Part shown: in pieces, positions 1-44,880 of the stretch
Position numbering within the stretch: the stretch's first letter is position 1
Layout of the letters: the number at the start of each line of letters is the position of its first letter
DNA from: Actinomycetota bacterium
Lineage (GTDB): Bacteria; Actinomycetota; CADDZG01; WHSQ01
DNA: 44,880 bases
Assembly: GCA_030447315.1 (NCBI GenBank)
Contig: JAUJPD010000008.1
Location: forward strand, 81,932-126,811
Direction of reading: 5' to 3'
Translations under genes and position numbers: made by a program
The notes under the pieces: model-generated
Database searches by the model: none
What the model was told of the DNA's origin: nothing
The model's input: only the letters and a program-made list of their open reading frames with translations

Positions 1-377
1 GCGGAACGAGCGACCAGGATGCCGTCCCCAGCCTCCATCATTCGCGTGTTCGGTCCGGTGGCGTAATTGAAGGACAACTCCTCGCCCGACTCCGGGCCCT
101 CTGCAACCTTGGCGGTGACCACCGCGCAACGGAAAGGAGAGGCACCTCCTTGCTCCGGAGCGTCACAGGCGCCGGGTTCCACCGAAGTCACGGCCGCTCT
201 TAGCTGCTCGATCTGGGCCGCGGCCGGGACCTCAGGCCGACCCTGCCCGTCTGGCCACAACAGCACGACGCCGATCAAGGTGGCGAGAGCGAACGGGACC
301 ACAGCCGCAACCAGCCGGCGCTGAACGTGGCGAGGTGTAGCGAAGACCTCATGACTATGACCGTGGGAGTGAGTCAT
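1..377 (-). CDS. YibE/F-like membrane protein, N-terminal part (runs off the window)
   Basis: The minus-strand reading frame opens with an ATG at 377 and stays open to base 1, so only about the first 125 residues are visible. It starts MTHSHGHSHEV, a His-rich leader typical of YibE/F proteins, then has a membrane segment (VAAVVPFALATLIGVVLLW) and the start of the extracytoplasmic domain with two cysteines (PGACDAP, PFRCAVV). YibE/F is a family of multipass membrane proteins of unknown function. The assignment rests on the leader and first membrane helix only, because the diagnostic multipass region lies outside the window. Confidence 0.7.
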   Translation of the reverse strand, partial: MTHSHGHSHEVFATPRHVQRRLVAAVVPFALATLIGVVLLWPDGQGRPEVPAAAQIEQLRAAVTSVEPGACDAPEQGGASPFRCAVVTAKVAEGPESGEELSFNYATGPNTRMMEAGDGILVARS

Positions 378-455
378 GGCTTCTGTTGTACGTCAACCGA
401 GGTGGTCGGGGGCGGAACGTTCCGGCTACTCCTGCGCCAACTACATAATGCTCGG

Positions 456-749
456 ATGTCAGAAACCAACCGGGCCGCGTCCAGGGCCGCCGCGCTCCTC
501 AAGACGGTGTCTATCTTGGAAACGATCTCTTTCGTCATCCTGCTGACGATGATGATCCGCCACAATGAAACGGGCGTGTCGGTTGCGGGCGCGACGCATG
601 GTCTCTTGTTCCTTTGGTATGTCGTTCTGGTGTGGCGAGATCGGGCTCTATTCGGATGGAGCCCGTCCTTCCTGGCCGTGGCGATACTGACGGGTCCCCT
701 CGGCGCGATCGTCGTTCTCGAGCGCCTCCGCCGCCATCCCGCCCTCTGA
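456..749 (+). CDS. DUF3817 small integral membrane protein
   Basis: A 97-residue protein starting at the ATG of MSETNRAASRA. It matches the DUF3817 pattern: an N-terminal amphipathic stretch, a helix around LETISFVILLTMMI, the His-containing HGLLFLWYVVLVW helix and a last helix ending VVLERLRRH. Its function is unknown. An in-frame ATG further upstream (327) would add an unlikely Cys-rich leader. The later ATG lies 6 bases after a CATAAT (444-449) that could serve as a -10 box for a leaderless transcript. It is divergent from the YibE/F gene and converges on the TIGR03943 gene. Confidence 0.8.
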   Translation: MSETNRAASRAAALLKTVSILETISFVILLTMMIRHNETGVSVAGATHGLLFLWYVVLVWRDRALFGWSPSFLAVAILTGPLGAIVVLERLRRHPAL

Positions 750-751
750 TT

Positions 752-781
752 AGCACGGCGGATCGCCCGCCCAACTGTGCT
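752..781. terminator. Hairpin between convergent genes, probable bidirectional terminator
   Basis: An inner stem GGCGG (757-761) pairs with CCGCC (767-771) around a 5-base loop. An outer stem AGCAC (752-756) pairs with GTGCT (777-781) across a small bulge. It fills the 39-base gap between the stop of the DUF3817 gene and the stop of the TIGR03943 gene. There is no long T-run, so strict rho-independent function is not certain. Confidence 0.45.
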
Positions 782-788
782 CGCGCTG

Positions 789-1484
789 CTAGAGGTACGG
801 ATTCTCAGGCGCGTCTACCTCTTCGATCCGCCGTGCCTCCAGCACCCATCGATCACCGGCTCTCTCGAGCGAGCCCTCCACGTCGATCCACGTGTCCACG
901 GCATAGGGCGGCGAGCCGGCCGGGGGCACAACCGGGATCATGTAAGGGACGGCGTCGGCCGCGCAACAGAAGATGGAGAAGCGACTCAGGGCCACCGTCC
1001 CCACCACCCCCGTCGCCGCGTCGCTGACGAAGCCCACGAACCGGACCGGGTATCCCTCGGAGAGGCCGAGAGCCGCCGCATACTCGGATGAGCCGCTGGC
1101 GTAGCTGACTTCCTGGAAGGAGATCTCTCCTCCCCTTTCGGGGTTGGTGGGAGCGAGGGCAGCGACGGCTACAGGGGCTCCGCTCGATCTGCGAGAAACC
1201 GAGAGCGAACCCAGCGAAGGATCGGGGATGGCGACCACCAACAGGATCGGAACGATCACCCCGAGGCAACGCAGTAGCCCTCTCGCCGTGACCGGTGAAT
1301 CTTCCGACGACATCACCAGCGACACGTAACCAGCGGTGGCGAGAGTCATCGAGACGGCGCCGAAGATCACCACCCAGTAGGTGCGAGGCCCGATGTACCT
1401 GAAGATGTCGCCGCTTACCAGAAGCCAACTAAAGAAGACCGCCCAGATCCCCAAGACGCTTGCTTTGACATGGCCCATCCTCAT
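789..1484 (-). CDS. TIGR03943 family membrane protein, copy 1
   Basis: 231 residues. The start is the ATG at 1484, which overlaps the upstream permease stop by 4 bases (ATGA); a longer open frame upstream is a shadow. The N-terminus has three membrane segments (around ASVLGIWAVFFSWLLV, VVIFGAVSMTLATAGYVSL and LGVIVPILLVVAIP). The soluble C-terminal half carries the family's double cysteine (SRFSIFCCAADA) and ends ENPYL. TIGR03943 proteins are regularly encoded next to UPF0718 permeases and are thought to be their partner subunit; the substrate is unknown. The same pairing occurs again just upstream (2516-4295), and both copies end in the NPYL motif. Confidence 0.85.
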   Translation of the reverse strand: MRMGHVKASVLGIWAVFFSWLLVSGDIFRYIGPRTYWVVIFGAVSMTLATAGYVSLVMSSEDSPVTARGLLRCLGVIVPILLVVAIPDPSLGSLSVSRRSSGAPVAVAALAPTNPERGGEISFQEVSYASGSSEYAAALGLSEGYPVRFVGFVSDAATGVVGTVALSRFSIFCCAADAVPYMIPVVPPAGSPPYAVDTWIDVEGSLERAGDRWVLEARRIEEVDAPENPYL

Positions 1485-2494
1485 GAGACGAACAACGCCT
1501 CGAAGAGAAGGGAACCTGCAACGATCACCGGGATCGCAACGACCACCAGAGACCAGACCAAGCGTTTCCTGAACGTGGCCCCATAGAGGAACGCCAACTT
1601 CACATCCAGCACGGGACCGAAGACCAGAAAGGCCAATTGGGATCCCAAAGGGAACTGGGTGAAGGAGACGGCCACGAAGGCATCGGCCTCGGAGCAAAGC
1701 GACGACACGAAGGCGATGGCCATCAGGGCAAGCGTCCCGATCACGGCGGTGCGAGCGACTCCGGACACGAGGCTGTGCGGCAACAGTGTTTGGAAGCCCG
1801 CCGCGAAAGCCGCGCCCGCGACCAGAAACCTGCCCATGAAGAAGAAGTCTCCGGTCAAGTGTTCGAAGAAGGCTCGGCGCCTGTCGTCACCCACGCGCCC
1901 CTGGTGGGCGGCAACCGCGCCGGCGGGACCGGGGCGGGCGCGCAGCAGCCCCTGCGTCCCCTCGCTTCCTAGGGACCATCCGACGACCATGGCCGCGACC
2001 AGACCGAGAGCGGCTCGGCCCGAGACCATAAGGGCACCCAGCCCGCGGGGCGAATAGGCGACCCATGTCGACAACAACACGATCGGGTTGAAGATCGGTG
2101 AAGCCACCATGAATCCGAGCGCGGCGCCAGGATGCATGCCTCGACCGATCAGCCGGCGAGCTACTGGTACCGATCCACATTCACACACCGGAAAGGCGAA
2201 CCCACCGAGCGCAGCAGCCGGCAGCTGTAAAGCGGGCGGAAGCCGCGTGATCCGCCCCAGGGCCTCATCCGAGACATAGACCTCGATCACAGCAGAGGCG
2301 AAAGCGCCCAGCAGCATGAAGGGAAGCGCTTCCACGACGATGGCGGTGAAGATGATCGTGAAGGTTTGGATGGGGGCTGCCTCCAGCAGGCCGGAGAGGC
2401 GCCCTCCGATCAACAGGGCCAGGAAAGCACCCGCCGCAGGGAGCAGGTACCGGTCGGCGCGCGGGTGGGGCAGGGCAACCGCGGGCGTGGCCAT
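1481..2494 (-). CDS. UPF0718 (YraQ-type) permease, copy 1
   Basis: 337 residues with several hydrophobic segments. Diagnostic motifs are FPVCECGSVPVARRL (cysteines at residues 104 and 106), a downstream SPIFNPIVLLSTW, and LCSEADAFVAVSF near the C-terminus. Members are predicted permeases of unknown substrate. The gene is intact, starts at the ATG at 2494 and is translationally coupled to TIGR03943 copy 1 by ATGA. It lies 21 bases downstream of TIGR03943 copy 2. The paralogous pair upstream shares the CECGS and LCSE motifs, so the two pairs look like an old tandem duplication. Confidence 0.88.
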   Translation of the reverse strand: MATPAVALPHPRADRYLLPAAGAFLALLIGGRLSGLLEAAPIQTFTIIFTAIVVEALPFMLLGAFASAVIEVYVSDEALGRITRLPPALQLPAAALGGFAFPVCECGSVPVARRLIGRGMHPGAALGFMVASPIFNPIVLLSTWVAYSPRGLGALMVSGRAALGLVAAMVVGWSLGSEGTQGLLRARPGPAGAVAAHQGRVGDDRRRAFFEHLTGDFFFMGRFLVAGAAFAAGFQTLLPHSLVSGVARTAVIGTLALMAIAFVSSLCSEADAFVAVSFTQFPLGSQLAFLVFGPVLDVKLAFLYGATFRKRLVWSLVVVAIPVIVAGSLLFEALFVS

Positions 2495-2515
2495 CAGAAG
2501 CGCATCTTTCGGTTG

Positions 2516-3229
2516 CTACGAGGGATTCAGGTAGGGATTCTTGGGACGATCGACCTGTTCAACCTGGGCCGCGTCAACGATGACCTCCTCGCCCACAGGG
2601 TAGATGCTTCCCGTCACCCGCACCCAGTCGTCTTGCGCGAACCGACCCGGCGGGGCACCCACCACACGCACCTGGACGTTGACCGCATCCCCCGGACAGC
2701 AACTGATGATGAAACGGTTGAGCATGAACTCTCCCGCTCCGTTCGTGGGATCCCGGCTCACGAAACCGGTGAAAGAAGACGAGCTTCCAGCGCGCGCAGC
2801 CAGGGCGCCCAGGTCGCCCGTGTATCGCAGCCCGAAGATATCGACGAGGGATAGGTCGCCCGTGCTGAGATCGGATCCGGTGACGGATACGTAGGCGCCT
2901 TGGATGCTCGTCGACCTCTTGGCCACTGCGTACGAGCCCAGAGTGGCCGGGGGAAACAACATGATCAACAGAGCGGGGGCAACCAGGAGAAGAACCTTCT
3001 TGACCTCGCCGGAAGGAGGGGGGTCCGGGTGATCCGTGCGCGCCGAGGCGAGTCGTCCGATCGCTGCGATCGTGAGGAAGATAGCGCCCACGGGAGCAAG
3101 CCACGTGGTGCGCGAGGCGAAATAGAAACTGGTCCTGTCTGCCAGCAAGATGAACCAGAAGAGGCTCGCCCACACCGCCAGCGCGAGCGCTACGCCTAAC
3201 CTCGCGGTGCTCCACGCCTTGTTCGTCAC
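2516..3229 (-). CDS. TIGR03943 family membrane protein, copy 2
   Basis: 237 residues starting at the GTG at 3229, which overlaps the permease stop as GTGA. There are three hydrophobic segments in the first 120 residues (for example LALAVWASLFWFILLA and KVLLLVAPALLIMLF). A soluble domain follows with NRFIISCCPGDA, whose double Cys aligns with the CC of copy 1, and the end is KNPYLNPS. Upstream residues in the same open frame belong to an overlapping frame of the permease gene and are not part of this protein. The role is inferred from pairing with the permease. Confidence 0.85.
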   Translation of the reverse strand: MTNKAWSTARLGVALALAVWASLFWFILLADRTSFYFASRTTWLAPVGAIFLTIAAIGRLASARTDHPDPPPSGEVKKVLLLVAPALLIMLFPPATLGSYAVAKRSTSIQGAYVSVTGSDLSTGDLSLVDIFGLRYTGDLGALAARAGSSSSFTGFVSRDPTNGAGEFMLNRFIISCCPGDAVNVQVRVVGAPPGRFAQDDWVRVTGSIYPVGEEVIVDAAQVEQVDRPKNPYLNPS

Positions 3230-4295
3230 AACAGCACCTCGATCCACAACGTGCCGACCAGCGTTACCACAGCCACCACTGAGATGACGGTACGCAGGAA
3301 GCCCTTGCTGAAGGTGGCGTTGTACAGGAATGCGAGCTTGGCGTCCATCATCGGACCGAATACGAGGAAAGCGAGCTGAGGCCCCACGCCGAACTGCACG
3401 AAGGAGGCGGCCACGAAAGCATCCGATTCGGAACACAGAGACAAGGCGAAGGCGAGACCCATCATCGCGATCAGACTGACCACGGGGGTGTTGGCGACCG
3501 ACCCGAGGACGGACTGAGGAAGGAGGGTCTGCAGCGCGGCGGCTACCGCGGCTCCGAATATCAAGAATCTGCCCATGAACGCGAAGTCGCCGGCGAAGTA
3601 GTCGAAGAAGGTTCGCCACCTGGATCCGCTCGTTGCGTGAGAGCACTCGGCGGTCTCGCAACCACAGGAACCGTGCTGGTGGTCCCCGGTGCCCGCTGTC
3701 ACAGCTTCGCTGGAGCGCAAGAAGAGGCTCCGGTCGCGGCCCCCGACAACCCAACCGACAACGACGGCGGCGATGAACCCCAAGCTCACGCGACCCAGCA
3801 CCATCGGCCAGAGGATGTCGCGCCCCCGGTAAGCGATCGAGGTAGAGACCAAGACGATGGGGTTCAAGATAGGAGCAGCCAACATGAAGGTCACGGCTGC
3901 CGAGGGGATCAACCCGCGGTCCACCAGGCGACGAGCCACCGGCACGGAACCGCACTCACATACCGGGAAAGCGAAACCAGCCAATCCCGCGACGGGATCT
4001 GGAGCGGTTCGGGCAACCGGCCAATCCGTTCGAAAGCCGATGCCGGCACGAAGGTTCCGATGACCGCGGCAACGAACGCGCCCATCATCACCAACGGAAC
4101 GGCCTGAAGCAGCAAGGAGCTGAACACGACCACGAAGTTGGTACCGGCCGCCGGTGTCAGCGCCCCCGCCAGATAAGAAGCGGTAACGAGAGCCGCCGTC
4201 CCGAGAAGCAGGAAGGTCCGAAGCCGTCGCCGCGAGCTCTGGTCGCGCGCCTGTCGAGCCGTGGTCGGAGATAAGGAAACCGCCGCGTCCGCCAT
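3226..4295 (-). CDS. UPF0718 (YraQ-type) permease, copy 2 (one frameshift)
   Basis: The ATG at 4295 opens MADAAVSLSPTTARQ and runs through LPEPLQIP. The rest of the protein continues in another frame from AGLAGFAFPVCECGSVPV to the stop at 3226. Comparison with copy 1 (LPPALQLPAAALGGFAFPV) places a one-base deletion near 3991-3996 in a GC-rich run. The motifs CECGSVPVARRL and LCSESDAFVAASF are present. Unlike copy 1 it has a loop rich in Cys and His (HQHGSCGCETAECSHA) that could bind metal. The start abuts the stop of the phosphodiesterase-like gene, so all these genes are probably one transcript. Confidence 0.8.
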
Positions 4296-5617
4296 CAGCA
4301 GAACCTCCCGAAGGTGACGGCCAGCGACGGGAAGGCATCCGCGAACACGAGCCGATCATCTCCGAGGTCCAACAGCTCCTCTAGCACCACATCGGCCGAG
4401 AGCTGTTGCGCGGCGAGCACCTCTTGATCGAGGAAGAGCTCGCCGGGAGACACGGCTTCGACCACCTGCGGCCTTTCCGGTACCCGTCGCTCGAGTCGAC
4501 GGAGGAGGTGGCCCGCGTCGACGATGCCGGTGCCGGCGTCGACGTAGCCACCGGTTCCCGCCACCACCACCAGCGCATCGGGCCCGACCTGTTGGGAAAC
4601 AGCCTCCAGAAGCCGCGACAGAGAAGCGTCCACACCGTCGGGGCGGCCCTCGAGAGCGACGGCCAAGAGATCCGGGACGTCGTCCTCGCCGAGAGGGATC
4701 CTCCGGAGCATCTCGCTCGCGCTCTCCACCAACCGAGCAGGCGAAGAGCCCTCGGGGAGCATGGTGACCTCATCTTTGTCGTGCTCGACGTACCAGTCAC
4801 CACCGATCAGTCCGCGGTCGACGGGCGCGCTGCCCACGAGTCCGATCAGCGGGTCTTGACCCAGATCCTCATCGAGGTCCTCGGCCAAGGTCGCGATCAC
4901 GTTGATCGGAGATCTCGGCCCCCATGCCGCGGCCAGCTCGCGTTCCTCGTTGCGGACCAGCGTCCCGGTGATCCCATGTTCGGACGGAAGGCCTCCCGTG
5001 CCAAGGGTGGTCAACGGACCTGCTGGATCGGACGACACCGACCCGGTGGTCCCTTCCAGGGTGGCGGCGCCTCGCTCCATCAACCGGCGAAGCGTGGGCC
5101 ACGAGCCCGACCGGGTCACCAGCGCCTCGGAGCCGACCCCCTTCAAGGCGACGACCACGACCAAGCGGGGCTCGGCCCGGATTCGACGACATCGTTCAAC
5201 ACCGTGCCGGAACGCACGTCGTCGTGACGCCGTTCGAAGTGCAGGATGCGAGCGATGGTCGGCGCGTCCTTCAAGCCCGCGGCCGCAGGCAGGTCGACGT
5301 CCTCTCGCACGCCGGCACCGGCGAGCACGAGGGGCACGTCGCCGGCGCCTTGCAACGACGGCCACGCCGGCGAGTCCGACGAGTCGGCGAACACCGAGCC
5401 CCCGAGAGCTGTATCCGGGGAGTCACGGCCAGAGCTCGCCGGAACGCCCGTCTCGAACCGCTCCCGTGATGGACGCGCGCAACTGCTGCGGCAGCGAGCA
5501 GAAGGGCGTCTCGGCGGAAGCCTCGGCCGTGGTCGCGCAGGAGTCGCCAACGCAGAGCAGACGCAGGACGGCGGCCGGAGCCCCAACGAGAAGGGCAGCA
5601 ACGGCAAAGGTGGCCAC
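4295..5617 (-). CDS. Alkaline-phosphatase-superfamily (type I phosphodiesterase-like) protein, frameshifted
   Basis: Three consecutive frames join into one protein. An N-terminal hydrophobic segment (VATFAVAALLVGAPAAVL) comes first, then a stretch ending in VLNDVVESGPSPAW, then LVVVVALKGVGSEALV to the stop at 4295. The region PTLRRLMERGAATLEG followed by PLTTLGTGGLPSEHGITGT matches the start of type I phosphodiesterase/nucleotide pyrophosphatase domains (Thr in TLGTG, then PSEHG). Frame changes lie near 5150-5170 and 5400-5425. The start is uncertain: I use the GTG at 5617, but a frameshifted ATG overlapping the nitrilase stop (5673) is possible. It is probably membrane-anchored and exported. 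Confidence 0.55.
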
Positions 5618-5669
5618 CCTGTGCCCGCTAGATAGGCCCCTCAAGAGACTGCCCCAACCAAGGATCCGA

Positions 5670-6614
5670 TCATTCGTCCAGGAAGGTCGCCGACCGGCGG
5701 CGGCGGCGGTCGATCTGGACCTCGAATACATCAGGGCGGCTGTAATGACCGCTGGGATCGAAATTCTGCCGCTCACGCCGCACCAGTTGAAGATCTATCT
5801 CCGCCATCACCAAGCCCTCGCGGTTCTCTACAGGCTCTACCACCCAGCTACCGTCCGGAGCCGCGATCGCAGAGCCGCCGTTGTAGTAGACGTCGCTCTC
5901 CTGCTCCTCGAGCACGTCCCGTAGCGGGAAGTCCGCGGGAACGTCTTCGAGAGAGAGCAAGCCGCAAGCCGCCAAGGAATAGACCCGGCCCTCGAGCGCG
6001 ATGAAGCGTGTTATGTCGCGCGTCAACCGCAGCGACCCCGGCCAGACGCTGATGTGCAGATCCTCGCCGGCGGAGTAGAGAGCGTGGCGTGCCTGGGGCA
6101 TCCAGTTCTCCCAGCAGTTGAGGCCACCGACGTTCGTATCGCCGAGCTGGTGCACGCGTAACCCGTGGCCATCACCGTGGCCCCACACCAAGCGCTCCTC
6201 ATAGGTCGGAACGAGCTTGCGATGACGACTCACGATGCCGTGCGTGGGATCTATGGCAACCAGCGTGCAGAAGACGGTGCCCCGCGCCGTACCGCTCCCC
6301 CGCTCGGTGATGCCGAGATAGGTGAAGACACCGAGGTCGCGAACCGCGTCGACGATCTCGGCCAACTCTGGCCCGGCGAGCTCGACGGCTGCCTCCAGAT
6401 AGTGGGCGTAGGCGGCTTTCTGGAGATCGTCGTTGAAGCGCGCCCCGTTAGTTCGCTCGACCCAGAAGGGATACCCGGACAAGAAGGTCTCGGGAAACGC
6501 CAGCAGGTCAACCTCTTCGGCCGCGGCTTCCTCGAGAAAGCTGACGACTTTCTTCGTCGTCGCAGCAGCGTCGAGCCATACCGGGTGAGCTTGTGCGGCC
6601 GCGATCTTGATCAT
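5670..6614 (-). CDS. Nitrilase / carbon-nitrogen hydrolase
   Basis: 314 residues, intact. The catalytic triad of the nitrilase superfamily is visible: Glu42 in AFPETFLSGYPFW, Lys133 in RHRKLVPTYEERLVWG, and Cys167 in GGLNCWENWMP. The LVPTYEERLVWG and NCWENW strings are specific to the true nitrilase branch (nitrile to carboxylic acid plus ammonia, also cyanide hydratase-like enzymes) rather than amidases. The protein is cytoplasmic. It sits in a minus-strand train between the DM13 gene and the phosphatase-like gene. Its stop (FLDE, TGA) overlaps a downstream ATG. The natural substrate cannot be told from sequence. Confidence 0.9.
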   Translation of the reverse strand: MIKIAAAQAHPVWLDAAATTKKVVSFLEEAAAEEVDLLAFPETFLSGYPFWVERTNGARFNDDLQKAAYAHYLEAAVELAGPELAEIVDAVRDLGVFTYLGITERGSGTARGTVFCTLVAIDPTHGIVSRHRKLVPTYEERLVWGHGDGHGLRVHQLGDTNVGGLNCWENWMPQARHALYSAGEDLHISVWPGSLRLTRDITRFIALEGRVYSLAACGLLSLEDVPADFPLRDVLEEQESDVYYNGGSAIAAPDGSWVVEPVENREGLVMAEIDLQLVRRERQNFDPSGHYSRPDVFEVQIDRRRRRSATFLDE

Positions 6615-6751
6615 CGGACCAGGGTAGACCGACCGCCCGCCATTGGTGGCCGCCGGCGTGTCGCACTCGCGCTCAGTGCCGTCCTGACGGTGTCACCGAC
6701 GGTGATGCTCAGGTCTGCAGGGATATAGGCGTGATCCAACATGTCGACCGG

Positions 6752-7618
6752 TCAGCTGGTCGGGCTCAAAGTTGCACCTGCGTAAGCGATATGCAGCGGC
6801 TCGCACCAGATCACGACCGACCGCCACTCCGACAGATCGATCGAGTCCGGGATCTCATAGTTGATCGAGCCGGTCGTGACCGGCATCATCGATACCTCTT
6901 CGTAGCGAGCTTTCGTGAATTCCTCCGTCGTCTTGGGGTCTGGCAACACGCTGAGATCGACCTCGAGGTCGACGTTGGGCGACACGAAGAAGTCCTCGAG
7001 ACGAAGCATCATCGAGCCGTCCTTCAGCTTGTAGATGGACATGAGGCCGTTGCCGCGCCGGTCCATGTCGTAGATCTCGCCGCTCGCGATCACCCGCCCC
7101 TGCTTCATCTCCTTGATGAGAGGCTCAACGAGGGGGACGTCCACCTGCTGTTCGACGACGATCTCCCACTCCTCGTCGGCCTCCACCTCGAGAACGATCT
7201 CTCCGGTATCCACCGAGAATCCCGTGCCTTCACGAGGACACGTGGAGTCGGCGAGAGGTTGCGCCAAGGTCTCGCCCGCGGGCGTCCGCGCCTGCGCCAG
7301 CAGGTGGCCGGACTCACACGTCCAGACCGCCCGCCACTGCAGCGCGAAGTCATCGATGGTGAAGGCAGCGGTGGTGGTGGGGCCGGTCCCAGAGAAAGTC
7401 TTCACCGGCGCCCACCATGGAAAGGACCGGAGAGACGCGGACGCGGTGCTGTCATCCACCGTCGTGGCATCGCGATCGATCGGACCGGCGGAGACGAGCC
7501 TGGAGGGAGGGGGAAACGCGTCGCGCAGGCCTGAGAAGTTGGCGCTGTAGGCGGCGCTCACCGCCAGCAAGAGAACCATGAACGTCCCCACCGCGCTCTG
7601 AAGCGATGACCGTTTCAC
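6752..7618 (-). CDS. Membrane-anchored DM13 domain protein
   Basis: 288 residues from the GTG at 7618, which overlaps the permease stop by GTGA. The N-terminal signal or anchor is QSAVGTFMVLLLAVSAAYSA. The C-terminal about 110 residues fit the DM13 domain (GEIYDMDRRGNG, MLRLEDFFVSPNVDLEVDLS, then SVVIWCEPLHIAYAGATL with the conserved lone Cys). DM13 is a predicted extracytoplasmic electron-transfer domain. Coupling to a UPF0718-type permease suggests the two act together at the membrane; that partnership is inference. Confidence 0.8.
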   Translation of the reverse strand: MKRSSLQSAVGTFMVLLLAVSAAYSANFSGLRDAFPPPSRLVSAGPIDRDATTVDDSTASASLRSFPWWAPVKTFSGTGPTTTAAFTIDDFALQWRAVWTCESGHLLAQARTPAGETLAQPLADSTCPREGTGFSVDTGEIVLEVEADEEWEIVVEQQVDVPLVEPLIKEMKQGRVIASGEIYDMDRRGNGLMSIYKLKDGSMMLRLEDFFVSPNVDLEVDLSVLPDPKTTEEFTKARYEEVSMMPVTTGSINYEIPDSIDLSEWRSVVIWCEPLHIAYAGATLSPTS

Positions 7619-8736
7619 AGGAAGTTCACGATCAAGCCGGCCAGAGCCGCGAGCACGAAGGTGCCACCCAGCAGCATCAGTGGGATCCTCCAGCCCAGAT
7701 CTCCCCTCAGCAACGTGAACGTGACCAGCCCCGACGACGGAGCGGCGAGAAGCAGCGCGGTCGCCGGTCCGGCCCCCAGCCCCAAGGCCATCACGCCGAG
7801 CACGAGGGGGATCTCGAACAACGTAGGTAGTTGAAGCAACGCGCCGAGGAGAGCGGCGGCGATCACGATGGCGATCCCGGTCGCGCCGAAGCGAGACAGC
7901 TCTTGAGGCTGAACGAATAGCAGCACGGCTCCGACCAGGAAGCCCGCCAGGAACATGGCGGGGACGAGCCGCAAGGACACCGCGCTGGTTTGGGTCCACC
8001 AGGCTCGGAATGCATCACGGATCGCCGCCGGCCACGTGTCGCCCGACCTCACGGGCAGGGCCGGCGGGCGCAGGGGCATGTGCTGGGCGGTGCGCACCAG
8101 CTCGCGCGCCCCTCGTCCCTGGGCAATCGAGGGAACGAGGAAGAAGATCGCAAGGATCCCGAATACCACCCGCGCCAAAGCCATCTCTAAGGGGAACAGG
8201 AGGAAGATCGCCAGGATTCCCACCGGGTTGAACAACGCGGACCCGAGGACCATCCCGAGCGTGGTCTCGAGGCTGGCGCCGGATCGGTAAAAACCCACCG
8301 ACACTGGGGCGGAACACGCGCTGCACATGAACAGCGGCAGTCCCAGACTGCCCCCCACTCCGGCCCCCAAACGGCCGCCCTTCGCGAGAAGGTTCGTGAG
8401 CCTCGCCTCGGGCACCAAAGCAGCGCTCGCCGCGCCCCCAAGCAGCACGGCGAAGAACATCCCGATCGCGTTCGCGTCCCACAGGTTGAGTCCGAAAGCG
8501 ATCCACCTGAGCGGCCGCGGGAACGAGGCCGGGTCCACCAAGAACGAGAACGTCGAGCGGTCACGGGCGCTGGTGGGCTCCCCCAGGTTGGGGATCTTCT
8601 GGACAACCGCGGGCAACCGGGTCTGAGTGAGGAAGAACACCAACAGGGCGACGAAGATCAAGACCCCGATCACCGTTCTCTTGGTCAACCACGGTGCGGG
8701 CACGGACTGCACCTGTGGAAACGCTGGTTCAGACAT
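7615..8736 (-). CDS. UPF0718-type permease, copy 3 (CSACSAP variant)
   Basis: 373 residues starting at the ATG of MSEPAFPQVQSV. The open frame extends further upstream, but this ATG has an ACGGAG ribosome site 5 bases away. There are many membrane helices. The conserved cysteine motif is LPLFMCSACSAPVSVGFYRS, followed by SALFNPVGILAIFLL, a related but distinct arrangement from the CECGS of copies 1 and 2. A second half repeats the fold (LLQLPTLFEIPLVLGVMALG). The gene lies directly downstream of the PadR gene and is coupled to the DM13 gene. The substrate is unknown. Confidence 0.82.
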   Translation of the reverse strand: MSEPAFPQVQSVPAPWLTKRTVIGVLIFVALLVFFLTQTRLPAVVQKIPNLGEPTSARDRSTFSFLVDPASFPRPLRWIAFGLNLWDANAIGMFFAVLLGGAASAALVPEARLTNLLAKGGRLGAGVGGSLGLPLFMCSACSAPVSVGFYRSGASLETTLGMVLGSALFNPVGILAIFLLFPLEMALARVVFGILAIFFLVPSIAQGRGARELVRTAQHMPLRPPALPVRSGDTWPAAIRDAFRAWWTQTSAVSLRLVPAMFLAGFLVGAVLLFVQPQELSRFGATGIAIVIAAALLGALLQLPTLFEIPLVLGVMALGLGAGPATALLLAAPSSGLVTFTLLRGDLGWRIPLMLLGGTFVLAALAGLIVNFL

Positions 8737-8774
8737 CTCCGTCTTATAACCCGGGTGGTGAAGCTTCGGTACTT

Positions 8775-9149
8775 CTACCCAGTGTTTGCGTCTTTCTTGG
8801 TCAGTGCGTCGTAGCGCTCCAGATACGAGGCGATGATGCGGGAGCTCTCTCGCAGCGTGCCTGCCCATGCGTGCAGCCAGTCGCGGCCCTCGTCGGTGAG
8901 CTCGTAGGTGCGGCGGGCAGGTCCGAGATCGGACGTCTGCCACACCGACCTCATGAGACCCTCTTGCTCCATCGCCCGGAGCGCTCGGTAGAGGCCACCT
9001 GGATCCGCGGTCTTCAGACCCATCTCTCGCAGACGCTCGAGCAGGTCGTAACCGTGAGCCGACTCCTCGGCCACGAGCAGGAACAGGCTGGCTCGCAGGA
9101 AGTTCTTCGGCAGTCCGCCGGTCGGCTCCTCACGGTCTCTTGTAGCCAT
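8775..9149 (-). CDS. PadR family transcriptional regulator
   Basis: 124 residues from the ATG at 9149. The PadR winged-helix pattern is clear: FLLVAEESAHGYDLLERLRE, then PGGLYRALRAMEQEGLMRS, then RRTYELTDEGRDWLHAW, and a C-terminal helix (ESSRIIASYLERYDAL) for dimer formation. PadR proteins are usually ligand-responsive repressors of neighbouring genes. This one is 38 bases ahead of the permease copy 3 gene and just behind a metal-tail winged-helix protein, so it may control the permease/DM13 operon. The effector is unknown. Confidence 0.9.
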   Translation of the reverse strand: MATRDREEPTGGLPKNFLRASLFLLVAEESAHGYDLLERLREMGLKTADPGGLYRALRAMEQEGLMRSVWQTSDLGPARRTYELTDEGRDWLHAWAGTLRESSRIIASYLERYDALTKKDANTG

Positions 9150-9163
9150 CGTCGTTCCTCTCG

Positions 9164-9599
9164 TCAGTGGTGGTCGTCGTCGTGGGGATGGTCGTCGTGC
9201 GAGCCGTGGAGGTGGGCAACCCGGCCCGCCGCACAGGCCTCGGCCTCGTCGGGATCGGAGTGACACCAGCAGTCGGCGCCGCATTCTCCGTGGCCGGGCC
9301 GGGTCAGGTCGGCGAACTCTTCCCCGAAGACCCGGCCCCCATGCCGCTTGCCCTCCTCGGTCATGCTGTAGAGCCCGTCGGGGGAGCGTTCGAGGAGGTT
9401 CTCCTCCACCAACCGGTCGAGGTACTGAACCCCGATCTGCGCGCCGACTCCCGAGGAACCGCTCGAGCAGGTCGTCGTCCACCCGGTCGCCGACGCCGGG
9501 GAACTTCTCGCCCTGGATCCAATACATGACCTGCAAGATCTCGTCACGCCAGAACAGCGCCCGCAGCGCCTCCGACTTCGGTTCGTGCAGTCTCTCCAT
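9164..9599 (-). CDS. Winged-helix-like protein with Cys/His/Asp-rich metal-binding tail (one frameshift)
   Basis: The ATG at 9599 gives MERLHEPKSEALRALFWRDE and continues to DDDLLERFLG. The frame then changes near 9450-9460 to VGAQIGVQYLDRLVEENLLE and runs to the stop at 9164. The middle (LDRLVEENLLERSPDGLYSMTEEGKRHGG) looks like a winged helix. The tail has HGECGADCWCHSDPDEAEAC and then HLHGSHDDHPHDDDHH, a strong candidate for Ni or Zn binding. It lies between a CooC-type ATPase and a PadR gene, so a nickel sensor or store for hydrogenase maturation is a reasonable inference. Confidence 0.7.
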
Positions 9600-9610
9600 C
9601 GATAGCGCCC

Positions 9611-10396
9611 CTAGCCCGTCGCCAAGAGGGGCTCTGTCGCCAGGACCTTGTCGACCAGGTCCGCGATCGCCCTGACCGACGGCGCGGACGGGGCGTGATC
9701 GATGGGAGCCGCTCCGGCCCGTTCGGCCTCGGCGAGCATCGGGTCGAAGGGCACCTGCGCGAACAGATCCAGGCCGTTGCTCTCGCAGAAACCCTCGATC
9801 GCAGCGGCGTCGTTCTCGTCGCGCACCTTGTTGGCAACCACTGTCACGCGAGGGATCCCGAGCTGCTTGCCCATGACGCAGTAACGGCGGGCGGTCTCGA
9901 GCGACTTGAAGTAAGGCTCTGCGATCACCAGCATCACGTCGACCGCCTCGGTAGTGGCCCGGCTGAGGTGCTCCGGCGATGCCTCGTTGTCAACCACGAC
10001 GACGCGCTCGGCGTCGGGAGCTTCGTGCAGAAGGCCACGAACCGTGGCGTGAGAGGAGCACATTCAGCCGGTGCCCGCCCCGGTCGGCGATCCCAACAGC
10101 AGCAGACGCACGCGATCGGGACAATCGATGCCGAACTTGGCGTCGACCTCCTCTACCGGCCGCGACAACGAGACGACCACCTCCCCGTTGACCCTCTTGT
10201 GGTCCATGAGTCCGTGCGGGAGCGGAACGATCGACTCGAACGTCTCCCGGGTGAGCCCCAGGGTCAGAGCCAGGTTGGGATTGGGGTCAGCGTCGATGGC
10301 AAGGACGGGATGGCCGGCGCGTCCGACGAGCCGGGCGAAGGTTCCCGACACGGTGGTCTTACCCGATCCGCCCTTCCCGGAGATGGCTACTTTCAC
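9611..10396 (-). CDS. CooC-type nickel-chaperone ATPase A with in-frame TGA (predicted selenocysteine, UxC)
   Basis: 262 codons from the GTG at 10396 to the TAG at 9611. The N-terminus is the deviant Walker A of MinD/CooC ATPases (AISGKGGSGKTT, residues 4-15), followed by LAIDADPNPNLALTLGL. Codon 111 is TGA (10064-10066), and the same frame continues MCSSHATVRGLL, VVVDNEASPEHLSRAT, ANKVRDENDAAAIEGF and FDPMLAEAERAGAAPIDH, all ordinary CooC features. In CooC the residues here are CxC, the dimer-interface Ni/Zn site. The TGA replaces the first Cys and Cys113 remains. A hairpin follows (10034-10048). An ATG lies right after the TGA, so a split gene is the alternative. I favour selenocysteine because two paralogues show the same substitution. 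Confidence 0.82.
10034..10048 (-). promoter_or_regulatory. Putative bacterial SECIS hairpin for CooC A
   Basis: On the coding strand GCCACGGTTCGTGGC forms a perfect 6-base-pair stem with a GTT loop (or 5 pairs with a GGTTC loop). It begins 16 nt after the in-frame TGA, and the first loop G is about 21-22 nt from it. Bacterial SECIS elements are short stem-loops just inside the coding region with a G at the start of the apical loop, and this fits. The hairpin also encodes the conserved ATVRG, so part of the symmetry could be coding coincidence. Confidence 0.6.
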
Positions 10397-10463
10397 GCCG
10401 ATGAGTCTATGTCTTGTAGATGCGCGGAACACCCACCGTCGCCCACGCCGTAAGGTTCGGTCC

Positions 10464-10700
10464 GTGAGCGACGTCGCGTCCGTCAACGACGCCAACCAGC
10501 CGGAGTTCTGCCCCTGGTGCGGGACCCCGGTCCCTTACCGCTCCGACTCCCACACGCCGCTGTATCGGACACTGGCCGACGAACACCAAGTCGAGCCTCC
10601 CGACGTCGTCGAGGACTCGCTCCACACCGATGCGTTCGTCTGCGGCTGTCCCGGCTGCCGTCGCATCAGCCACGTGATCGCCCACCCGCCCGCGCACTGA
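10464..10700 (+). CDS. Small zinc-ribbon protein
   Basis: 78 residues from the GTG at 10464. There are two cysteine pairs, CPWCGTPVPY near the N-terminus and CGCPGCRRISHV near the C-terminus, which together can hold one zinc. The acidic middle (VEPPDVVEDSLHTDAF) is unlike known ribosomal ribbons. I do not recognise the family. It is divergent from CooC A across 67 bases and converges tightly (12 bases) on the SIS protein gene. A longer in-frame extension upstream overlaps CooC A antisense and is rejected. Confidence 0.6.
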   Translation: MSDVASVNDANQPEFCPWCGTPVPYRSDSHTPLYRTLADEHQVEPPDVVEDSLHTDAFVCGCPGCRRISHVIAHPPAH

Positions 10701-10712
10701 CCGCAGAGTGCT

Positions 10713-11948
10713 TTACAGCGATCGCCTCAGAAGGTGGTACTGGGTCGCCTGGGCCTCCTGGATCCGAGGGACGTAGTCACCCGCCACCGGATGCATCCGG
10801 TCACAGACCTCTCCCAGTGCTCCTCCTCCGTAACCGGCCAGAGCCACCGTGAGCAGTCCCCGCCTGCTGGCTTCCTCGGCCGCCGCCACCACATTGCGCG
10901 AGCCGCCGCTGGTGGAGATCGCGATCGCGACGTCTCCCTCGTCGCCGTAAGCGATGACCTGGCGCGCGAACACGTTGTCGAAGCCCACGTCGTTGCCGAC
11001 GCCGGTTATGACCGCGTCTTCGTTCGTCAACGAGAGCGCGGGACGGGGCCGTAGCCCAGGAGGCGGCGTGACGAGGTCGGTCACCAGATCCTGAGCGTCG
11101 GTGGCGGAGCCGCCGTTGCCGAAGGCGAGTACCTTGCCGCCCGCGTCCAACCTCGCTGCGATAGCGGCCGCGGTCTGGGTCAATCCGTCGGGATCCATCG
11201 ACCTCTCGCGCATGTCGCAGATGTCCCTCGCTTTGATGCGGATCGAATCCCCGACCTCTGTCAGCACCACATCGAGGTCGTGCTCGGCCTCCGCCAAGAA
11301 CGGATAGAGGAAGCTCGACCCTCCGGTGTCGTGGGAGCTTCCCTTGACGCGGTCCTCGAGCAGACCCTTGTGTTCGAAGAACACGTGCACGAGCTCCCAC
11401 AACAGGTGGTACAGCGTCTCGTGGACCTCCTGCACGATGAAAGGATCATCGGAGTCGACCGCGAACGCGTGCTCGACCCGATCTCGTCCATCTGCTCTCC
11501 CACCGAGGCGGATCGGCAACGTCCCCAGCGCATCGGCTTGCTCGAGAGCTCGATCGACCGGCGAGCGACCAGGGTCAGCGGCGCCGTGAAGGAGACCCAG
11601 AACGATGTCATCAGGACGGGCGAGCAGCTTGATGCGGCCGGCGAAGAACCCGGCCGGGTCCGCGAGAGCCGAGCCGAGGACGGAGACGTCGTTGACCAGA
11701 GCGAGAGCAGGCAGCGCGCGCTTTCCGACGATGACCGGGTGAACGAACTCCACCGAGACGTGTTGCGCGTCGGTCGCCGCGGCCCCCGCGCCCACCACGA
11801 GCAACCGGCCGCCACGGGCGAACCGGCGCGCCATCGAATGACACAGACGGGCGATGCGGTCGGCTTCAGAGTCGAAGAACGCTTCCACCAGCTCCCGGCG
11901 CAGACGGTACTGCCGGCGCACCAGATCCGGGCCGTGCTCTGTAGTCAC
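10713..11948 (-). CDS. Double SIS-domain protein (GmhA-like), hydrogenase-cluster associated
   Basis: 411 residues from the GTG at 11948, one base after the HypE stop. Two sugar isomerase (SIS) domains lie in tandem. The first (about 30-190) has RLLVVGAGAAATDAQHVSVE, a degenerate form of the phosphate-binding loop. The second (about 235-400) has the canonical VLAFGNGGSATDAQDLVTDL and AISTSGGSRNVVAAAEEA. GmhA-like single SIS proteins isomerise phosphorylated sugars. SIS genes recur beside actinobacterial hydrogenase hyp genes, but their role there is not established. The fusion with one degenerate half hints that only the second half binds substrate. Confidence 0.85.
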   Translation of the reverse strand: MTTEHGPDLVRRQYRLRRELVEAFFDSEADRIARLCHSMARRFARGGRLLVVGAGAAATDAQHVSVEFVHPVIVGKRALPALALVNDVSVLGSALADPAGFFAGRIKLLARPDDIVLGLLHGAADPGRSPVDRALEQADALGTLPIRLGGRADGRDRVEHAFAVDSDDPFIVQEVHETLYHLLWELVHVFFEHKGLLEDRVKGSSHDTGGSSFLYPFLAEAEHDLDVVLTEVGDSIRIKARDICDMRERSMDPDGLTQTAAAIAARLDAGGKVLAFGNGGSATDAQDLVTDLVTPPPGLRPRPALSLTNEDAVITGVGNDVGFDNVFARQVIAYGDEGDVAIAISTSGGSRNVVAAAEEASRRGLLTVALAGYGGGALGEVCDRMHPVAGDYVPRIQEAQATQYHLLRRSL

Positions 11949-11949
11949 T

Positions 11950-13026
11950 TCAGCAGATCCGAGGCAGCGGATCTCCGATCAACATGTCCATGATCCGGGT
12001 GCCCCCGAAGGCGGTCTTCACTAAGACCATCCCCTGCGGTTCGTCCGCGACCTCTCCAATGACAGCCGCGTGCTCTCCCAGAGGCAGCTCCTGTAGCGCC
12101 GCGAGTGCCCCGTCGGCGACGGCGGGATCCACGATCGCCAACAACTTGCCCTCGTTGGCCACCGTCATCACGTCGATGCCGAGGATCTCGCTGGCCCCTT
12201 CCACCGCCGGGCTGACCGGGACCGCTTCCTCTTGCAGCACGATGCCGACGTCCGCGTCCCGGGCGATCTCGTTGAGCACCGTCGCGACGCCACCCCTGGT
12301 CGGGTCCCGCATCACGCGCAAGCCGGCCCCCGCGGCACCCAGCAGCGCATCCACCAGAGGCCACAGGGCGGCGGTGTCCGAGCGGATGTCAGCGTCCAGC
12401 TCGAGCTCGCCTCGGGCAAGCATGATCGCGGTGCCGTGGTCGCCAACGGTCCCCGAGCACAGGATCCGGTCACCGGGGCGGATCTGCGTCACGCCGAGCT
12501 CCGCGCGCTGGTCCCTGACGCCGATGCCGCTGGTCACGATGTACATACCGTCGGCCTTCGTCCTCTCCACCACCTTGGTGTCGCCGGCTACGACCGTCAC
12601 ACCGGCCGCGGCCGCTGCCGTGGCCATCGCCTGCACCTCCGCCCGCAACACATCTCCATCGAGGCCCTCTTCCAGGACGAAGGCCGCGGTCAGAGCAAGG
12701 GGCCGGGCGCCGATCATCGCAAGGTCGTTGACGGTCCCGTTGACCGCGAGCTCTCCTATGGAGCCGCCGGGAAACACCAGTGGCTTGACCACGAAGCCGT
12801 CGGTCGTGAACGCAAGCCTCGCTCCGTCGACATCCAGGGCCGCGGCATCGGCAAGCTCCGCCAGTTGAGGGTTGGCGAAGGCGGGCTCGAAAAGCCCGCT
12901 CACGAGCGTGTGAGTGGCCTTGCCTCCGGCTCCGTGAGCCATCGTGATGCGCTCGTCACGCCAGCGCGGCCGGAGCTTCCGCTGACGCTCGATACGCGCC
13001 AGAACCTCTTGCTCGAGGCCCGCCAC
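11950..13026 (-). CDS. hypE: HypE, carbamoyl-dehydrating hydrogenase maturation protein
   Basis: 358 residues, intact. It belongs to the AIR synthase/PurM superfamily, with the ITMAHGAGGKATHTLVSGLF opening and the TTDGFVVKPLVFPGGSIGEL segment. It ends in PRIC, whose C-terminal Cys358 receives the carbamoyl group from HypF and is dehydrated to a thiocyanate. The cyano ligand is then passed to iron on HypC/HypD. It sits in the order hypC, hypC-like, hypD, hypE on the minus strand; HypD ends one base before it starts. It should not be confused with SelD of the same superfamily: the PRIC end decides. Confidence 0.97.
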   Translation of the reverse strand: MAGLEQEVLARIERQRKLRPRWRDERITMAHGAGGKATHTLVSGLFEPAFANPQLAELADAAALDVDGARLAFTTDGFVVKPLVFPGGSIGELAVNGTVNDLAMIGARPLALTAAFVLEEGLDGDVLRAEVQAMATAAAAAGVTVVAGDTKVVERTKADGMYIVTSGIGVRDQRAELGVTQIRPGDRILCSGTVGDHGTAIMLARGELELDADIRSDTAALWPLVDALLGAAGAGLRVMRDPTRGGVATVLNEIARDADVGIVLQEEAVPVSPAVEGASEILGIDVMTVANEGKLLAIVDPAVADGALAALQELPLGEHAAVIGEVADEPQGMVLVKTAFGGTRIMDMLIGDPLPRIC

Positions 13027-14148
13027 CTACGCTCCGGCGCGCTCTTTGGAGCGAGCGAAGCGTCCGAAGTTGTAATAGGCGGCGCAGGCCCCCTCGGAAG
13101 ACACCATGCAGGTCCCGATCGGCGTCTCGGGGGTGCACGCGGTCCCGAACACCTTGCACTCCCACGGCTTGATCACACCTTTTAGGACCTCTCCGCACTG
13201 ACAAGCCTTGGGGTCCGCCACGCGGACGCCCGGCATCTCGAAGCGCAGCTCGGCATCCCAGTCCGCATAGGCATCCGAGAGCCGAAGAGCGCTCTGAGAG
13301 ATGAACCCCAGCCCGCGCCATTCGAAGTAGGGCCGCAGCTCGAACACCTCGGCCAGCACCTCGAGCGCCTTGAGGTTGCCTTCCCACGGCACCACCCGCG
13401 AGTACTGGTTCTCGACCTCGGACCGCCCCTCGGCTAGCTGCTTCATGATCATGAAGATCGACTGCAAGAGATCCAGCGGTTCGAACCCAGCGGTGACCAC
13501 CGGTTGTCCGTGATCCTTCGGGATGAACTCGTAGGGCCGGCAGCCGACGACGGTCGAGACATGTCCGGGACCGATGAATCCGTCGAGGCGCAGATCCGGC
13601 GACTCGAGCAAAGCGCGCAGCGGCGGGACGATCGTCACGTGGTTGCAGATGACCGAGAAGTTCTTGATCCTTTCCGCCTTGGCCCGCATCAAGGTCAGCG
13701 CCGTCGACGGCGCGGTCGTCTCGAAGCCGATCGCAAAGAAGACCACCTCGCGGTCGGGGTTGTTGCGAGCGATCTTCAGAGCATCGAGAGGCGAGTAGAC
13801 GAACCTGACGTCGGCCCCCTGTGCCTTCGCATCGAGGAGGCTGCCGTCGCCGCCCGGGACGCGCATCATGTCTCCGAAGCACGTGAAGATCACGCCCGGG
13901 CGCTTCGCCACGGCGATCCCGTCGTCGACGCGGCCCATCGGTATGACGCAGACGGGGCAACCCGGGCCGTGGACCAGCTCGACGGTGTCGGGCAGATGGT
14001 CCTCGATCCCGTGCTTGTAGATCGTGTGCGTGTGGCCCCCGCACACCTCCATGATCTTGTAGTGGCGGCCGGGCTCGGCGAGAGCCGCTATCTGGGCGGC
14101 GAGCCCGCGCGCCAGGTCGGCGTTGCGGAACTCGTCGACGAACCTCAT
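13027..14148 (-). CDS. hypD: HypD, Fe(CN)2CO assembly scaffold
   Basis: 373 residues, intact. Conserved cysteines are Cys36 in MEVCGGHTHTIYKHG and Cys64/Cys67 in VHGPGCPVCVIPMGR. The CFGDMMRVPGGDGSL motif follows, and the C-terminal [4Fe-4S] region is ACQCGEVLKGVIKPWECKVF with later CTPETPIGTCMVSSEGAC. HypD with HypC binds the iron atom and builds its CO and cyanide ligands. The start overlaps the stop of the second HypC-like gene (ATGA). No internal TGA is present, although the protein is Cys-rich. Confidence 0.97.
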   Translation of the reverse strand: MRFVDEFRNADLARGLAAQIAALAEPGRHYKIMEVCGGHTHTIYKHGIEDHLPDTVELVHGPGCPVCVIPMGRVDDGIAVAKRPGVIFTCFGDMMRVPGGDGSLLDAKAQGADVRFVYSPLDALKIARNNPDREVVFFAIGFETTAPSTALTLMRAKAERIKNFSVICNHVTIVPPLRALLESPDLRLDGFIGPGHVSTVVGCRPYEFIPKDHGQPVVTAGFEPLDLLQSIFMIMKQLAEGRSEVENQYSRVVPWEGNLKALEVLAEVFELRPYFEWRGLGFISQSALRLSDAYADWDAELRFEMPGVRVADPKACQCGEVLKGVIKPWECKVFGTACTPETPIGTCMVSSEGACAAYYNFGRFARSKERAGA

Positions 14149-14402
14149 GCGCTCACATCCAGTCGCGCGATCGCTACCCCGCCGTGGATCAAGAGGCGCT
14201 GCCCGGCTTCCACCGGAGCCACCAGCTCGATGCCGACGGTTCCGCGCTGGCCGTGGTCGTCCTGGCAGATCGCATCGGGGTCACCAGCTTCGATCACTGT
14301 CACGGGCACGGCCACGTCGCCGCAGGTGAGACACCCATCGATGACCGCGCAGACGGCGCCGTACGACTGAGGGTCCACCATCGGAAGCCGAGGACCGGTC
14401 AT
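14145..14402 (-). CDS. HypC-like protein 2 (DGCLTCGD variant)
   Basis: 85 residues from the ATG at 14402, overlapping the HypC stop by ATGA and itself overlapping the HypD start. It has the HypC-family barrel end (GTVGIELVAPVEAGQRLLIH GGVAIARL). It lacks the N-terminal MC of HypC and instead has an internal DGCLTCGDVAVPV after residue 22. Such second HypC-type proteins occur in actinobacterial hydrogenase clusters. It may act as a chaperone for one of the two large subunits. The N-terminal Cys that HypC uses to bind iron is missing, so its chemistry must differ. Confidence 0.8.
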   Translation of the reverse strand: MTGPRLPMVDPQSYGAVCAVIDGCLTCGDVAVPVTVIEAGDPDAICQDDHGQRGTVGIELVAPVEAGQRLLIHGGVAIARLDVSA

Positions 14403-14671
14403 GTGATGTCGGTGGTCTTCAGTTGCTCGAGCTCGTCCTCGTATTCCTCGCCGAGGCCCTGAAGGAAGTCCATCGTGGAACGGGCCTCGTTCTCGTCGAT
14501 CTTCGACATGGCGAAACCGACATGGATCAACACCCAGTCCCCGGTCTCCACACCTTCCGGCGCGATCAGACCGAACTGCACGTCGCGCCGTACGCCGCCG
14601 ACCTCGACCTTGGCGATGTTGAGCTGTGGGTCGACGATCTCGACGATTTGGCCCGGAATCCCAAGGCACAT
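14399..14671 (-). CDS. hypC: HypC/HupF chaperone
   Basis: 90 residues. The start is the ATG of MCLGIPGQIVEIVD, the invariant HypC beginning; Cys2 binds iron in the HypC-HypD complex. Nine extra in-frame residues upstream are not used. The barrel core is VGGVRRDVQFGLIAPEGVET followed by GDWVLIHVGFAMSKIDENEA. HypC carries the Fe(CN)2CO unit from HypD to the hydrogenase large subunit. A GAAGGGG ribosome site precedes the ATG. It heads the hypC, hypC-like, hypD, hypE, SIS run. Confidence 0.95.
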   Translation of the reverse strand: MCLGIPGQIVEIVDPQLNIAKVEVGGVRRDVQFGLIAPEGVETGDWVLIHVGFAMSKIDENEARSTMDFLQGLGEEYEDELEQLKTTDIT

Positions 14672-14733
14672 AGCGAACCCCTTCTCTCGAAGGTGCAACT
14701 ATATGTCGGCAACACCCATAGGAGGAGACGCGC

Positions 14734-15243
14734 TCATGGCCCTGATGCGGCCGGTGGGTCGTCGGGAGGATCGTCGGGGATCTGCGTGAAGACCTGCGGA
14801 TACATCGAGCTGATCCCCCCGGCCAGCCGGACCAGGTAGTCGCTGTCGCCCCCAAGCCGGCGCGCTTTCTTAGCCGCCCAGCACGCCCCGGCCGCGTCAC
14901 CGGAACGAGCGAGCATCTCGGCTGCGGCGGCCAGCACCTTCCAACTCTCGACAGCCGCCGCCGTGGCCCTGCAAGCCTCGCTCGCCAACCGCCGGATGGC
15001 GGGCACCGAGACGGCAGGAGGATCCTTCTCCGCATGGCCCAGCACCAGCGTCACGGTGGCATATGTGAGTCCGGCTCCGGCATAGGTGCGCTCGAACGAG
15101 GTCAGTCGAGAGCCGGCGGCCACAAGTGCCTTGGCCTCTTCTCGCAGCCCGGCGGCGGCGGCGACCGCCTCTTCCACCTGGCCCACACCCAGAAGCTCTT
15201 GGGCTGCCCTGACTTCGTCATAGACAGCTTTCGCCCGGCGCAT
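14734..15243 (-). CDS. Alanine-rich helical protein, unknown function
   Basis: 169 residues, all predicted helix by composition (AQELLGVGQVEEAVAAAAGL, then VESWKVLAAAAEMLARSGDA). The pattern is loosely TPR-like, with a Pro-rich end (PDDPPDDPPAA). No family is recognised. It is the first minus-strand gene downstream of a shared divergent region (15244-15335) and is followed 62 bases later by hypC, so it may be the first gene of the hyp operon. The frame is clean and long, and the position supports a real gene. Confidence 0.65.
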   Translation of the reverse strand: MRRAKAVYDEVRAAQELLGVGQVEEAVAAAAGLREEAKALVAAGSRLTSFERTYAGAGLTYATVTLVLGHAEKDPPAVSVPAIRRLASEACRATAAAVESWKVLAAAAEMLARSGDAAGACWAAKKARRLGGDSDYLVRLAGGISSMYPQVFTQIPDDPPDDPPAASGP

Positions 15244-15253
15244 GCGGGCACAT

Positions 15254-15275
15254 TAGGTCGCCGGCGGCCGACCTA
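15254..15275. promoter_or_regulatory. Inverted repeat in a divergent promoter region
   Basis: TAGGTCG (15254-15260) and CGACCTA (15269-15275) are perfect 7-base arms around an 8-base GC spacer. They lie between the divergent genes starting at 15243 (minus) and 15336 (plus). A TAATACATATAG stretch beside it (15288-15299) could give a -10 for either direction. This layout suits a dimeric regulator site. No regulator can be assigned. Confidence 0.4.
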
Positions 15276-15335
15276 GGACTAGATGGCTAATACATATAGG
15301 ATGCTGGGGAATCCGTCGCACGGTCAGGGGGCCAC

Positions 15336-15584
15336 ATGACGCTTTGGTGGATCGGCAACATCGTCTTTCTTGCCGTGATCATCCCCGTGGTGATCATGCT
15401 CCTGAACCGGGTGCTTCGGCCCGCCGTCGAGATCAAGAAGTACTCGGACGACGTCCTCGAGCACGGCGTGCTGCTGATCGCATCTCTAGACGCCACCGAG
15501 GAGTTGCTGAAGACACGCGATCTCGTGAAGCAGGTAGGTGCAGGCGTCGGTCGCTACGGCGCGGCACTCGACCGGATCCTGTAG
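15336..15584 (+). CDS. Small single-span membrane protein next to hydrogenase maturation genes
   Basis: 82 residues. One N-terminal membrane helix (IGNIVFLAVIIPVVIMLLNR) is followed by a charged helical tail (PAVEIKKYSDDVLEHGVLLI, then EELLKTRDLVKQVG). The family is not recognised. It is the first of three small plus-strand genes ending with the DUF1059 protein. A comparable set of small one-helix proteins stands at 38265-38970 beside hydrogenase B. A role as a membrane anchor or adaptor for hydrogenase electron transfer is possible but unproven. Confidence 0.7.
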   Translation: MTLWWIGNIVFLAVIIPVVIMLLNRVLRPAVEIKKYSDDVLEHGVLLIASLDATEELLKTRDLVKQVGAGVGRYGAALDRIL

Positions 15585-15592
15585 GAGGAGAC

Positions 15593-15846
15593 ATGCAACC
15601 AGTAGCTATCGTGACGCTCATCGGTGTCGCTGCAACCGTGTTGGTGCTTGCGGCCTATCTCCTCACCGTCGCCTGGATCCTCTACAAGGTGAGCTTCACA
15701 CTCGGTACCGTCGTCGCCGGCCTGCGGGCGATCGCGAATCAAACGGAACCGTTGCAGCCCGTGATCGACGAGATAAACGCCGACCTGGCCGGTGTGCAGG
15801 GGGCTCTAGAGGGCCTCTCGCGAAGAAGACCTCCAAAGCCGGTTGA
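15593..15846 (+). CDS. Small single-span membrane protein, second of set (3' end frame uncertain)
   Basis: It starts at an ATG with a strong GTAGGAGGAG site 2-11 bases upstream. A membrane helix (GVAATVLVLAAYLLTVAWIL) is followed by an amphipathic tail (TLGTVVAGLRAIANQTEPLQ, then VIDEINADLAGVQGALEGL). After EGL the printed frame runs on into the DUF1059 gene (to 15913). A one-base shift gives AKKTSKAG and a stop at 15846, which leaves the next ribosome site free and is my choice. The tail resembles that of the 38779 protein (LRSIADTLAKITFGVRAVEQ). Confidence 0.6.
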
Positions 15847-15892
15847 CGGCCCTGACGACTCCAACCGCAGCCCCAGACAGAGGAAGGAGCAC

Positions 15893-16069
15893 ATGACCAA
15901 AGAGTTCCGCTGAGCAGACGCAGGAGCTTCCTGTCGCGGTCACTTCACCGGCGAGACCGACGAGGAGCTTCTTCAGAAGGTGTCCGAACACCTAAAGAAG
16001 AAGCACAAGGTCGAGCATGTGACGAAGACACTCGCTAACTTCGCTTTGAAGGTAGCGAAAGAGCGATAG
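15893..16069 (+). CDS. DUF1059 small protein with in-frame TGA (predicted selenocysteine)
   Basis: The frame ATG (15893) to TAG (16069) gives 58 residues reading MTKEFR-TGA-ADAGASCRGH, then FTGETDEELLQKVSEHLKKK and a Lys-rich end. DUF1059 proteins start K-x-F-x-C-x-D-x-G-x-x-C and continue with G-x-T-E-E-E-L. The TGA (15911-15913) sits precisely at the first conserved Cys, and the second (codon 14) is TGT. A strong AGGAAGGAG ribosome site supports the start. The same frame on both sides of the TGA argues against a frameshift. A hairpin follows (15919-15936), although its loop is closer to the TGA than is usual for a SECIS. Confidence 0.75.
15919..15936 (+). promoter_or_regulatory. Hairpin after the DUF1059 TGA, possible SECIS
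   Basis: CAGGA (15921-15925) pairs with TCCTG (15929-15933) around a GCT loop. Two further CG pairs (15919-15920 with 15935-15936) lie beyond a bulged T. The loop begins with G, but only 13 nt after the TGA. A second stable hairpin (15934-15954, loop CACTTC) is at a more usual distance but lacks a loop G. Either could act, and the evidence is weaker than for the CooC genes. Confidence 0.35.
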
Positions 16070-16076
16070 GTGCCAC

Positions 16077-16095
16077 TGCCCCAGGTTCTGGGGCA
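16077..16095 (+). terminator. Terminator-like hairpin after the DUF1059 gene
   Basis: TGCCCCAG (16077-16084) and CTGGGGCA (16088-16095) are a perfect 8-base-pair stem with a 3-base loop, starting 8 bases after the DUF1059 stop. No T-run follows, so it may stabilise the 3' end or pause polymerase rather than terminate by itself. Confidence 0.5.
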
Positions 16096-16110
16096 CCCAG
16101 ATCCAGCCAG

Positions 16111-17002
16111 GCGACGTTCGCGGTCACGACACGCTCTCGCCTGAAGAGCGCCCGCTTCCTCCCGCCGATGTTGCGCGCCTCGTGGCGCATCCGAAAGCAG
16201 CTGGCCGAGACACCAGGTTGTCTCCGGTTCGCCAACATCGTGATGTCTCATCGAGAGGTGTGGACGCTTACCGTGTGGCGCACACGGCAAGAGATGCTGG
16301 ACTTCATGCGCTCGGGCGCCCACGAGGACATCATGTGGGATTTCTCCAGATGGCTCGAGTCGTTCTGGTTGATGCGGTGGCGTCCCTCGACGGACGAGAC
16401 CGGCTCATGGAGGGGGTTGCAACTGGCGCAGCGCAGAGCCCTTCCCGCTCCCCCGCCGGACGAACCCCGGAACAAGAGGCGGCGCTCGATGCGGCTCTGG
16501 AGTCGATCCCCCGTCTCTGCGCGCGGCCTCGGCCCCCAGCGGAGCAGCCTCCTTGGAGTACGCACCGTCCCAACGCCGCTGGCGAGGCATGGTCGCCGGG
16601 GCGGTCGGCGCGACGATCCGGGTCGAGGTCGACAACGTCCGAAGCTCCCGGCCGCCTGGCGAGAGATGGCTCGCTTGCGGAGGCGATTGCTCGACGAGAG
16701 GATGGCGCTTGCGCTGTGCGTTCGGGTTATCGGAGCCGCGTGCCTGCTACCTGCTGGCGCTCTTTCGGGACACGGAGGCGTGGAGGAGTTCATCGGATCG
16801 CAAGCGACCGATGGCCTCGGGCAGCGGTGGCCGCAGGGTCTGTGGACCATGCGCTGGGACGCGGACAACGAGTTCGGACATTGGGATGGCCTCAGGCTGC
16901 GCAAAGTGAAGCTCGGCACCAAGGTGAAGTACCGCAACGAAGGTCGGGCCGCCGACGTGGTCACCGACGGGGCCGCCGATGCATCCGGCGAAGACCGACT
17001 AG
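16111..17002 (+). CDS. Tandem ABM/spheroidene-monooxygenase-like protein, multiply frameshifted
   Basis: No start codon is visible; homology-like sequence begins near 16111 (ATFAVTTRSRLKSARFLPPM). One domain reads SHREVWTLTVWRTRQEMLDF, then MRSGAHEDIM and ends SWRGLQL. A second, partly in other frames, reads LLALFRDTEAW and EFIGSQATDGLGQRWPQGLW and ends HWDGLRL. Both look like the heme-degrading/ABM-type fold of CrtA-like proteins, so the gene is an internal duplication. Frame changes occur near 16430-16450, 16540-16560 and 16650-16790. The 3' end is uncertain: a TAG at 17000 would end it just before the convergent CooC B gene. It may be a pseudogene. Confidence 0.45.
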
Positions 17003-17003
17003 C

Positions 17004-17760
17004 TCAAGCCGGGACGGCCATCTCCTTCTCGACCGCGTCCAAGAGCCGGTCCACCGCCTTCACCGCTTCCGAGCCGGCGTCCGCATCGATCACGGCCTGT
17101 CCCCGGCGGTCAGCATTGCGCGCGACCTCGTCGTAAGGAACGATCGCCAGCAAGGGAAGCCCCGTCCCGAGCGAAGCTCTCGACGATCTCTCGATCCTGA
17201 TCGTCTTCGACCTTGCTGCCCACCCCGTAGATGCGTGGGATGCCGAGGTCGGTGGCGAGCTCGAAGCGTCCGGCGCCGGTCTCCAGCGCTTTCCTGTAAG
17301 GCTCGAGCACGACGAGGAGAACGTCTACGTGGCGAAGCGTTCCGCCGGAGCGGGATAGATGCTCGAGCCCCGCCTCCATGTCGGCGATCGTTAGTTGGTG
17401 GTCCTCCGAGAGGAGGTCACCCAACATGCCACGCACGGTGGCATGAGAGCCGCAAGCTCAGCCACCGGCGGCTTGGTCCACCCTTGCGCCGATCACCAAG
17501 GTGACGCCGTCGGGGGCCTCGATGCCGTACCCGGTGATCAGCCGGTCGGCCGACATCGGTTCTCGACCCTGTATCGACTTCGGCAATGCCTCGGCCGCAT
17601 CCAGAACGTCGAAACTGAGACCGAGACTGGCGCCGAGGTTCGGATTCGAGTCGCAGTCGATCGCGAGTGTTCGATACCCGCGTCGCGCCGCGAGACGAGC
17701 GAGCGTGGCAGAGATGGTCGTCTTTCCGGTGCCACCCTTGCCCGATATAGCTACCTTCAT
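17004..17760 (-). CDS. CooC-type nickel-chaperone ATPase B with in-frame TGA (predicted selenocysteine, UxC)
   Basis: The ATG at 17760 overlaps the biotin-ligase-like stop (ATGA). Residues 1-15 are MKVAISGKGGTGKTT, and LAIDCDSNPNLGASLGL follows. Codon 101 is TGA (17458-17460). The same frame continues ACGSHATVRGMLGDLL and ADMEAGLEHLSRSG, so the site reads U-A-C where CooC has C-x-C. There is no start codon just after the TGA, which makes a split gene unlikely. A separate one-base indel near 17165-17175 shifts the C-terminus, which resumes LLAIVPYDEVARNADRRGQA and ends VEKEMAVPA at the TGA at 17004. A hairpin in the same position as in CooC A lies at 17428-17442. Confidence 0.8.
17428..17442 (-). 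promoter_or_regulatory. Putative bacterial SECIS hairpin for CooC B
   Basis: On the coding strand GCCACCGTGCGTGGC has a 5-base-pair stem (GCCAC/GTGGC) and a CGTGC loop. It begins 16 nt after the TGA, the same distance as in CooC A, with the loop G about 22 nt away. It covers the same ATVRG codons as in CooC A, so coding conservation contributes, yet synonymous changes keep the stem (GTT to GTG falls in the loop). Confidence 0.55.
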
Positions 17761-19122
17761 GGCTCCGAAGCTAACAGGTACTCGAGCCTCTTCAAGGAGT
17801 CCACGTTGACGCCTATCGTTCGAGAGCCGGCCCCGATCAACAAGGTGCCGAAGGCATCCACCCCCGTCGCGTGCCCACCACCTCGCGCGGAAGAAGAGAT
17901 GCCCGCACCGAGCGGCCGAGGGTCTCGCAACGACGTCGATATCCGTCCAAGAGCTCGGATGCCCCCAGGTCGTAGATCTCATCGAAGGTCTCCAAGAAGA
18001 CCTGCAAGAAGGCGGCTTGTCGACGGGAGAACCCGTCTCGATGGCCACGCTGGTAGCGTCGCTCCTTCAGCTCCGCGGAAATCGATCTTGGATGACGTTG
18101 AGGTTGATCCGGAAGGTGGCGATCGCACTCTCGATCCGGCCGGGAGCGAGTTGATTGATGACTTTGAGGCCGCCGATCTTGCGTCCGCCGACGTGGAGGT
18201 CGTCGGGCCACTTGATCTTCACATCGTTCACCCCCAGCGACTCCAGCGCGCGAGCTCCTGCCAAAGAGGCCAAGACCCACAACAGGTCCTCGCCTTCGGG
18301 GGGACCGCGGACGCAGCACGATCGAGAGATAGAGACCGTCGCCGGGGAAACCGATCCAGGGAGGTCCCTTGCGCTGGCGGGCGACAGCTCCTGGCTGGCC
18401 ACGACGACGGCTCCCTCGGGCGCCTCCTCGGCCCGGGCCCACCCGAGAGCCAGCGCCTCGGTCGTCAAGGCCACCGGATAGGTCCGCACGGGGTGTCCCG
18501 CCACGGTGCTCTCCGCGCCTGCCCCCGGCGCCGGTGCCCCTTCGATCACTCGGGCGACGGCCCGCCGGAGCCCGGGGCGGGTCGCTCCGGCACCAAGCAG
18601 TCGTTCGACCCGCCACACCTCGTCCTCGAGAGACAGCACGATCGACCCTGCCGGGATCGCGGTTTGGAGCGCGTCGAGCTCCGGGCCGAGCTGCACCAGC
18701 AGATTCACTCGAACCTGCATGGGAGCCTCGGGGCTGGCTTTCGACTCGAAGGCGACGCGGGTTAGGTCGATGCCGACCAGGTCGCGCTGCAGTCCGGCCA
18801 GCAGGTCACCGAGGAAATCATCGGTCTCTTCGGTCGTCGCAACACCACTTCGCAGACGAGACGCCAGATCGAAGTCCATGCCGCGCTGTATGCCGAGATT
18901 GATGATGTAAGCCTGCGCCGATCCACTGAACATGTCCCACACGCGCGCGCATCGCCGACGCCAAGCGCAGCGAGGAATGTCTCGGCCGCGGCCAGAGCTC
19001 CTTCGCTCGCTACCTCCTCCGGCTCGAGCCACGACTCGGGCTCGGGAGGTATCTCTCCGAACGGTCCTTCCAGGCCTACGTCGTCACCCCCGTTGCATCC
19101 CGCCAGCGATCGATCTAGTCAT
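17757..19122 (-). CDS. SnoaL-like domain fused to a biotin/lipoate ligase-like domain (frameshifted)
   Basis: The ATG at 19122 overlaps the TPR stop. The N-terminal part (AAETFLAALGVGDARA, then MFSGSAQAYIINLGIQRGMD, and later VLSLEDEVWRVERLL) resembles a SnoaL/DUF4440 cone domain. The second half is BirA-like: VKIKWPDDLHVGGRKIGG corresponds to the KWPNDL motif (Asn to Asp), with AFLQVFLETFDEIYDLG and a C-terminal barrel end VGTATGVDAFGTLLIGAGSR. The glycine-rich GRGRRG loop of active biotin ligases is not seen. Frame changes lie near 19080-19090, 18945, 18300-18370, 18040-18090 and 17850-17880. It ends by overlapping CooC B. A role tied to hydrogenase maturation is inferred from neighbours only. 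Confidence 0.6.
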
Positions 19123-20784
19123 CAGACAGGCCGGGGGCAACCCCCGGATTGTCCCGAAGCACCGATTCGAGAGAGGTCTCCTCTGGCGCCGGCTCGTTGT
19201 TGGCCTGCGGACCGTGCTCGTTGAAGCGGTTGTAGTGCTCCCATACATCGATCTCGGTCAACTCCTTCTGCAATGCGCTGAGAACCGATCGCATCTTGTC
19301 GTACGAAGGCTCCGTCTCGCCGGTCAACCAGTCGCGCGCAGCTGGGCCTCGTTGCAATGGCAATCGTGGCGCACCAGGACCGAGCGCAACTCGTCGGGAT
19401 CGCTCCATCCGCTCTCGACGGCGATCCGTGACAACCAGTCCGAGAAGGGCATCAGCCCCCGGCCGTTCGTAACCCATCTCGTACAGCGTGTCGCGGACGC
19501 GGACACGCTGTGGTGAGAGCAGCTCGTCCTGGATCGTGCGATCGAGGATCGCGACAGCCCTTCCTTGAAGCCTCGTCGAGCGCTTCGTGAACCTGCATCC
19601 TCGCCGTCAGCCCGGCTACGAACTGCTCGTGAGGCAGCTCCATGAGCACCTGCAACCAAGCCGCCGAGATCCGGACCGCTTCGGGATCGTCCAGTCGCAG
19701 GACGGCGTCGTCGAACTCGCCAAGGGCTTGGGTTCGGCGCGGCTCGGGCAGCGTCACGTAGTCGCGCAGGCGCTCCCGAAGCAAGGCCAAGAGGCGCTCG
19801 CCGCTTTCTTCCGAAGCCAGACGTGCGAAGTGCTCCGGACGAGTTCCGGGCTCCCCCGCTTCCTCCAGCGCGGCTTCGGCCAACTGCAGGTTCTGGTACG
19901 CACGCTCCCACTGCGGCCGATGGAGGCGAGAGTCCAGCACGCGCAGGGCGTCCTCGAACGACACCACAGCCCGCCGCAACGACGACACGTCACCCAACTG
20001 CGCGAACGAAAGGCCGAGGTTGTTCTTCGCCAGAGCGAACTGGAACGGCCATCGGTGACGGGTGAACACCCGCAGCGATTCCGTACATGCCTCGACCGCC
20101 TTGTGCGGCTCGCCCACCGCGGTGAGGGCCACGCCAAGGGAATGGTTCACCAGCGCCCACTGATAGGGATGCTCCTGCGGATCCGCGATCGCAAGTGCTT
20201 CTTCGTAGACGCCGATGGCCTCGCACGCGCGCTCCGGTTGCTCGGTGTTCGCCAACGTCTGGGCGAGGTTGTGCAGCACCGAGATCCGCTGGCGAACGAA
20301 CTCGCGACCGAGAGAGAGCCTGCAACGCAGTGTGGAACCTTTCGATCGCCTCATCAACGCGGCCCAGGTCCGCATAGGTAAGGCCGAGATTGTTGAGGGC
20401 CGCGCCGTGCTCGCCCGGGCTCGCCTCCATGGGGATCAGGCGAACCGCCACCTCGAACGCCGCGGCGGCCTCTTGTCTTTGGCCTAGCTCTCGGAGGGTG
20501 GTACCGAGGGCGTTCTGCGCCCGTCCGTGCTCTCCGGGCCGTAGGCGGGGGTCGAAAGCGGCAACGGCTTTGTTCAGCGATGCAACGGCCCGGCTCAGAT
20601 TGATCATGCGGTCACCGGTGGGCAGCTCCGCCCAAGCCAGTCCGAGGTTGTACCGCACCACGCCACGCTCGAAGATGCGAGTGTTCGGCACGCGCTTCAG
20701 CTGCTCCTCGAGGCGCTTGATCGTCGCCTCGGCGGCGTCGGTCTGTTCTTCCGCTACGCCGGTGGCAATCGACTCATCCGTCAT
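19115..20784 (-). CDS. Tetratricopeptide repeat protein (frameshifted)
   Basis: Several frames join into a protein of roughly 555 residues starting MTDESIATGVAEEQ (ATG at 20784). TPR units are clear: ALNNLGLTYADLGRVDEAIE, VLHNLAQTLANTEQPERACE, VNHSLGVALTAVGEPHKAVE, KNNLGLSFAQLGDVSSLRRA. A non-repeat C-terminus follows (EMGYERPGADAL, then TLSALQKELTE-type helices and an acidic end GLSDD). Frame changes lie near 20330, 19570 and 19440-19470. TPR proteins scaffold protein complexes. This one is directly followed by the ligase-like fusion and CooC B. It is preceded by a set of repeated start-site sequences (20773-20906). Confidence 0.7.
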
Positions 20785-20906
20785 GCGGTGCATCCTCCGC
20801 CACTATGCCCATCCGTTGAGCCTCATCCATGACGTTTCATCCTCCGCCCGAGCGCGTCTATGCCCATCCGTTGACCCTCATCCATGATGCGTTGCATCCT
20901 CCACCG
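20773..20906 (-). repeat. Tandem repeat of a ribosome-site/start-codon unit
   Basis: Two long units (20803-20848 and 20858-20906) are nearly identical, and a third, truncated unit (20773-20801) covers the TPR start. Read on the minus strand each has GGAGGATG, then a short spacer and an ATG followed by GATGAG or ACGGATGAG. The longer units can encode the starts MDEGQRMGI and MDEAQRMGI. The array joins the end of the protease gene to the start of the TPR gene. It looks like a local duplication of a translation initiation region. Confidence 0.75.
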
Positions 20907-21338
20907 CGCCCGGCCACCGGCGGTGACAGCTCGCTCTCCAAGCGGTCCATCACCAGGGGCTGACAGCCCACCAGCACCGTCTTCGCGGGAAGGATCTTCA
21001 ATGCGTGGGCGAGCATCAACGCTTTCGAGGGCTTCGTGTAATGCATGTCGGCGAGATAGTCGAACCGCTCCATGTTGGTCATGCCCTCGGAGCTGTCGAT
21101 CTCCGGCTCGATCACCATGACGGTTCCGGGGGGGCGACCCCGGTCGACCGCGTCCACCATGATCAAGGCGTCGTAGCCGCCGAGGATCTCCTGCACCAGA
21201 TGGATCCCCCGGTTCCGGTCTCCACGACCTTCACCCCGGCCGGCAGATCTGACTGCTGCAGCCGGTGAGCGACCACCACTCCTGGAAACCATCGTCGCCC
21301 TGGAGCAGATTGCCCACTCCGGCGACCAGGATCCTCAC
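20858..21338 (-). CDS. [NiFe]-hydrogenase maturation protease A (HycI/HyaD-type, frameshifted)
   Basis: The GTG at 21338 starts VRILVAGVGNLLQGDDGF, the conserved beginning of the family (GxGNxLxxDDGFG), whose Asp binds nickel. After frame changes near 21290 and 21220 the protein continues IHLVQEILGGYDALIMVDAV (the second metal-binding Asp), SEGMTNMERFDYLADMHYTK and TVLVGCQPLVMDRLESELSP. These proteases remove the large-subunit C-terminal peptide after nickel insertion. The Met-rich helix before the end resembles proteases of group 1 hydrogenases. Downstream is the repeat array and the TPR gene. Confidence 0.75.
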
Positions 21339-21371
21339 CGAGCGATTCTAGATGTGCTGTTGGACGCGGGC

Positions 21372-22895
21372 TTAGCTCGTGGCGCGAGGTGGATCGATCG
21401 TCGACACGACCGGGAGGCGAAGCGTCCCGCGCCGATACACGTAGGCGAGGGAGGCCGCGAGACAAGCGACATAGACGATGAGGTTGAGGCCGAGATGCAA
21501 CAACACGAGGTCGATGAAGGCTCCTGCGATCCCGTCATTCACCTTGGCGCCCGAAGCCATGTGCTGAACCACCTTCGTCGTGTGTTCTACGACGTGATAG
21601 CTCTGCACCGCTGCTGCCAGCACAAGGAAGCGGTCACCCGTGCCACCCGAGCCTCGCGGTTGCCAACCCGGGACCTGGCAGCGACTATCACCAGGACGCT
21701 GAGCAGAACCGAGACGTTGTAGATCAGATGCACCCACTCTGCCTCGACGCCGGGTCCGACCAGCCCGCCTCTGCTGGGGACCCCGTCCACCCGCACCCGG
21801 AAGACCTGAAGACCGTGCTCGATCATGTGGAACGTCTGCACGACCAGAGACGCGAGGCCCACCGGGACCAACCACGCGGGCGGGGTCGCGCCCCGGCGCC
21901 GGCCACCCCGCGACAGTGACGCTGCGAGGGGCCGGAGCAGGACGAACAACAGGAAGAAGAGCGCGCCGGCCACGACCAGAGTGAGCGAAATGGGCACGAG
22001 GGCTCGCCACCCGGCTCCTATCTCCAAAGGCGACGACGCCTGGATGCGGCCATGCAACGACTCGTAGGTCGCACCGGCCTCGCCTTCGAGGACGTCGCCG
22101 GTCGAAGACGCAACCGCGTGATAGGTCACGACGAGACCCCACCCTCCATGGGACCCGCCCCGTCTGCGGCGCGATCGAGGTCACCTCGTTGTTCTCGAGT
22201 CGGCACCGGGACATGTCACCGCAGTAGAGACCGGTGCCCCAGGCGTTGCGGACGACGTTGCCCGTGACGATCCCGTCACTCATCTCGGTCACCACGATCC
22301 CTCTCATCGTGGTTCCCGTCACCTCGTTGTCGGTCAGGACCACCTCGGATACGTGAGACACGATCCCCTCCTGGCCCCCCACTACACGAGAGTCCTCAAC
22401 GTGCGAATCCGGGCGTCCATCCGAGTTACGTATCTCTATGCCCTGCGCCATAGCGTGGCGCAGCCGCTCACGGTCGTGCCGACGATCTCCGCGGCCCCGT
22501 CGATGACCTCTATGCCGTGAAGGTTGGACCTCCCACGGTCACGTCCCGGACCGTCACTCCTTCGACCTCGCGGATGCGGATCCCGGTGGCACCGCCCGAG
22601 ACCGCGATGCCTTCGAGCTGCACGTCGTCGGCGGCGACCGACACCGCGGCGGGGGCGCCGGGCGGGGCGCTTATCTCGGCTCCGGCTCCGGACACGGCTC
22701 CGAGGCTGACACGCTTGTCCACCAGCACCGGACCTTGATGGGTGCCGGAGCAAGCACGATCAACGCGCCCGCAGGCGCCCGGTCTATCGCTGCCTGTAGA
22801 TCCTGGGTCGTCTCGACCTCTATCCGAGGAGCACGATCGGCGAGCATCGAACCGCCACCCACAGCGACCGCGCAGGCCGCCGCGGCGATGGCCAT
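21372..22895 (-). CDS. Secreted parallel beta-helix protein with C-terminal membrane region (frameshifted)
   Basis: It begins with a signal-like MAIAAAACAVAVGGGSMLA at 22895. Right-handed beta-helix repeats (NosD-type) follow: GIAVSGGATGIRIREVEGVT, GIEIRNSDGRPDSHVEDSRV, VVLTDNEVTGTTMRGIVVTE, GTGLYCGDMSRCRLENNEV. The second half is membrane-embedded (LVPISLTLVVAGALFFLLFV, LVVQTFHMIEHGLQVF, then YHVVEHTTKVVQHM and IVYVACLAASLAYVY). Two HxxEH-like His pairs are notable. Frame changes lie near 22730, 22460-22510, 22130 and 21620. The function is unknown. It directly follows the MalG-type gene. Confidence 0.6.
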
Positions 22896-22908
22896 GAGCG
22901 CCGCGAGG

Positions 22909-23783
22909 TCACTTGATCGAACCCGCCAGCAACCCCTGGACGAAGTAACGCTGGAAAGCGAAGAACACGATCAACGGGACGATCATCGACATGAACGCCG
23001 CCGGAGCGATGACCTCCAGGTTCGAGCCGAACTGGCGCAGCTGGTCTCGGATGAACACCGTGATCGGGGCTGATTCGGGAGAGGTGAAGACGAGTCCCAC
23101 CAGAAGGTCGTTCCACGTCCACAGGAACTGGAAGATCAGGAGGGACGCGGAGAAGCCGGCATGCAACGGGAGCACGATCTTCGAGAAGATCGACCACTCG
23201 GACGCGCCGTCGATCCGCGCTCGCTTCGAGTAACTCGTGTGGGATACCTATGAAGAAGTTCCTGAGCAGGAATATCGCGAATGGCAATCCGAAGGCGACG
23301 TGGAAGATGATCGCGGCCCACACCGATCCGAAGATGCCGATCGCCCCGAACAACCTGGCGATGGGGATCAACGCCATCTGCAGCGGCACCACGAGCAGGG
23401 CGATGACCAGGAGGAACAACGGCTCCGCCCCTTGAAGTCGATCCAGGCGAACGCGTAAGCAGCCAGAGCGGCGATCAGAACTACCAGCAGAGACGAGGGC
23501 ACCGTTATCTTCACGGTGTTCAACAAAGCGGTCACCAAGCCTTCATCGGACAACAGGTTCTTGTACGGCTCGAGGGTGAGCTGGCGTGCTCGGTGAAGAC
23601 GTTCCACCAGCCCGTGGCAGCGCTGTCGCTACCTTCGCGGAAGCTGGTGATGAACAGGCCGAAGGTCGGCGTCATCCAGAAGAGGCCCATCAGGATCAAG
23701 AAGACGTTGAGTGGCCAGTGCGTCAGCGCACGCTGGAGACCGCTCTTCCTGCCCGTGACCATGTCTTCGGGGGCCGCGGCCAT
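22909..23783 (-). CDS. ABC sugar transporter permease, MalG type (frameshifted)
   Basis: It starts MAAAPEDMVTGRKSG at 23783, where the MalF stop lies. Frames join through LTHWPLNVFLILMGLFWMTP, NTVKITVPSSLLVVLIAALA, FGLPFAIFLLRNFFIGIPHE and ELLEASADR (the EAA loop that docks on the ATPase), ending FQFLWTWNDLLVG and QRYFVQGLLAGSIK at 22909. This is the inner permease half of a CUT1 family importer. Frame changes lie near 23580, 23420 and 23190-23240. Confidence 0.75.
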
Positions 23784-25123
23784 CAGTGCTCCTGTCTCTT
23801 GAAGCGGCGGATGTTCAGAAACATGACCGGGACGACCAGCAGGAATATCAGAACCGCGATCACGCTGCCCACCCCGTACTCACGACCGGTGAAAGCAACC
23901 CTGTAAAGCTCCAGGGCGATCACATTGGCCTCGTCCTGACTCGCCCCGGGCGCCATATAGATGATGTCGAAGATCTTCAGGACGTTGATCACCATCGTCA
24001 CGAAGACGACGCCGAGTACGGGCGCTAACAGAGGAAGGGTGACGTACCGGAACGTCTGCCACTCGTTGGCTCCATCGACGCGCCGCTTCCAACACATCCC
24101 GAGGGTAGCGCCGAAAGTCCCGCTCCGATCACGACCAACGCGAACCCGCCCCACATCCAGCAGAACGCTCCGATGATCGCGGGGTCACAAGGTCGGCTCC
24201 GAGCCACCGGATGCCCGTGAAACCTTGGGAGAATGTCTCGGCGGCCACCTGCGGCGTGAAGGCCCGTCGCCGAGACCTTCGAAGACCACGGTTCCGTCCG
24301 CGCCGGTCGTTCCAGAAGCCACTATCTCCCCTGAGGGGCCCAGCACCTGCACTCGGCCCCCGGAAGCCCGAGCTCACCCTCTTCGACGACCCCGGCCTCT
24401 CCGCCGCCCGGCTTGAAGTCGCGCCATACCACCGCGGCAACGTCGTCTGAGGGCGCTGCGGGCTCAACCGCCTGCACCGCTTCGCCCGGCACGCTCTCCT
24501 CGGCGATCGCCGTCAGCGACAGGAGCGCGACCTCTCCGGCCGCTACCGGTTCCTTCGTCGCGACCGCTCCGGATCCCAGCTTCTCCACCGCTTCCTCGGG
24601 AAGCACCGTCGCGGTCGGGTACTGTCCTTGCCCCGCTCGTGACCTCTGAAGCCCGTCCGATCACAGCGTTGAGCGCGCCGCGCGGGGGCGGTCTCGTACA
24701 TCAGCCGCCAGATGACGCCCGTCGCAAGGAACGAGATCGCCATCGGCATGAAAACGATCACCTTGATCGCCGTGGAATACCGCACGCGCTTCGGTGAGGA
24801 TCGCGGAACATCAGACCGACGCTGGTGATGACGGCGGGTGCAGTCGCTACCCAGATCGCGTTGTTCTTTATCGCCGTCAGGATCGTGTCGCTGTCGGCAG
24901 CGCGCTTGTAGTTCTCGAGTCCGACCCACACCCGGTTGGTGTCCTGGAAGCTCTGCGCGATCGTGTCTATCGTTGGATAGACCACGATCGCGCCGAGCAG
25001 AACCAGAGCCGGCACCAGGAAGAAGATAGACAGCCACTTCTTCGCGGCCCCCGGGGCCCGCTCCATCTGCATCTTGGTCCTGGGTCCGACCGCAGGCCGG
25101 ACATCGGCGGCCGAGCTAGCCAT
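23783..25123 (-). CDS. ABC sugar transporter permease, MalF type with large inserted domain (frameshifted)
   Basis: The ATG at 25123 opens MASSAADVRPAVGPR, then WLSIFFLVPALVLLGAIVVY and SFLATGVIWRLMYE. An insertion of more than 150 residues (about 24200-24680) follows, rich in Ala, Glu and Gly (EAVEKLGSGAVATKEPVAAG, then VAAVVWRDFKPGGGEAGVVE), and should be extracytoplasmic. The permease core then resumes IIGAFCWMWGGFALVVIGAG, the EAA-like loop EAARVDGANEWQTFRYVTLP, and ends FLNIRRFKRQEH. Frame changes occur near 24790, 24650, 24330-24440, 24190 and 24090. The insertion recalls the periplasmic P2 loop of MalF. Confidence 0.7.
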
Positions 25124-25129
25124 CGTGGG

Positions 25130-26446
25130 TCAGCTTTTCGCCTTGAAAGCTTTCGCTGCGTCCTTCTCCAGAGCTTGCGATGGTCTCCGGGTCGTCCGGG
25201 TTCTGAAGGAAGTCCTGGAACCTCAGAACAACCCTTTTCCGACCGTGCCTCCGAACGCGGCGGGTTGCAGGTCAGACAGGTCGAACCGGAAGGTCTCGGC
25301 AGACACAACGGCTTCGGCCGAGCGCGGTGAGCTCGTCGGGATACACCGAGGTGTCGAGGTTCTGGTTCGCAGACGTGAAGCCGCCCTTGCTCGCCCACAC
25401 CTCCGCCGCCTCCGGCGTCGCCAAGAACGCGAGCAGCTTTTGAGCGTCCTCGTTGTCGGTCATCGCGATGGCAGCGTCACCACCACCGACCACGGCCGCT
25501 CCTGCGTCACCGATGGTCGGGAAATCGAAGAAGTCGTAGTCGCCTTCCTTGGCTTTGGTCTCGGCGGTGATCACACCGGCAACGAAGTCTCCTTCGTACA
25601 CCGTGGCTGCCTTAGGCGGGTTCGTGAACACCTGCTGCACGGAGGTCGGGAAGTCCGTCTGAAGAGAGCCCCTGGGTGCCCCCAGCGACGTTGGCATCGT
25701 CACCGATCACCTCTGCGAATAGCTCGAGAGCTTCGATGACGCTGGGGTCGGTCCACGGGATCTCGTGGTTGGCGAGCTGGTCGTACTTCTCCGGCCCGGC
25801 CGTCTGGATGTAGATGTTCTCGAACCAGTCGGTGAGCGTCCAGCCGTCGCCGCCTCCCATCGACACCCACGGCACGCCCGAGGCATTGACGGTCTGAGCC
25901 GTCTCCAACATCTGGTCGTAGGTCTCTGGGGGCTCGACCCCAGCCTGCTCGAAAACCGCCGTGTTGTACCACCAGGTCGACTTGTTCGCGGTCTTGAAGT
26001 AGACGCCGTAGAGCTCTCCGTCAACGGAGCCGAGCTCCATCCAGTCGGGGGCGAAGTTCTCCCCGAGCACGGCTGCCACTTCTTCACCCGCGGGTACCAA
26101 CGACCCCTCCGCTGCCAGATCGCGGAGAAGACCGGGCTGAGGCAACATAGCCACGTCCGGGGGGTTCCCGCCCTCGATCTGGGTCCCCAGGTGCGCGCCG
26201 ACGTCGTCACCCGTCGACTTGTACGTCACGTCGACTCCCGACTCTTCGCTGAACGCATCGAGCACCGCCTCGAAGTTCTCTTGCTCGGTTCCCGTCCAGA
26301 CGGCCGCCACGCTGATCGAGCCGGAGGACTCGGTCTGGGCAGCATCGTCCTCGCCTTCCGGTTCCGGCTCCACTTCACCGCCCGCACATGCGGACAGAAC
26401 CATCATCAGCGCCACCGAGATCGCGGATCAGCCAGTGCTTACGCAT
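25130..26446 (-). CDS. ABC transporter sugar-binding lipoprotein (frameshifted)
   Basis: The ATG at 26446 gives MRKHWLI; after a one-base shift the signal continues [15 protein letters not shown] with the lipobox Cys. The binding fold is of the extracellular solute-binding family 1: [20 protein letters not shown], then [11 protein letters not shown] and [20 protein letters not shown], and later [20 protein letters not shown] and [14 protein letters not shown]. Frame changes lie near 26430, 25690, 25310 and 25165; the likely end is [13 protein letters not shown] at 25130. The ligand is probably a sugar, but this cannot be fixed from sequence. Confidence 0.8.
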
Positions 26447-26476
26447 CTTGCATCCCCCTTCTGCTAGTCAACCGTC

Positions 26477-27687
26477 TCAGCCTCGTTTCCCGTAGATGCC
26501 CGCTCCCGACGCAGGATCGAAGAAGTGGAGTTGGGTAGTGTCGATCACCAGATCGACGGTCTCCTCTCGCAACCTCGGCCTTGGGATCGATCTCGGCCAC
26601 GAACTCCGCCCGGCGAGAACCCGGCTCGTATCGGCCCGCTTCGACGGCTCCGGTGTCTTCGGCAAGCTCTTTCATCTCTTCCGTGGCGACGGGAGGCGCG
26701 TCGACCTCGAAGTGGACCAGGGTCTGGGTCCCCAGGGCCTCGACGAGGTCGACCGTTGCCTTGAAGGTGGCGCTCTGCCCGGTCGATGCGAACCTGGCCT
26801 GTTCGAAATCCTGCGGCCGCAGGCCCACGATGAGCTCTTTGCCCATGAAGCGCTCGAGGTCGGGGCGCGCCGCCAGGCTCTCTCGATCGATGTCGAGGGT
26901 CTGCGAACCGATAGAGATCGAAGCGCCGCCATCCCGCTTGTCGAGCGTGGAGGAGACGAAGTTCATCGCCGGACTTCCGATGAAACCCGCTACGAAGAGA
27001 TTGACGGGCCGAGCGAACAGCTCCTGAGGTGATCCCACTTGCTGCAGCTGACCCTTCCTCAGAACGGCGACGCGATCACCCATCGTCATGGCCTCTACCT
27101 GGTCGTGGGTCACGTAGATCGTTGTGACATCGAGATCTGCTTGGATCCGGGCGATCTCGGCGCGCATCTGCACCCGCAGCTTGGCGTCCAGGTTCGAAAG
27201 AGGCTCATCCATCAAGAACGCCTGAGGCTCGCACGATCGCCCGGCCCATGGCGACCCTTTGGCGCTGCCCGCCCGATAGAGCTCGCGGCTTCCGGTCGAG
27301 GAACTCTTCGAGGCCGAGGATGCGCGCGGCATCCTTGACACGCCTGTCCGTCTCGGAGCGGTCGACCTTGGCGAGCTTGAGCCCGGAATGCCATGTTGTC
27401 GCGCACCGTCATGTGGGGATAGAGAGCGTAGTTCTGGAACACCATCGCGATATCCCGGTCTTTCGGCGCCATGTCGTTGACCACGCGGTCGCCTATACGG
27501 ATCTCGCCGTCGGAGATGGCTTCGAGCCCTGCGATCATGCGGAGCGCCGTGGACTTGCCACAACCCGAGGGGCCGACGAAGACCATGAACTCGCCATCTT
27601 TGATCGAAAGGTCGAGCTCGCTCACCGCGGGGGTCCCGCCGCGCAACGCTTGGTCACTCGATCCAGAACGATCTGGGCCACAGACAT
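26477..27687 (-). CDS. ABC transporter ATPase, MalK/UgpC type (frameshifted)
   Basis: Starts [14 protein letters not shown] at 27687. Visible motifs are Walker [20 protein letters not shown], the Q-loop region [19 protein letters not shown], a frameshifted signature, and Walker [21 protein letters not shown] with the H-loop [19 protein letters not shown]. The C-terminal MalK-type regulatory barrel follows ([18 protein letters not shown], then [15 protein letters not shown]). It ends [15 protein letters not shown] at 26477. Frame changes lie near 27640, 27385, 27230 and 26570. It is the first gene of the minus-strand train. Confidence 0.82.
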
Positions 27688-27790
27688 ACCCCCTGGACGA
27701 CCTGTGCGAGCGACCCTATATGAACCTGACTAGGACAATCGTGGCTCGGAGGCCTAAGCTCGCAGGAACGGCCGACGGGAGGTAGGTGTT

Positions 27791-28057
27791 ATGGACAACG
27801 AACGCAATCCCTATGAAGGCAGCGACGAGCAACAGGCCGAAGGCCTCGGTGGAGAGCAGGAACAGCCGAGCGACCTCGAGAAGAACGAGGGCAAGGGCGC
27901 TCGTCTCGACCAAGCTGCGCCGACGCCCGAGAAGCGTATGGAGCAAGGAGACGTCGACAACCCTCGCACCTCGACCGGAACCAACCCCACCCCCGGCCAC
28001 GCGGTTCAAAGTCCCTCTGCCAGCGACACCGACCCGAGCGCGGAAGAAGACAGCTAA
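27791..28057 (+). CDS. Acidic, disordered small protein
   Basis: 88 residues, highly charged and lacking hydrophobic cores (YEGSDEQQAEGLGGEQEQ, then TSTGTNPTPGHAVQSPSASD). A good GGGAGGTAGGTG ribosome site precedes the ATG. The family is not recognised. It is divergent from the ABC ATPase and leads the plus-strand hydrogenase A genes. A second acidic disordered protein stands at the other end of the hydrogenase A genes (32189). Confidence 0.6.
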   Translation: MDNERNPYEGSDEQQAEGLGGEQEQPSDLEKNEGKGARLDQAAPTPEKRMEQGDVDNPRTSTGTNPTPGHAVQSPSASDTDPSAEEDS

Positions 28058-28094
28058 GCGAACCGTCGAACGATCCCTCCAGCCGGAGTAAGCC

Positions 28095-28540
28095 GTGCCG
28101 GAGTTGAAGATCACCGTCGTCATGCCCGGCGTCTCTCCGGAGGTGGAGGCCGAAGAGCTCGACGAGTTGATGTCGTCGCTCGCAGCCGAGGCGTCGCCAC
28201 TCCGGCAGCGGAGCCGCCCGTGTGTTCGTCGGCACCTCCACCCGGAAGCCTTGGCCGCCATGCTGCGGGGATGTGGACGCTCCCGGCGCCACCGGGACCC
28301 CCAAGATGCGTCAGCGCGTCTCTCCTGGGCCAGCCCTCGCAGCCGGGCAGCTGCAAGGCGCGCCTGGGGCAGCCCCTCGGCACCGTGTGTTCGTCGGCAC
28401 CTTCCACCCGGGAAGCCTTGACCGCCAGGATGTGGAAGAGCCGTCCCGGCGCCACCGTACAAGATGCAAAGCGGCAAAGGAGGCAAGACGCTACAGATGA
28501 AGAGCCGCGGTGGCTCTCGCAGGTGCAGCCGCGCAGCTAG
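28095..28540 (+). CDS. Hypothetical protein with internal repeat (frameshifted)
   Basis: The GTG at 28095 opens PELKITVVMPGVSPEVEAEE and LDELMSSLAAEA, a plausible beta-helix start. The frame is then lost near 28190-28205. A direct DNA repeat (copies at about 28218-28310 and 28383-28480) spans the remainder; with frame corrections each copy contains VFVGTSTREALAARMW or VFVGTSTREALTARMW. I do not recognise the protein. The end at 28540 is the stop of the longest matching frame and is uncertain. Confidence 0.4.
28218..28480. repeat. Imperfect direct repeat of about 95 bases
   Basis: Two copies begin GTGTTCGTCGGCACC and share the following GAAGCCTTG, GGATGTGGA and CCCGGCGCCACCG blocks, separated by about 70 bases. 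They differ by substitutions and several indels, so the repeat is old or the copies were read with errors. Confidence 0.65.
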
Positions 28541-28557
28541 AGGAGTACCTTGAGTAG

Positions 28558-29226
28558 ATGAGCTTCGGCAGAGGCTCGCCCTCGGGATGCAGATCCGACG
28601 GGACCGGCCCGATCTCTCGAGTTGCGCACGTTCTCGCTGGTCGGCGTGCTCCCGCAGCGGGTCACCGAGCTCTCCGCGCTGTTCCGCGACGGGCCGAAGG
28701 AGGCGATCGTGGAACGACTCTCCAACGAGGCCGGACTTCCGTGGGTCCGCTCGTTCCAGGATCGAAGCGTCGAGGACGAGGGCACCGCGCGCCGGCATGC
28801 GCTGTTCGACCTGACCTGGCACCGGCGGGCCCGACAGCTCGATCCCATCGTCACCGCTCGCAACTTCTCCGGGTTCGACGTCTTGCTGGAGACCGCATCC
28901 GAGGTCGATCCAGACCTGGGTAGCCTGCTGGGGCACATCGATCCCAACGATCACGCGAATCCCCGGACGCTGGAGGGACCGCAGTGGTGGCGGCTGTGGC
29001 ACGAAGCCACCGGAACCAAGCCGGGGCTGGCTCGACCTCGACGAGATCACCCACCTGTGGCATATGTGGCCGGCCATCACGTCGACCGAGGTCGAGAGGG
29101 GTTGCCTCGACTCGATGGGCGCCACCTATACCCACCCCGGCTGCTGGAAGCTGCTCGACGACCTCAGCGGCTTCTTCGCCCAGTGCGTCAGCGAGCGGCG
29201 CCGTGCTCGCGGAGGTCGATGTTTGA
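28558..29226 (+). CDS. Hydrogenase-associated hypothetical protein (frameshifted)
   Basis: Frames join: an N-terminal MSFGRGSPSG region, then FSLVGVLPQRVTELSALFRD, SNEAGLPWVRSFQDRSVEDE and RHALFDLTWHRRARQLDPIV. After a shift near 29020 come DLDEITHLWHMWPAITSTEV and CWKLLDDLSGFFAQCVSERR, ending VLAEVDV. The family is not recognised. Trp and His are frequent in the C-terminal half. It is encoded 65 bases before the hydrogenase A large subunit on the same strand, so a role with that enzyme is likely. Confidence 0.5.
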
Positions 29227-29290
29227 GGCATATACTGCCCCCGAGTTGCGGACCGGCTCGATCATCTGATCCTCTAGCCAAGGAGTCCTC

Positions 29291-30975
29291 ATGGCGCCGA
29301 CCTTGACTCGACGCAGCAACCTCGCAGTCGCGCCGGGCCTCCACCAGAGTGTCGCTGGAGCCGGTCACACGCGCCAGCGGAGCACTCGGGGTCCAGGTGG
29401 ACACCGATGGCGACGCGATCACCAACGCATGGGTGTCGGGCAACTTTCAGCAGGGGCTACGAGCAGATCCTCCAGGGCCGAGATGGGCGCGCGACATCGT
29501 CCCGATCTCATCTCGCATCTGCGGCTGGTGTGGCGCCGCACCAGACGACGGCGTCGCTCGCGGCGAGATGGCGGGGCATCTCGCCTCCGCCGATGGCGGT
29601 GACGCTGCGGTCGGTCGTGCGAGGAGTGCACCGAGGCGATCTGGATCCACGCGGCGCATCCGGCGACCTGCGCCGGCCCCGACATTGCGTTCCCGTGGTG
29701 GCGGCGACCTCGCCGTCCATCTGGGCCATGGCCGAGCGAACCAGTGCCCGGGGGCCGCGATCCACGGATACGAAAGCATCGGCGAGTTGATGCAGGGCTT
29801 GACTCCGGGAACCGGCCGCTACCGGGACCGAGACGTTGCCCGCCGGGCGTCGGGTCCAAGAGATGATCAACCTGATGTACGGCAAGTTCCCCTCATCCCT
29901 CGGTCGTCCAGGCGGGCACCGTGGGACAGCACCTGACGTGGGCGAACTTCACCGAGTACTACACGCGCCTCTACATGTCGGTCGACTACGTGAAGCAGGT
30001 CTGTGCTCTCTGGGACGACCTGGTCGACTTCTTGCTCGAGGCGGGATCTGCGCTTCGCCGAGCTCGGTGCGCGCCCTGCCAACCTCATCAATGCCGGCGC
30101 CTGGGACGACGTTCGCTCCACCTATTCGTACGACAACCTGGACGCAGCGGGCCGAGGGCGTCTCGCCCGGCCGGGTGTGATCCTCGGGGGTGAGGTGGTC
30201 GAGGATCGACTGACCGAGATCAACCGGGGATCGAAGAAGACATCGACCACTCGTTCTTCGAAGCCCACAGCTCGCCCGGCAACGGCCCCGACGACGCCGG
30301 GAGCCATCCGCCGGTCACCCCTGGCTCAGCTCGCCGTCGCTGCAGCCGGCGGCTCGTGACCTCGATGGTCGCTACTCCTTGCCACGGCCCCTGCTGGCGC
30401 GGCGAGGGCCGGAGACGGGGCCCTGGGTCGCTTGTGGCTGACGGCGACGCGAGAGGATCTCCCGGAGAACGACTTCATCCAACCCACGGGGACGGGCGTG
30501 AAGATCTTGATCCCGATGAACTTCCAGCCGGAGATGACGGTGGAATGGAAGATCCCCGAGCGTGTCAACGCACTGGAACGTCTGCGTGCGGACGCGCATG
30601 GAGTGGCTTTGCAGGGCTGTGCGCAGCGCTGCGCTGTTGAAAGGATTCGAGCTGATGAGGTCTGGAGAGACCGGTGTCGGTACCGCTGGAGGTTCCGGTG
30701 ACAGAGCCATGGGCGTCGGTCTGTGGGACTCGGGCCGGGGCATGAACGTCCACTGGATGACCACCCAGGGCGGGAAGGTCTCCGGCTACCAGGTCATCGG
30801 ACCGTCGACATGGAACGCGCCTGCTCGCGACCCGAGGGGAAAGCCCGGGCCGCTCGAGGAGGCCCTCGATCGGCAGTCCGGTCCTGTTCGAAGGCGGCGA
30901 TCGCTTCGCCGGATGATCGATGCCGCTCGGGTGATCCATTCCTTCGACCCCTGCATGAATTGTGGGACCCAGTGA
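29291..30975 (+). CDS. [NiFe]-hydrogenase large subunit A (heavily frameshifted)
   Basis: An AAGGAG site precedes MAPTLTRRSNLAVA. Corrected frames give the N-terminal nickel motif SSRICGWCGAAHQTT, then IHGYESIGELMQGLTPGTGR, MINLMYGKFP, TWANFTEYYTRLYMSVDYVK, ENDFIQPTGTGVKILIPMNF, VSGYQVIGPSTWNA and the C-terminal nickel motif IHSFDPCMNCGTQ. About ten frame changes lie between 29335 and 30900. The stop comes three residues after the last nickel Cys and overlaps the small-subunit start as GTGA, so there is no cleavable tail; Gln stands at the usual His position. It belongs to the group 1 uptake type, and the subgroup is not certain. Confidence 0.8.
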
Positions 30976-32161
30976 CGAACGGATCAACGAACGGCTCGAG
31001 CACCATCGCCAGCCCATTCGACGCTGGGCATCAGAAGCGCCCCCGAAGAGCGAGACCTCAGCCGCCAGCTGCGTGGATGGGCCCGCTCGAGAAGATCTAC
31101 CTGCTGTGGGTGTCCGGTGGAGCCTGCGACGGCTGCACCGTGGCCGTCGTCGGCGCCACCAACCCTCCGGTCGAGCACCTGATGGCGGGCATATAGTGCC
31201 CGGACTTCCAAAGGTCGAGCTGCTGCACACGCTCACTTCTCTGGAGATGGGTGACGACTACATCCAGACGCTGCAGATGGCCTCCCGAGGCGAGCTCGAC
31301 GCGCCTTACGTCCTCGTCTACGAGGGATCGGTGTTCGACGAGGAGCTCTCTAACGAGGGCAACTTCTACACGCTGGGCAGGATCCGGAAACCGGCCTCGG
31401 CATCTCGTCCACCGAATGGCTCGGGAAGTTGCCCCCAATGCGGCAGCCGTCATAGCGATAGGCACCTGCGGCGGCATGGGGCGGCATCCCCGCCGGCGAG
31501 GGCAATCCCACAGGCTCGGTCGCGGTTATGGACTACCTGGGCAAGGACTATCGCTCCGCCTTCGGGGTCCCCGTCGTGAACATTCCCGGTTGCTCGCCGA
31601 TCGGCGACAACTTCATGGAAACCGCAGCGGCGGTCCTGTTGTTCCTCCAGGGGCTCGGGCCTCTTCCCGACTTCGATGAGTTGGGCTGCCGGTGTGGCTG
31701 TTCAAGGAGACGGTGCACAGGCATTGCCCCGGCCGGCTACTACGAAGAGGGGGTGTTCTCGCCGAGGCCTACGGCGGCCACGAGTGTTTGGTCGAGCTCG
31801 GCTGTTGGGGACCGGTGGTGCAGTGCAACATCGCCGACCGGGGCATCGTCAACGGCACGGGCGGATGCATGCAGATGGGGGGACTCGCATCGGCTGCACC
31901 ATGCCCGGCTTCCCCGACAAGTTCTCGCCTCTGTTCTCGACTCCACCGGGATCGCTGCTGTCGTCGAACACCTCGCGGGTCTTCGGCGGGTTCATCCGTC
32001 GCATCCGGCGCATCACCATGGTCGACAAGAACCGGACCGCTCGCTGGGAAGGCGTCCAGGCGCCCAGTGGATGGGCCCGTTACAACACGAGAACCCGAGG
32101 CCCCATCACGTTGGTCCACAAGGCGTACCGCGCTTATCAGCACAGCAAGATCGGTGGTTAG
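30972..32161 (+). CDS. [NiFe]-hydrogenase small subunit A (frameshifted)
   Basis: The GTG at 30972 is coupled to the large subunit. Cluster-binding residues seen include GACDGCTVAVVGATN, AIGTCGGMGGIPAGEG, VVNIPGCSPIGDN, ETVHRHCPRAGYYEEG, ELGCWGPVVQCNIADRG, and GGCMQMGGTRIGCTMPGFPD, which carry the three Fe-S clusters. No twin-arginine signal is evident at the N-terminus, which suggests a cytoplasmic-side enzyme. Frame changes lie near 31195, 31390, 31470-31480, 31690-31730, 31760 and 31890. It ends AYRAYQHSKIGG, like subunit B. Large-before-small order is the reverse of hydrogenase B. Confidence 0.82.
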
Positions 32162-32188
32162 CTCAGCGCTTCACAGCTAGGAGGCGGC

Positions 32189-32600
32189 ATGCCCGACGAA
32201 GAGAAGCATCGGTTCGCTGATCCGGAAGACCAGCCGGAAGGAAGCAAGGTCGACGGTACGCGCTCGAGCTACGACGAGCCCGATGATGCATCCGTCACCG
32301 AGCCGAGTCCTGTTCCGGCCGGGGTAGGCACGGCCGAGTGGGGAATGTCTGACCTGCGGAAGCAGATTCACCGAGACCACGGACAGCGTCCTCCAGTGTT
32401 CGGCTCCGGCTGCGCAAGATCGGCAAGCACGCGGCGCCCGTGGCGGGCAAGATCTCGACCTCCGAGAACATCGAGAGACCGGCCAGCAGGCCGGATCAAA
32501 CGCCCGAGGGCTACAACCCGAAACCGGCGACCGCGAGCAAAGAGGCGGAGCAAGGCGGCCTGCAGGGCGAGCGAGGGCCGGGCCAGAAGGCCACCGCGCA
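32189..32600 (+). CDS. Acidic, disordered protein downstream of hydrogenase A (frameshifted)
   Basis: A TAGGAGGCGGC ribosome site precedes MPDEEKHRFADPEDQPEGSK. Low-complexity charged sequence follows (SYDEPDDASVTEPSPVPAGV, then in another frame KISTSENIERPASRPDQ). Frames change near 32370-32410. There is no recognisable domain. It may be a paralogue in style of the 27791 protein. The 3' end is uncertain. Confidence 0.45.
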
Positions 32601-32602
32601 GG

Positions 32603-32872
32603 TCAGTGCAGGCCGCGCAGCATCTCCTCGATCTCCTCTTCGGTCTTCCCTGCTTGCAAGCCGTTCCCGGATGAGGTCTCGTAGACCTCCGGGTCGTGGC
32701 GGGCGCTGAGCCTCCCACTTCATCTGCCGCGCGATGGGAAGGTCCTCGTGCCACCACCACGTGTCTCCGTCCTCGCATGGAGGGAAGAGAGTGCCCTCGA
32801 CCACTGTGGCCCGTGGCCGTGGCCGTCGATGAAAGTCCCGGATGTCTCCACGAGCTCACCCGTGGCGGGCAT
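32603..32872 (-). CDS. Small hypothetical protein of the hydrogenase region (frameshifted)
   Basis: The ATG at 32872 follows a CGGAGGTGACCG site and gives MPATGELVETSGTFIDGHGH. Corrected frames continue VVEGTLFPPCEDGDTWWWHE, DLPIARQMKWEAQRPP, then EVYETSSGNGLQAGKTEEEI and EEMLRGLH to the stop at 32603. It has about 90 residues and the family is not recognised. It is the last minus-strand gene after the hydrogenase B genes, separated from them by the plus-strand Nfu_N gene. Confidence 0.5.
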
Positions 32873-32955
32873 CGGTCACCTCCGGTATGTCATCGCTGGA
32901 TCATCCGGAGAACCCCCAACATTTAGCCACACATCCGGGCTCTAGAATCCACGGG

Positions 32956-33189
32956 ATGGGCGAGGTGGTGGTGAGCAGCGAGAACACCTCGAACCCGAAC
33001 GCCCACCGCTATCTCGTCGACCGCGCGGTCCAAGAGCAGCCCAAGGGCCGCTTCTTTCCGTCCGCGGACCAGGCCGACGACCCATTGGCGCGGGCTCTGT
33101 TCCAAGTCGAAGGGGTGGCGGCCGTGATGTTGCTTCCGAGGTCGGTAACTGTGACTAAAGCCGCCTCGGTCGTGGGACGAGGTCGATGA
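32956..33189 (+). CDS. Nfu N-terminal domain protein (3' end frameshifted)
   Basis: About 78 residues from the ATG at 32956. The sequence NTSNPNAHRYLVDRAVQE, then GRFFPSADQADDPLARALF, VEGVAAVMLLPRSVTVTKA is the typical Nfu_N (scaffold protein Nfu/NifU N-terminal) domain. A one-base shift near 33165-33175 would restore the usual WDEVDERAA ending. This domain normally precedes a NifU C-terminal domain in one protein. Here the NifU-type domain is encoded on the opposite strand less than 1 kb away (33530-34292). Confidence 0.65.
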   Translation: MGEVVVSSENTSNPNAHRYLVDRAVQEQPKGRFFPSADQADDPLARALFQVEGVAAVMLLPRSVTVTKAASVVGRGR

Positions 33190-33560
33190 GCGCGCAGCGA
33201 ACGATCGAGCAGCACTTCTGGCCAAGCCGGCGCGGATCGAGCACCTGCTCGGCCACCCGAACCGCGTAGCCCTTGATCGTCCACCACGCCAGGTAGGCCT
33301 CGAGTTGTTGGAACGTCTCGCCGTCTATCTCGTCGGAACCGTGACAGCCGGCGCTCGACCTCACCGGCGATGATCCGATCGAGAGCGCTGACCAACAGTG
33401 GCTCGGGATACAGCAACAGTCCATCGGCTTCTTCGGTCCGGATGCGATCCCCGATCTCGGTAGACAGCTGGTCGAGATCTTCGGGGAGGCCGGGCGGAGG
33501 CTCCCAGCAGGGCGTCGGTATCCGACTCCTCAACGCGGCGCAGGCAGTAGCCGACGGTTA
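33155..33560 (-). CDS. Hypothetical protein downstream of the NifU-like gene (frameshifted)
   Basis: Two frames join: LDQLSTEIGDRIRTEEADGL, LLYPEPLLVSALDRIIAGEV, ERRLSRFRRDEIDGETFQQL, EAYLAWWTIKGYAVRVAEQV, ending IDLVPRPRRL at 33155. The frame change is near 33345. It is probably about 130 residues, all helical, and I do not recognise the family. The start is not clear. It is part of the hydrogenase B minus-strand train and overlaps the convergent Nfu_N gene slightly. Confidence 0.45.
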
Positions 33561-34292
33561 ACGCAGTTCGCCCAGATCCCGAACTCGGGTGCAGGTTGCT
33601 GTTCCTGTTGCTCTGCGACCATGGCGGTCAGGCATGCCTGCGCACGAGCAGCGTCAATGGGTGCGCCTGCGCCAGGGCGTGCGCGAAAGACGATGTCGTC
33701 TAAAGAAAGGGTCACTGTCGCGCAGAGATTGATCTGGTGCACCTTCGGTGGAGCTTGCTCGGGGCGGCTTCCTCGACGCCTTCGACCCCGATACCGCGCC
33801 GGGCCAGCGCCTTGGAGGATCTTCTCCACGCCCTGCGTCAGGGTGAGAGTGCCGGAAGGACAGCCATCACACGAGCCCATCAGGCGCAGTCGAACGATGC
33901 CCTGGGACACGCCGAGGACCTCCATCTCGCCACCGTGCGAGTGCAGGTAGGGCCGGATCTCGTCGAGGGCTTCCTCCAGCGACTCGGCAAGATCGTCGGG
34001 CTCGTCTTCCTCCGCGAGGTAGGTCTCGAACAGGCGAGCGGCGACGGGGGTCCTGCGCCAGGGAATCGACGGCATCTCCCGGAAGCATCGATGCGATACG
34101 AACCACCGCCTCGCGGTGGAAACCATCGACCCAATCCAGCAACTCGAAGGCCAGCCCCTGGTCTCCGACTCGGGTGTCGCTTGGAGGTGCTCGACGATCT
34201 CGCCCATGCGCACGAAAGTCTTCGTCCAGCTCCATCTCCTCGGACTGGACCTCGGTCTCTGGGGGCGGACGAACCGAACGAGTCTGCGTCAC
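33530..34292 (-). CDS. NifU-like Fe-S scaffold protein (frameshifted)
   Basis: The GTG at 34292 opens VTQTRSVRPPPETEVQSEEM and overlaps the protease stop. After shifts near 34205, 34165 and 34050 it reads MGEIVEHLQA, LAFELLDWVDGFHREAVVRI and ARLFETYLAEEDEPDDLAES. The NifU C-terminal domain follows: EIRPYLHSHGGEMEVLGVSQ and MGSCDGCPSGTLTLTQGVEK, with the CxxC that holds a labile Fe-S cluster. A further about 80 residues to 33530 have no clear match, and the true stop may lie nearer 33720. It likely helps assemble clusters for the hydrogenase small subunits. Confidence 0.7.
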
Positions 34293-34841
34293 TCATCGCT
34301 CGACCTCCTTCCGCACCAGATCCAACACCTCGTCCACGCTTCGCCTCGACCCTCCGAGAAACCGGTACCGAAGGCGATGTCTCCGGCTTCGACCTCTATC
34401 ACCACGGTGTCGGCAGGCAACGCCTTGAAGTACCGGGCGACGATCAAAGTGTGGTCGAAGTCGATCACTCCCCGGCCGCCTCGCCGAGGCGCTCCTGGAC
34501 CTCGTCCTCATCGGGCAGCGTCCGTGATCGACATAACGCCTGATCGTGCCGCTCATCACCTCTCGGGTAACCGCTCACGAAGATGATCCGTTCCGGTTGT
34601 ACCTCTTGCAACAGATGCAGGACCCGGTGCGCCGAATAAGAGGCGTCTTCCACCGCCACGTCGGTGGCCACTCGAGCTCCCGGATGCGGCGTATGAACTG
34701 GGGGCCGAAATCAAGGTCGCGCAACCACGGGTTACCCACACCGGCGATCAACACCCGGGCCTGCTTGGCCCCCGACGGGGACGTCGACCGCGGCCTCGCC
34801 CGTTGCCGCCGGAGGAACCAGGGAAGGTCCTTTCCGCTCAA
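34293..34841 (-). CDS. [NiFe]-hydrogenase maturation protease B (frameshifted)
   Basis: RVLIAGVGNPWLRDLDFGPQ is the protease start motif (GxGNxxxxDxxFG). DVAVEDASYSAHRVLHLLQE and RIIFVSGYPRGDE follow, and the C-terminus FSGGSRRSVDEVLDLVRKEV ends at 34293. Frame changes lie near 34670, 34500 and 34380. I give the TTG at 34841 as start; a GTG right at VLIAGVG (about 34760) would fit the family length better. It is encoded directly after large subunit B, which does have a C-terminal tail to remove. Confidence 0.65.
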
Positions 34842-34863
34842 CTGAGACAGAGCGGCGCGTGCC

Positions 34864-36749
34864 CTATTCCAACGTGCACGAACACGAGTTCACCTCACGC
34901 ACGATGACACCGCGGGCCGGTGTCGAGGTGGGTCGTGCACGGCATGCAGGGGTCGAACGACCGATCGTCCTGAGAACGTCGATGCCCTTGAGCTCGTCGT
35001 CCTTCGTGGTCTCTAGAAGCGGCGTCCCGATGATCGCTTCCTCGTAGGCCCCGGGATTGCCGAACGGGTCACGAGGAGAAGCGTTCCAGGTCGACGGCGT
35101 GTTGATCTGGTAGTTCACGATCCGGCCCTTGTCCATCGTCATGTGATGGCTGAGGTAACCGCGGCCCGCCTCCGGTGAAGCCGCACGACGCGATCTCACC
35201 CTGGGGGATCGAGAACTTCGACCACGCCTTCGTCTCGCCCTTGCGCCACAGGTCGAACGCCTGGAGAAGCATGTTCATGGTGATCGCCGCGGTGAAGGCG
35301 ACGCCGTAGGCGCGGCCCCGGTTGCGCTCGAAGGCATTGACCTGTAGAACCTTCCACTCGAGCTCCATCTCGGGCAGCTCGAACTTGGGCATCAACATCT
35401 TGAGCCCGTCTCCGGTGGCCTGGATGAAATCGTTCTGCTGCATCTTCTGAGCCATCGCGGTGGTCCCATGCGCCCGTAGACGCCGGTCTCCATCGTCTCG
35501 CGGTCCCAGCGGGGGGCGCAGTCCCACGAGTACTTCTCTTTGAAGTTACGACCCTCGGGCCGGGGAATCGTGGACTTGTTCCATGCGTGGTACGGAGACA
35601 GCGGGTATCCGGCGGGGTCCGTCTTGAACTTCTGTCCGCTCTCTCCGTCGGTCCCTCCTCGTAGAACGAGTGGGAGACGAACTCCTCGATGCCGCAGTTG
35701 ATCTCGTGGAGGTTGGTCGTCACCAACTCGCCGTTGCGGATGACGCCGGGCATCGACCAGCGCTGGTCCCCCCACTCGGCCATGTTCTCGTACTTCGCGT
35801 CGAAGGACCAGGGATCGTCCCAGATGCCGGTCTGGATCAGGTTGTTGGGTCGAGCACCAACCAGCGCATAATCCGGGTTGTGCTCGAGGAAGAAGTCCAG
35901 CACGTCGTCCCACCACAGCGCGATGCGCTTGGAGTAGTCGAAGAACTTGATCAGGCGCGTGTAGTACTCGTTGAAGCTTGTCGTCGACAGCGTGGTCATC
36001 ACGCCACCCGGCACCAGCGTCGACGGGTGCGGGTACTTGCCGAACATGTAGTTGCACATCTCGCACGTCCGAGGCGGGTGAACTCGATCGCCTCGAGGTA
36101 GATGGCCCCGGTCAGGGGGTCCATCGCATCCATGATGTCTTTGATGGTCTTGTAGCCGTGTACGTGAGCATGAGGCGCAGAGGTGTTCTCGGCCTTGCGG
36201 ACGATCTCGGGGTTCGTGACCGAAACGAGCGCGGTCGAGTAGTCGGGTCCGGCCAACAGCCCGAGGTGGATCGGGTGGTCGTAGAGCATCTCGGCTCCTG
36301 CACCGAGGTTGCGAACGGTCACGCCCATCGGAGGCGTCTGCACCCCGAAGGCCATGTCCAGTGCCTGGGAGGAGACCGAGGAGTGAACACCGCCGCAGAC
36401 ACCGCAGGCCCGTGAGGAGATGTCGATCGCGTCTCTCGGGTCCCGACCCTGCAGGATGATCTCGTAACCCCGGAACAACATCGCCATCGAGTGAGCCTCG
36501 ACCGCCGCGGCGCTCGACGTCGAGCCCGATGTGAACGGCAAGAGCGCCCGCAACGCGCGTGATCGGGTCGATCATCCAGTCGCGCACCTTGCCCTCGGTG
36601 GCGATCGCTCCCCCGCCGATGGGACGCTGGATAGTCTTGGTGTAGGCCTTCGTGGCTGCGCCCGTCAGCGAGTACGGGTCCGCGATGCCCTCTCTGAGTC
36701 GCGCCTTCCCGTTCTCGTCGAACTCGAGCGGGAGGTTCTTAAAACACAT
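34864..36749 (-). CDS. [NiFe]-hydrogenase large subunit B (frameshifted)
   Basis: The ATG at 36749 gives MCFKNLPLEFDENGKARLRE, then DWMIDPITRVAG. Corrected frames add GYEIILQGRDPRDAIDISSR, the N-terminal nickel motif ACGVCGGVHSSVSSQALDMA, CNYMFGKYPHPSTLVPGGV, TTSFNEYYTRLIKFFDYSKR and VNYQINTPSTWNASPRDPFG, and near the end RSFDPCMPCTTHLDTG with the two last nickel Cys and His. After the His a tail VIVREVNSCSCTLE remains to be cleaved. Both nickel Cys pairs are TGC/TGT; there is no TGA here. Frame changes lie near 36530-36610, 36070, 35650, 35460, 35190 and two within 34915-34965. Confidence 0.83.
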
Positions 36750-36795
36750 CCGGGTTCACCTTTCCTCTTCTTTCATGCGACGGGTGAGCAGCTGC

Positions 36796-38028
36796 TCAGT
36801 GCCCGATCTTGGAGTGCTGGTAAGCGCGGTAGGCCTTGTGGAGGAGCTTCTGAGCACCCTTCGGCTGCGTGTTGTGCGCCCAACCCGATGGGGCCTCTTT
36901 GCCTTCCCAGCGGACGCTCCGGTTCTTGTCCGCCATTGTGGCGGTGCGCATCCTGCGGATGAACCCGCCCGTTACGCGACGTGTGTCGGGACGAGATGAA
37001 CGAACCGGGAGGCGCCGAATAGGCGAGAACTTGTCGGGGAAGCCCGGCATCGTGCACCCGATGCAGATGCCCCCCATCTGCATGCAGCCACCCGTCCCGT
37101 TGAGGATGCCTCGCTCGGCGATGTTGCACTGGACCACGGGCCCCCAGCAACCGAGCTCGACCAAGCACTCCTTGTCCCCGTAGGACTCGGCGAAGACGCC
37201 TTCTTCGTAATAACCGGCGCTTGGGACAGTGGCGATGGACGGTCTCGCCGAACAGCCACGCGGGGCGACCGAGCTCGTCGAATTCCGGAAGGGGCGCCAA
37301 GCCCTGCAGGAACAGCAATACGGCGGCCGCCGTCTCCATGTAGTTGTCACCGATAGGCGAGCACCCAGGGACGTTCACGACGGGGACACCGAAGGCCGAC
37401 CGATAGTCCTTGCCCAGGTAGTCCATGACCGCCATCGACCCGGTCGGGTTGCCCTCGGCGGCGGGGATGCCACCCCAGGTGGCACAGGTTCCGATGGCGA
37501 TGACGGCCGCGGCCTTGGGGGCCAGACGACGCATCCACTCGGCCGACGTGATGGTGCGCCCGGTCTCGGGATCCTCGCCGAGCCCCATGAAGTAACCGTC
37601 CCCGGAACGGGTCTCGTCGAACATCGAGCCCTCCCAGGTGACAACGAAGGGCGCGTCCAACTCGCCGCGTTCCGCCATGAAGAGGTTGTGCACCCACTCC
37701 GGACCGGACTCGACCGAGGTCACGGTGTGGATGAGCTCGAGCTTCGGAAGGCCCGGGACGATGCCTGCGAGCAGGTGCTCGACCCGCGGGTTGGTGGCGC
37801 CCGTGACTGCGATCGTGCAGCCGTCGCAGGACCCGCCGACCATCCAGATCAGGTAGATCTTCTCGAGGGGGCCGAGGCGCATCGCGTTGTTCGCCTGCGG
37901 GAGCTCGACGACCTTGCTGCGCATGCCGACGGCTGCGAAGGGATCTCTCCCGTCCATGTCCTCCGGCCGGTTGCCGTGAGAGGTGTGGGCTTCAGCGCCT
38001 GCGAGGTAGAGGTTTTAGCCTCGGCCAT
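36796..38028 (-). CDS. [NiFe]-hydrogenase small subunit B (frameshifted)
   Basis: The ATG at 38028 (site GGGAGGACGC) gives MAEAKTSTSQALKPTPLTAT, and a shift near 37965 leads to MDGRDPFAAVGMRSKVVELP. The cluster ligands follow: GGSCDGCTIAVTGATN, AIGTCATWGGIPAAEG, VVNVPGCSPIGDN, TVHRHCPSAGYYEEG, ELGCWGPVVQCNIAERG and GGCMQMGGICIGCTMPGFPD. It ends AYRAYQHSKIGH. Frame changes are near 37215 and 37010. It is about as similar to subunit A as close paralogues are, with the same lack of an obvious Tat signal. The large subunit starts 46 bases downstream. Confidence 0.85.
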
Positions 38029-38107
38029 GCGTCCTCCCTCGATCCTTGGGGATACGTGTCGCGCGGGGATGGAACAGGTGTCGAACCGGCCTCCTGTCGG
38101 CGGCCTT

Positions 38108-38249
38108 GCAGCTAGATGAATCTAACACTTACCGGGAAACAACAAACCCCTTTTCCTGGTCGGGAAACCGGTGACCAGGGCGCCTCCAGCGGCGAGATTG
38201 CGGTGCCGACGTGAGACGCGTACACTCTGTGCGCTGAACATCTAGCTGC
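38108..38249. promoter_or_regulatory. Divergent hydrogenase promoter region with mirrored leader motif
   Basis: GCAGCTAGATG (38108-38118) and CATCTAGCTGC (38239-38249) are an exact 11-base inverted repeat, 120 bases apart. Each copy stands in the 5' leader of one of the two divergent operons in the same sense orientation, right after a possible -10 box (TACACT at 38221-38226 for the plus strand). Between them lies a second dyad, CCTGGTC (38155-38161) with GACCAGG (38173-38179). CGGGAAAC also occurs twice as a direct repeat (38133-38140, 38161-38168). This suggests shared control of both operons. Confidence 0.5.
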
Positions 38250-38264
38250 GAGAGGAGCGGGACT

Positions 38265-38435
38265 TTGGGCGGTTGGTACGTGGGTCTCGCCATCGGCGCT
38301 CTCGTCGTCGTGATCGTGGTCGTCGCCGTCTCCGCCATCCTCGTCCTGACCGCCCGCATCGCGAAGCAGGCTGAGTTGGCCACTCAGGCGTTCGACGAGG
38401 CTCGGGTCAACACCCTCCCCTCTGGGACGTCATGA
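38265..38435 (+). CDS. Small single-span membrane protein (TTG start)
   Basis: 56 residues. A GAGAGGAG site lies ahead of the TTG at 38265, and the stop overlaps the next ATG (ATGA). The first 30 residues are a membrane helix (GLAIGALVVVIVVVAVSAIL) followed by TARIAKQAELATQAFDEARV. The family is not recognised. It is the first of a plus-strand series beside hydrogenase B that resembles the set at 15336-15846. Confidence 0.65.
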   Translation: MGGWYVGLAIGALVVVIVVVAVSAILVLTARIAKQAELATQAFDEARVNTLPSGTS

Positions 38436-38782
38436 AGATCAACGACTCGGGCAAGGCGATCGCTGCGCGCTACCCGGACGGCCCGCAACGTTGGGGGTTA
38501 GGGATGATCGAGCTCGCGATCACCGATTCGGAACGAACCCTGTGGGCGGTCACGCTCGATTTCCTCGGCGTAGTCGTGCTGATCGTGGTCGTCGTGCTGT
38601 TGACGATCCTTCACCGGCTCGTGCAGCGCGTCGACACGAACGTCGCAGCAACGTGGGAGATGGCTAAACGCGTTGCCTCGAATACCGCGACGACCTGGCA
38701 ACTGAACGGAACCGCTGCGGTGTTGAAGAGATCAAGAAGAGAGGCCCTGATCCACGACGACTTCTTGAGCAAGAAGCTATGA
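38432..38782 (+). CDS. Small single-span membrane protein with amphipathic tail
   Basis: 116 residues. There is a soluble head (IAARYPDGPQRWGLGMIELA), a membrane helix (FLGVVVLIVVVVLLTILHRL), and a helical tail (DTNVAATWEMAKRVASNTAT, then AAVLKRSRREALIHDDF). Both ends overlap their neighbours by ATGA, which is strong evidence for translation as a set. No family is recognised. Confidence 0.7.
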   Translation: MKINDSGKAIAARYPDGPQRWGLGMIELAITDSERTLWAVTLDFLGVVVLIVVVVLLTILHRLVQRVDTNVAATWEMAKRVASNTATTWQLNGTAAVLKRSRREALIHDDFLSKKL

Positions 38783-39070
38783 GCACCACTCTGCTCGTAA
38801 CACCGACGGTCATAGAGATCGTGGCGCTCGTCGCCGTCCTGGCGCTCTATCTGATCGCAGTAGCCCGTCATCTGCGATCGATCGCTGACACCCTCGCCAA
38901 GATCACCTTCGGCGTCCGCGCCGTGGAGCAACAGGTGGGCGTGGTCGGTCCGGGGTCACCAAAGTGAACCAAACGCTCGAGGAGATCGCGCGCTCTTCCG
39001 GGTATCGCGACCAAAGCCGAGACGGTCGCCAACCGCTCCCTAGGGGCCGGTCACGCACGAAGGCTCTGGG
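38779..39070 (+). CDS. Small single-span membrane protein (3' end frameshifted)
   Basis: It starts MSTTLLVTPTVIEIVA, with a membrane helix (EIVALVAVLALYLIAVARHL) followed by RSIADTLAKITFGVRAVEQQ. One frame stops at 38967. Correcting one base near 38955 continues TKVNQTLEEIA and, after another shift near 38993, LPGIATKAETVANRSLGAG. This amphipathic tail is similar in style to the 15593 protein (LRAIANQTEPLQPVIDEINA). The exact end is uncertain. Confidence 0.55.
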
Positions 39071-39569
39071 GACATACGTCCGCCTTATGGCGACCCCGCC
39101 GGCGCCTGCTCCTTCGAAGAAGTGGTCGAGACCTTCTTGTCCGGAGCGGGGGCCGGGTTCTACCCCCGAGCTCCACATCGAGGAGGGCTTCCTTTTCGTA
39201 GACCGGATGGTCCTGGTCGCGCATCCGGCTCGGGCCGGACGCAGTGCTGCTGAGGAAGGAAGACGAAACCGCTCCCACCCTCCCCACGGACGGATCGAGA
39301 AGGTGCTCCTCGCGCACGGGCTCTCGCTGATCGACACACAGACGGCGCTGGGAGACATCGCCGCGATCCAGACCGCCGGTATCCGAGGTGCGTGGTGGGA
39401 CCTGTGGGGCGCAGATCCCCCGAGGCCTTGGCCTGTATGCAGCGAGCGGTGCTGGGCGATGACGCAGAGCCGGCAGCCGCGGCGGGTCCGGTGAGCGATC
39501 TCGCCGCCGGCATGACCCTGGATCAGCTTCTGGACGACCCGCCGGACGGCTGCCGCTCGAACCCATAGA
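39071..39569 (+). CDS. Hypothetical protein before the CooC pair (frameshifted)
   Basis: Frames that read as protein: DIRPPYGDPAGACSFEEVVE and TFLSGAGAGFYPR, then LHIEEGFLFVDRMVLVAHPA, IEKVLLAHGLSLIDTQTALG, DIAAIQTAGIRGAWWDLWGA, and finally ALACMQRAVLGDDAEPAAAA with MTLDQLLDDPPDGCRSNP before the TAG at 39567. Frame changes lie near 39170, 39240-39290 and 39420. The start is not determined and it may be joined to the preceding gene. The family is not recognised; the position links it to the CooC pair. Confidence 0.4.
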
Positions 39570-39581
39570 TAAGGTCGGCCG

Positions 39582-40346
39582 ATGCGGATCGCGGTGGTGG
39601 GCAAGGGCGGCGCCGGCAAGTCGGTCGTCGCCGGCACCATGGCGCGCCTGTTGGCCCGCGGCGGTGACAAGGTCCTGGCCCTCGACTCGGACCCGATCCC
39701 CGGCCTGGCCATCAGCCTCGGGCTCGGCCCCCTCGACACTCCCATGCTGCTGGACGCGGTCGAGAAAGACGACAACGGACGGTGGCGTTTGAAGAAGGGC
39801 ATCGGGGCCGCTCGAGCGGTCCAGCGTTACTCGCTGGTGGGACCCGACGGCGTCCGGCTGCTTCAGTTCGGAAAGACCACCGCATCGGGGCTGAAGGACT
39901 TCATGGGCTCGGTGAACGGCTTCTACCAAGTGGTCCATCGGTTGGCGAGAGATGACTCCCTGTCGGGTTGGACGATCGTCGGAGACCTTCCCGCGGGCCC
40001 CCGTCAGACCGCCTTCGACTGGGTCCCCTACGCCGACAAGCTCGTACTGGTGGTGGAGCCAACGTGGCAGTCGATCCTCACCGCGCGCCGGATCGCTCGC
40101 ATCTCCCGACAACGCTCCGGGGTCGAAGTGGTCGCTTTCGGCAACAAGCTTCGCGAGGACGGAGACACCGATCTCATCGAAGAGCGGCTGGGCGAGCGTC
40201 TTGGAGGTTCCCTGCCCTTCGACCCGCTGGTGGCCGAGGCAGATGCCCACGGGAAGGCGCTCATCGATCACGCGCCCGATTCCCCGGCGGTGCATGCGAT
40301 CGAGCATCTCATCGACGCAATCTCCCGGCGTAAGGTGAGCGCATGA
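39582..40346 (+). CDS. CooC-type ATPase C, lacking the CxC motif
   Basis: 254 residues, intact. The deviant Walker A is VVGKGGAGKSVVAGTMARLL, and LALDSDPIPGLAISLGLGPL follows. The central region reads DFMGSVNGFYQVVHRLARDD where relatives have the metal motif; no CxC or TGA is present. Later features are ADKLVLVVEPTWQSILTARR and GNKLREDGDTDLIEERLGER, and it ends RRKVSA. It is coupled (ATGA) to CooC D, and the two may form a heterodimer in which only D carries the metal ligands. That is inference. Confidence 0.85.
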   Translation: MRIAVVGKGGAGKSVVAGTMARLLARGGDKVLALDSDPIPGLAISLGLGPLDTPMLLDAVEKDDNGRWRLKKGIGAARAVQRYSLVGPDGVRLLQFGKTTASGLKDFMGSVNGFYQVVHRLARDDSLSGWTIVGDLPAGPRQTAFDWVPYADKLVLVVEPTWQSILTARRIARISRQRSGVEVVAFGNKLREDGDTDLIEERLGERLGGSLPFDPLVAEADAHGKALIDHAPDSPAVHAIEHLIDAISRRKVSA

Positions 40347-41086
40347 AGATCGCGGTTGCGGGCAAGGGCGGTGTCGGCAAGACCACCATCTCGGGCACCC
40401 TGGCTCGCCATCTTGCCCGCACGGGCATGCCCGTGATCGCTCTGGACTGCGACACGAACCCGATGCTCGGGGTCTCGCTGGGGGTCGGGCCGGAGGAAAC
40501 CGATCGTCTCGGAACCGTCCGCCAAGGTCTAGACACCGGCGAGGTAGAGCACCAACCAACCACTCAAGGCATCGTGGAGACGTTCGGAACCGATGCTCCC
40601 GACGGCGTGCGCCTGGTGGTGGTGTCGCGCATTGACAACATCGACCCCGGCTGACCCTGATGTGGGGTTTCGCCCGAGCAGTTGCTCGGTGAGCTAGAGC
40701 AAGAAGGGGCAGCGGTCATCTGCGACCTGGAGGCCGGGGTGGGATCGCTGTTGCGCATGAGCGACGGGCACGTCGACGTCACGCTGGCGATCGTCGAGCC
40801 GACGGTGAAGTCGATCGAAGCCGCTACTCGCGCCGCGGCCATCGCCTCGGGACACGGAAAGGTGATCGTCGTCGCGAACCGGGTCAGAGACGACTCCGAC
40901 ACCGAGTTGATCCGTTCGGCCTTCCCCGACCACGACATGCACGTGATCCCCTATGACGCCGCGATCAGGCGGGCCGACCGGGAGGGAACCGCTCCGATCG
41001 ACTTCGGCGACAGCAGCGCCGGTCTGGCCGCGATCGCACAGCTCGCCCACAGGATCTCTCGATCGGACCCGGTGGAGGCTGCCTAG
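40343..41086 (+). CDS. CooC-type ATPase D with two in-frame TGA codons (predicted U-P-U-C)
   Basis: 248 codons in one uninterrupted frame apart from TGA at codons 104 (40652-40654) and 106 (40658-40660). The N-terminus is MKIAVAGKGGVGKTTISGTL, with LALDCDTNPMLGVSLGVGPE-type sequence (here IALDCDTNPM). The critical region is NIDPG-TGA-P-TGA-CGVSPEQLLGEL, where cysteine homologues would be expected to read CPCC. ICDLEAGVGSLLRMSDG, VIVVANRVRDDSDTELI and IPYDAAIRRADREGTAPIDF follow. No base needs to be inserted or deleted. A perfect hairpin follows at 40674-40689. It ends overlapping the HypF stop by 4 bases. Confidence 0.82.
40674..40689 (+). promoter_or_regulatory. Putative bacterial SECIS hairpin for CooC D
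   Basis: CCGAGCAGTTGCTCGG forms a perfect 6-base-pair stem with an AGTT loop (or 7 pairs with a GT loop). It begins 14 nt after the second TGA, and the loop G is 21 nt away, essentially the same distance as in CooC A. The encoded residues here (PEQLLG) differ from those under the other two hairpins, so the structure is not explained by protein similarity. Confidence 0.65.
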
Positions 41087-43371
41087 ATCAGCTTCGCGCT
41101 CGCCACGACGGCTTGTCCGAGACTGACCCCGCCGTCGTTGCACGGGACCTGGCGGTGGAGCAACACCTCGAAGCCGCGGTCGCGCAATGCGCTGCGGACG
41201 CGTTCCAGGAGGAAGACGTTCTGCCAGGTCCCCCCCGACAGCGCCACGACCTCGATACCCGTAGCAGCCCGCGCGCCGAGGGCTGTTTCCACCAGGCCCG
41301 CCGCGAGGCCGTTGTGGAACCCCGCGGCCGCCTCGGGGACCGAACGGCCGGCGGCGACATCCTCGGCCAGAGCTCTTATCAAAGAGACCCCATCGAGACG
41401 GCCGTCGGAGAACGGGAACGGATACACGAGGCCGCTCGAGGGATCGGCAACGTTCTCTAACTCGGCGGCGGCCTGTCCCTCGTAACTGGAGCGGGTCCGG
41501 AGTCCACACACCGCGGCCGCGGCGTCGAAGAGCCGCCCCGCGCTGGTTGCCTCGGGTGAGTTCAACCCCCGGCGAGCCATCTTCAGGATGGGCGCCCACT
41601 TGCTCCCTGTTTCTCTCACGACCTCTAGCGCCAGCTGGTACGCGCCGTCGCCGAAGCCGGCCTCCAGATAGACCGCCGCCATGCGCCACGGCTCTTTGAT
41701 TGCGGCCTCGCCGCCCGGCAGCGACACGGGGGCCAGATGTGCAAAGCGTTCGTAGCCGGTCAGGTCGGCAACGAGGATCTCGCACCCCCACAGGGTTCCG
41801 TCGTCTCCCATGCCCGTCCCATCGAGGGCGAGGCCGATGACGCGATCGGACCGGTTGTTGTCCGCGAGGCAGGAGGCTATGTGCGCATGGTGGTGTTGAA
41901 CCCCGATCTTGGTCGGAGCCTCAGACGACAGCGCCCATCTCGTGGCGAGATAGCCGGGATGCAGGTCGTACGCGACCACATCGACCTCGTCGATGTCGAA
42001 GAGGCGCTTCAGGTGAGCGACGCCGTCGGTGAACGCCGCCATAGCTGCGTAGTTCTGCAGATCGCCGATGTGGTGGGAAACGACGGCCAGGTCTTCGACC
42101 CCCAAACAGAACGTGTGCTTCAGCTCGGGTCCTGTCGCGAGAACCGGACGAGAGAAAGTCGTCGGAACGCTGATCGGTTGGGGCACGTAGCCACGCGAGC
42201 GGCGGATCAGATACTCCTGCGAGCCCACCGCTCTGACCACCGAGTCATCACAGCGGGTCCGGATCGGGCGGTCGTGGATCAAGAACGCATCCGCCACCTG
42301 TTGCAACCGCTCGTAGGCGTCGTCGTCCTGGAACGCCACCGGCTCATCCACAAGGTTGCCCGAGGTCATGACCAGCGGACGCCGCACCGCGGCCAGCAGC
42401 AAGTGATGCAGAGGCGTGTACGGCAGCATCAATCCCAGGTATGGGTTGCCCGGCGCTACCTCTTCGGCCACCGCGGTTGAAGGCCGTCGGCGCGACAGCA
42501 CGATGGGGGCGCGTGGAGACGAAAGCAGCGCCTCCTCCTGGCTGGTGATCACGGCCAGCTCGCGTGCTGCCGCCAGGTCGGCGACCATCAGGGCCAGCGG
42601 CTTCGCCTCCCGGTGCTTGCGCGCCCGCAGACGTTTCACCGCGTTGGCGTTCGTGGCGTCGCAGGCCAGGTGGAAGCCTCCCAACCCTTTGATGGCGACG
42701 ATCGCACCTTGGATCAAGAGCTCGGCCGCTCCTTCGAGGGCCTCGGTCGCGACGGCCTCTTCTTCGATGGCGCCGCCCTCGGCAGTCAGCAGCCGCAACC
42801 TCGGCCCGCACTCGGGACACGCGATCGGCTGCGCATGGAAGCGCCTGCTCCCTTGGTCCGAGTATTCAGCCGCGCAGGCGCGACACATCTCGAACGATGC
42901 CATCGTCGTGTTGACACGGTCGTAGGGCGAAGCGGCAACGATCGTGAAACGAGGTCCGCAGTCGGTGCAGTTCGTAAAGGCATAGCGATGTCGTCTGTCA
43001 CGTACGTCTTCGACCTCGGCGGCACACGCCCGGCAAGTGGCCAGATCCGGCGGTATCGAAACCCGAACCCGTCCTTCGCTTCGGCTCGAACGGATCTCGA
43101 ACGTCGTCGCGTCGGCGATGTCTATGTCTTCCGTCTGAAAACTGGTGATCGACGCCAGGGGCGGAGGGTCTGCGCGCAGCGCAGCCTCGAAACGAGCGAC
43201 CGCGGCTTCATCACCCTCGGCCTCGATCGCCACGCCTCGAGGGTCGTTGACGACGTAGCCGGTCACGCCCATCTCGATCGCGCGCCCGTAGACGAAGGGA
43301 CGGAACCCGACACCTTGCACCACACCTTGGATATGGAAGCGCCTGCGGATGCGTCGATGCATGACAGTCAT
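41083..43371 (-). CDS. hypF: HypF carbamoyltransferase
   Basis: 762 residues, intact. Domains in order: acylphosphatase (IQGVVQGVGFRPFVYGRA, residues about 10-95); two zinc fingers (CRACAAEVEDV to NCTDCG, and CRACAAEYSDQ to ACPECG); a YrdC-like domain (RLRARKHREAKPLALMVADL, APIVLSRR); and the Kae1-like carbamoyl transfer domain (QHHHAHIASCLADN, GLALDGTGMGDDGTLWGCE, VVALSGGTWQNVFLLERV, NDGGVSLGQA). It makes the carbamoyl group for HypE from carbamoyl phosphate and ATP. The usual WGGE motif is WGCE here. It is convergent with CooC D and the stops overlap. Confidence 0.97.
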   Translation of the reverse strand: MTVMHRRIRRRFHIQGVVQGVGFRPFVYGRAIEMGVTGYVVNDPRGVAIEAEGDEAAVARFEAALRADPPPLASITSFQTEDIDIADATTFEIRSSRSEGRVRVSIPPDLATCRACAAEVEDVRDRRHRYAFTNCTDCGPRFTIVAASPYDRVNTTMASFEMCRACAAEYSDQGSRRFHAQPIACPECGPRLRLLTAEGGAIEEEAVATEALEGAAELLIQGAIVAIKGLGGFHLACDATNANAVKRLRARKHREAKPLALMVADLAAARELAVITSQEEALLSSPRAPIVLSRRRPSTAVAEEVAPGNPYLGLMLPYTPLHHLLLAAVRRPLVMTSGNLVDEPVAFQDDDAYERLQQVADAFLIHDRPIRTRCDDSVVRAVGSQEYLIRRSRGYVPQPISVPTTFSRPVLATGPELKHTFCLGVEDLAVVSHHIGDLQNYAAMAAFTDGVAHLKRLFDIDEVDVVAYDLHPGYLATRWALSSEAPTKIGVQHHHAHIASCLADNNRSDRVIGLALDGTGMGDDGTLWGCEILVADLTGYERFAHLAPVSLPGGEAAIKEPWRMAAVYLEAGFGDGAYQLALEVVRETGSKWAPILKMARRGLNSPEATSAGRLFDAAAAVCGLRTRSSYEGQAAAELENVADPSSGLVYPFPFSDGRLDGVSLIRALAEDVAAGRSVPEAAAGFHNGLAAGLVETALGARAATGIEVVALSGGTWQNVFLLERVRSALRDRGFEVLLHRQVPCNDGGVSLGQAVVASAKLI

Positions 43372-43420
43372 AGTGGCACCCGAGCCACGTCGCCGAGGCC
43401 CTGCCCGCTACCATCGAGGC

Positions 43421-43801
43421 GTGATTCGGCGGAGGAGATCGACAGGCAATCAGCGAGCCCTACGAGTTGCGCACGCTCAGGGCCTGTTCAACGTGGTGGG
43501 CGGAGCATGGCCGATCGTGTGGCTTCGGAGCTTCGAGTGGGTGTTCGGTCCCAAAGAAGAGGACTGGCTTCAAAAGACGAGCGGCGCTCTCTTCATGGCG
43601 ACGGGGGTGGCCTTGATCCTGACGGAGGACTCGCCCGCGTCCATCCGTTCCGCGCGGCGACTGGGTATCGGGGCCGCAGCGGCCTACCTCGTGATCGACC
43701 TCATCTATGTGCCCGCGGGACGCATCCGCAAGACCTACCTGCTCGACGCGTTGATGGAGATCGGATGGTTGGCGGCCTGGAGGCGGAGCAGCCGCGCTTG
43801 A
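43421..43801 (+). CDS. Small membrane protein, unknown function
   Basis: 126 residues from the GTG at 43421, after HypF's divergent start. There are probably three or four hydrophobic segments (LFNVVGGAWPIVWLRSFEWV, LFMATGVALILTE, LGIGAAAAYLVIDLIYVPAG, then LLDALMEIGWLAAW). The domain is not recognised with confidence. The first 20 residues are very basic. It ends 15 bases before the convergent stop of the next gene. Confidence 0.65.
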   Translation: MIRRRRSTGNQRALRVAHAQGLFNVVGGAWPIVWLRSFEWVFGPKEEDWLQKTSGALFMATGVALILTEDSPASIRSARRLGIGAAAAYLVIDLIYVPAGRIRKTYLLDALMEIGWLAAWRRSSRA

Positions 43802-43816
43802 TGTAGCCGTAGGTGT

Positions 43817-44134
43817 CTAGCTGGTTTCTCCGCTCAACAGGGGTGCTGCTTCCGGAGGTTTCTCGACGATCAGATAGCCCTCGTGGCGTTCCACGACCTT
43901 CTCGGCGTGAGGGCTCTCGTGGCCCGGCTTCACGAAGAAGTGCAGGGGATGCTCGCGGACGGCTCTGTACGCACCCATGCTGAAAGCCACCCTCTCCTCG
44001 CAGCCGGCTTCACCGCACTCACAAACGAAGTGGGCGTCGCCGTAACGACCCTCCTCGGAGACCTTTTGGATGTTCTCGTTGACCTCCCTGAAAAGAGCCT
44101 CGTTCAGCGCGATGCGGGTCTGGATGCCGTCCAT
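43817..44134 (-). CDS. Conserved hypothetical protein with a CxC...C motif
   Basis: 105 residues. It opens MDGIQTRIALNEALFREVNE and has a short cysteine motif FVCECGEAGCEERVAF followed by VREHPLHFFVKPGHESPHAE and VVERHEGYLIVEKP. I recognise the pattern as a common small actinobacterial protein of unknown function that may bind zinc. It is intact and 9 bases downstream of the next small gene. Confidence 0.7.
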   Translation of the reverse strand: MDGIQTRIALNEALFREVNENIQKVSEEGRYGDAHFVCECGEAGCEERVAFSMGAYRAVREHPLHFFVKPGHESPHAEKVVERHEGYLIVEKPPEAAPLLSGETS

Positions 44135-44143
44135 GGCGAGACC

Positions 44144-44305
44144 CTATTGCTCCGGAGCTTCCGGAGCCGGCTCGCCCGAGGGCTGCTGGATCTGCACCTT
44201 GTCATCCGCATGCTCGTTGCTGTCGAGCCCGTCGGGGGGAGCGCCGTCATGGACGACAGGATCCTGCTTCCCGTCGTCGTCCGGCACCGCCACTGCCTCG
44301 AACAT
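44144..44305 (-). CDS. Small acidic disordered protein
   Basis: 53 residues from the ATG at 44305, with a strong AGGAGG site 6 bases upstream. The sequence is charged and Pro-rich (AVPDDDGKQDPVVHDGAPPD, ending IQQPSGEPAPEAPEQ). No domain is visible. The ribosome site and close spacing to the next gene are the main support. Confidence 0.5.
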   Translation of the reverse strand: MFEAVAVPDDDGKQDPVVHDGAPPDGLDSNEHADDKVQIQQPSGEPAPEAPEQ

Positions 44306-44367
44306 CTGGGTCCTCCTTGGGGAAGATCGGATGCTTGTCCTACCCGACGACGGACCGGTGTAACTGA

Positions 44368-44385
44368 ACCGGGAAACCTTCCGGT
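44368..44385 (-). terminator. Weak terminator-like hairpin
   Basis: ACCGG (44368-44372) pairs with CCGGT (44381-44385), and one wobble and one A-T pair extend the stem. It lies between the stop of the right-end gene and the start of the small acidic gene. A run of weak bases after the stem is lacking. Confidence 0.3.
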
Positions 44386-44406
44386 CAGACGCCCGGCGAT
44401 CGACCG

Positions 44407-44880
44407 TTAGGTCTCGAAGTGGGCGCCGAGCTCGAGCACCCGCAAGGTGAGCCCCAGGTCGTCGCCGAACCCATCCGCAGGTGCGTCGGCCTTCAGCCCC
44501 TCGATGAACATCTCCACGCTCTGGTGCTCGGACGGTATCCCGGCGGCCCCCCAGAACGTCAACGCGGTGGCGTACTCCCACGGCCCCCACCATTCCTCCG
44601 TGTTCTCCCTCGCCCATCGCAGCGCCCACTCCGCCATCTCGGTCTTGGGTCCCTCTTTCAACCAGTAAGCGCCCGCGGCCGCGAAAGTCGGGTACGCGCC
44701 GCCGGTGAACCGTCCTTGAAGATCCGCCTCTCCGCGCAGCAGATCGATCGCGCGGTGGCCCGGAGCACCGCCGACGGCCAACAAACCGCAGCTGGCGGAT
44801 GCGGTTGCCCATACCCGAGCCGCGGCCGGGTTGTCGAGGTCACCCGGTACCTCTTCCGGCGAGTCGAGCCAGGCTTCAGC
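44407..44880 (-). CDS. Prenyltransferase/squalene-type alpha-toroid protein, C-terminal part (runs off the window)
   Basis: 158 codons remain open to the right edge. Repeating helical hairpins with Gly and Trp (AIDLLRGEADLQGRFTGGAY, AEWALRWARENTEEWWGPW, YATALTFWGAAGIPSE) suggest the (alpha/alpha) toroid repeats of prenyltransferase/squalene-cyclase-like domains. It ends VLELGAHFET. The function cannot be set without the N-terminal part. Confidence 0.5.
   Translation of the reverse strand, partial: AEAWLDSPEEVPGDLDNPAAARVWATASASCGLLAVGGAPGHRAIDLLRGEADLQGRFTGGAYPTFAAAGAYWLKEGPKTEMAEWALRWARENTEEWWGPWEYATALTFWGAAGIPSEHQSVEMFIEGLKADAPADGFGDDLGLTLRVLELGAHFET

Follow-up and report, generated by a model that had tools for sequence, protein, structure and literature searches.

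Putative selenocysteine-containing CooC-type ATPases encoded with [NiFe] hydrogenases in Actinomycetota and Chloroflexota/Thermomicrobiota

CooC and HypB have been compared as similar NTPase metallochaperones in a passage of PMC9164220. One known CooC protein is CooC1 of Carboxydothermus hydrogenoformans (PDB 3KJE, 3KJG, 3KJH, 3KJI), the nickel ATPase of CODH. According to an excerpt of PMC6006190, CooC1 binds Zn through Cys112 and Cys114 at its dimer interface, a site for which Ni is a competitor. In hydrogenase maturation, the large subunit first receives Fe(CN)2CO and is then supplied with Ni by the GTPase HypB together with HypA; some archaeal HypBs are ATPases (excerpt of PMC12134894). 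The HypB of Thermococcus kodakarensis belongs to the Mrp/MinD family, and no Ni site is identified for it in the relevant section of PMC7055735. A CobW-related selenoprotein (NF041053, motif UxxC) belongs to an NTPase family of metal chaperones and carries selenocysteine (Sec) (Table 1 of PMC13188914). [NiFeSe] hydrogenases, enzymes of hydrogen metabolism, bind nickel at a site that contains Se.

In this study we describe CooC A, a candidate selenoprotein encoded in an actinobacterial hydrogenase cluster. It shares with CooC1 the fold, a deviant Walker A motif and two metal-Cys columns at the dimer interface; it differs in having a predicted Sec at the first Cys, in its linkage to a [NiFe] hydrogenase, and in that no CooS was found in its genome. 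With HypB and HypA it presumably shares the task of handing Ni to the large subunit in a nucleotide-driven step; however, CooC A is not matched by the HypB model. T. kodakarensis HypB is likewise a MinD-like ATPase, in the HypB job, and is therefore a precedent for such an ATPase in nickel delivery; unlike CooC A, it works with HypA and gives no sign of being a selenoprotein in the excerpts concerned (PMC7055735, PMC12134894). The CobW-related selenoprotein is, in contrast to CooC A, a G3E GTPase (passage of PMC9164220) with a different motif. [NiFeSe] hydrogenases carry Sec in the enzyme, whereas here it is predicted in a putative assembly factor and the DPCxxC motif of the hydrogenase has Cys. 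CooC is absent from the 119 prokaryotic selenoprotein families in Table 1 of PMC13188914 (2026), where the CobW-related protein is the nearest entry, and does not occur in the excerpts of PMC12013277 and PMC9312934 examined. The statement of a previous sequence-only reading of this DNA that it knew of no description of a selenocysteine CooC agrees with that table and with the titles and abstracts searched; a cited groundwater study may list further candidates.

The window, i.e. the whole stretch of DNA analyzed, comprises 44,880 nt of contig JAUJPD010000008.1 (GCA_030447315.1, Actinomycetota bacterium; positions 81,932-126,811), and all coordinates are window positions unless a contig is named (Table 1). 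The frame of CooC A starts with GTG at 10396, stops with TAG at 9611-9613 and comprises 262 codons, with a single interruption, a TGA at codon 111, at which the program-made ORF list breaks the gene in two. Translation confirmed the sequence-only reading on this frame. The site reads GTG-(TGA)-MCSSHATVRG, with CooC-like sequence on either side. The top PDB match was CooC1 (3kje, E 1.9e-25; runner-up E 3.1e-9), and in this alignment codon 111 corresponds to Cys112 and Cys113 to Cys114. The two metal-site residues are thus in the CxC register, the first being UGA and the second Cys, so that the TGA does stand on the first Cys of CxC; the earlier description of CxC as a dimer-interface Ni/Zn site matches the two CooC1 cysteines. 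A structure predicted with AlphaFold2 (29 aligned sequences, Sec entered as Cys) had a mean pLDDT of 92.5, and CooC1 ranked first among its fold matches. CooC A has both the deviant Walker A of the GKGGxGKTT type and the MinD-like fold of CooC-type proteins. No NCBIfam model matched above its cut-off, and HypB was not among the 14 family matches at E ≤ 1e-3. Similarity to PDB entries 3vx3 and 5aun-5auq, which we take to be T. kodakarensis ATPase-type HypB, was weak (E 7.5e-4). Judged by sequence, CooC A is not a HypB and could at most be an analogue.

Table 1. Features of the CooC/hydrogenase region (window positions) and the selD gene of the same genome (G000).
Feature	Position	Strand	Remarks
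PadR-type regulator	8775..9599	-	directly after CooC A; adjoins CooC in several relatives too
CooC A	9611..10396	-	261 aa, one predicted Sec codon; deviant Walker A GKGGSGKTT; motif GUMC
SECIS-like hairpin, CooC A	10032..10050	-	bases 17-35; core stem 19-23/29-33; apical GGUUC
UGA (predicted Sec) codon 111 of CooC A	10064..10066	-	column of CooC1 Cys112
SIS-domain protein	10713..11948	-	
hypE	11950..13026	-	TIGR02124, 411.8 bits
hypD	13027..14148	-	TIGR00075, 502.7 bits
hypC	14145..14345	-	domain at end of longer ORF
CooC B	17164..17760	-	motif GUAC; C-terminal part in another frame, probable assembly indel
UGA (predicted Sec) codon 101 of CooC B	17458..17460	-	hairpin at 17426-17444
HycI-type hydrogenase maturation protease	20858..21292	-	PF01750
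NifU-like protein	33530..34213	-	PF01106
[NiFe] hydrogenase large subunit	~35000..36749 (approximate limits)	-	several frame breaks; RACGVCGG, DPCMPC with Cys
[NiFe] hydrogenase small subunit	36773..37957	-	PF01058
CooC D	39582..40346	+	without CxC; overlaps CooC C start; normal TGA stop
CooC C	40343..41086	+	motif GUPUCG, UGA at both CxC columns
two UGA codons (104, 106) of CooC C	40652..40660	+	Pro codon between
SECIS-like hairpin CCCGAGCAGUUGCUCGGU, CooC C	40673..40690	+	3' of second UGA; 6/7 pairs
hypF	41083..43371	-	
selD (Sec by sequence)	G000:C15:38557-39471		GGGUACK

In the genome holding the window (G000; 2.46 Mb in 22 contigs; 91.7% complete), CooC was matched four times at E ≤ 1e-3, every time inside the window: A has the motif UMC, B UAC and C UPUC, and D is without CxC. 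Two more TGA-bearing paralogues, a [NiFe] hydrogenase instead of a CODH setting, and the failure to find HypA and HypB all go beyond the sequence-only reading. At the level of sequence, both the observation and the interpretation of that reading stand, and the case appears to be broader, a family of Sec-CooC ATPases tied to [NiFe] hydrogenases. The small-subunit gene is immediately preceded by the Sec-CooC gene in Thermomicrobiales/Chloroflexia and one Actinomycetota family (f13); in other cases the two are found within one cluster. Hydrogenase queries were unmatched, in the stretches examined, at some CooC loci, for example Sec loci L102, L103 and L110 and most Cys loci. The intact large subunit of a relative (G010) matched HofG (5aa5; 473 bits), an actinobacterial-type hydrogenase.

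All 19 DPCxxC motifs in the loci examined have Cys (18 places, since L024 and L134 are one contig), as does the DPCMPC of the window, and Sec in the hydrogenase itself was rejected. The aligned HypC, HypD, HypE, HypF, large-subunit, HycI and NifU stretches of these loci contain zero internal TGA. Taken together, this places the selenium in the putative assembly factor rather than the hydrogenase.

A role in CODH maturation was rejected and CooC A was not filed as a CODH maturase because no CooS match (TIGR01702, E ≤ 1e-3) was found in G000, the one genome searched for it. HypA was not found in G000 at E ≤ 1e-3, and the best HypB score was 41 bits against a cut-off of 121. Since the CooC genes stand with hypCDEF, the protease and the hydrogenase, and CooS, HypB and HypA were not found, the nickel step of hydrogenase maturation is the most likely place of action. 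HypA, HypB and tRNA-Sec were searched for in 25 Sec-CooC genomes, within a list of 50 (the set leaves out G172 and the genomes of L027, L029 and L031). HypB was above its cut-off in two (G220, G317) and missing in 23; HypA was detected at E ≤ 1e-3 in six (G220, G317, G210, G268, G396 and, weakly, G151) and missing in 19. Two genomes, G220 and G317, therefore carry Sec-CooC alongside both, which counts against replacement. In its favor, the matches listed include no CooC at E ≤ 1e-15 for five class mates that do encode HypA and HypB (G017, G019, G021, G022, G023). The picture is nevertheless not one of simple exchange: in the family of the window's genome, none of the 15 other genomes has HypB above the cut-off, and 10 of these are also without CooC at E ≤ 1e-15 among the matches listed; G001 and G004, without CooC by the same measure, have HypA matches of more than 50 bits. 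The HypB pattern may in part be plain lineage loss. In G380, five CooC genes form one cluster (L114), none with TGA; HypA and HypB are present there, and no tRNA-Sec was found.

Based on these comparisons, we propose that CooC A and its paralogues are nickel-insertion ATPases for [NiFe] hydrogenase that stand in for HypAB, a reading to which we assign a probability of roughly 0.7. Its parts differ in strength. CooC A is almost certainly a selenoprotein, with Sec inserted at the UGA, on the sequence evidence given below. Nickel is quite probably the metal at the site, and a nickel insertion role with [NiFe] hydrogenase as the client is likely. Whether Sec-CooC replaces both HypA and HypB appears evenly balanced. 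SelB and tRNA-Sec would decode UGA 111 as selenocysteine, aided by the hairpin that starts about 15 bases past the UGA. The product is a CooC-type (MinD/ParA-like) P-loop ATPase, expected to dimerize by analogy with CooC1. One Ni(II) would then be held at the dimer interface by two selenolates and two thiolates, one UxC per chain; in paralogue C the corresponding site would be UxUC. ATP binding and hydrolysis would open the interface, and Ni would be passed to the large subunit already carrying Fe(CN)2CO. A selenolate is a softer and more acidic ligand than a thiolate and is less readily lost to irreversible oxidation. Sec could thus keep the Ni site of an assembly factor working in aerobic soil bacteria, a habit that is itself presumed for these hosts. 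The odds are even that a set of Sec-CooC proteins (UxC, CxU and UxU, with a CxC-free partner beside the C type) took over the entire work of HypA/HypB on actinobacterial-type [NiFe] hydrogenases, and did so in several lineages of Actinomycetota and Chloroflexota/Thermomicrobiota.

The alternative that survives best accepts Sec at the UGA and supposes that the protein is not a hydrogenase nickel inserter: it would instead serve some other metal or a cluster (Zn, Cu, Fe-S), or be a redox- or peroxide-sensing ATPase. We regard this as unlikely, with several observations speaking for it. Redox functions are deemed likely for most uncharacterized Sec proteins (PMC13188914). Several genomes carry multiple CooC paralogues, so a single Ni step cannot account for all of them, and the several paralogues per cluster together with the CxC-free D point to multiple tasks. 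Genes for NifU-like proteins are found close by, and the second Cys is lost (UxG) in two of the genes. Against it, however, the Sec columns are the known metal ligands of CooC1, and the nickel pair HypA/HypB was not found in most Sec-CooC genomes, while HypC, HypD, HypE and HypF are present in the window.

The CooC domain set, 140 rows less 26 weak or short ones and 26 duplicates, contained 88 distinct sequences. In-frame TGA was found in 35 of these, from Actinomycetota and Chloroflexota/Thermomicrobiota. All 40 in-frame TGA codons sit in the two CxC columns (29 in the first, 11 in the second), with none elsewhere in 21,448 codons; the stretches counted were cut at TAA and TAG, so that TAA or TAG inside genes is invisible in this count. 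One TAG each was present in the CooC matches of G285 and G238, among the matches listed. The motif was CxC in 38 sequences, UxC in 21, CxU in six, UxU in five, UxG in two and ambiguous in one (L103, where the motif alignment is uncertain), and 15 had no motif. A scan of contigs gave 20 CooC loci, with TGA at the same column in eight, L023 and L024 (Actinomycetota) and L026-L031 (Thermomicrobiales/Chloroflexia), and Cys in 11; in L042 the frame is broken ahead of the site and CMC stands in another frame. The closest relatives of CooC A (69% identity) also have TGA and the remoter ones TGC or TGT, which bears out the expectation of the sequence-only reading that this is a Cys column and appears, from sequence, to be the usual Sec/Cys pattern. 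At class level (24 genomes), TGA-bearing CooC was found in G000, G003, G007, G008 and G010. At phylum level, at least 128 of 396 genomes had a CooC match (E ≤ 1e-15), with further TGA-bearing ones among the matches listed; the single TGA listed for G118 is not inside the CooC domain and was not counted as Sec. All genomes named here were assembled from metagenomes. When the 88 sequences are placed on a tree, the Sec label requires seven changes, six of them forced by well-supported branches, which means that gain or loss of Sec has occurred on several occasions. Two variant sites were also seen, UTUG (both ligands Sec by the same reading) and UTG (second Cys lost), at L025:6891-7631, L102:9353-10087 and L110:8019-8717; UTUG occurs in a Chloroflexi genome in which the adjoining CooC has CMC.

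A SECIS-like hairpin follows the UGA (base 1 is the U of UGA). A- and B-like Sec genes have a stem at 19-23/29-33, in many cases extended to 17-23/29-35. Its apical G-U occupies bases 25-26, compared with 24-25 for the apical G-U of C-type genes. In E. coli fdhF the key SECIS loop bases are at 23-24. The five core pairs are complete in every one of the 14 distinct A/B-type Sec genes, compared with one of 23 Cys relatives. The HATVR peptide is also encoded by five of these relatives; the 23 were picked by motif pattern and include L036, which is out of register. In 2000 synonymous recodings the core stem appeared in a mean of 1.41, and a maximum of six, of the 14 genes. Columns 18/34, 19/33, 20/32 and 21/31 change together (U-A/C-G, G-C/A-U, C-G/U-A), pair 18/34 being formed in only 9 of the 14. 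In C-type genes the second UGA is followed by CCCGAGCA-GUU-GCUCGGG or a closely similar sequence, with six to seven of seven positions paired in all 10 Sec genes examined, compared with four and three in the two Cys C-type genes (L114). As members of one clade are non-independent, there were fewer events than these counts suggest. When folded as a single sequence, the CooC A hairpin was not significantly stable (z -0.4 to -1.8); the hairpin case is comparative and does not draw on single-sequence stability. In the HARVRG clade (L075-L080, L083, L085, L088) the hairpin is in a shifted register and without the apical G-U. The alternative stem there, at 13-18/25-30, is present in 7/7 distinct stretches of the clade, in 1/14 other Sec genes and in 0/23 Cys genes. 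SelB of the HARVRG-clade hosts may recognize a different loop.

Genes for Sec synthesis and insertion, for which the sequence-only reading had called, were all detected in G000: tRNA-Sec (81.8 bits), selA (489 bits), selB (327 bits) and selD (377 bits). The selD match has one in-frame TGA and fits the UxxK motif of the Sec-SelD entry in PMC13188914; SelD of G000 would itself be a selenoprotein, judging from its sequence. The selA match (G000:C18:366159-367480) consists of two overlapping pieces in different frames, probably an assembly indel. tRNA-Sec was detected in 17 of the 25 Sec-CooC genomes, G000 included, in a search that scored at most 67 candidates per genome under stricter filters on mostly fragmented assemblies. 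The eight without it include G151 (95% complete), G007 (98%), G008 (94%) and G152 (94%), and are the weak point of the Sec case.

Reading of the UGA as another amino acid, by a suppressor tRNA or a local code change, or as Cys via the Sec pathway, is very improbable. Se and S at the inserted residue are indistinguishable from sequence; against this alternative, the replaced columns are Cys columns, hairpins occur downstream at SECIS-like spacing, SelD of G000 has UGA at its own catalytic position, and UGA is a working stop in adjoining genes. TGA is the ordinary stop of six of the 12 window genes checked (HypE, HypC, NifU, the small subunit, a nitrilase and a TPR gene), which, with its absence inside the hydrogenase and Hyp stretches mentioned above, rules out a global reassignment. 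We counted 11 TGA in the matched stretches of the small subunit (seven) and PadR (four) at the loci examined, and read them as alignment tails past the true gene ends. An ordinary stop in a split or decayed gene, or an assembly error of TGC to TGA, is the weakest alternative and barely credible: the assembly does have frame breaks (large subunit, CooC B, selA) and an ATG comes right after the TGA in CooC A, but these breaks are indels and the TGA is not, TGA recurs at the same column in independently assembled genomes of different phyla and nowhere else in the aligned family, and the split gene that the sequence-only reading had itself considered is unsupported because the ATG is not conserved (the following codon is AAC, CTG, GCT, ACG or ACC in other TGA genes) whereas the hairpin 3' of the TGA is.

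If Sec insertion at these sites is correct, Sec-CooC would be a new selenoprotein family in which Sec is a structural metal ligand of an ATP-driven metallochaperone, in some sites with both CxC cysteines replaced. The proposed function, if true, would explain hydrogenase-bearing genomes without HypA and HypB. It would link hydrogen oxidation to selenium supply, making hydrogen scavenging in these bacteria selenium-dependent even though the hydrogenase itself is without selenium. Standard gene callers are likely to cut Sec-CooC genes in two.

Several further features were observed. A CxC-free paralogue (D) adjoins, or lies within about 1 kb of, a UxUC or CxUC paralogue (C), at 39582-41086 of the window and at other loci (L051/L065, L064, L066/L071, L100, L106, L107, L109, L111, L113 and L114); it is tempting to speculate on a heterodimer with one metal half-site. 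An ABC-permease ORF (22513-23247) has one TGA and was dropped as a further Sec candidate because its Pfam match stops before the TGA, which was taken as an ordinary stop. A second pair of hydrogenase large and small subunits, with a repeatedly broken frame, lies at 29437-32163 (+); the breaks in this pair and in the large subunit at 35.0-36.75 kb are probably assembly indels and possibly decay. An ArsP-like permease is encoded near CooC A (7618-8943, minus strand) and is weakly similar to two efflux families, SaoE and SO_0444, the latter listed as a selenoprotein family (PMC13188914).

Follow-up and report, generated by a model that had tools for sequence, protein, structure and literature searches.

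The open reading frame (ORF) at positions 15893..16069 on the forward strand of the analyzed stretch (hereafter the window, 44,880 nt of Actinomycetota DNA) is very probably a conserved selenoprotein gene of the DUF1059 family (PF06348), in which an in-frame UGA is read as selenocysteine (Sec). This reading is based on the exchange of TGA and cysteine codons at one column in six families, on a complete Sec machinery in the same genome, on purifying selection after the TGA, and on the lack of this family in the searched lists of known selenoproteins. Furthermore, the product is proposed as a Sec-containing carrier or assembly factor for a metal (Ni or Zn). The statement as a whole, namely a selenoprotein that handles metal together with small membrane proteins and CooC-like ATPases for a high-affinity [NiFe]-hydrogenase, appears somewhat probable to us; its assignment to metal handling and to the hydrogenase is deduced from residue conservation, the topology of the fold, and the order of the genes.

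The gene reads ATG ACC AAA GAG TTC CGC TGA GCA GAC GCA GGA GCT TCC TGT ... TAG, with a ribosome-binding site of the AGGAAGGAG type located in front of the ATG. Six codons including the start are followed by the TGA (15911..15913, +), taken as the Sec codon, at residue 7; this is the first column with an invariant Cys, and the second such Cys (C14) is retained. The predicted product comprises 58 amino acids including Sec (MTKEFRUADAGASCRGHFTGETDEELLQKVSEHLKKKHKVEHVTKTLANFALKVAKER). With C placed at the TGA, the ORF matched PF06348 with 52.1 bits at a cut-off of 21.1. Together with the alignment of relatives, this match confirms the first-pass annotation, which had recognized a DUF1059 start with TGA in the first Cys column and an intact second Cys. 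The window gene offers no start codon in the segment from the TGA to the second Cys, so that a restart downstream of the TGA cannot yield the conserved domain.

An earlier search at the class level had revealed TGA-bearing DUF1059 genes in several genomes, with the TGA in one column only and in several distinct subfamilies. The search across the phylum (396 genomes) detected 25 loci in 13 genomes with exactly one TGA, and TAA or TAG in none. A further lineage, found by eye outside these 25 loci, contributes the 26th (L066 in genome G125), which results in 26 TGA-bearing loci in 14 genomes from six families of one phylum. In the contig profile search, the single-protein DUF1059 query yielded no relatives; the query built from a closer alignment found them. 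When the homologues were aligned, as proposed in the first-pass annotation, the TGA fell into the first Cys column in 24 of 24 distinct TGA sequences set against 12 Cys sequences, and relatives carry TGC or TGT at this position. The named public contigs that share the TGA belong to different, independent metagenome-assembled genomes (MAGs) of Actinomycetota, and the conservation of the TGA in the family does not depend on the window copy. The DUF1059 protein of an isolate, Amycolatopsis marina, is a Cys form. Plasmid relatives were searched for and none were found.

In ten pairs of TGA-bearing DUF1059 genes, dN/dS after the TGA ranged from 0.03 to 0.20, values that indicate strong purifying selection on the codons 3′ of the TGA. 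At least seven changes between the Sec and Cys states were counted on the maximum-likelihood tree of 37 DUF1059 sequences and four to seven in bootstraps, the tree being weakly resolved because of the short sequences. In addition, TGA is very rarely the terminator of Sec-form genes: it ends 1 of 24 Sec-form versus 11 of 22 Cys-form genes, which are related sequences and not independent observations.

The host genome encodes a canonical tRNA-Sec with the anticodon TCA (UCA), as well as SelA (match of 489 bits), SelB (327 bits), and SelD (L097, 377 bits). The SelD gene has an in-frame TGA at the known Sec site GGGUACK and thus serves as an internal positive control for the use of Sec in this host. 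Normal TGA terminators occur in the window as well (HypE, HypC, NifU, and others), and a genome-wide reassignment of TGA was rejected on the grounds of these genes. In five genomes with TGA-bearing DUF1059 genes (G017, G018, G023, G151, and G392) tRNA-Sec was undetected; SelB is present in three of them (G017, G018, and G023). Because several MAGs are without a detectable tRNA-Sec, a perfect match between this tRNA and the TGA genes is not demonstrable.

The region where a bacterial SECIS element is expected (15914..15950, +) contains a weak hairpin, GCAGGAGCTTCCTGT. Neither folding nor synonymous-rate tests demonstrated a conserved or selected SECIS element 3′ of the DUF1059 TGA. The folding energy of this region relative to synonymous recodings gave a mean z of about -0.1 to -0.5, close to that of the Cys forms, and the 12 codons that follow the TGA showed no deficit of synonymous differences (39 of 110 vs. 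93 of 304). An excess of A at the wobble position of codon +3 after the TGA (12 of 24 vs. 1 of 12, in related sequences) hints at a hairpin and is suggestive only. The Rfam scan of the window gave no matches.

In the window, the DUF1059 gene follows two genes for small membrane proteins. TM82 (15336..15584, +), the first gene of this cassette, encodes a protein of 82 amino acids with an N-terminal membrane helix as judged from its sequence and with no Pfam match, and TM106 (15593..15892, +) is the second. The surroundings include genes, all on the reverse strand, for a HypE-like hydrogenase maturation protein (11950..13026; named from its sequence and a conserved neighbor in relatives), HypD (13027..14148), HypC (14399..14698), a BirA-like protein (18067..19032; 19.6 bits, just under the Pfam cut-off of 21), a hydrogenase maturation protease of the HycI/HybD type (20858..21292), a NifU-domain protein (33530..34213), the C-terminal part of a [NiFe]-hydrogenase large subunit (34864..35199; the gene is frameshifted in the assembly), and HypF (41083..43371). 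At 18067-21480 and 28550-37957, frameshifts disrupt the genes for TPR, protease, and hydrogenase proteins, a pattern that suggests indels introduced during assembly.

The window proteins were used to search regions of at most 20 kb surrounding the DUF1059 loci. The cassette TM82-TM106-DUF1059 recurs across relatives on one strand and in fixed order, usually no more than about 1 kb from a gene for a CooC-like ATPase and with NifU, HycI-type protease, hyp, or hydrogenase genes nearby. This context was found in G000, G003, G005, G007, G008, G010, G151 (twice), and G210, and furthermore in G238 (twice), G268, G288, and G392; in G125, the cassette and the neighboring genes lie within about 10 kb in a different order. 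The families f2 and f3 harbor the cassette plus extra solitary copies of Sec-DUF1059 with no hydrogenase or CooC gene in reach, and the neighbors examined around the copies in these families are mostly housekeeping genes. As many of these f2 and f3 copies are without hydrogenase or CooC genes nearby, a role in hydrogenase maturation is not general for the family. Tandem DUF1059 pairs, with a Sec form beside a Cys form after the same two small membrane proteins, were observed at L024/L035 (G021) and L023 (G019). Each of the genomes G019-G023 has three to six paralogues of DUF1059 (loci L155-L171); several of them contain Sec, and they are dispersed among unrelated neighbors.

A published cluster of group 1m hydrogenases comprises CooC, DUF1059, HybD, BirA, TPR, and two single-helix proteins of 82-92 amino acids (PMC9561532). 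The predicted gene content of the window and its relatives matches this accessory set, to which an Fe-S assembly protein also belongs, with the BirA-like protein just under the cut-off. The word selenoprotein is absent from that paper.

Explanations of the TGA other than Sec were weighed against these data. A sequencing or assembly error that made TGA from TGC or TGT in the window MAG would fit the TGC of the closest relative of the window copy (G003) and the several frameshifted window genes, some of them near the DUF1059 ORF. In independent genomes and assemblies, however, at least 25 further loci carry TGA in this column, and errors would not spare TAA, TAG, and other positions, which leaves such an error extremely improbable. 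Just as hard to reconcile with the data is a dead gene, in which the TGA is the true stop of the upstream membrane-protein ORF and the remainder stays untranslated. The TM106 frame (from 15593) is indeed stop-free in the window and runs into DUF1059 up to the TGA at 15913, a read-through that possibly represents a fused, membrane-anchored product or an indel. In contrast, the downstream codons are under purifying selection, an ATG and a ribosome-binding site belong to DUF1059 itself, and in several other genomes TM106 is separated from DUF1059 by a stop or lies in another frame. Some bacteria possess tRNAs for Cys or other residues with a UCA anticodon. An unusual tRNA of this kind, which would insert Cys or another residue at the UGA, is compatible with the Cys found at this position in relatives, but we consider it very unlikely, since the UCA tRNA found among the tRNA-Sec-like matches is the canonical tRNA-Sec, SelA, SelB, and a Sec-type SelD are encoded in the genome, and TGA is otherwise a stop. 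Decoding of the UGA as Sec is therefore the reading we retain.

The first-pass annotation had concluded that recoding is not limited to one family, and this holds true, as the TGA is also found in the CxC motif of CooC-like ATPases in the window and in relatives. Three of the ATPases encoded in the window carry TGA at this site: CooC_A (9611..10396, -) with the TGA at 10064-10066 (U-M-C), CooC_B (17110..17760, -; frameshifted at its 3′ end) with the TGA at 17458-17460 (U-A-C), and a third one (40343..41086, +) with two TGAs at 40652-40654 and 40658-40660 in the motif G-U-P-U-C (U-P-U at the CxC site). A further CooC-like ATPase (39582..40346, +) is without the CxC motif. In relatives, the site reads U-x-C, C-x-C, C-P-U-C, or UPUC. 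Judged from these motifs, CooC appears to be another new selenoprotein family, the second after DUF1059, and one of its members would contain two Sec residues. Sec is found in both DUF1059 and CooC in the window, in DUF1059 with Cys in the nearest CooC in G238 and G151, and in the reverse state in G008 and G010. In the CooC-like proteins of L118, L125, and L128 the motif is G-U-T-G, with Sec as the first residue and the second Cys lost, which suggests a one-ligand variant. In G007 and G008 (L106 and L107) CooC genes with TGA were observed and tRNA-Sec was undetected, and no SelB match over the cut-off was listed for G008; the explanation would be either incomplete MAGs or a tRNA-Sec that has diverged.

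The alignment A1, with C at the TGA, revealed six invariant positions in DUF1059 (C/U7, G11, A12, C14, H33, and H38), among them the set Cys-x6-Cys-x18-His-x4-His, whose first Cys is replaced by Sec. The conservation of this set of Cys or Sec, Cys, and two His suggests a putative metal site. In the structure model (pLDDT 85.5), a strand is followed by a short turn helix that holds Cys7 and, after Cys14, by a second strand; next comes a long helix, which contains H33 and ends just before H38, and then a last helix. The order strand-strand-helix of the model resembles a Cys2His2 finger with a long loop. Among solved structures, Foldseek gave no significant match to the model and the best VIA Z was 3.3, and a PDB sequence search with DUF1059 gave no credible relative.

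In the proposed mechanism, the UGA at 15911 would be decoded as Sec by SelA, SelB, SelD, and tRNA-Sec of the host, giving rise to the 58-residue product with Sec as the first residue of the invariant Cys-x6-Cys-x18-His-x4-His set. Sec7, Cys14, His33, and His38 would then hold a metal, either Ni or, as a structural metal, Zn. The two small membrane proteins encoded upstream and the neighboring CooC-type ATPases with their Sec-bearing CxC motif may act as partners, and together with them DUF1059 would supply or assemble metal for the high-affinity [NiFe]-hydrogenase. In CooC of Carboxydothermus, the dimer interface holds Zn or Ni through the two Cys of the CxC motif; the small protein CooT of the same pathway binds Ni (PMC6006190).

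The main rival to this metal role is a redox role, in which Sec7 and Cys14 of the selenoprotein form a selenenylsulfide/dithiol pair that serves as a small relay for electrons or thiols, perhaps as a subunit protecting the hydrogenase from oxygen. Sec is the redox residue in most characterized selenoproteins (PMC9312934), two soft residues six apart are conserved in DUF1059, and the cassette contains membrane proteins and is located near a hydrogenase. On the other hand, two invariant His complete a ligand set of the Cys2His2 type, the spacing C-x6-C differs from CxxC or UxxC, and the neighboring CooC has its Sec in a CxC motif known to bind Zn or Ni and not in a redox motif (PMC6006190). Taken together, we regard the redox role as rather unlikely, and the binding of a metal remains the preferred reading.

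Neither DUF1059, PF06348, nor CooC is named in a 2026 review of the prokaryotic selenoproteome (PMC13188914), no NCBIfam model (June 2026) matched the window DUF1059, and the family is seldom mentioned in the literature searched. The review and the missing model agree with the first-pass annotation that DUF1059 is no standard selenoprotein. We rate the finding as a known family and a known recoding mechanism in a new combination and in an unusual role. The known prokaryotic selenoproteins likewise show the pair of Cys and TGA at a conserved Cys and a genomic Sec machinery, and for SaoB, SaoC, and UXX-star the use of Sec as a metal ligand is assumed (PMC13188914). Cys-containing DUF1059 proteins are alike in family, size, and the invariant C/G/A/C/H/H residues and, in the hydrogenase case, have the same gene neighbors as in the window, but they carry Cys at the first position instead of the Sec (TGA) of the window protein. 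The CooC/CooT system of CO dehydrogenase (PMC6006190) also combines a small protein of about 6-7 kDa, encoded beside a CooC-type ATPase, with a Cys-based metal site, the CooC CxC motif binding Zn or Ni, and is comparable to the window set in this respect. In contrast, the genes linked to the window system are those of a [NiFe]-hydrogenase, and both partners, DUF1059 and CooC, have Sec in place of Cys; homology between DUF1059 and CooT is not claimed. Finally, C2H2-like zinc fingers have the same order of two strands and a helix with Cys, Cys, His, and His as the DUF1059 model, and the profile of one of them, Sina_ZnF (PF21361), matched these residues weakly (14.9 bits, E 0.037, below the Pfam cut-off of 32). 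Unlike these fingers, the window DUF1059 has Sec as its first ligand, and no structural match was found.

The known selenoproteins would gain a family from a lineage that has been little studied for selenium. The ORF is concealed by a TGA that follows six codons, and many such genes have therefore probably been missed or mis-annotated. For the Sec of DUF1059, metal binding is more likely than classical redox chemistry, and accessory proteins would tie selenium to high-affinity hydrogen oxidation. Tentatively, some Actinomycetota may possess a selenium-dependent Ni (or Zn) relay for hydrogenase maturation, with a Sec ligand in both DUF1059 and the CxC motif of CooC.

Follow-up and report, generated by a model that had tools for sequence, protein, structure and literature searches.

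The stretch of DNA that we analysed (hereafter the window; 44,880 nucleotides from an Actinomycetota bacterium) carries [NiFe]-hydrogenase and maturation genes, together with a gene, here called D (40343-41086, + strand), that encodes a CooC-like P-loop ATPase. D is set between gene C (39582-40346, +), a CooC-like paralogue recognised by translation and alignment that possesses no CxC motif, and the gene of HypF (41083-43371, -), which is convergent with D. The TGA stop codon of C overlaps the start codon of D (ATGA). As for HypF, family matches identified HypE (11950-13026), HypD (13027-14148), a HupD-like hydrogenase maturation protease (20858-21292) and a NifU-like domain protein of the hydrogenase locus (33530-34213), all on the minus strand, where a protein with a C-terminal HypC-like domain (14145-15035) was also found by a match below the curated cut-off of the family. 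The hydrogenase is encoded by genes for a large subunit (34867-36749, -) and a small subunit of the group-1h type (36773-37957, -), both frame-shifted in the assembly, and its relatives have Ralstonia HofK/HofG (5aa5) as their best match. From this match and from general knowledge, we take it to be a group 1h enzyme, the actinobacterial type. We looked for selenocysteine (Sec) in the large subunit and found its active-site motifs, CGVC and DPCMPC, to be all-Cys. A second pair of large and small hydrogenase subunits, with an RICGWC motif and apparent frame breaks, lies at 29440-31966 (+).

Translated with TGA left open, D gives 247 residues followed by a TAG stop, and its only TGA codons are codon 104 (40652-40654) and codon 106 (40658-40660), with TGT coming next. 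The initial annotation had reported a single frame over 248 codons with these two TGAs, and translation of 40343-41086 confirms it. The resulting motif, U104-P-U106-C107, stands in the context DPG-U-P-U-C-GVSPEQLL. D is a CooC/MinD-type P-loop ATPase with a Pfam CbiA match, the MinD/CooC fold and a deviant Walker A, GKGGVGKTT, of the GKGGxGKT pattern and as found in CooC1. Indeed, its top PDB sequence match is CooC1 from Carboxydothermus hydrogenoformans (3kje; E 3.4e-18, residues 1-207), and the CooC-like reading spans both TGAs. In the alignment, the C-Y-C of CooC1 falls on U104 (Cys112) and U106 (Cys114), so that the TGAs do occupy the CxC column, as had been supposed; this column holds U-x-U in D and C-x-C in some members of its clade. 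In CooC1, Cys112 and Cys114 bind metal at the dimer interface (PMC6006190). The AlphaFold2 model of D has a mean pLDDT of 88.7, with a low value of 59 for the motif loop, and Foldseek placed CooC1 at rank 2, with about 28% identity in the structural match, MinD/FleN-type ATPases being matched as well. Finally, substitutions 3' of the TGA number 796, 633 and 1252 at codon positions 1, 2 and 3, and this third-position excess indicates selection on the protein beyond both TGAs.

Whole-genome searches that read through stops, together with one contig search, gathered 14 genes of the D clade, which is supported 98/94 in our tree. If the two TGAs encode Sec, a series of Cys and Sec versions would be expected among homologues, as the initial annotation predicted, and all three kinds were found. 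UPUC occurs in four genes from two families (the window genome, G004, G269 and G211), C-x-UC as CPUC or CLUC in six (G015, G010, G289, G393, G239 and G152), and C-x-CC in four (CMCC in bin21, and CQCC, CYCC and CLCC in the three copies of G381). The first column of the motif is therefore TGA in 4/14 genes and a Cys codon in the remainder, and the second is TGA in 10/14 and a Cys codon in four; orthologues from other genera likewise have TGA or a Cys codon at both columns. A single clade of UPUC genes was rejected (p-AU 0.00026) and the first motif position changed at least three times on the D tree, so double Sec seems to have arisen or disappeared on more than one occasion, and this speaks against error. 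In the tree, canonical CooC proteins with C-x-C-P-E form a clade apart. A CQCC version (L119:9811-10533) retains an apparent, decayed remnant of the hairpin of D described below (GGAGCAGUUGUUGG), which would suggest a loss of Sec.

These data bear on whether D could be a sequencing error, a pseudogene or two split genes. Frame breaks occur nearby in the gene of CooC B (17143-17760) and in both hydrogenase subunits (34867-37957), and SelA is split across two frames (L017/L018), all of which suggests indel errors of the assembly and would lend this explanation some ground. However, the frame of D has no such break, protein-level selection extends past its TGAs, TGA recurs at the same columns in other genomes and Cys versions exist. 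We consider such an artefact very improbable, in line with the earlier opinion that sequencing error explains D poorly; the two TGAs are very probably genuine, since relatives appear to exchange Sec and Cys at the same positions.

The window genome also has the means to insert Sec: it encodes a tRNA-Sec with the anticodon TCA (UCA), SelA (in the two frames mentioned above), SelB, and SelD, which has an in-frame TGA of its own. The lack of a Sec system, which had been named as a ground against double Sec, was hence not what we found. With this machinery in the genome, a reassignment of TGA in the whole organism, for example to Trp, is hardly conceivable, the more so as homologues carry Cys and not Trp at both columns and as TGA serves as an ordinary terminator in the window, ending for instance C, HypE and the HypC-like gene. 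TGA as a sense codon throughout was rejected for the same reason, many genes of the window terminating in TGA. When the other genes of the window were screened all-against-all for conserved TGAs, the outcome was mostly antisense noise, and the CooC-like genes alone stood out among the matches listed.

Downstream of the motif, the comparison of UGA-bearing with Cys genes points to a candidate bacterial SECIS hairpin, CCGAGC-AGUU-GCUCGG (40674-40689, +). It consists of a 6-bp stem, beginning 13 nt downstream of the second UGA, and an AGUU loop at a distance of 19 nt from that UGA and 25 nt from the first; both distances conform to the bacterial SECIS model, in which the loop lies 16-37 nt after the UGA (PMC13188914). 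The region 40664-40700 has a minimum free energy of -14. A hairpin of this type, with its loop 19 nt past the second UGA, is found in 10/10 UGA-bearing D genes and in 0/4 Cys versions. Across the ATPase groups, it is found in 28/29 UGA genes and 1/23 Cys genes, with at least six U/C changes on the tree; in these counts related genes are not independent, and the criterion (at least six pairs, a G at loop position 1 or 2, spacing of 15-37 nt) was set after the sequences had been seen, the f13 genes having a spacing of 15, one below the published range. A sign test on independent lineage pairs had too few of them for significance (four on supported branches). The stem of the A-type genes shows compensatory variants (GCCAC/GUGGC, GUCAC/GUGAC and GCUAC/GUAGC), synonymous conservation along the D gene is highest in a 12-codon window that begins four codons past the UGA, and the Leu codon of the loop is UUG in 10/10 UGA-bearing D genes, UUG making up 9.6% of the Leu codons of these genes. 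Taken alone, the hairpin of the window gene did not differ significantly from synonymous shuffles (P 0.15), and an Rfam scan of the window gave no match at the gathering threshold. Folding energy against per-gene shuffles is too weak a measure by itself, because short GC-rich stems are common, and we replaced it by position-specific and UGA-versus-Cys comparisons; the strength of the putative SECIS lies in the comparison across genes rather than in the window gene alone.

Altogether, the frame, the column, the Sec genes, the exchange series and the candidate hairpin argue strongly against sequencing error, a pseudogene or stop reassignment, and the double-Sec interpretation of the initial annotation is supported at the level of sequence. 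We propose that both in-frame UGAs would be read as Sec by SelB and tRNA-Sec, under the guidance of one SECIS hairpin whose loop is within the allowed distance of each. Sec at position 106 appears very likely and Sec at position 104 somewhat less so, though still likely. Two points count against double decoding: the first UGA is present in only 4/14 genes of the D clade, and the service of two UGAs by one hairpin is an arrangement that we infer. One may then suppose that the second UGA alone encodes Sec, the first being either a misassembled TGC/TGT or a codon at which translation partly terminates. Six genes of the clade with Cys first and UGA second would fit this, as would the fixed distance of the hairpin from the second UGA and the frame breaks elsewhere in the assembly. 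Nevertheless, UPUC is present in four separate genomes, spread over two families and not grouping as a single clade, Cys is the sole other residue at these columns, and the loop lies within range of the first UGA too, which leaves a single Sec improbable.

Sec in this protein group is not restricted to D. The window holds two further CooC-like paralogues with one TGA each: A (9611-10396, -; motif U-M-C, TGA at 10066-10064), recognised by read-through searches and alignment, and B (17143-17760, -; motif U-A-C, TGA at 17460-17458), whose 3' part is seemingly frame-shifted in the assembly. They belong to a second group of ATPases with U-x-C (A, B and others in families f1, f13 and f43) or C-x-C, and in a few cases U-x-G. 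In the related ATPases with U-T-G or U-G-G (L112:1738-2472, L117:7353-8087, L122:6019-6717 and L118:7208-7921), this motif replaces C-x-C and Sec would be the sole remaining ligand; the L118 gene has no recognisable hairpin. The motif-less C group is sister to the D group, and at 12/13 checkable D loci a C gene precedes D in the same orientation.

The setting of D questions which metalloenzyme it might serve. In relatives too, many Sec-CooC genes adjoin the same hydrogenase genes. In the eight draft Sec-CooC genomes tested (G000, G004, G010, G012, G015, G094, G126 and G143), the window genome among them, we found no CooS in 8/8 and neither HypA nor HypB over the cut-off in 8/8, whereas CooS, HypA and HypB were all present in 6/6 genomes of the same phylum with a canonical Cys-CooC. 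The joint absence of the three from eight drafts is unlikely to have arisen by chance. HypB over the cut-off was also absent in 11/15 further genomes; it was present in G381, which has Cys versions only, and in G221, G173 and G318, which have U-x-C-type genes, and the absence of HypB is therefore not universal. The HypB model (TIGR00073) was not among the matches of the D protein.

While CooC1 is its top PDB sequence match, it is very improbable that D is a true CooC inserting nickel into CO dehydrogenase: the canonical C-x-C-P-E proteins form a separate clade, and the Cys-CooC genomes tested have CooS, of which none was found in the 8/8 Sec-CooC genomes tested. D is probably not a CO-dehydrogenase factor, given this absence of CooS and the position of the genes beside a hydrogenase with HypCDEF. 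The name CooC thus fits the sequence and the fold of D; in its CO-dehydrogenase sense it is probably wrong, as the genome search yielded no CO dehydrogenase and D lies within a [NiFe]-hydrogenase locus.

We can propose the following role for D. Its product would be a MinD/CooC-type ATPase in which U-x-U, with a conserved Cys after it, has taken the place of the C-x-C metal motif. If CooC1 is a guide, the selenolates may hold a soft metal ion (Ni2+ being the best candidate) at a dimer interface controlled by nucleotide, and ATP turnover would free the metal to a client. The likeliest client is the adjoining group-1h-type [NiFe] hydrogenase, Sec-CooC acting in place of the missing HypA and HypB. 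We judge it likely, on the analogy with CooC1, that U-x-U is a metal site, and we lean slightly towards D as a supplier of nickel to the hydrogenase, a role against which counts the report that Rhodospirillum rubrum CooC has no part in the maturation of its hydrogenase (PMC6006190). The CxC-less paralogue C, directly upstream, is a possible dimer partner, in which case the Cys after U-x-U might be a third ligand in a heterodimer to which C would contribute none; we regard such a C-D heterodimer as conceivable and rather doubtful. Considered as a whole, the proposal that D is a selenoprotein and a MinD/CooC-type nickel chaperone replacing HypA/HypB seems probable to us.

The main functional rival makes D a MinD-type regulator of the hydrogenase locus whose Sec motif would have a redox role, sensing peroxide or acting as a selenenylsulfide switch. 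In its favour, an oxidoreductase function is assumed for many selenoproteins (PMC13188914), the adjacent U, U and C could make Se-Se or Se-S bonds, and several U-x-C genes adjoin PadR-type regulators. Set against this, the motif falls on the known metal-ligand column of CooC1 and the locus belongs to a genome without HypA/HypB; we hold a redox role to be unlikely in comparison with metal delivery. A PadR-type regulator gene often adjoins the A-type ATPase gene, be it U-x-C or C-x-C (window 8775-9599; L066, L067, L069, L070 and L109).

As a metal chaperone, D would resemble several known systems without coinciding with any. It shares with CooC1 the deviant Walker A, the fold and the C-x-C column, and differs by its low identity, by Sec for Cys, by the extra Cys after the motif and by a genome in which no CO dehydrogenase was detected. 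A CooC would further be expected to bind one Ni or Zn per dimer, depending on nucleotide. Like HypB, D is encoded among [NiFe]-hydrogenase and maturation genes and is proposed to be an NTPase metallochaperone for this enzyme, but it is of the MinD/CooC type and not a G3E GTPase, does not match the HypB model and occurs in a genome that lacks HypA too; ATP-hydrolysing homologues of HypB are known in Archaea, for example in Thermococcus kodakarensis (PMC12134894). The CxCC metal motif of COG0523 proteins is spaced as the U-x-U-C of D (PMC9164220), and a CobW-related selenoprotein, NF041053, is already catalogued as a P-loop protein of metallochaperone type with Sec; it is of another NTPase class, however, and has one Sec in a motif listed as UxxC. 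In [NiFeSe] hydrogenases selenium is also proposed to bind nickel (PMC13188914), but there the enzyme itself carries Sec, whereas here Sec belongs to the presumed chaperone and the enzyme has an all-Cys active site. Finally, two Sec residues in a short motif are known from the Prx-like, metal-binding and FmdB-type families, all with UxxU.

The initial annotation considered that a double-Sec metal site in a P-loop ATPase would be novel. Neither a CooC or MinD-type ATPase nor the U-x-U motif is listed in the 2026 catalogue of 119 prokaryotic selenoprotein families (PMC13188914), and a search of NCBIfam 20.0 with D returned no selenoprotein model. Our literature search on Sec with CooC or with metallochaperones, whose scope left out preprints and most subscription journals, found nothing relevant among the papers listed. 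With the CobW-related protein catalogued, Sec in a P-loop protein of metallochaperone type is not wholly unprecedented.

If our reading is correct, Sec-CooC would constitute an unusual new selenoprotein family, made up of ATPase metallochaperones in which Sec is the proposed metal ligand rather than part of an oxidoreductase, and it would suggest a route for the nickel loading of some hydrogenases without HypA or HypB. More broadly, uncultured Actinomycetota might insert nickel into [NiFe] hydrogenases by means of selenium, CooC-like ATPases with double or single Sec and a ligand-less partner replacing HypA/HypB, with Se in the chaperone and Cys in the enzyme; we put this forward tentatively, its chances falling a little short of even. 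Annotation that takes UGA as a stop would register Sec-CooC genes as truncated. Elsewhere in the window (1481-8943, -), several permeases, none with an internal TGA, weakly resemble SO_0444/SaoE efflux transporters, a type of family that in other settings is associated with selenoproteins.

What the first reader, a model, noticed from the sequence alone, without database searches (positions are those of the whole stretch)
40674..40689. Hairpins with G-first loops lie at matching distance after the TGA in three genes
CooC A, B and D each have a short perfect stem (5-7 base pairs) whose loop G is 21-22 nt beyond the (last) TGA: 10034-10048, 17428-17442, 40674-40689. In D the codons under the hairpin differ from those in A and B, so the structure is not merely coding conservation. 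This matches bacterial SECIS architecture.
Basis: partly seen in the sequence, partly recalled or inferred. Interest (0 to 1): 0.82.

Follow-up and report, generated by a model that had tools for sequence, protein, structure and literature searches.

The report
Selenocysteine signals in CooC-like nickel ATPases
Three genes for CooC-like metal-inserting ATPases near a hydrogenase have an in-frame stop codon at a metal-binding cysteine, each followed by a small RNA hairpin that very probably tells the ribosome to insert selenocysteine, which makes them an apparently unreported selenoprotein family.

Summary
Hairpins of 6-8 bp with a G-U at loop start lie 21-22 nt after the (last) in-frame TGA in CooC A (10034-10048), B (17425-17445) and D (40674-40689). 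The bacterial-SECIS reading is strongly supported.

- The TGA sits at the first Cys of the CooC CxC metal site (D: U-P-U-C). It is conserved across several actinobacterial families and interchanges with Cys at least 7-11 times on a tree.
- The hairpin follows Sec. Twelve of 12 distinct A/B-type and 16 of 16 D-type Sec genes have 6-9 bp stems in register. None of 64 A/B-type Cys homologues does (0-4 bp), and 9 of 10 D-type Cys homologues have 1-3 bp.
- Five base pairs show changes on both sides that keep pairing.
- The genome encodes tRNA-Sec, SelB and a Sec-containing SelD. Textbook selenoproteins of relatives carry the same G-U-first loops.

Exceptions: one family (f13) uses a different, less certain hairpin, and one Cys gene keeps a hairpin.

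A 2026 inventory of 119 prokaryotic selenoprotein families lists no CooC-like protein. Most likely function (inferred): Sec-containing nickel-inserting ATPases for a [NiFe] hydrogenase. HypB is not detected in this genome. Nothing has been shown experimentally.

The parts
9611..10396 (-). CooC-like ATPase A, 261 aa, Sec at residue 111 (U-M-C)
   Evidence: open frame with TGA=U; best PDB match CooC 3kje, U111-M-C113 aligned with CooC Cys-Tyr-Cys
10064..10066 (-). in-frame TGA (Sec codon) of A
   Evidence: conserved in relatives at 67-70% protein identity
10034..10048 (-). SECIS-like hairpin of A: GCCACG-GTT-CGTGGC
17002..17760 (-). CooC-like ATPase B, Sec at residue 101 (U-A-C); reading frame breaks near 17.17 kb
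17458..17460 (-). in-frame TGA (Sec codon) of B
17425..17445 (-). SECIS-like hairpin of B, 8 bp, loop CGTGC
40343..41086 (+). CooC-like ATPase D, 247 aa, two Sec (U104-P-U106-C)
40652..40654 (+). first in-frame TGA of D (Cys in several relatives)
40658..40660 (+). second in-frame TGA of D (Sec in all D-type Sec genes)
40674..40689 (+). SECIS-like hairpin of D: CCGAGC-AGTT-GCTCGG
39582..40346 (+). CooC-like paralogue C, no CxC and no TGA (internal comparison)
41083..43371 (-). HypF (hydrogenase maturation)
11950..15035 (-). AIR-synthase-like (HypE-like), HypD and HypC-domain maturation genes
34870..37957 (-). [NiFe] hydrogenase large and small subunits (frameshifted in this assembly); C-terminal motif DPCMPC is Cys, not Sec

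Best explanation
The hairpins are bacterial SECIS elements. In each CooC-like mRNA, SelB with Sec-tRNA and GTP binds the G-U-bearing apical loop 20-23 nt downstream of UGA and delivers selenocysteine at the UGA. The Sec replaces the first Cys of the CxC metal site (A, B); in D one hairpin serves two UGAs six nt apart (U-P-U-C). The products are Sec-containing CooC-like (MinD/SIMIBI) ATPases in a [NiFe]-hydrogenase gene cluster. They most likely bind nickel between two monomers with selenolate/thiolate ligands and hand it to the hydrogenase on ATP turnover, in place of HypB. Shown by sequence: conserved UGA, Sec/Cys interchange, co-varying hairpin, Sec machinery. Inferred: SelB binding, actual Sec insertion, nickel as the metal, hydrogenase as the client. 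The confidence given is for the SECIS/selenocysteine part; for the nickel-insertion role I would say about 0.6.
For: The TGA falls on the CooC metal-site cysteine and is conserved in several actinobacterial families, including the isolates Pseudonocardia nigra and P. kunmingensis. On a tree of 113 homologues Sec/Cys changes at least 7-11 times; in a median of 6 of 7 independent pairs the hairpin goes with Sec and it almost never goes the other way (sign test median p 0.031). Cells paired in register: Sec A/B 95.8%, Sec D 97.3%, Cys A/B 41.7%, Cys D 58.6%. Sec stems exceed synonymous-codon expectation (means 6.5 against 1.9 and 7.3 against 3.4); Cys stems do not. The Arg codon under the stem is CGT in 12 of 12 Sec and 1 of 26 Cys genes; D-type Sec genes use the otherwise minor Leu codon TTG in 16 of 16. 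Five pairs show changes on both sides. Own genome: tRNA-Sec 81.8 bits, SelB 327 bits, SelD with UGA and its own GGU-loop hairpin. Formate dehydrogenase genes in relatives have 7-8 bp GTC-loop hairpins at +20. HypB over cut-off in only 3 of 16 genomes tested, and absent from this one.
Against: Family f13 (9 genes) has the conserved UGA but no hairpin in this register. Its candidates (GGU loop at +37; 6-bp stem at +16) do not vary and are only marginal against codon choice (p about 0.06). One Cys gene (L085) keeps a 6-bp hairpin. L073 (GUG) lacks the A/B register, though it has a 5-bp AGTT hairpin at +20. No tRNA-Sec at a convincing score in G007, G008, G344, G317, G152, G151, G392 or G397, although SelB is found over cut-off in G007, G152 and G151 and partially in G008; these are draft genomes. 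The covariation set is small and related. No protein or ribosome data.
Confidence: 0.95

Rival explanations
1. The hairpins are a by-product of coding: conserved peptides (HATVRG, PEQLLG) written in GC-rich codons happen to be self-complementary.
For: In this GC-rich window 3% of positions have such a hairpin. The D peptide alone gives a mean 3.4-bp stem by synonymous choice, and some single D genes are not significant (p 0.10-0.13).
Against: Cys homologues with the same peptides (HATVR; CPCCGLSPEQLLR in the same family, L129-L132) lack the stem. Sec genes use CGT and TTG against general codon preference. Paired changes alter the amino acids on both arms: A to V with G to D, G to S, A to S.
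Confidence: 0.03
2. The TGAs are ordinary stops: decayed or split genes, or sequencing errors.
For: The assembly has frameshifts nearby.
Against: The TGA is at the same codon in unrelated assemblies and isolates, with 67-70% protein identity on both sides of it, and always at the CxC/CxCC cysteines; three paralogues share it.
Confidence: 0.01
3. UGA is read by another route: a recoded genome, or general readthrough independent of a hairpin.
For: None found.
Against: TGA aligns only with Cys. The genome carries tRNA-Sec, SelB and SelD, and the hairpin is tied to the TGA.
Confidence: 0.01
4. The proteins are selenoproteins, but the metal-handling role is different: redox sensing, another metal, or Ni-CODH maturation. 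(This rivals only the functional part of the best explanation.)
For: Forms UTG and GUG keep Sec without the second Cys, which suggests chemistry other than a four-ligand nickel site. R. rubrum CooC does not mature a [NiFe] hydrogenase (PMC6006190).
Against: The genes sit among hyp genes and [NiFe] hydrogenase genes. HypB is missing from this genome. A CooC-type Ni-insertion ATPase is part of the group 1m hydrogenase cluster (PMC9561532).
Confidence: 0.35

Closest known systems
Bacterial SECIS (bSECIS) consensus, as in formate dehydrogenase and SelD genes
   Same: 3-5 nt loop, 6-8 bp stem, G then U at the loop start, 19-21 nt between UGA and loop; formate dehydrogenase genes in relatives have GTC triloops at +20
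   Different: In D one hairpin serves two UGAs separated by one codon
CooC (Carboxydothermus hydrogenoformans CooC1, PDB 3kje), nickel ATPase for CO dehydrogenase
   Same: Best PDB match; deviant Walker A GKGG.GKTT; CxC site aligned with the Sec site
   Different: Sec instead of Cys at the first ligand; in a hydrogenase cluster with no CO dehydrogenase gene among the annotated neighbours; three Sec paralogues and one without the motif
CobW-related selenoprotein (NF041053) in the 2026 inventory
   Same: A metal-carrier NTPase predicted to use Sec
   Different: Different fold family (G3E GTPase) and motif UxxC (PMC13188914)
CooC-type ATPase of the group 1m [NiFe]-hydrogenase cluster (PMC9561532)
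   Same: Actinobacterial hydrogenase cluster with a CooC-type gene and a TPR protein
   Different: That paper does not mention selenocysteine; the hydrogenase group here was not typed

Membership tests
bacterial SECIS element | 3-9 nt apical loop, 4-16 bp upper stem | tested here: met
   6/3, 8/5 and 6/4 (bp/loop nt); criteria from PMC13188914
bacterial SECIS element | G in the first two loop positions, often followed by G or U | tested here: met
   G-U in all three loops (GTT, CGTGC, AGTT)
bacterial SECIS element | 16-37 nt between UGA and the loop | tested here: met
   21, 20 and 19 nt; 25 nt from the first UGA of D
bacterial SECIS element | MFE <= -7.5 kcal/mol | tested here: met
   -12.5, -17.7, -15.9 kcal/mol for the 45-nt stretches
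bacterial SECIS element | structure conserved by compensatory change in Sec genes and absent from Cys homologues | tested here: met
   exceptions L085 (Cys with stem) and f13 (Sec without it in this register)
bacterial SECIS element | binds SelB and directs Sec insertion | not testable with these tools
   needs experiment
selenoprotein | in-frame UGA aligned with Cys in homologues, conserved across species | tested here: met
selenoprotein | host encodes tRNA-Sec, SelB, SelD | tested here: met
   for this genome; SelA not searched; some draft relatives lack a detected tRNA-Sec
CooC (nickel ATPase) | MinD-type ATPase with deviant Walker A and interface CxC | tested here: met
   CxC becomes UxC or UxUC
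CooC (nickel ATPase) | gene linked to Ni-CO dehydrogenase (cooS) | tested here: not met
   window neighbours scanned are hyp and [NiFe] hydrogenase genes; no CO dehydrogenase family among them; so 'CooC-like', not CooC
CooC (nickel ATPase) | nickel binding and ATPase activity | not testable with these tools
   needs experiment

The most novel reading that the evidence does not exclude
A new family of selenoproteins, CooC-like ATPases with one or two selenocysteines in the nickel site, replaces HypB in maturing [NiFe] hydrogenases of Actinomycetota, with Sec and Cys forms interchanging repeatedly and one SECIS decoding two UGAs.
Probability: 0.55. Interest if true: 0.82.

Novelty: new variant of a known kind. 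Interest (0 to 1): 0.74.

Why it matters
It adds an apparently unlisted family to the prokaryotic selenoproteome, outside the usual thioredoxin-like redox enzymes: a metal-inserting ATPase whose metal ligand itself is selenocysteine. Standard gene callers stop at the UGA, so these maturases are probably annotated as truncated fragments. It suggests that hydrogenase maturation in some Actinomycetota can depend on selenium, and it offers a Sec/Cys natural series with cultivated members in which the advantage of Sec at a nickel site can be tested directly.

Tried and rejected
Single-sequence folding was not informative (z -1.3 to -1.6). Rfam has no gathering-level match in the window. A hydrogenase selenoprotein was considered: the large-subunit C-terminus reads DPCMPC with Cys, so no. 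Paralogue C has neither CxC nor TGA. First attempt to find formate dehydrogenase SECIS used too narrow a motif, corrected. For family f13 two alternative hairpins were weighed without a decision. Literature: no paper linking CooC with Sec; the 2026 review has no MinD, P-loop, NifH or maturation entry, though its table was read only in part and otherwise searched by term.

Full report
What was claimed. Three CooC-like genes (A, B, D) each have an in-frame TGA followed at matching distance by a short hairpin, read as bacterial SECIS.

The observation. The sequence bears it out. On the minus strand A has TGA at 10066-10064 and GCCACG-GTT-CGTGGC at 10048-10034 (+16 to +30 after the TGA, loop G at +22). 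B has TGA at 17460-17458 and an 8-bp stem at 17445-17425 with loop CGTGC (G at +22). On the plus strand D has TGAs at 40652 and 40658 and CCGAGC-AGTT-GCTCGG at 40674-40689 (G at +21 after the second TGA). A and B share one register (i+j=46), D has its own (i+j=43). In this GC-rich window a hairpin of this description follows 2.96% of positions (1.1% for 6 bp or more). RNA folding finds the same hairpins, but the z-scores of single sequences are modest.

The genes. With TGA read as Sec the three frames are CooC-like ATPases of 250-260 aa (B breaks its frame near 17.17 kb). Their best match among solved structures is CooC of Carboxydothermus (3kje; E 4e-25 for A, 3e-18 for D). A's U111-M-C113 aligns with the C-Y-C of that protein, the Cys112/Cys114 pair that holds metal at the dimer interface (PMC6006190). 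A fourth paralogue, C (39582-40346), lacks the motif and has no TGA.

The organism. The window lies in a 2.46-Mb draft genome. It carries tRNA-Sec at 81.8 bits, SelB at 327 bits and a SelD that itself has a UGA. SelA was not searched.

Homologues. Searches of the order, class and phylum, of a GTDB collection and of two further groups gave 164 CooC-like frames, C-type and distant CODH-type forms included. A-type orthologues in other genera of the family keep the TGA at 67-70% protein identity. D-type motifs occur as U-P-U-C, C-P-U-C, C-L-U-C, C-P-C-C; A/B-type as U-x-C, C-x-C, and U-T-G without the second Cys. D-type C-P-U-C occurs in the isolates Pseudonocardia nigra DSM 104088 and P. kunmingensis DSM 45301.

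Hairpin and Sec go together. In the A/B register, 12 distinct Sec sequences have stems of 6-9 bp and 64 distinct Cys sequences with His at the matching codon have 0-4 bp. In the D register, 16 distinct Sec sequences have 6-8 bp and nine of ten Cys sequences 1-3 bp. Cells paired: 95.8% and 97.3% in Sec, 41.7% and 58.6% in Cys. Against random synonymous codons, Sec stems are longer than expected (means 6.5 against 1.9; 7.3 against 3.4) and Cys stems are not (1.25 against 1.38; 2.5 against 2.7). The Arg codon in the 3' arm is CGT in 12 of 12 Sec genes and 1 of 26 Cys genes (Fisher p 5e-9; related sequences, so not a strict probability). All 16 D-type Sec genes have CAG-TTG-CTC/CTT, while close Cys relatives in Pseudonocardiaceae (L129-L132) mostly use CAG-CTG-CTG.

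Covariation. A/B: pairs 16-30 (G-C to U-G), 17-29 and 18-28 (C-G to U-A) change on both sides; covariation score 0.328 against 0.141 in shuffles (0 of 500 as high), and sliding the partner drops pairing to 49% or less. D: 13-30 (C-G to G-C) and 15-28 (C-G to U-G and U-A); score 0.145 against 0.088, 2 of 500. RNAalifold finds the same helices unprompted. The A/B changes alter amino acids on one or both arms, so they are not synonymous drift. On a tree of 113 homologues without the motif columns, Sec/Cys changes 11 times at least (7 forced by supported branches); in independent pairs the hairpin follows Sec about 6 times of 7 and almost never goes the other way (median p 0.031; quick tree, so approximate).

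Benchmark in the same genomes. Sec-containing formate dehydrogenase genes of relatives have 7-8 bp stems with a GTC triloop at +20, almost the A element. SelD genes have 7-8 bp stems with GTC or GGTCA loops at +33/+34, including the window's own genome. The bSECIS criteria reviewed in PMC13188914 are met by A, B and D.

Exceptions. Family f13 (9 CooC genes with U-L-C) has no hairpin in this register. Two invariant alternatives exist, a 6-bp stem at +16 and GCUC-GGU-GAGC at +37; neither can be tested by covariation and the second is marginal against codon choice (p about 0.06). L085 has Cys but keeps a 6-bp hairpin with a swapped pair; its genome has SelB and SelD but no convincing tRNA-Sec, which would fit a recent Sec-to-Cys change, unproven. 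Several draft genomes with the TGA have no tRNA-Sec at a convincing score, though about half of these have SelB in whole or part.

Function. The neighbours are HypC-domain, HypD, an AIR-synthase (HypE-like) and HypF proteins, a TPR protein and [NiFe] hydrogenase subunits; a NifU-domain gene and a [NiFe] large subunit flank the Pseudonocardia copies. HypB reaches its cut-off in only 3 of 16 CooC-bearing genomes and has no match in this one. A CooC-type ATPase is described as a typical gene of the group 1m hydrogenase cluster (PMC9561532). The best inference is nickel insertion by Sec-bearing CooC-like ATPases in place of HypB. Against it, Sec forms without a second Cys exist, and R. rubrum CooC is not needed for its hydrogenase.

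Novelty. No paper in the held library links CooC and Sec, and the 2026 inventory of 119 families has no such entry under any term tried. The elements are ordinary bSECIS; the protein family is a selenocysteine variant of a known ATPase kind.

Noticed in passing
window 34870-37957 (-) and near 17170 (-): The hydrogenase large and small subunit frames and CooC-B each break by frameshift; either assembly indels or gene decay.
   Followed up: partly
L085 5422 onward (+): A Cys D-type CooC keeps a 6-bp AGTT hairpin with a swapped base pair; its genome has SelB and SelD but no convincing tRNA-Sec. Possible remnant of a recent Sec-to-Cys change.
   Followed up: partly
L060, L063, L071, L073: CooC-like proteins with Sec but without the second Cys (GUTG, GUG), sitting in genomes that also have Cys forms.
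   Followed up: no
family f13 loci L034-L039, L042, L044, L047: Conserved UGA in U-L-C but a different candidate hairpin (GGU loop at +37 or stem at +16); the Arg codon in between takes nearly every possible form while its neighbours are nearly invariant.
   Followed up: partly
genomes: HypB is undetected in most genomes with Sec-CooC although [NiFe] hydrogenase and other hyp genes are present in the window.
   Followed up: partly
window 1481-8943 (-): Three ArsP_1-type permease frames lie close together with a DUF1980 C-terminal-domain gene next to the CooC-A gene.
   Followed up: no
L079: A Gemmatimonadales MAG carries an A-type Sec CooC with tRNA-Sec in the assembly; transfer or misbinning.
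   Followed up: no
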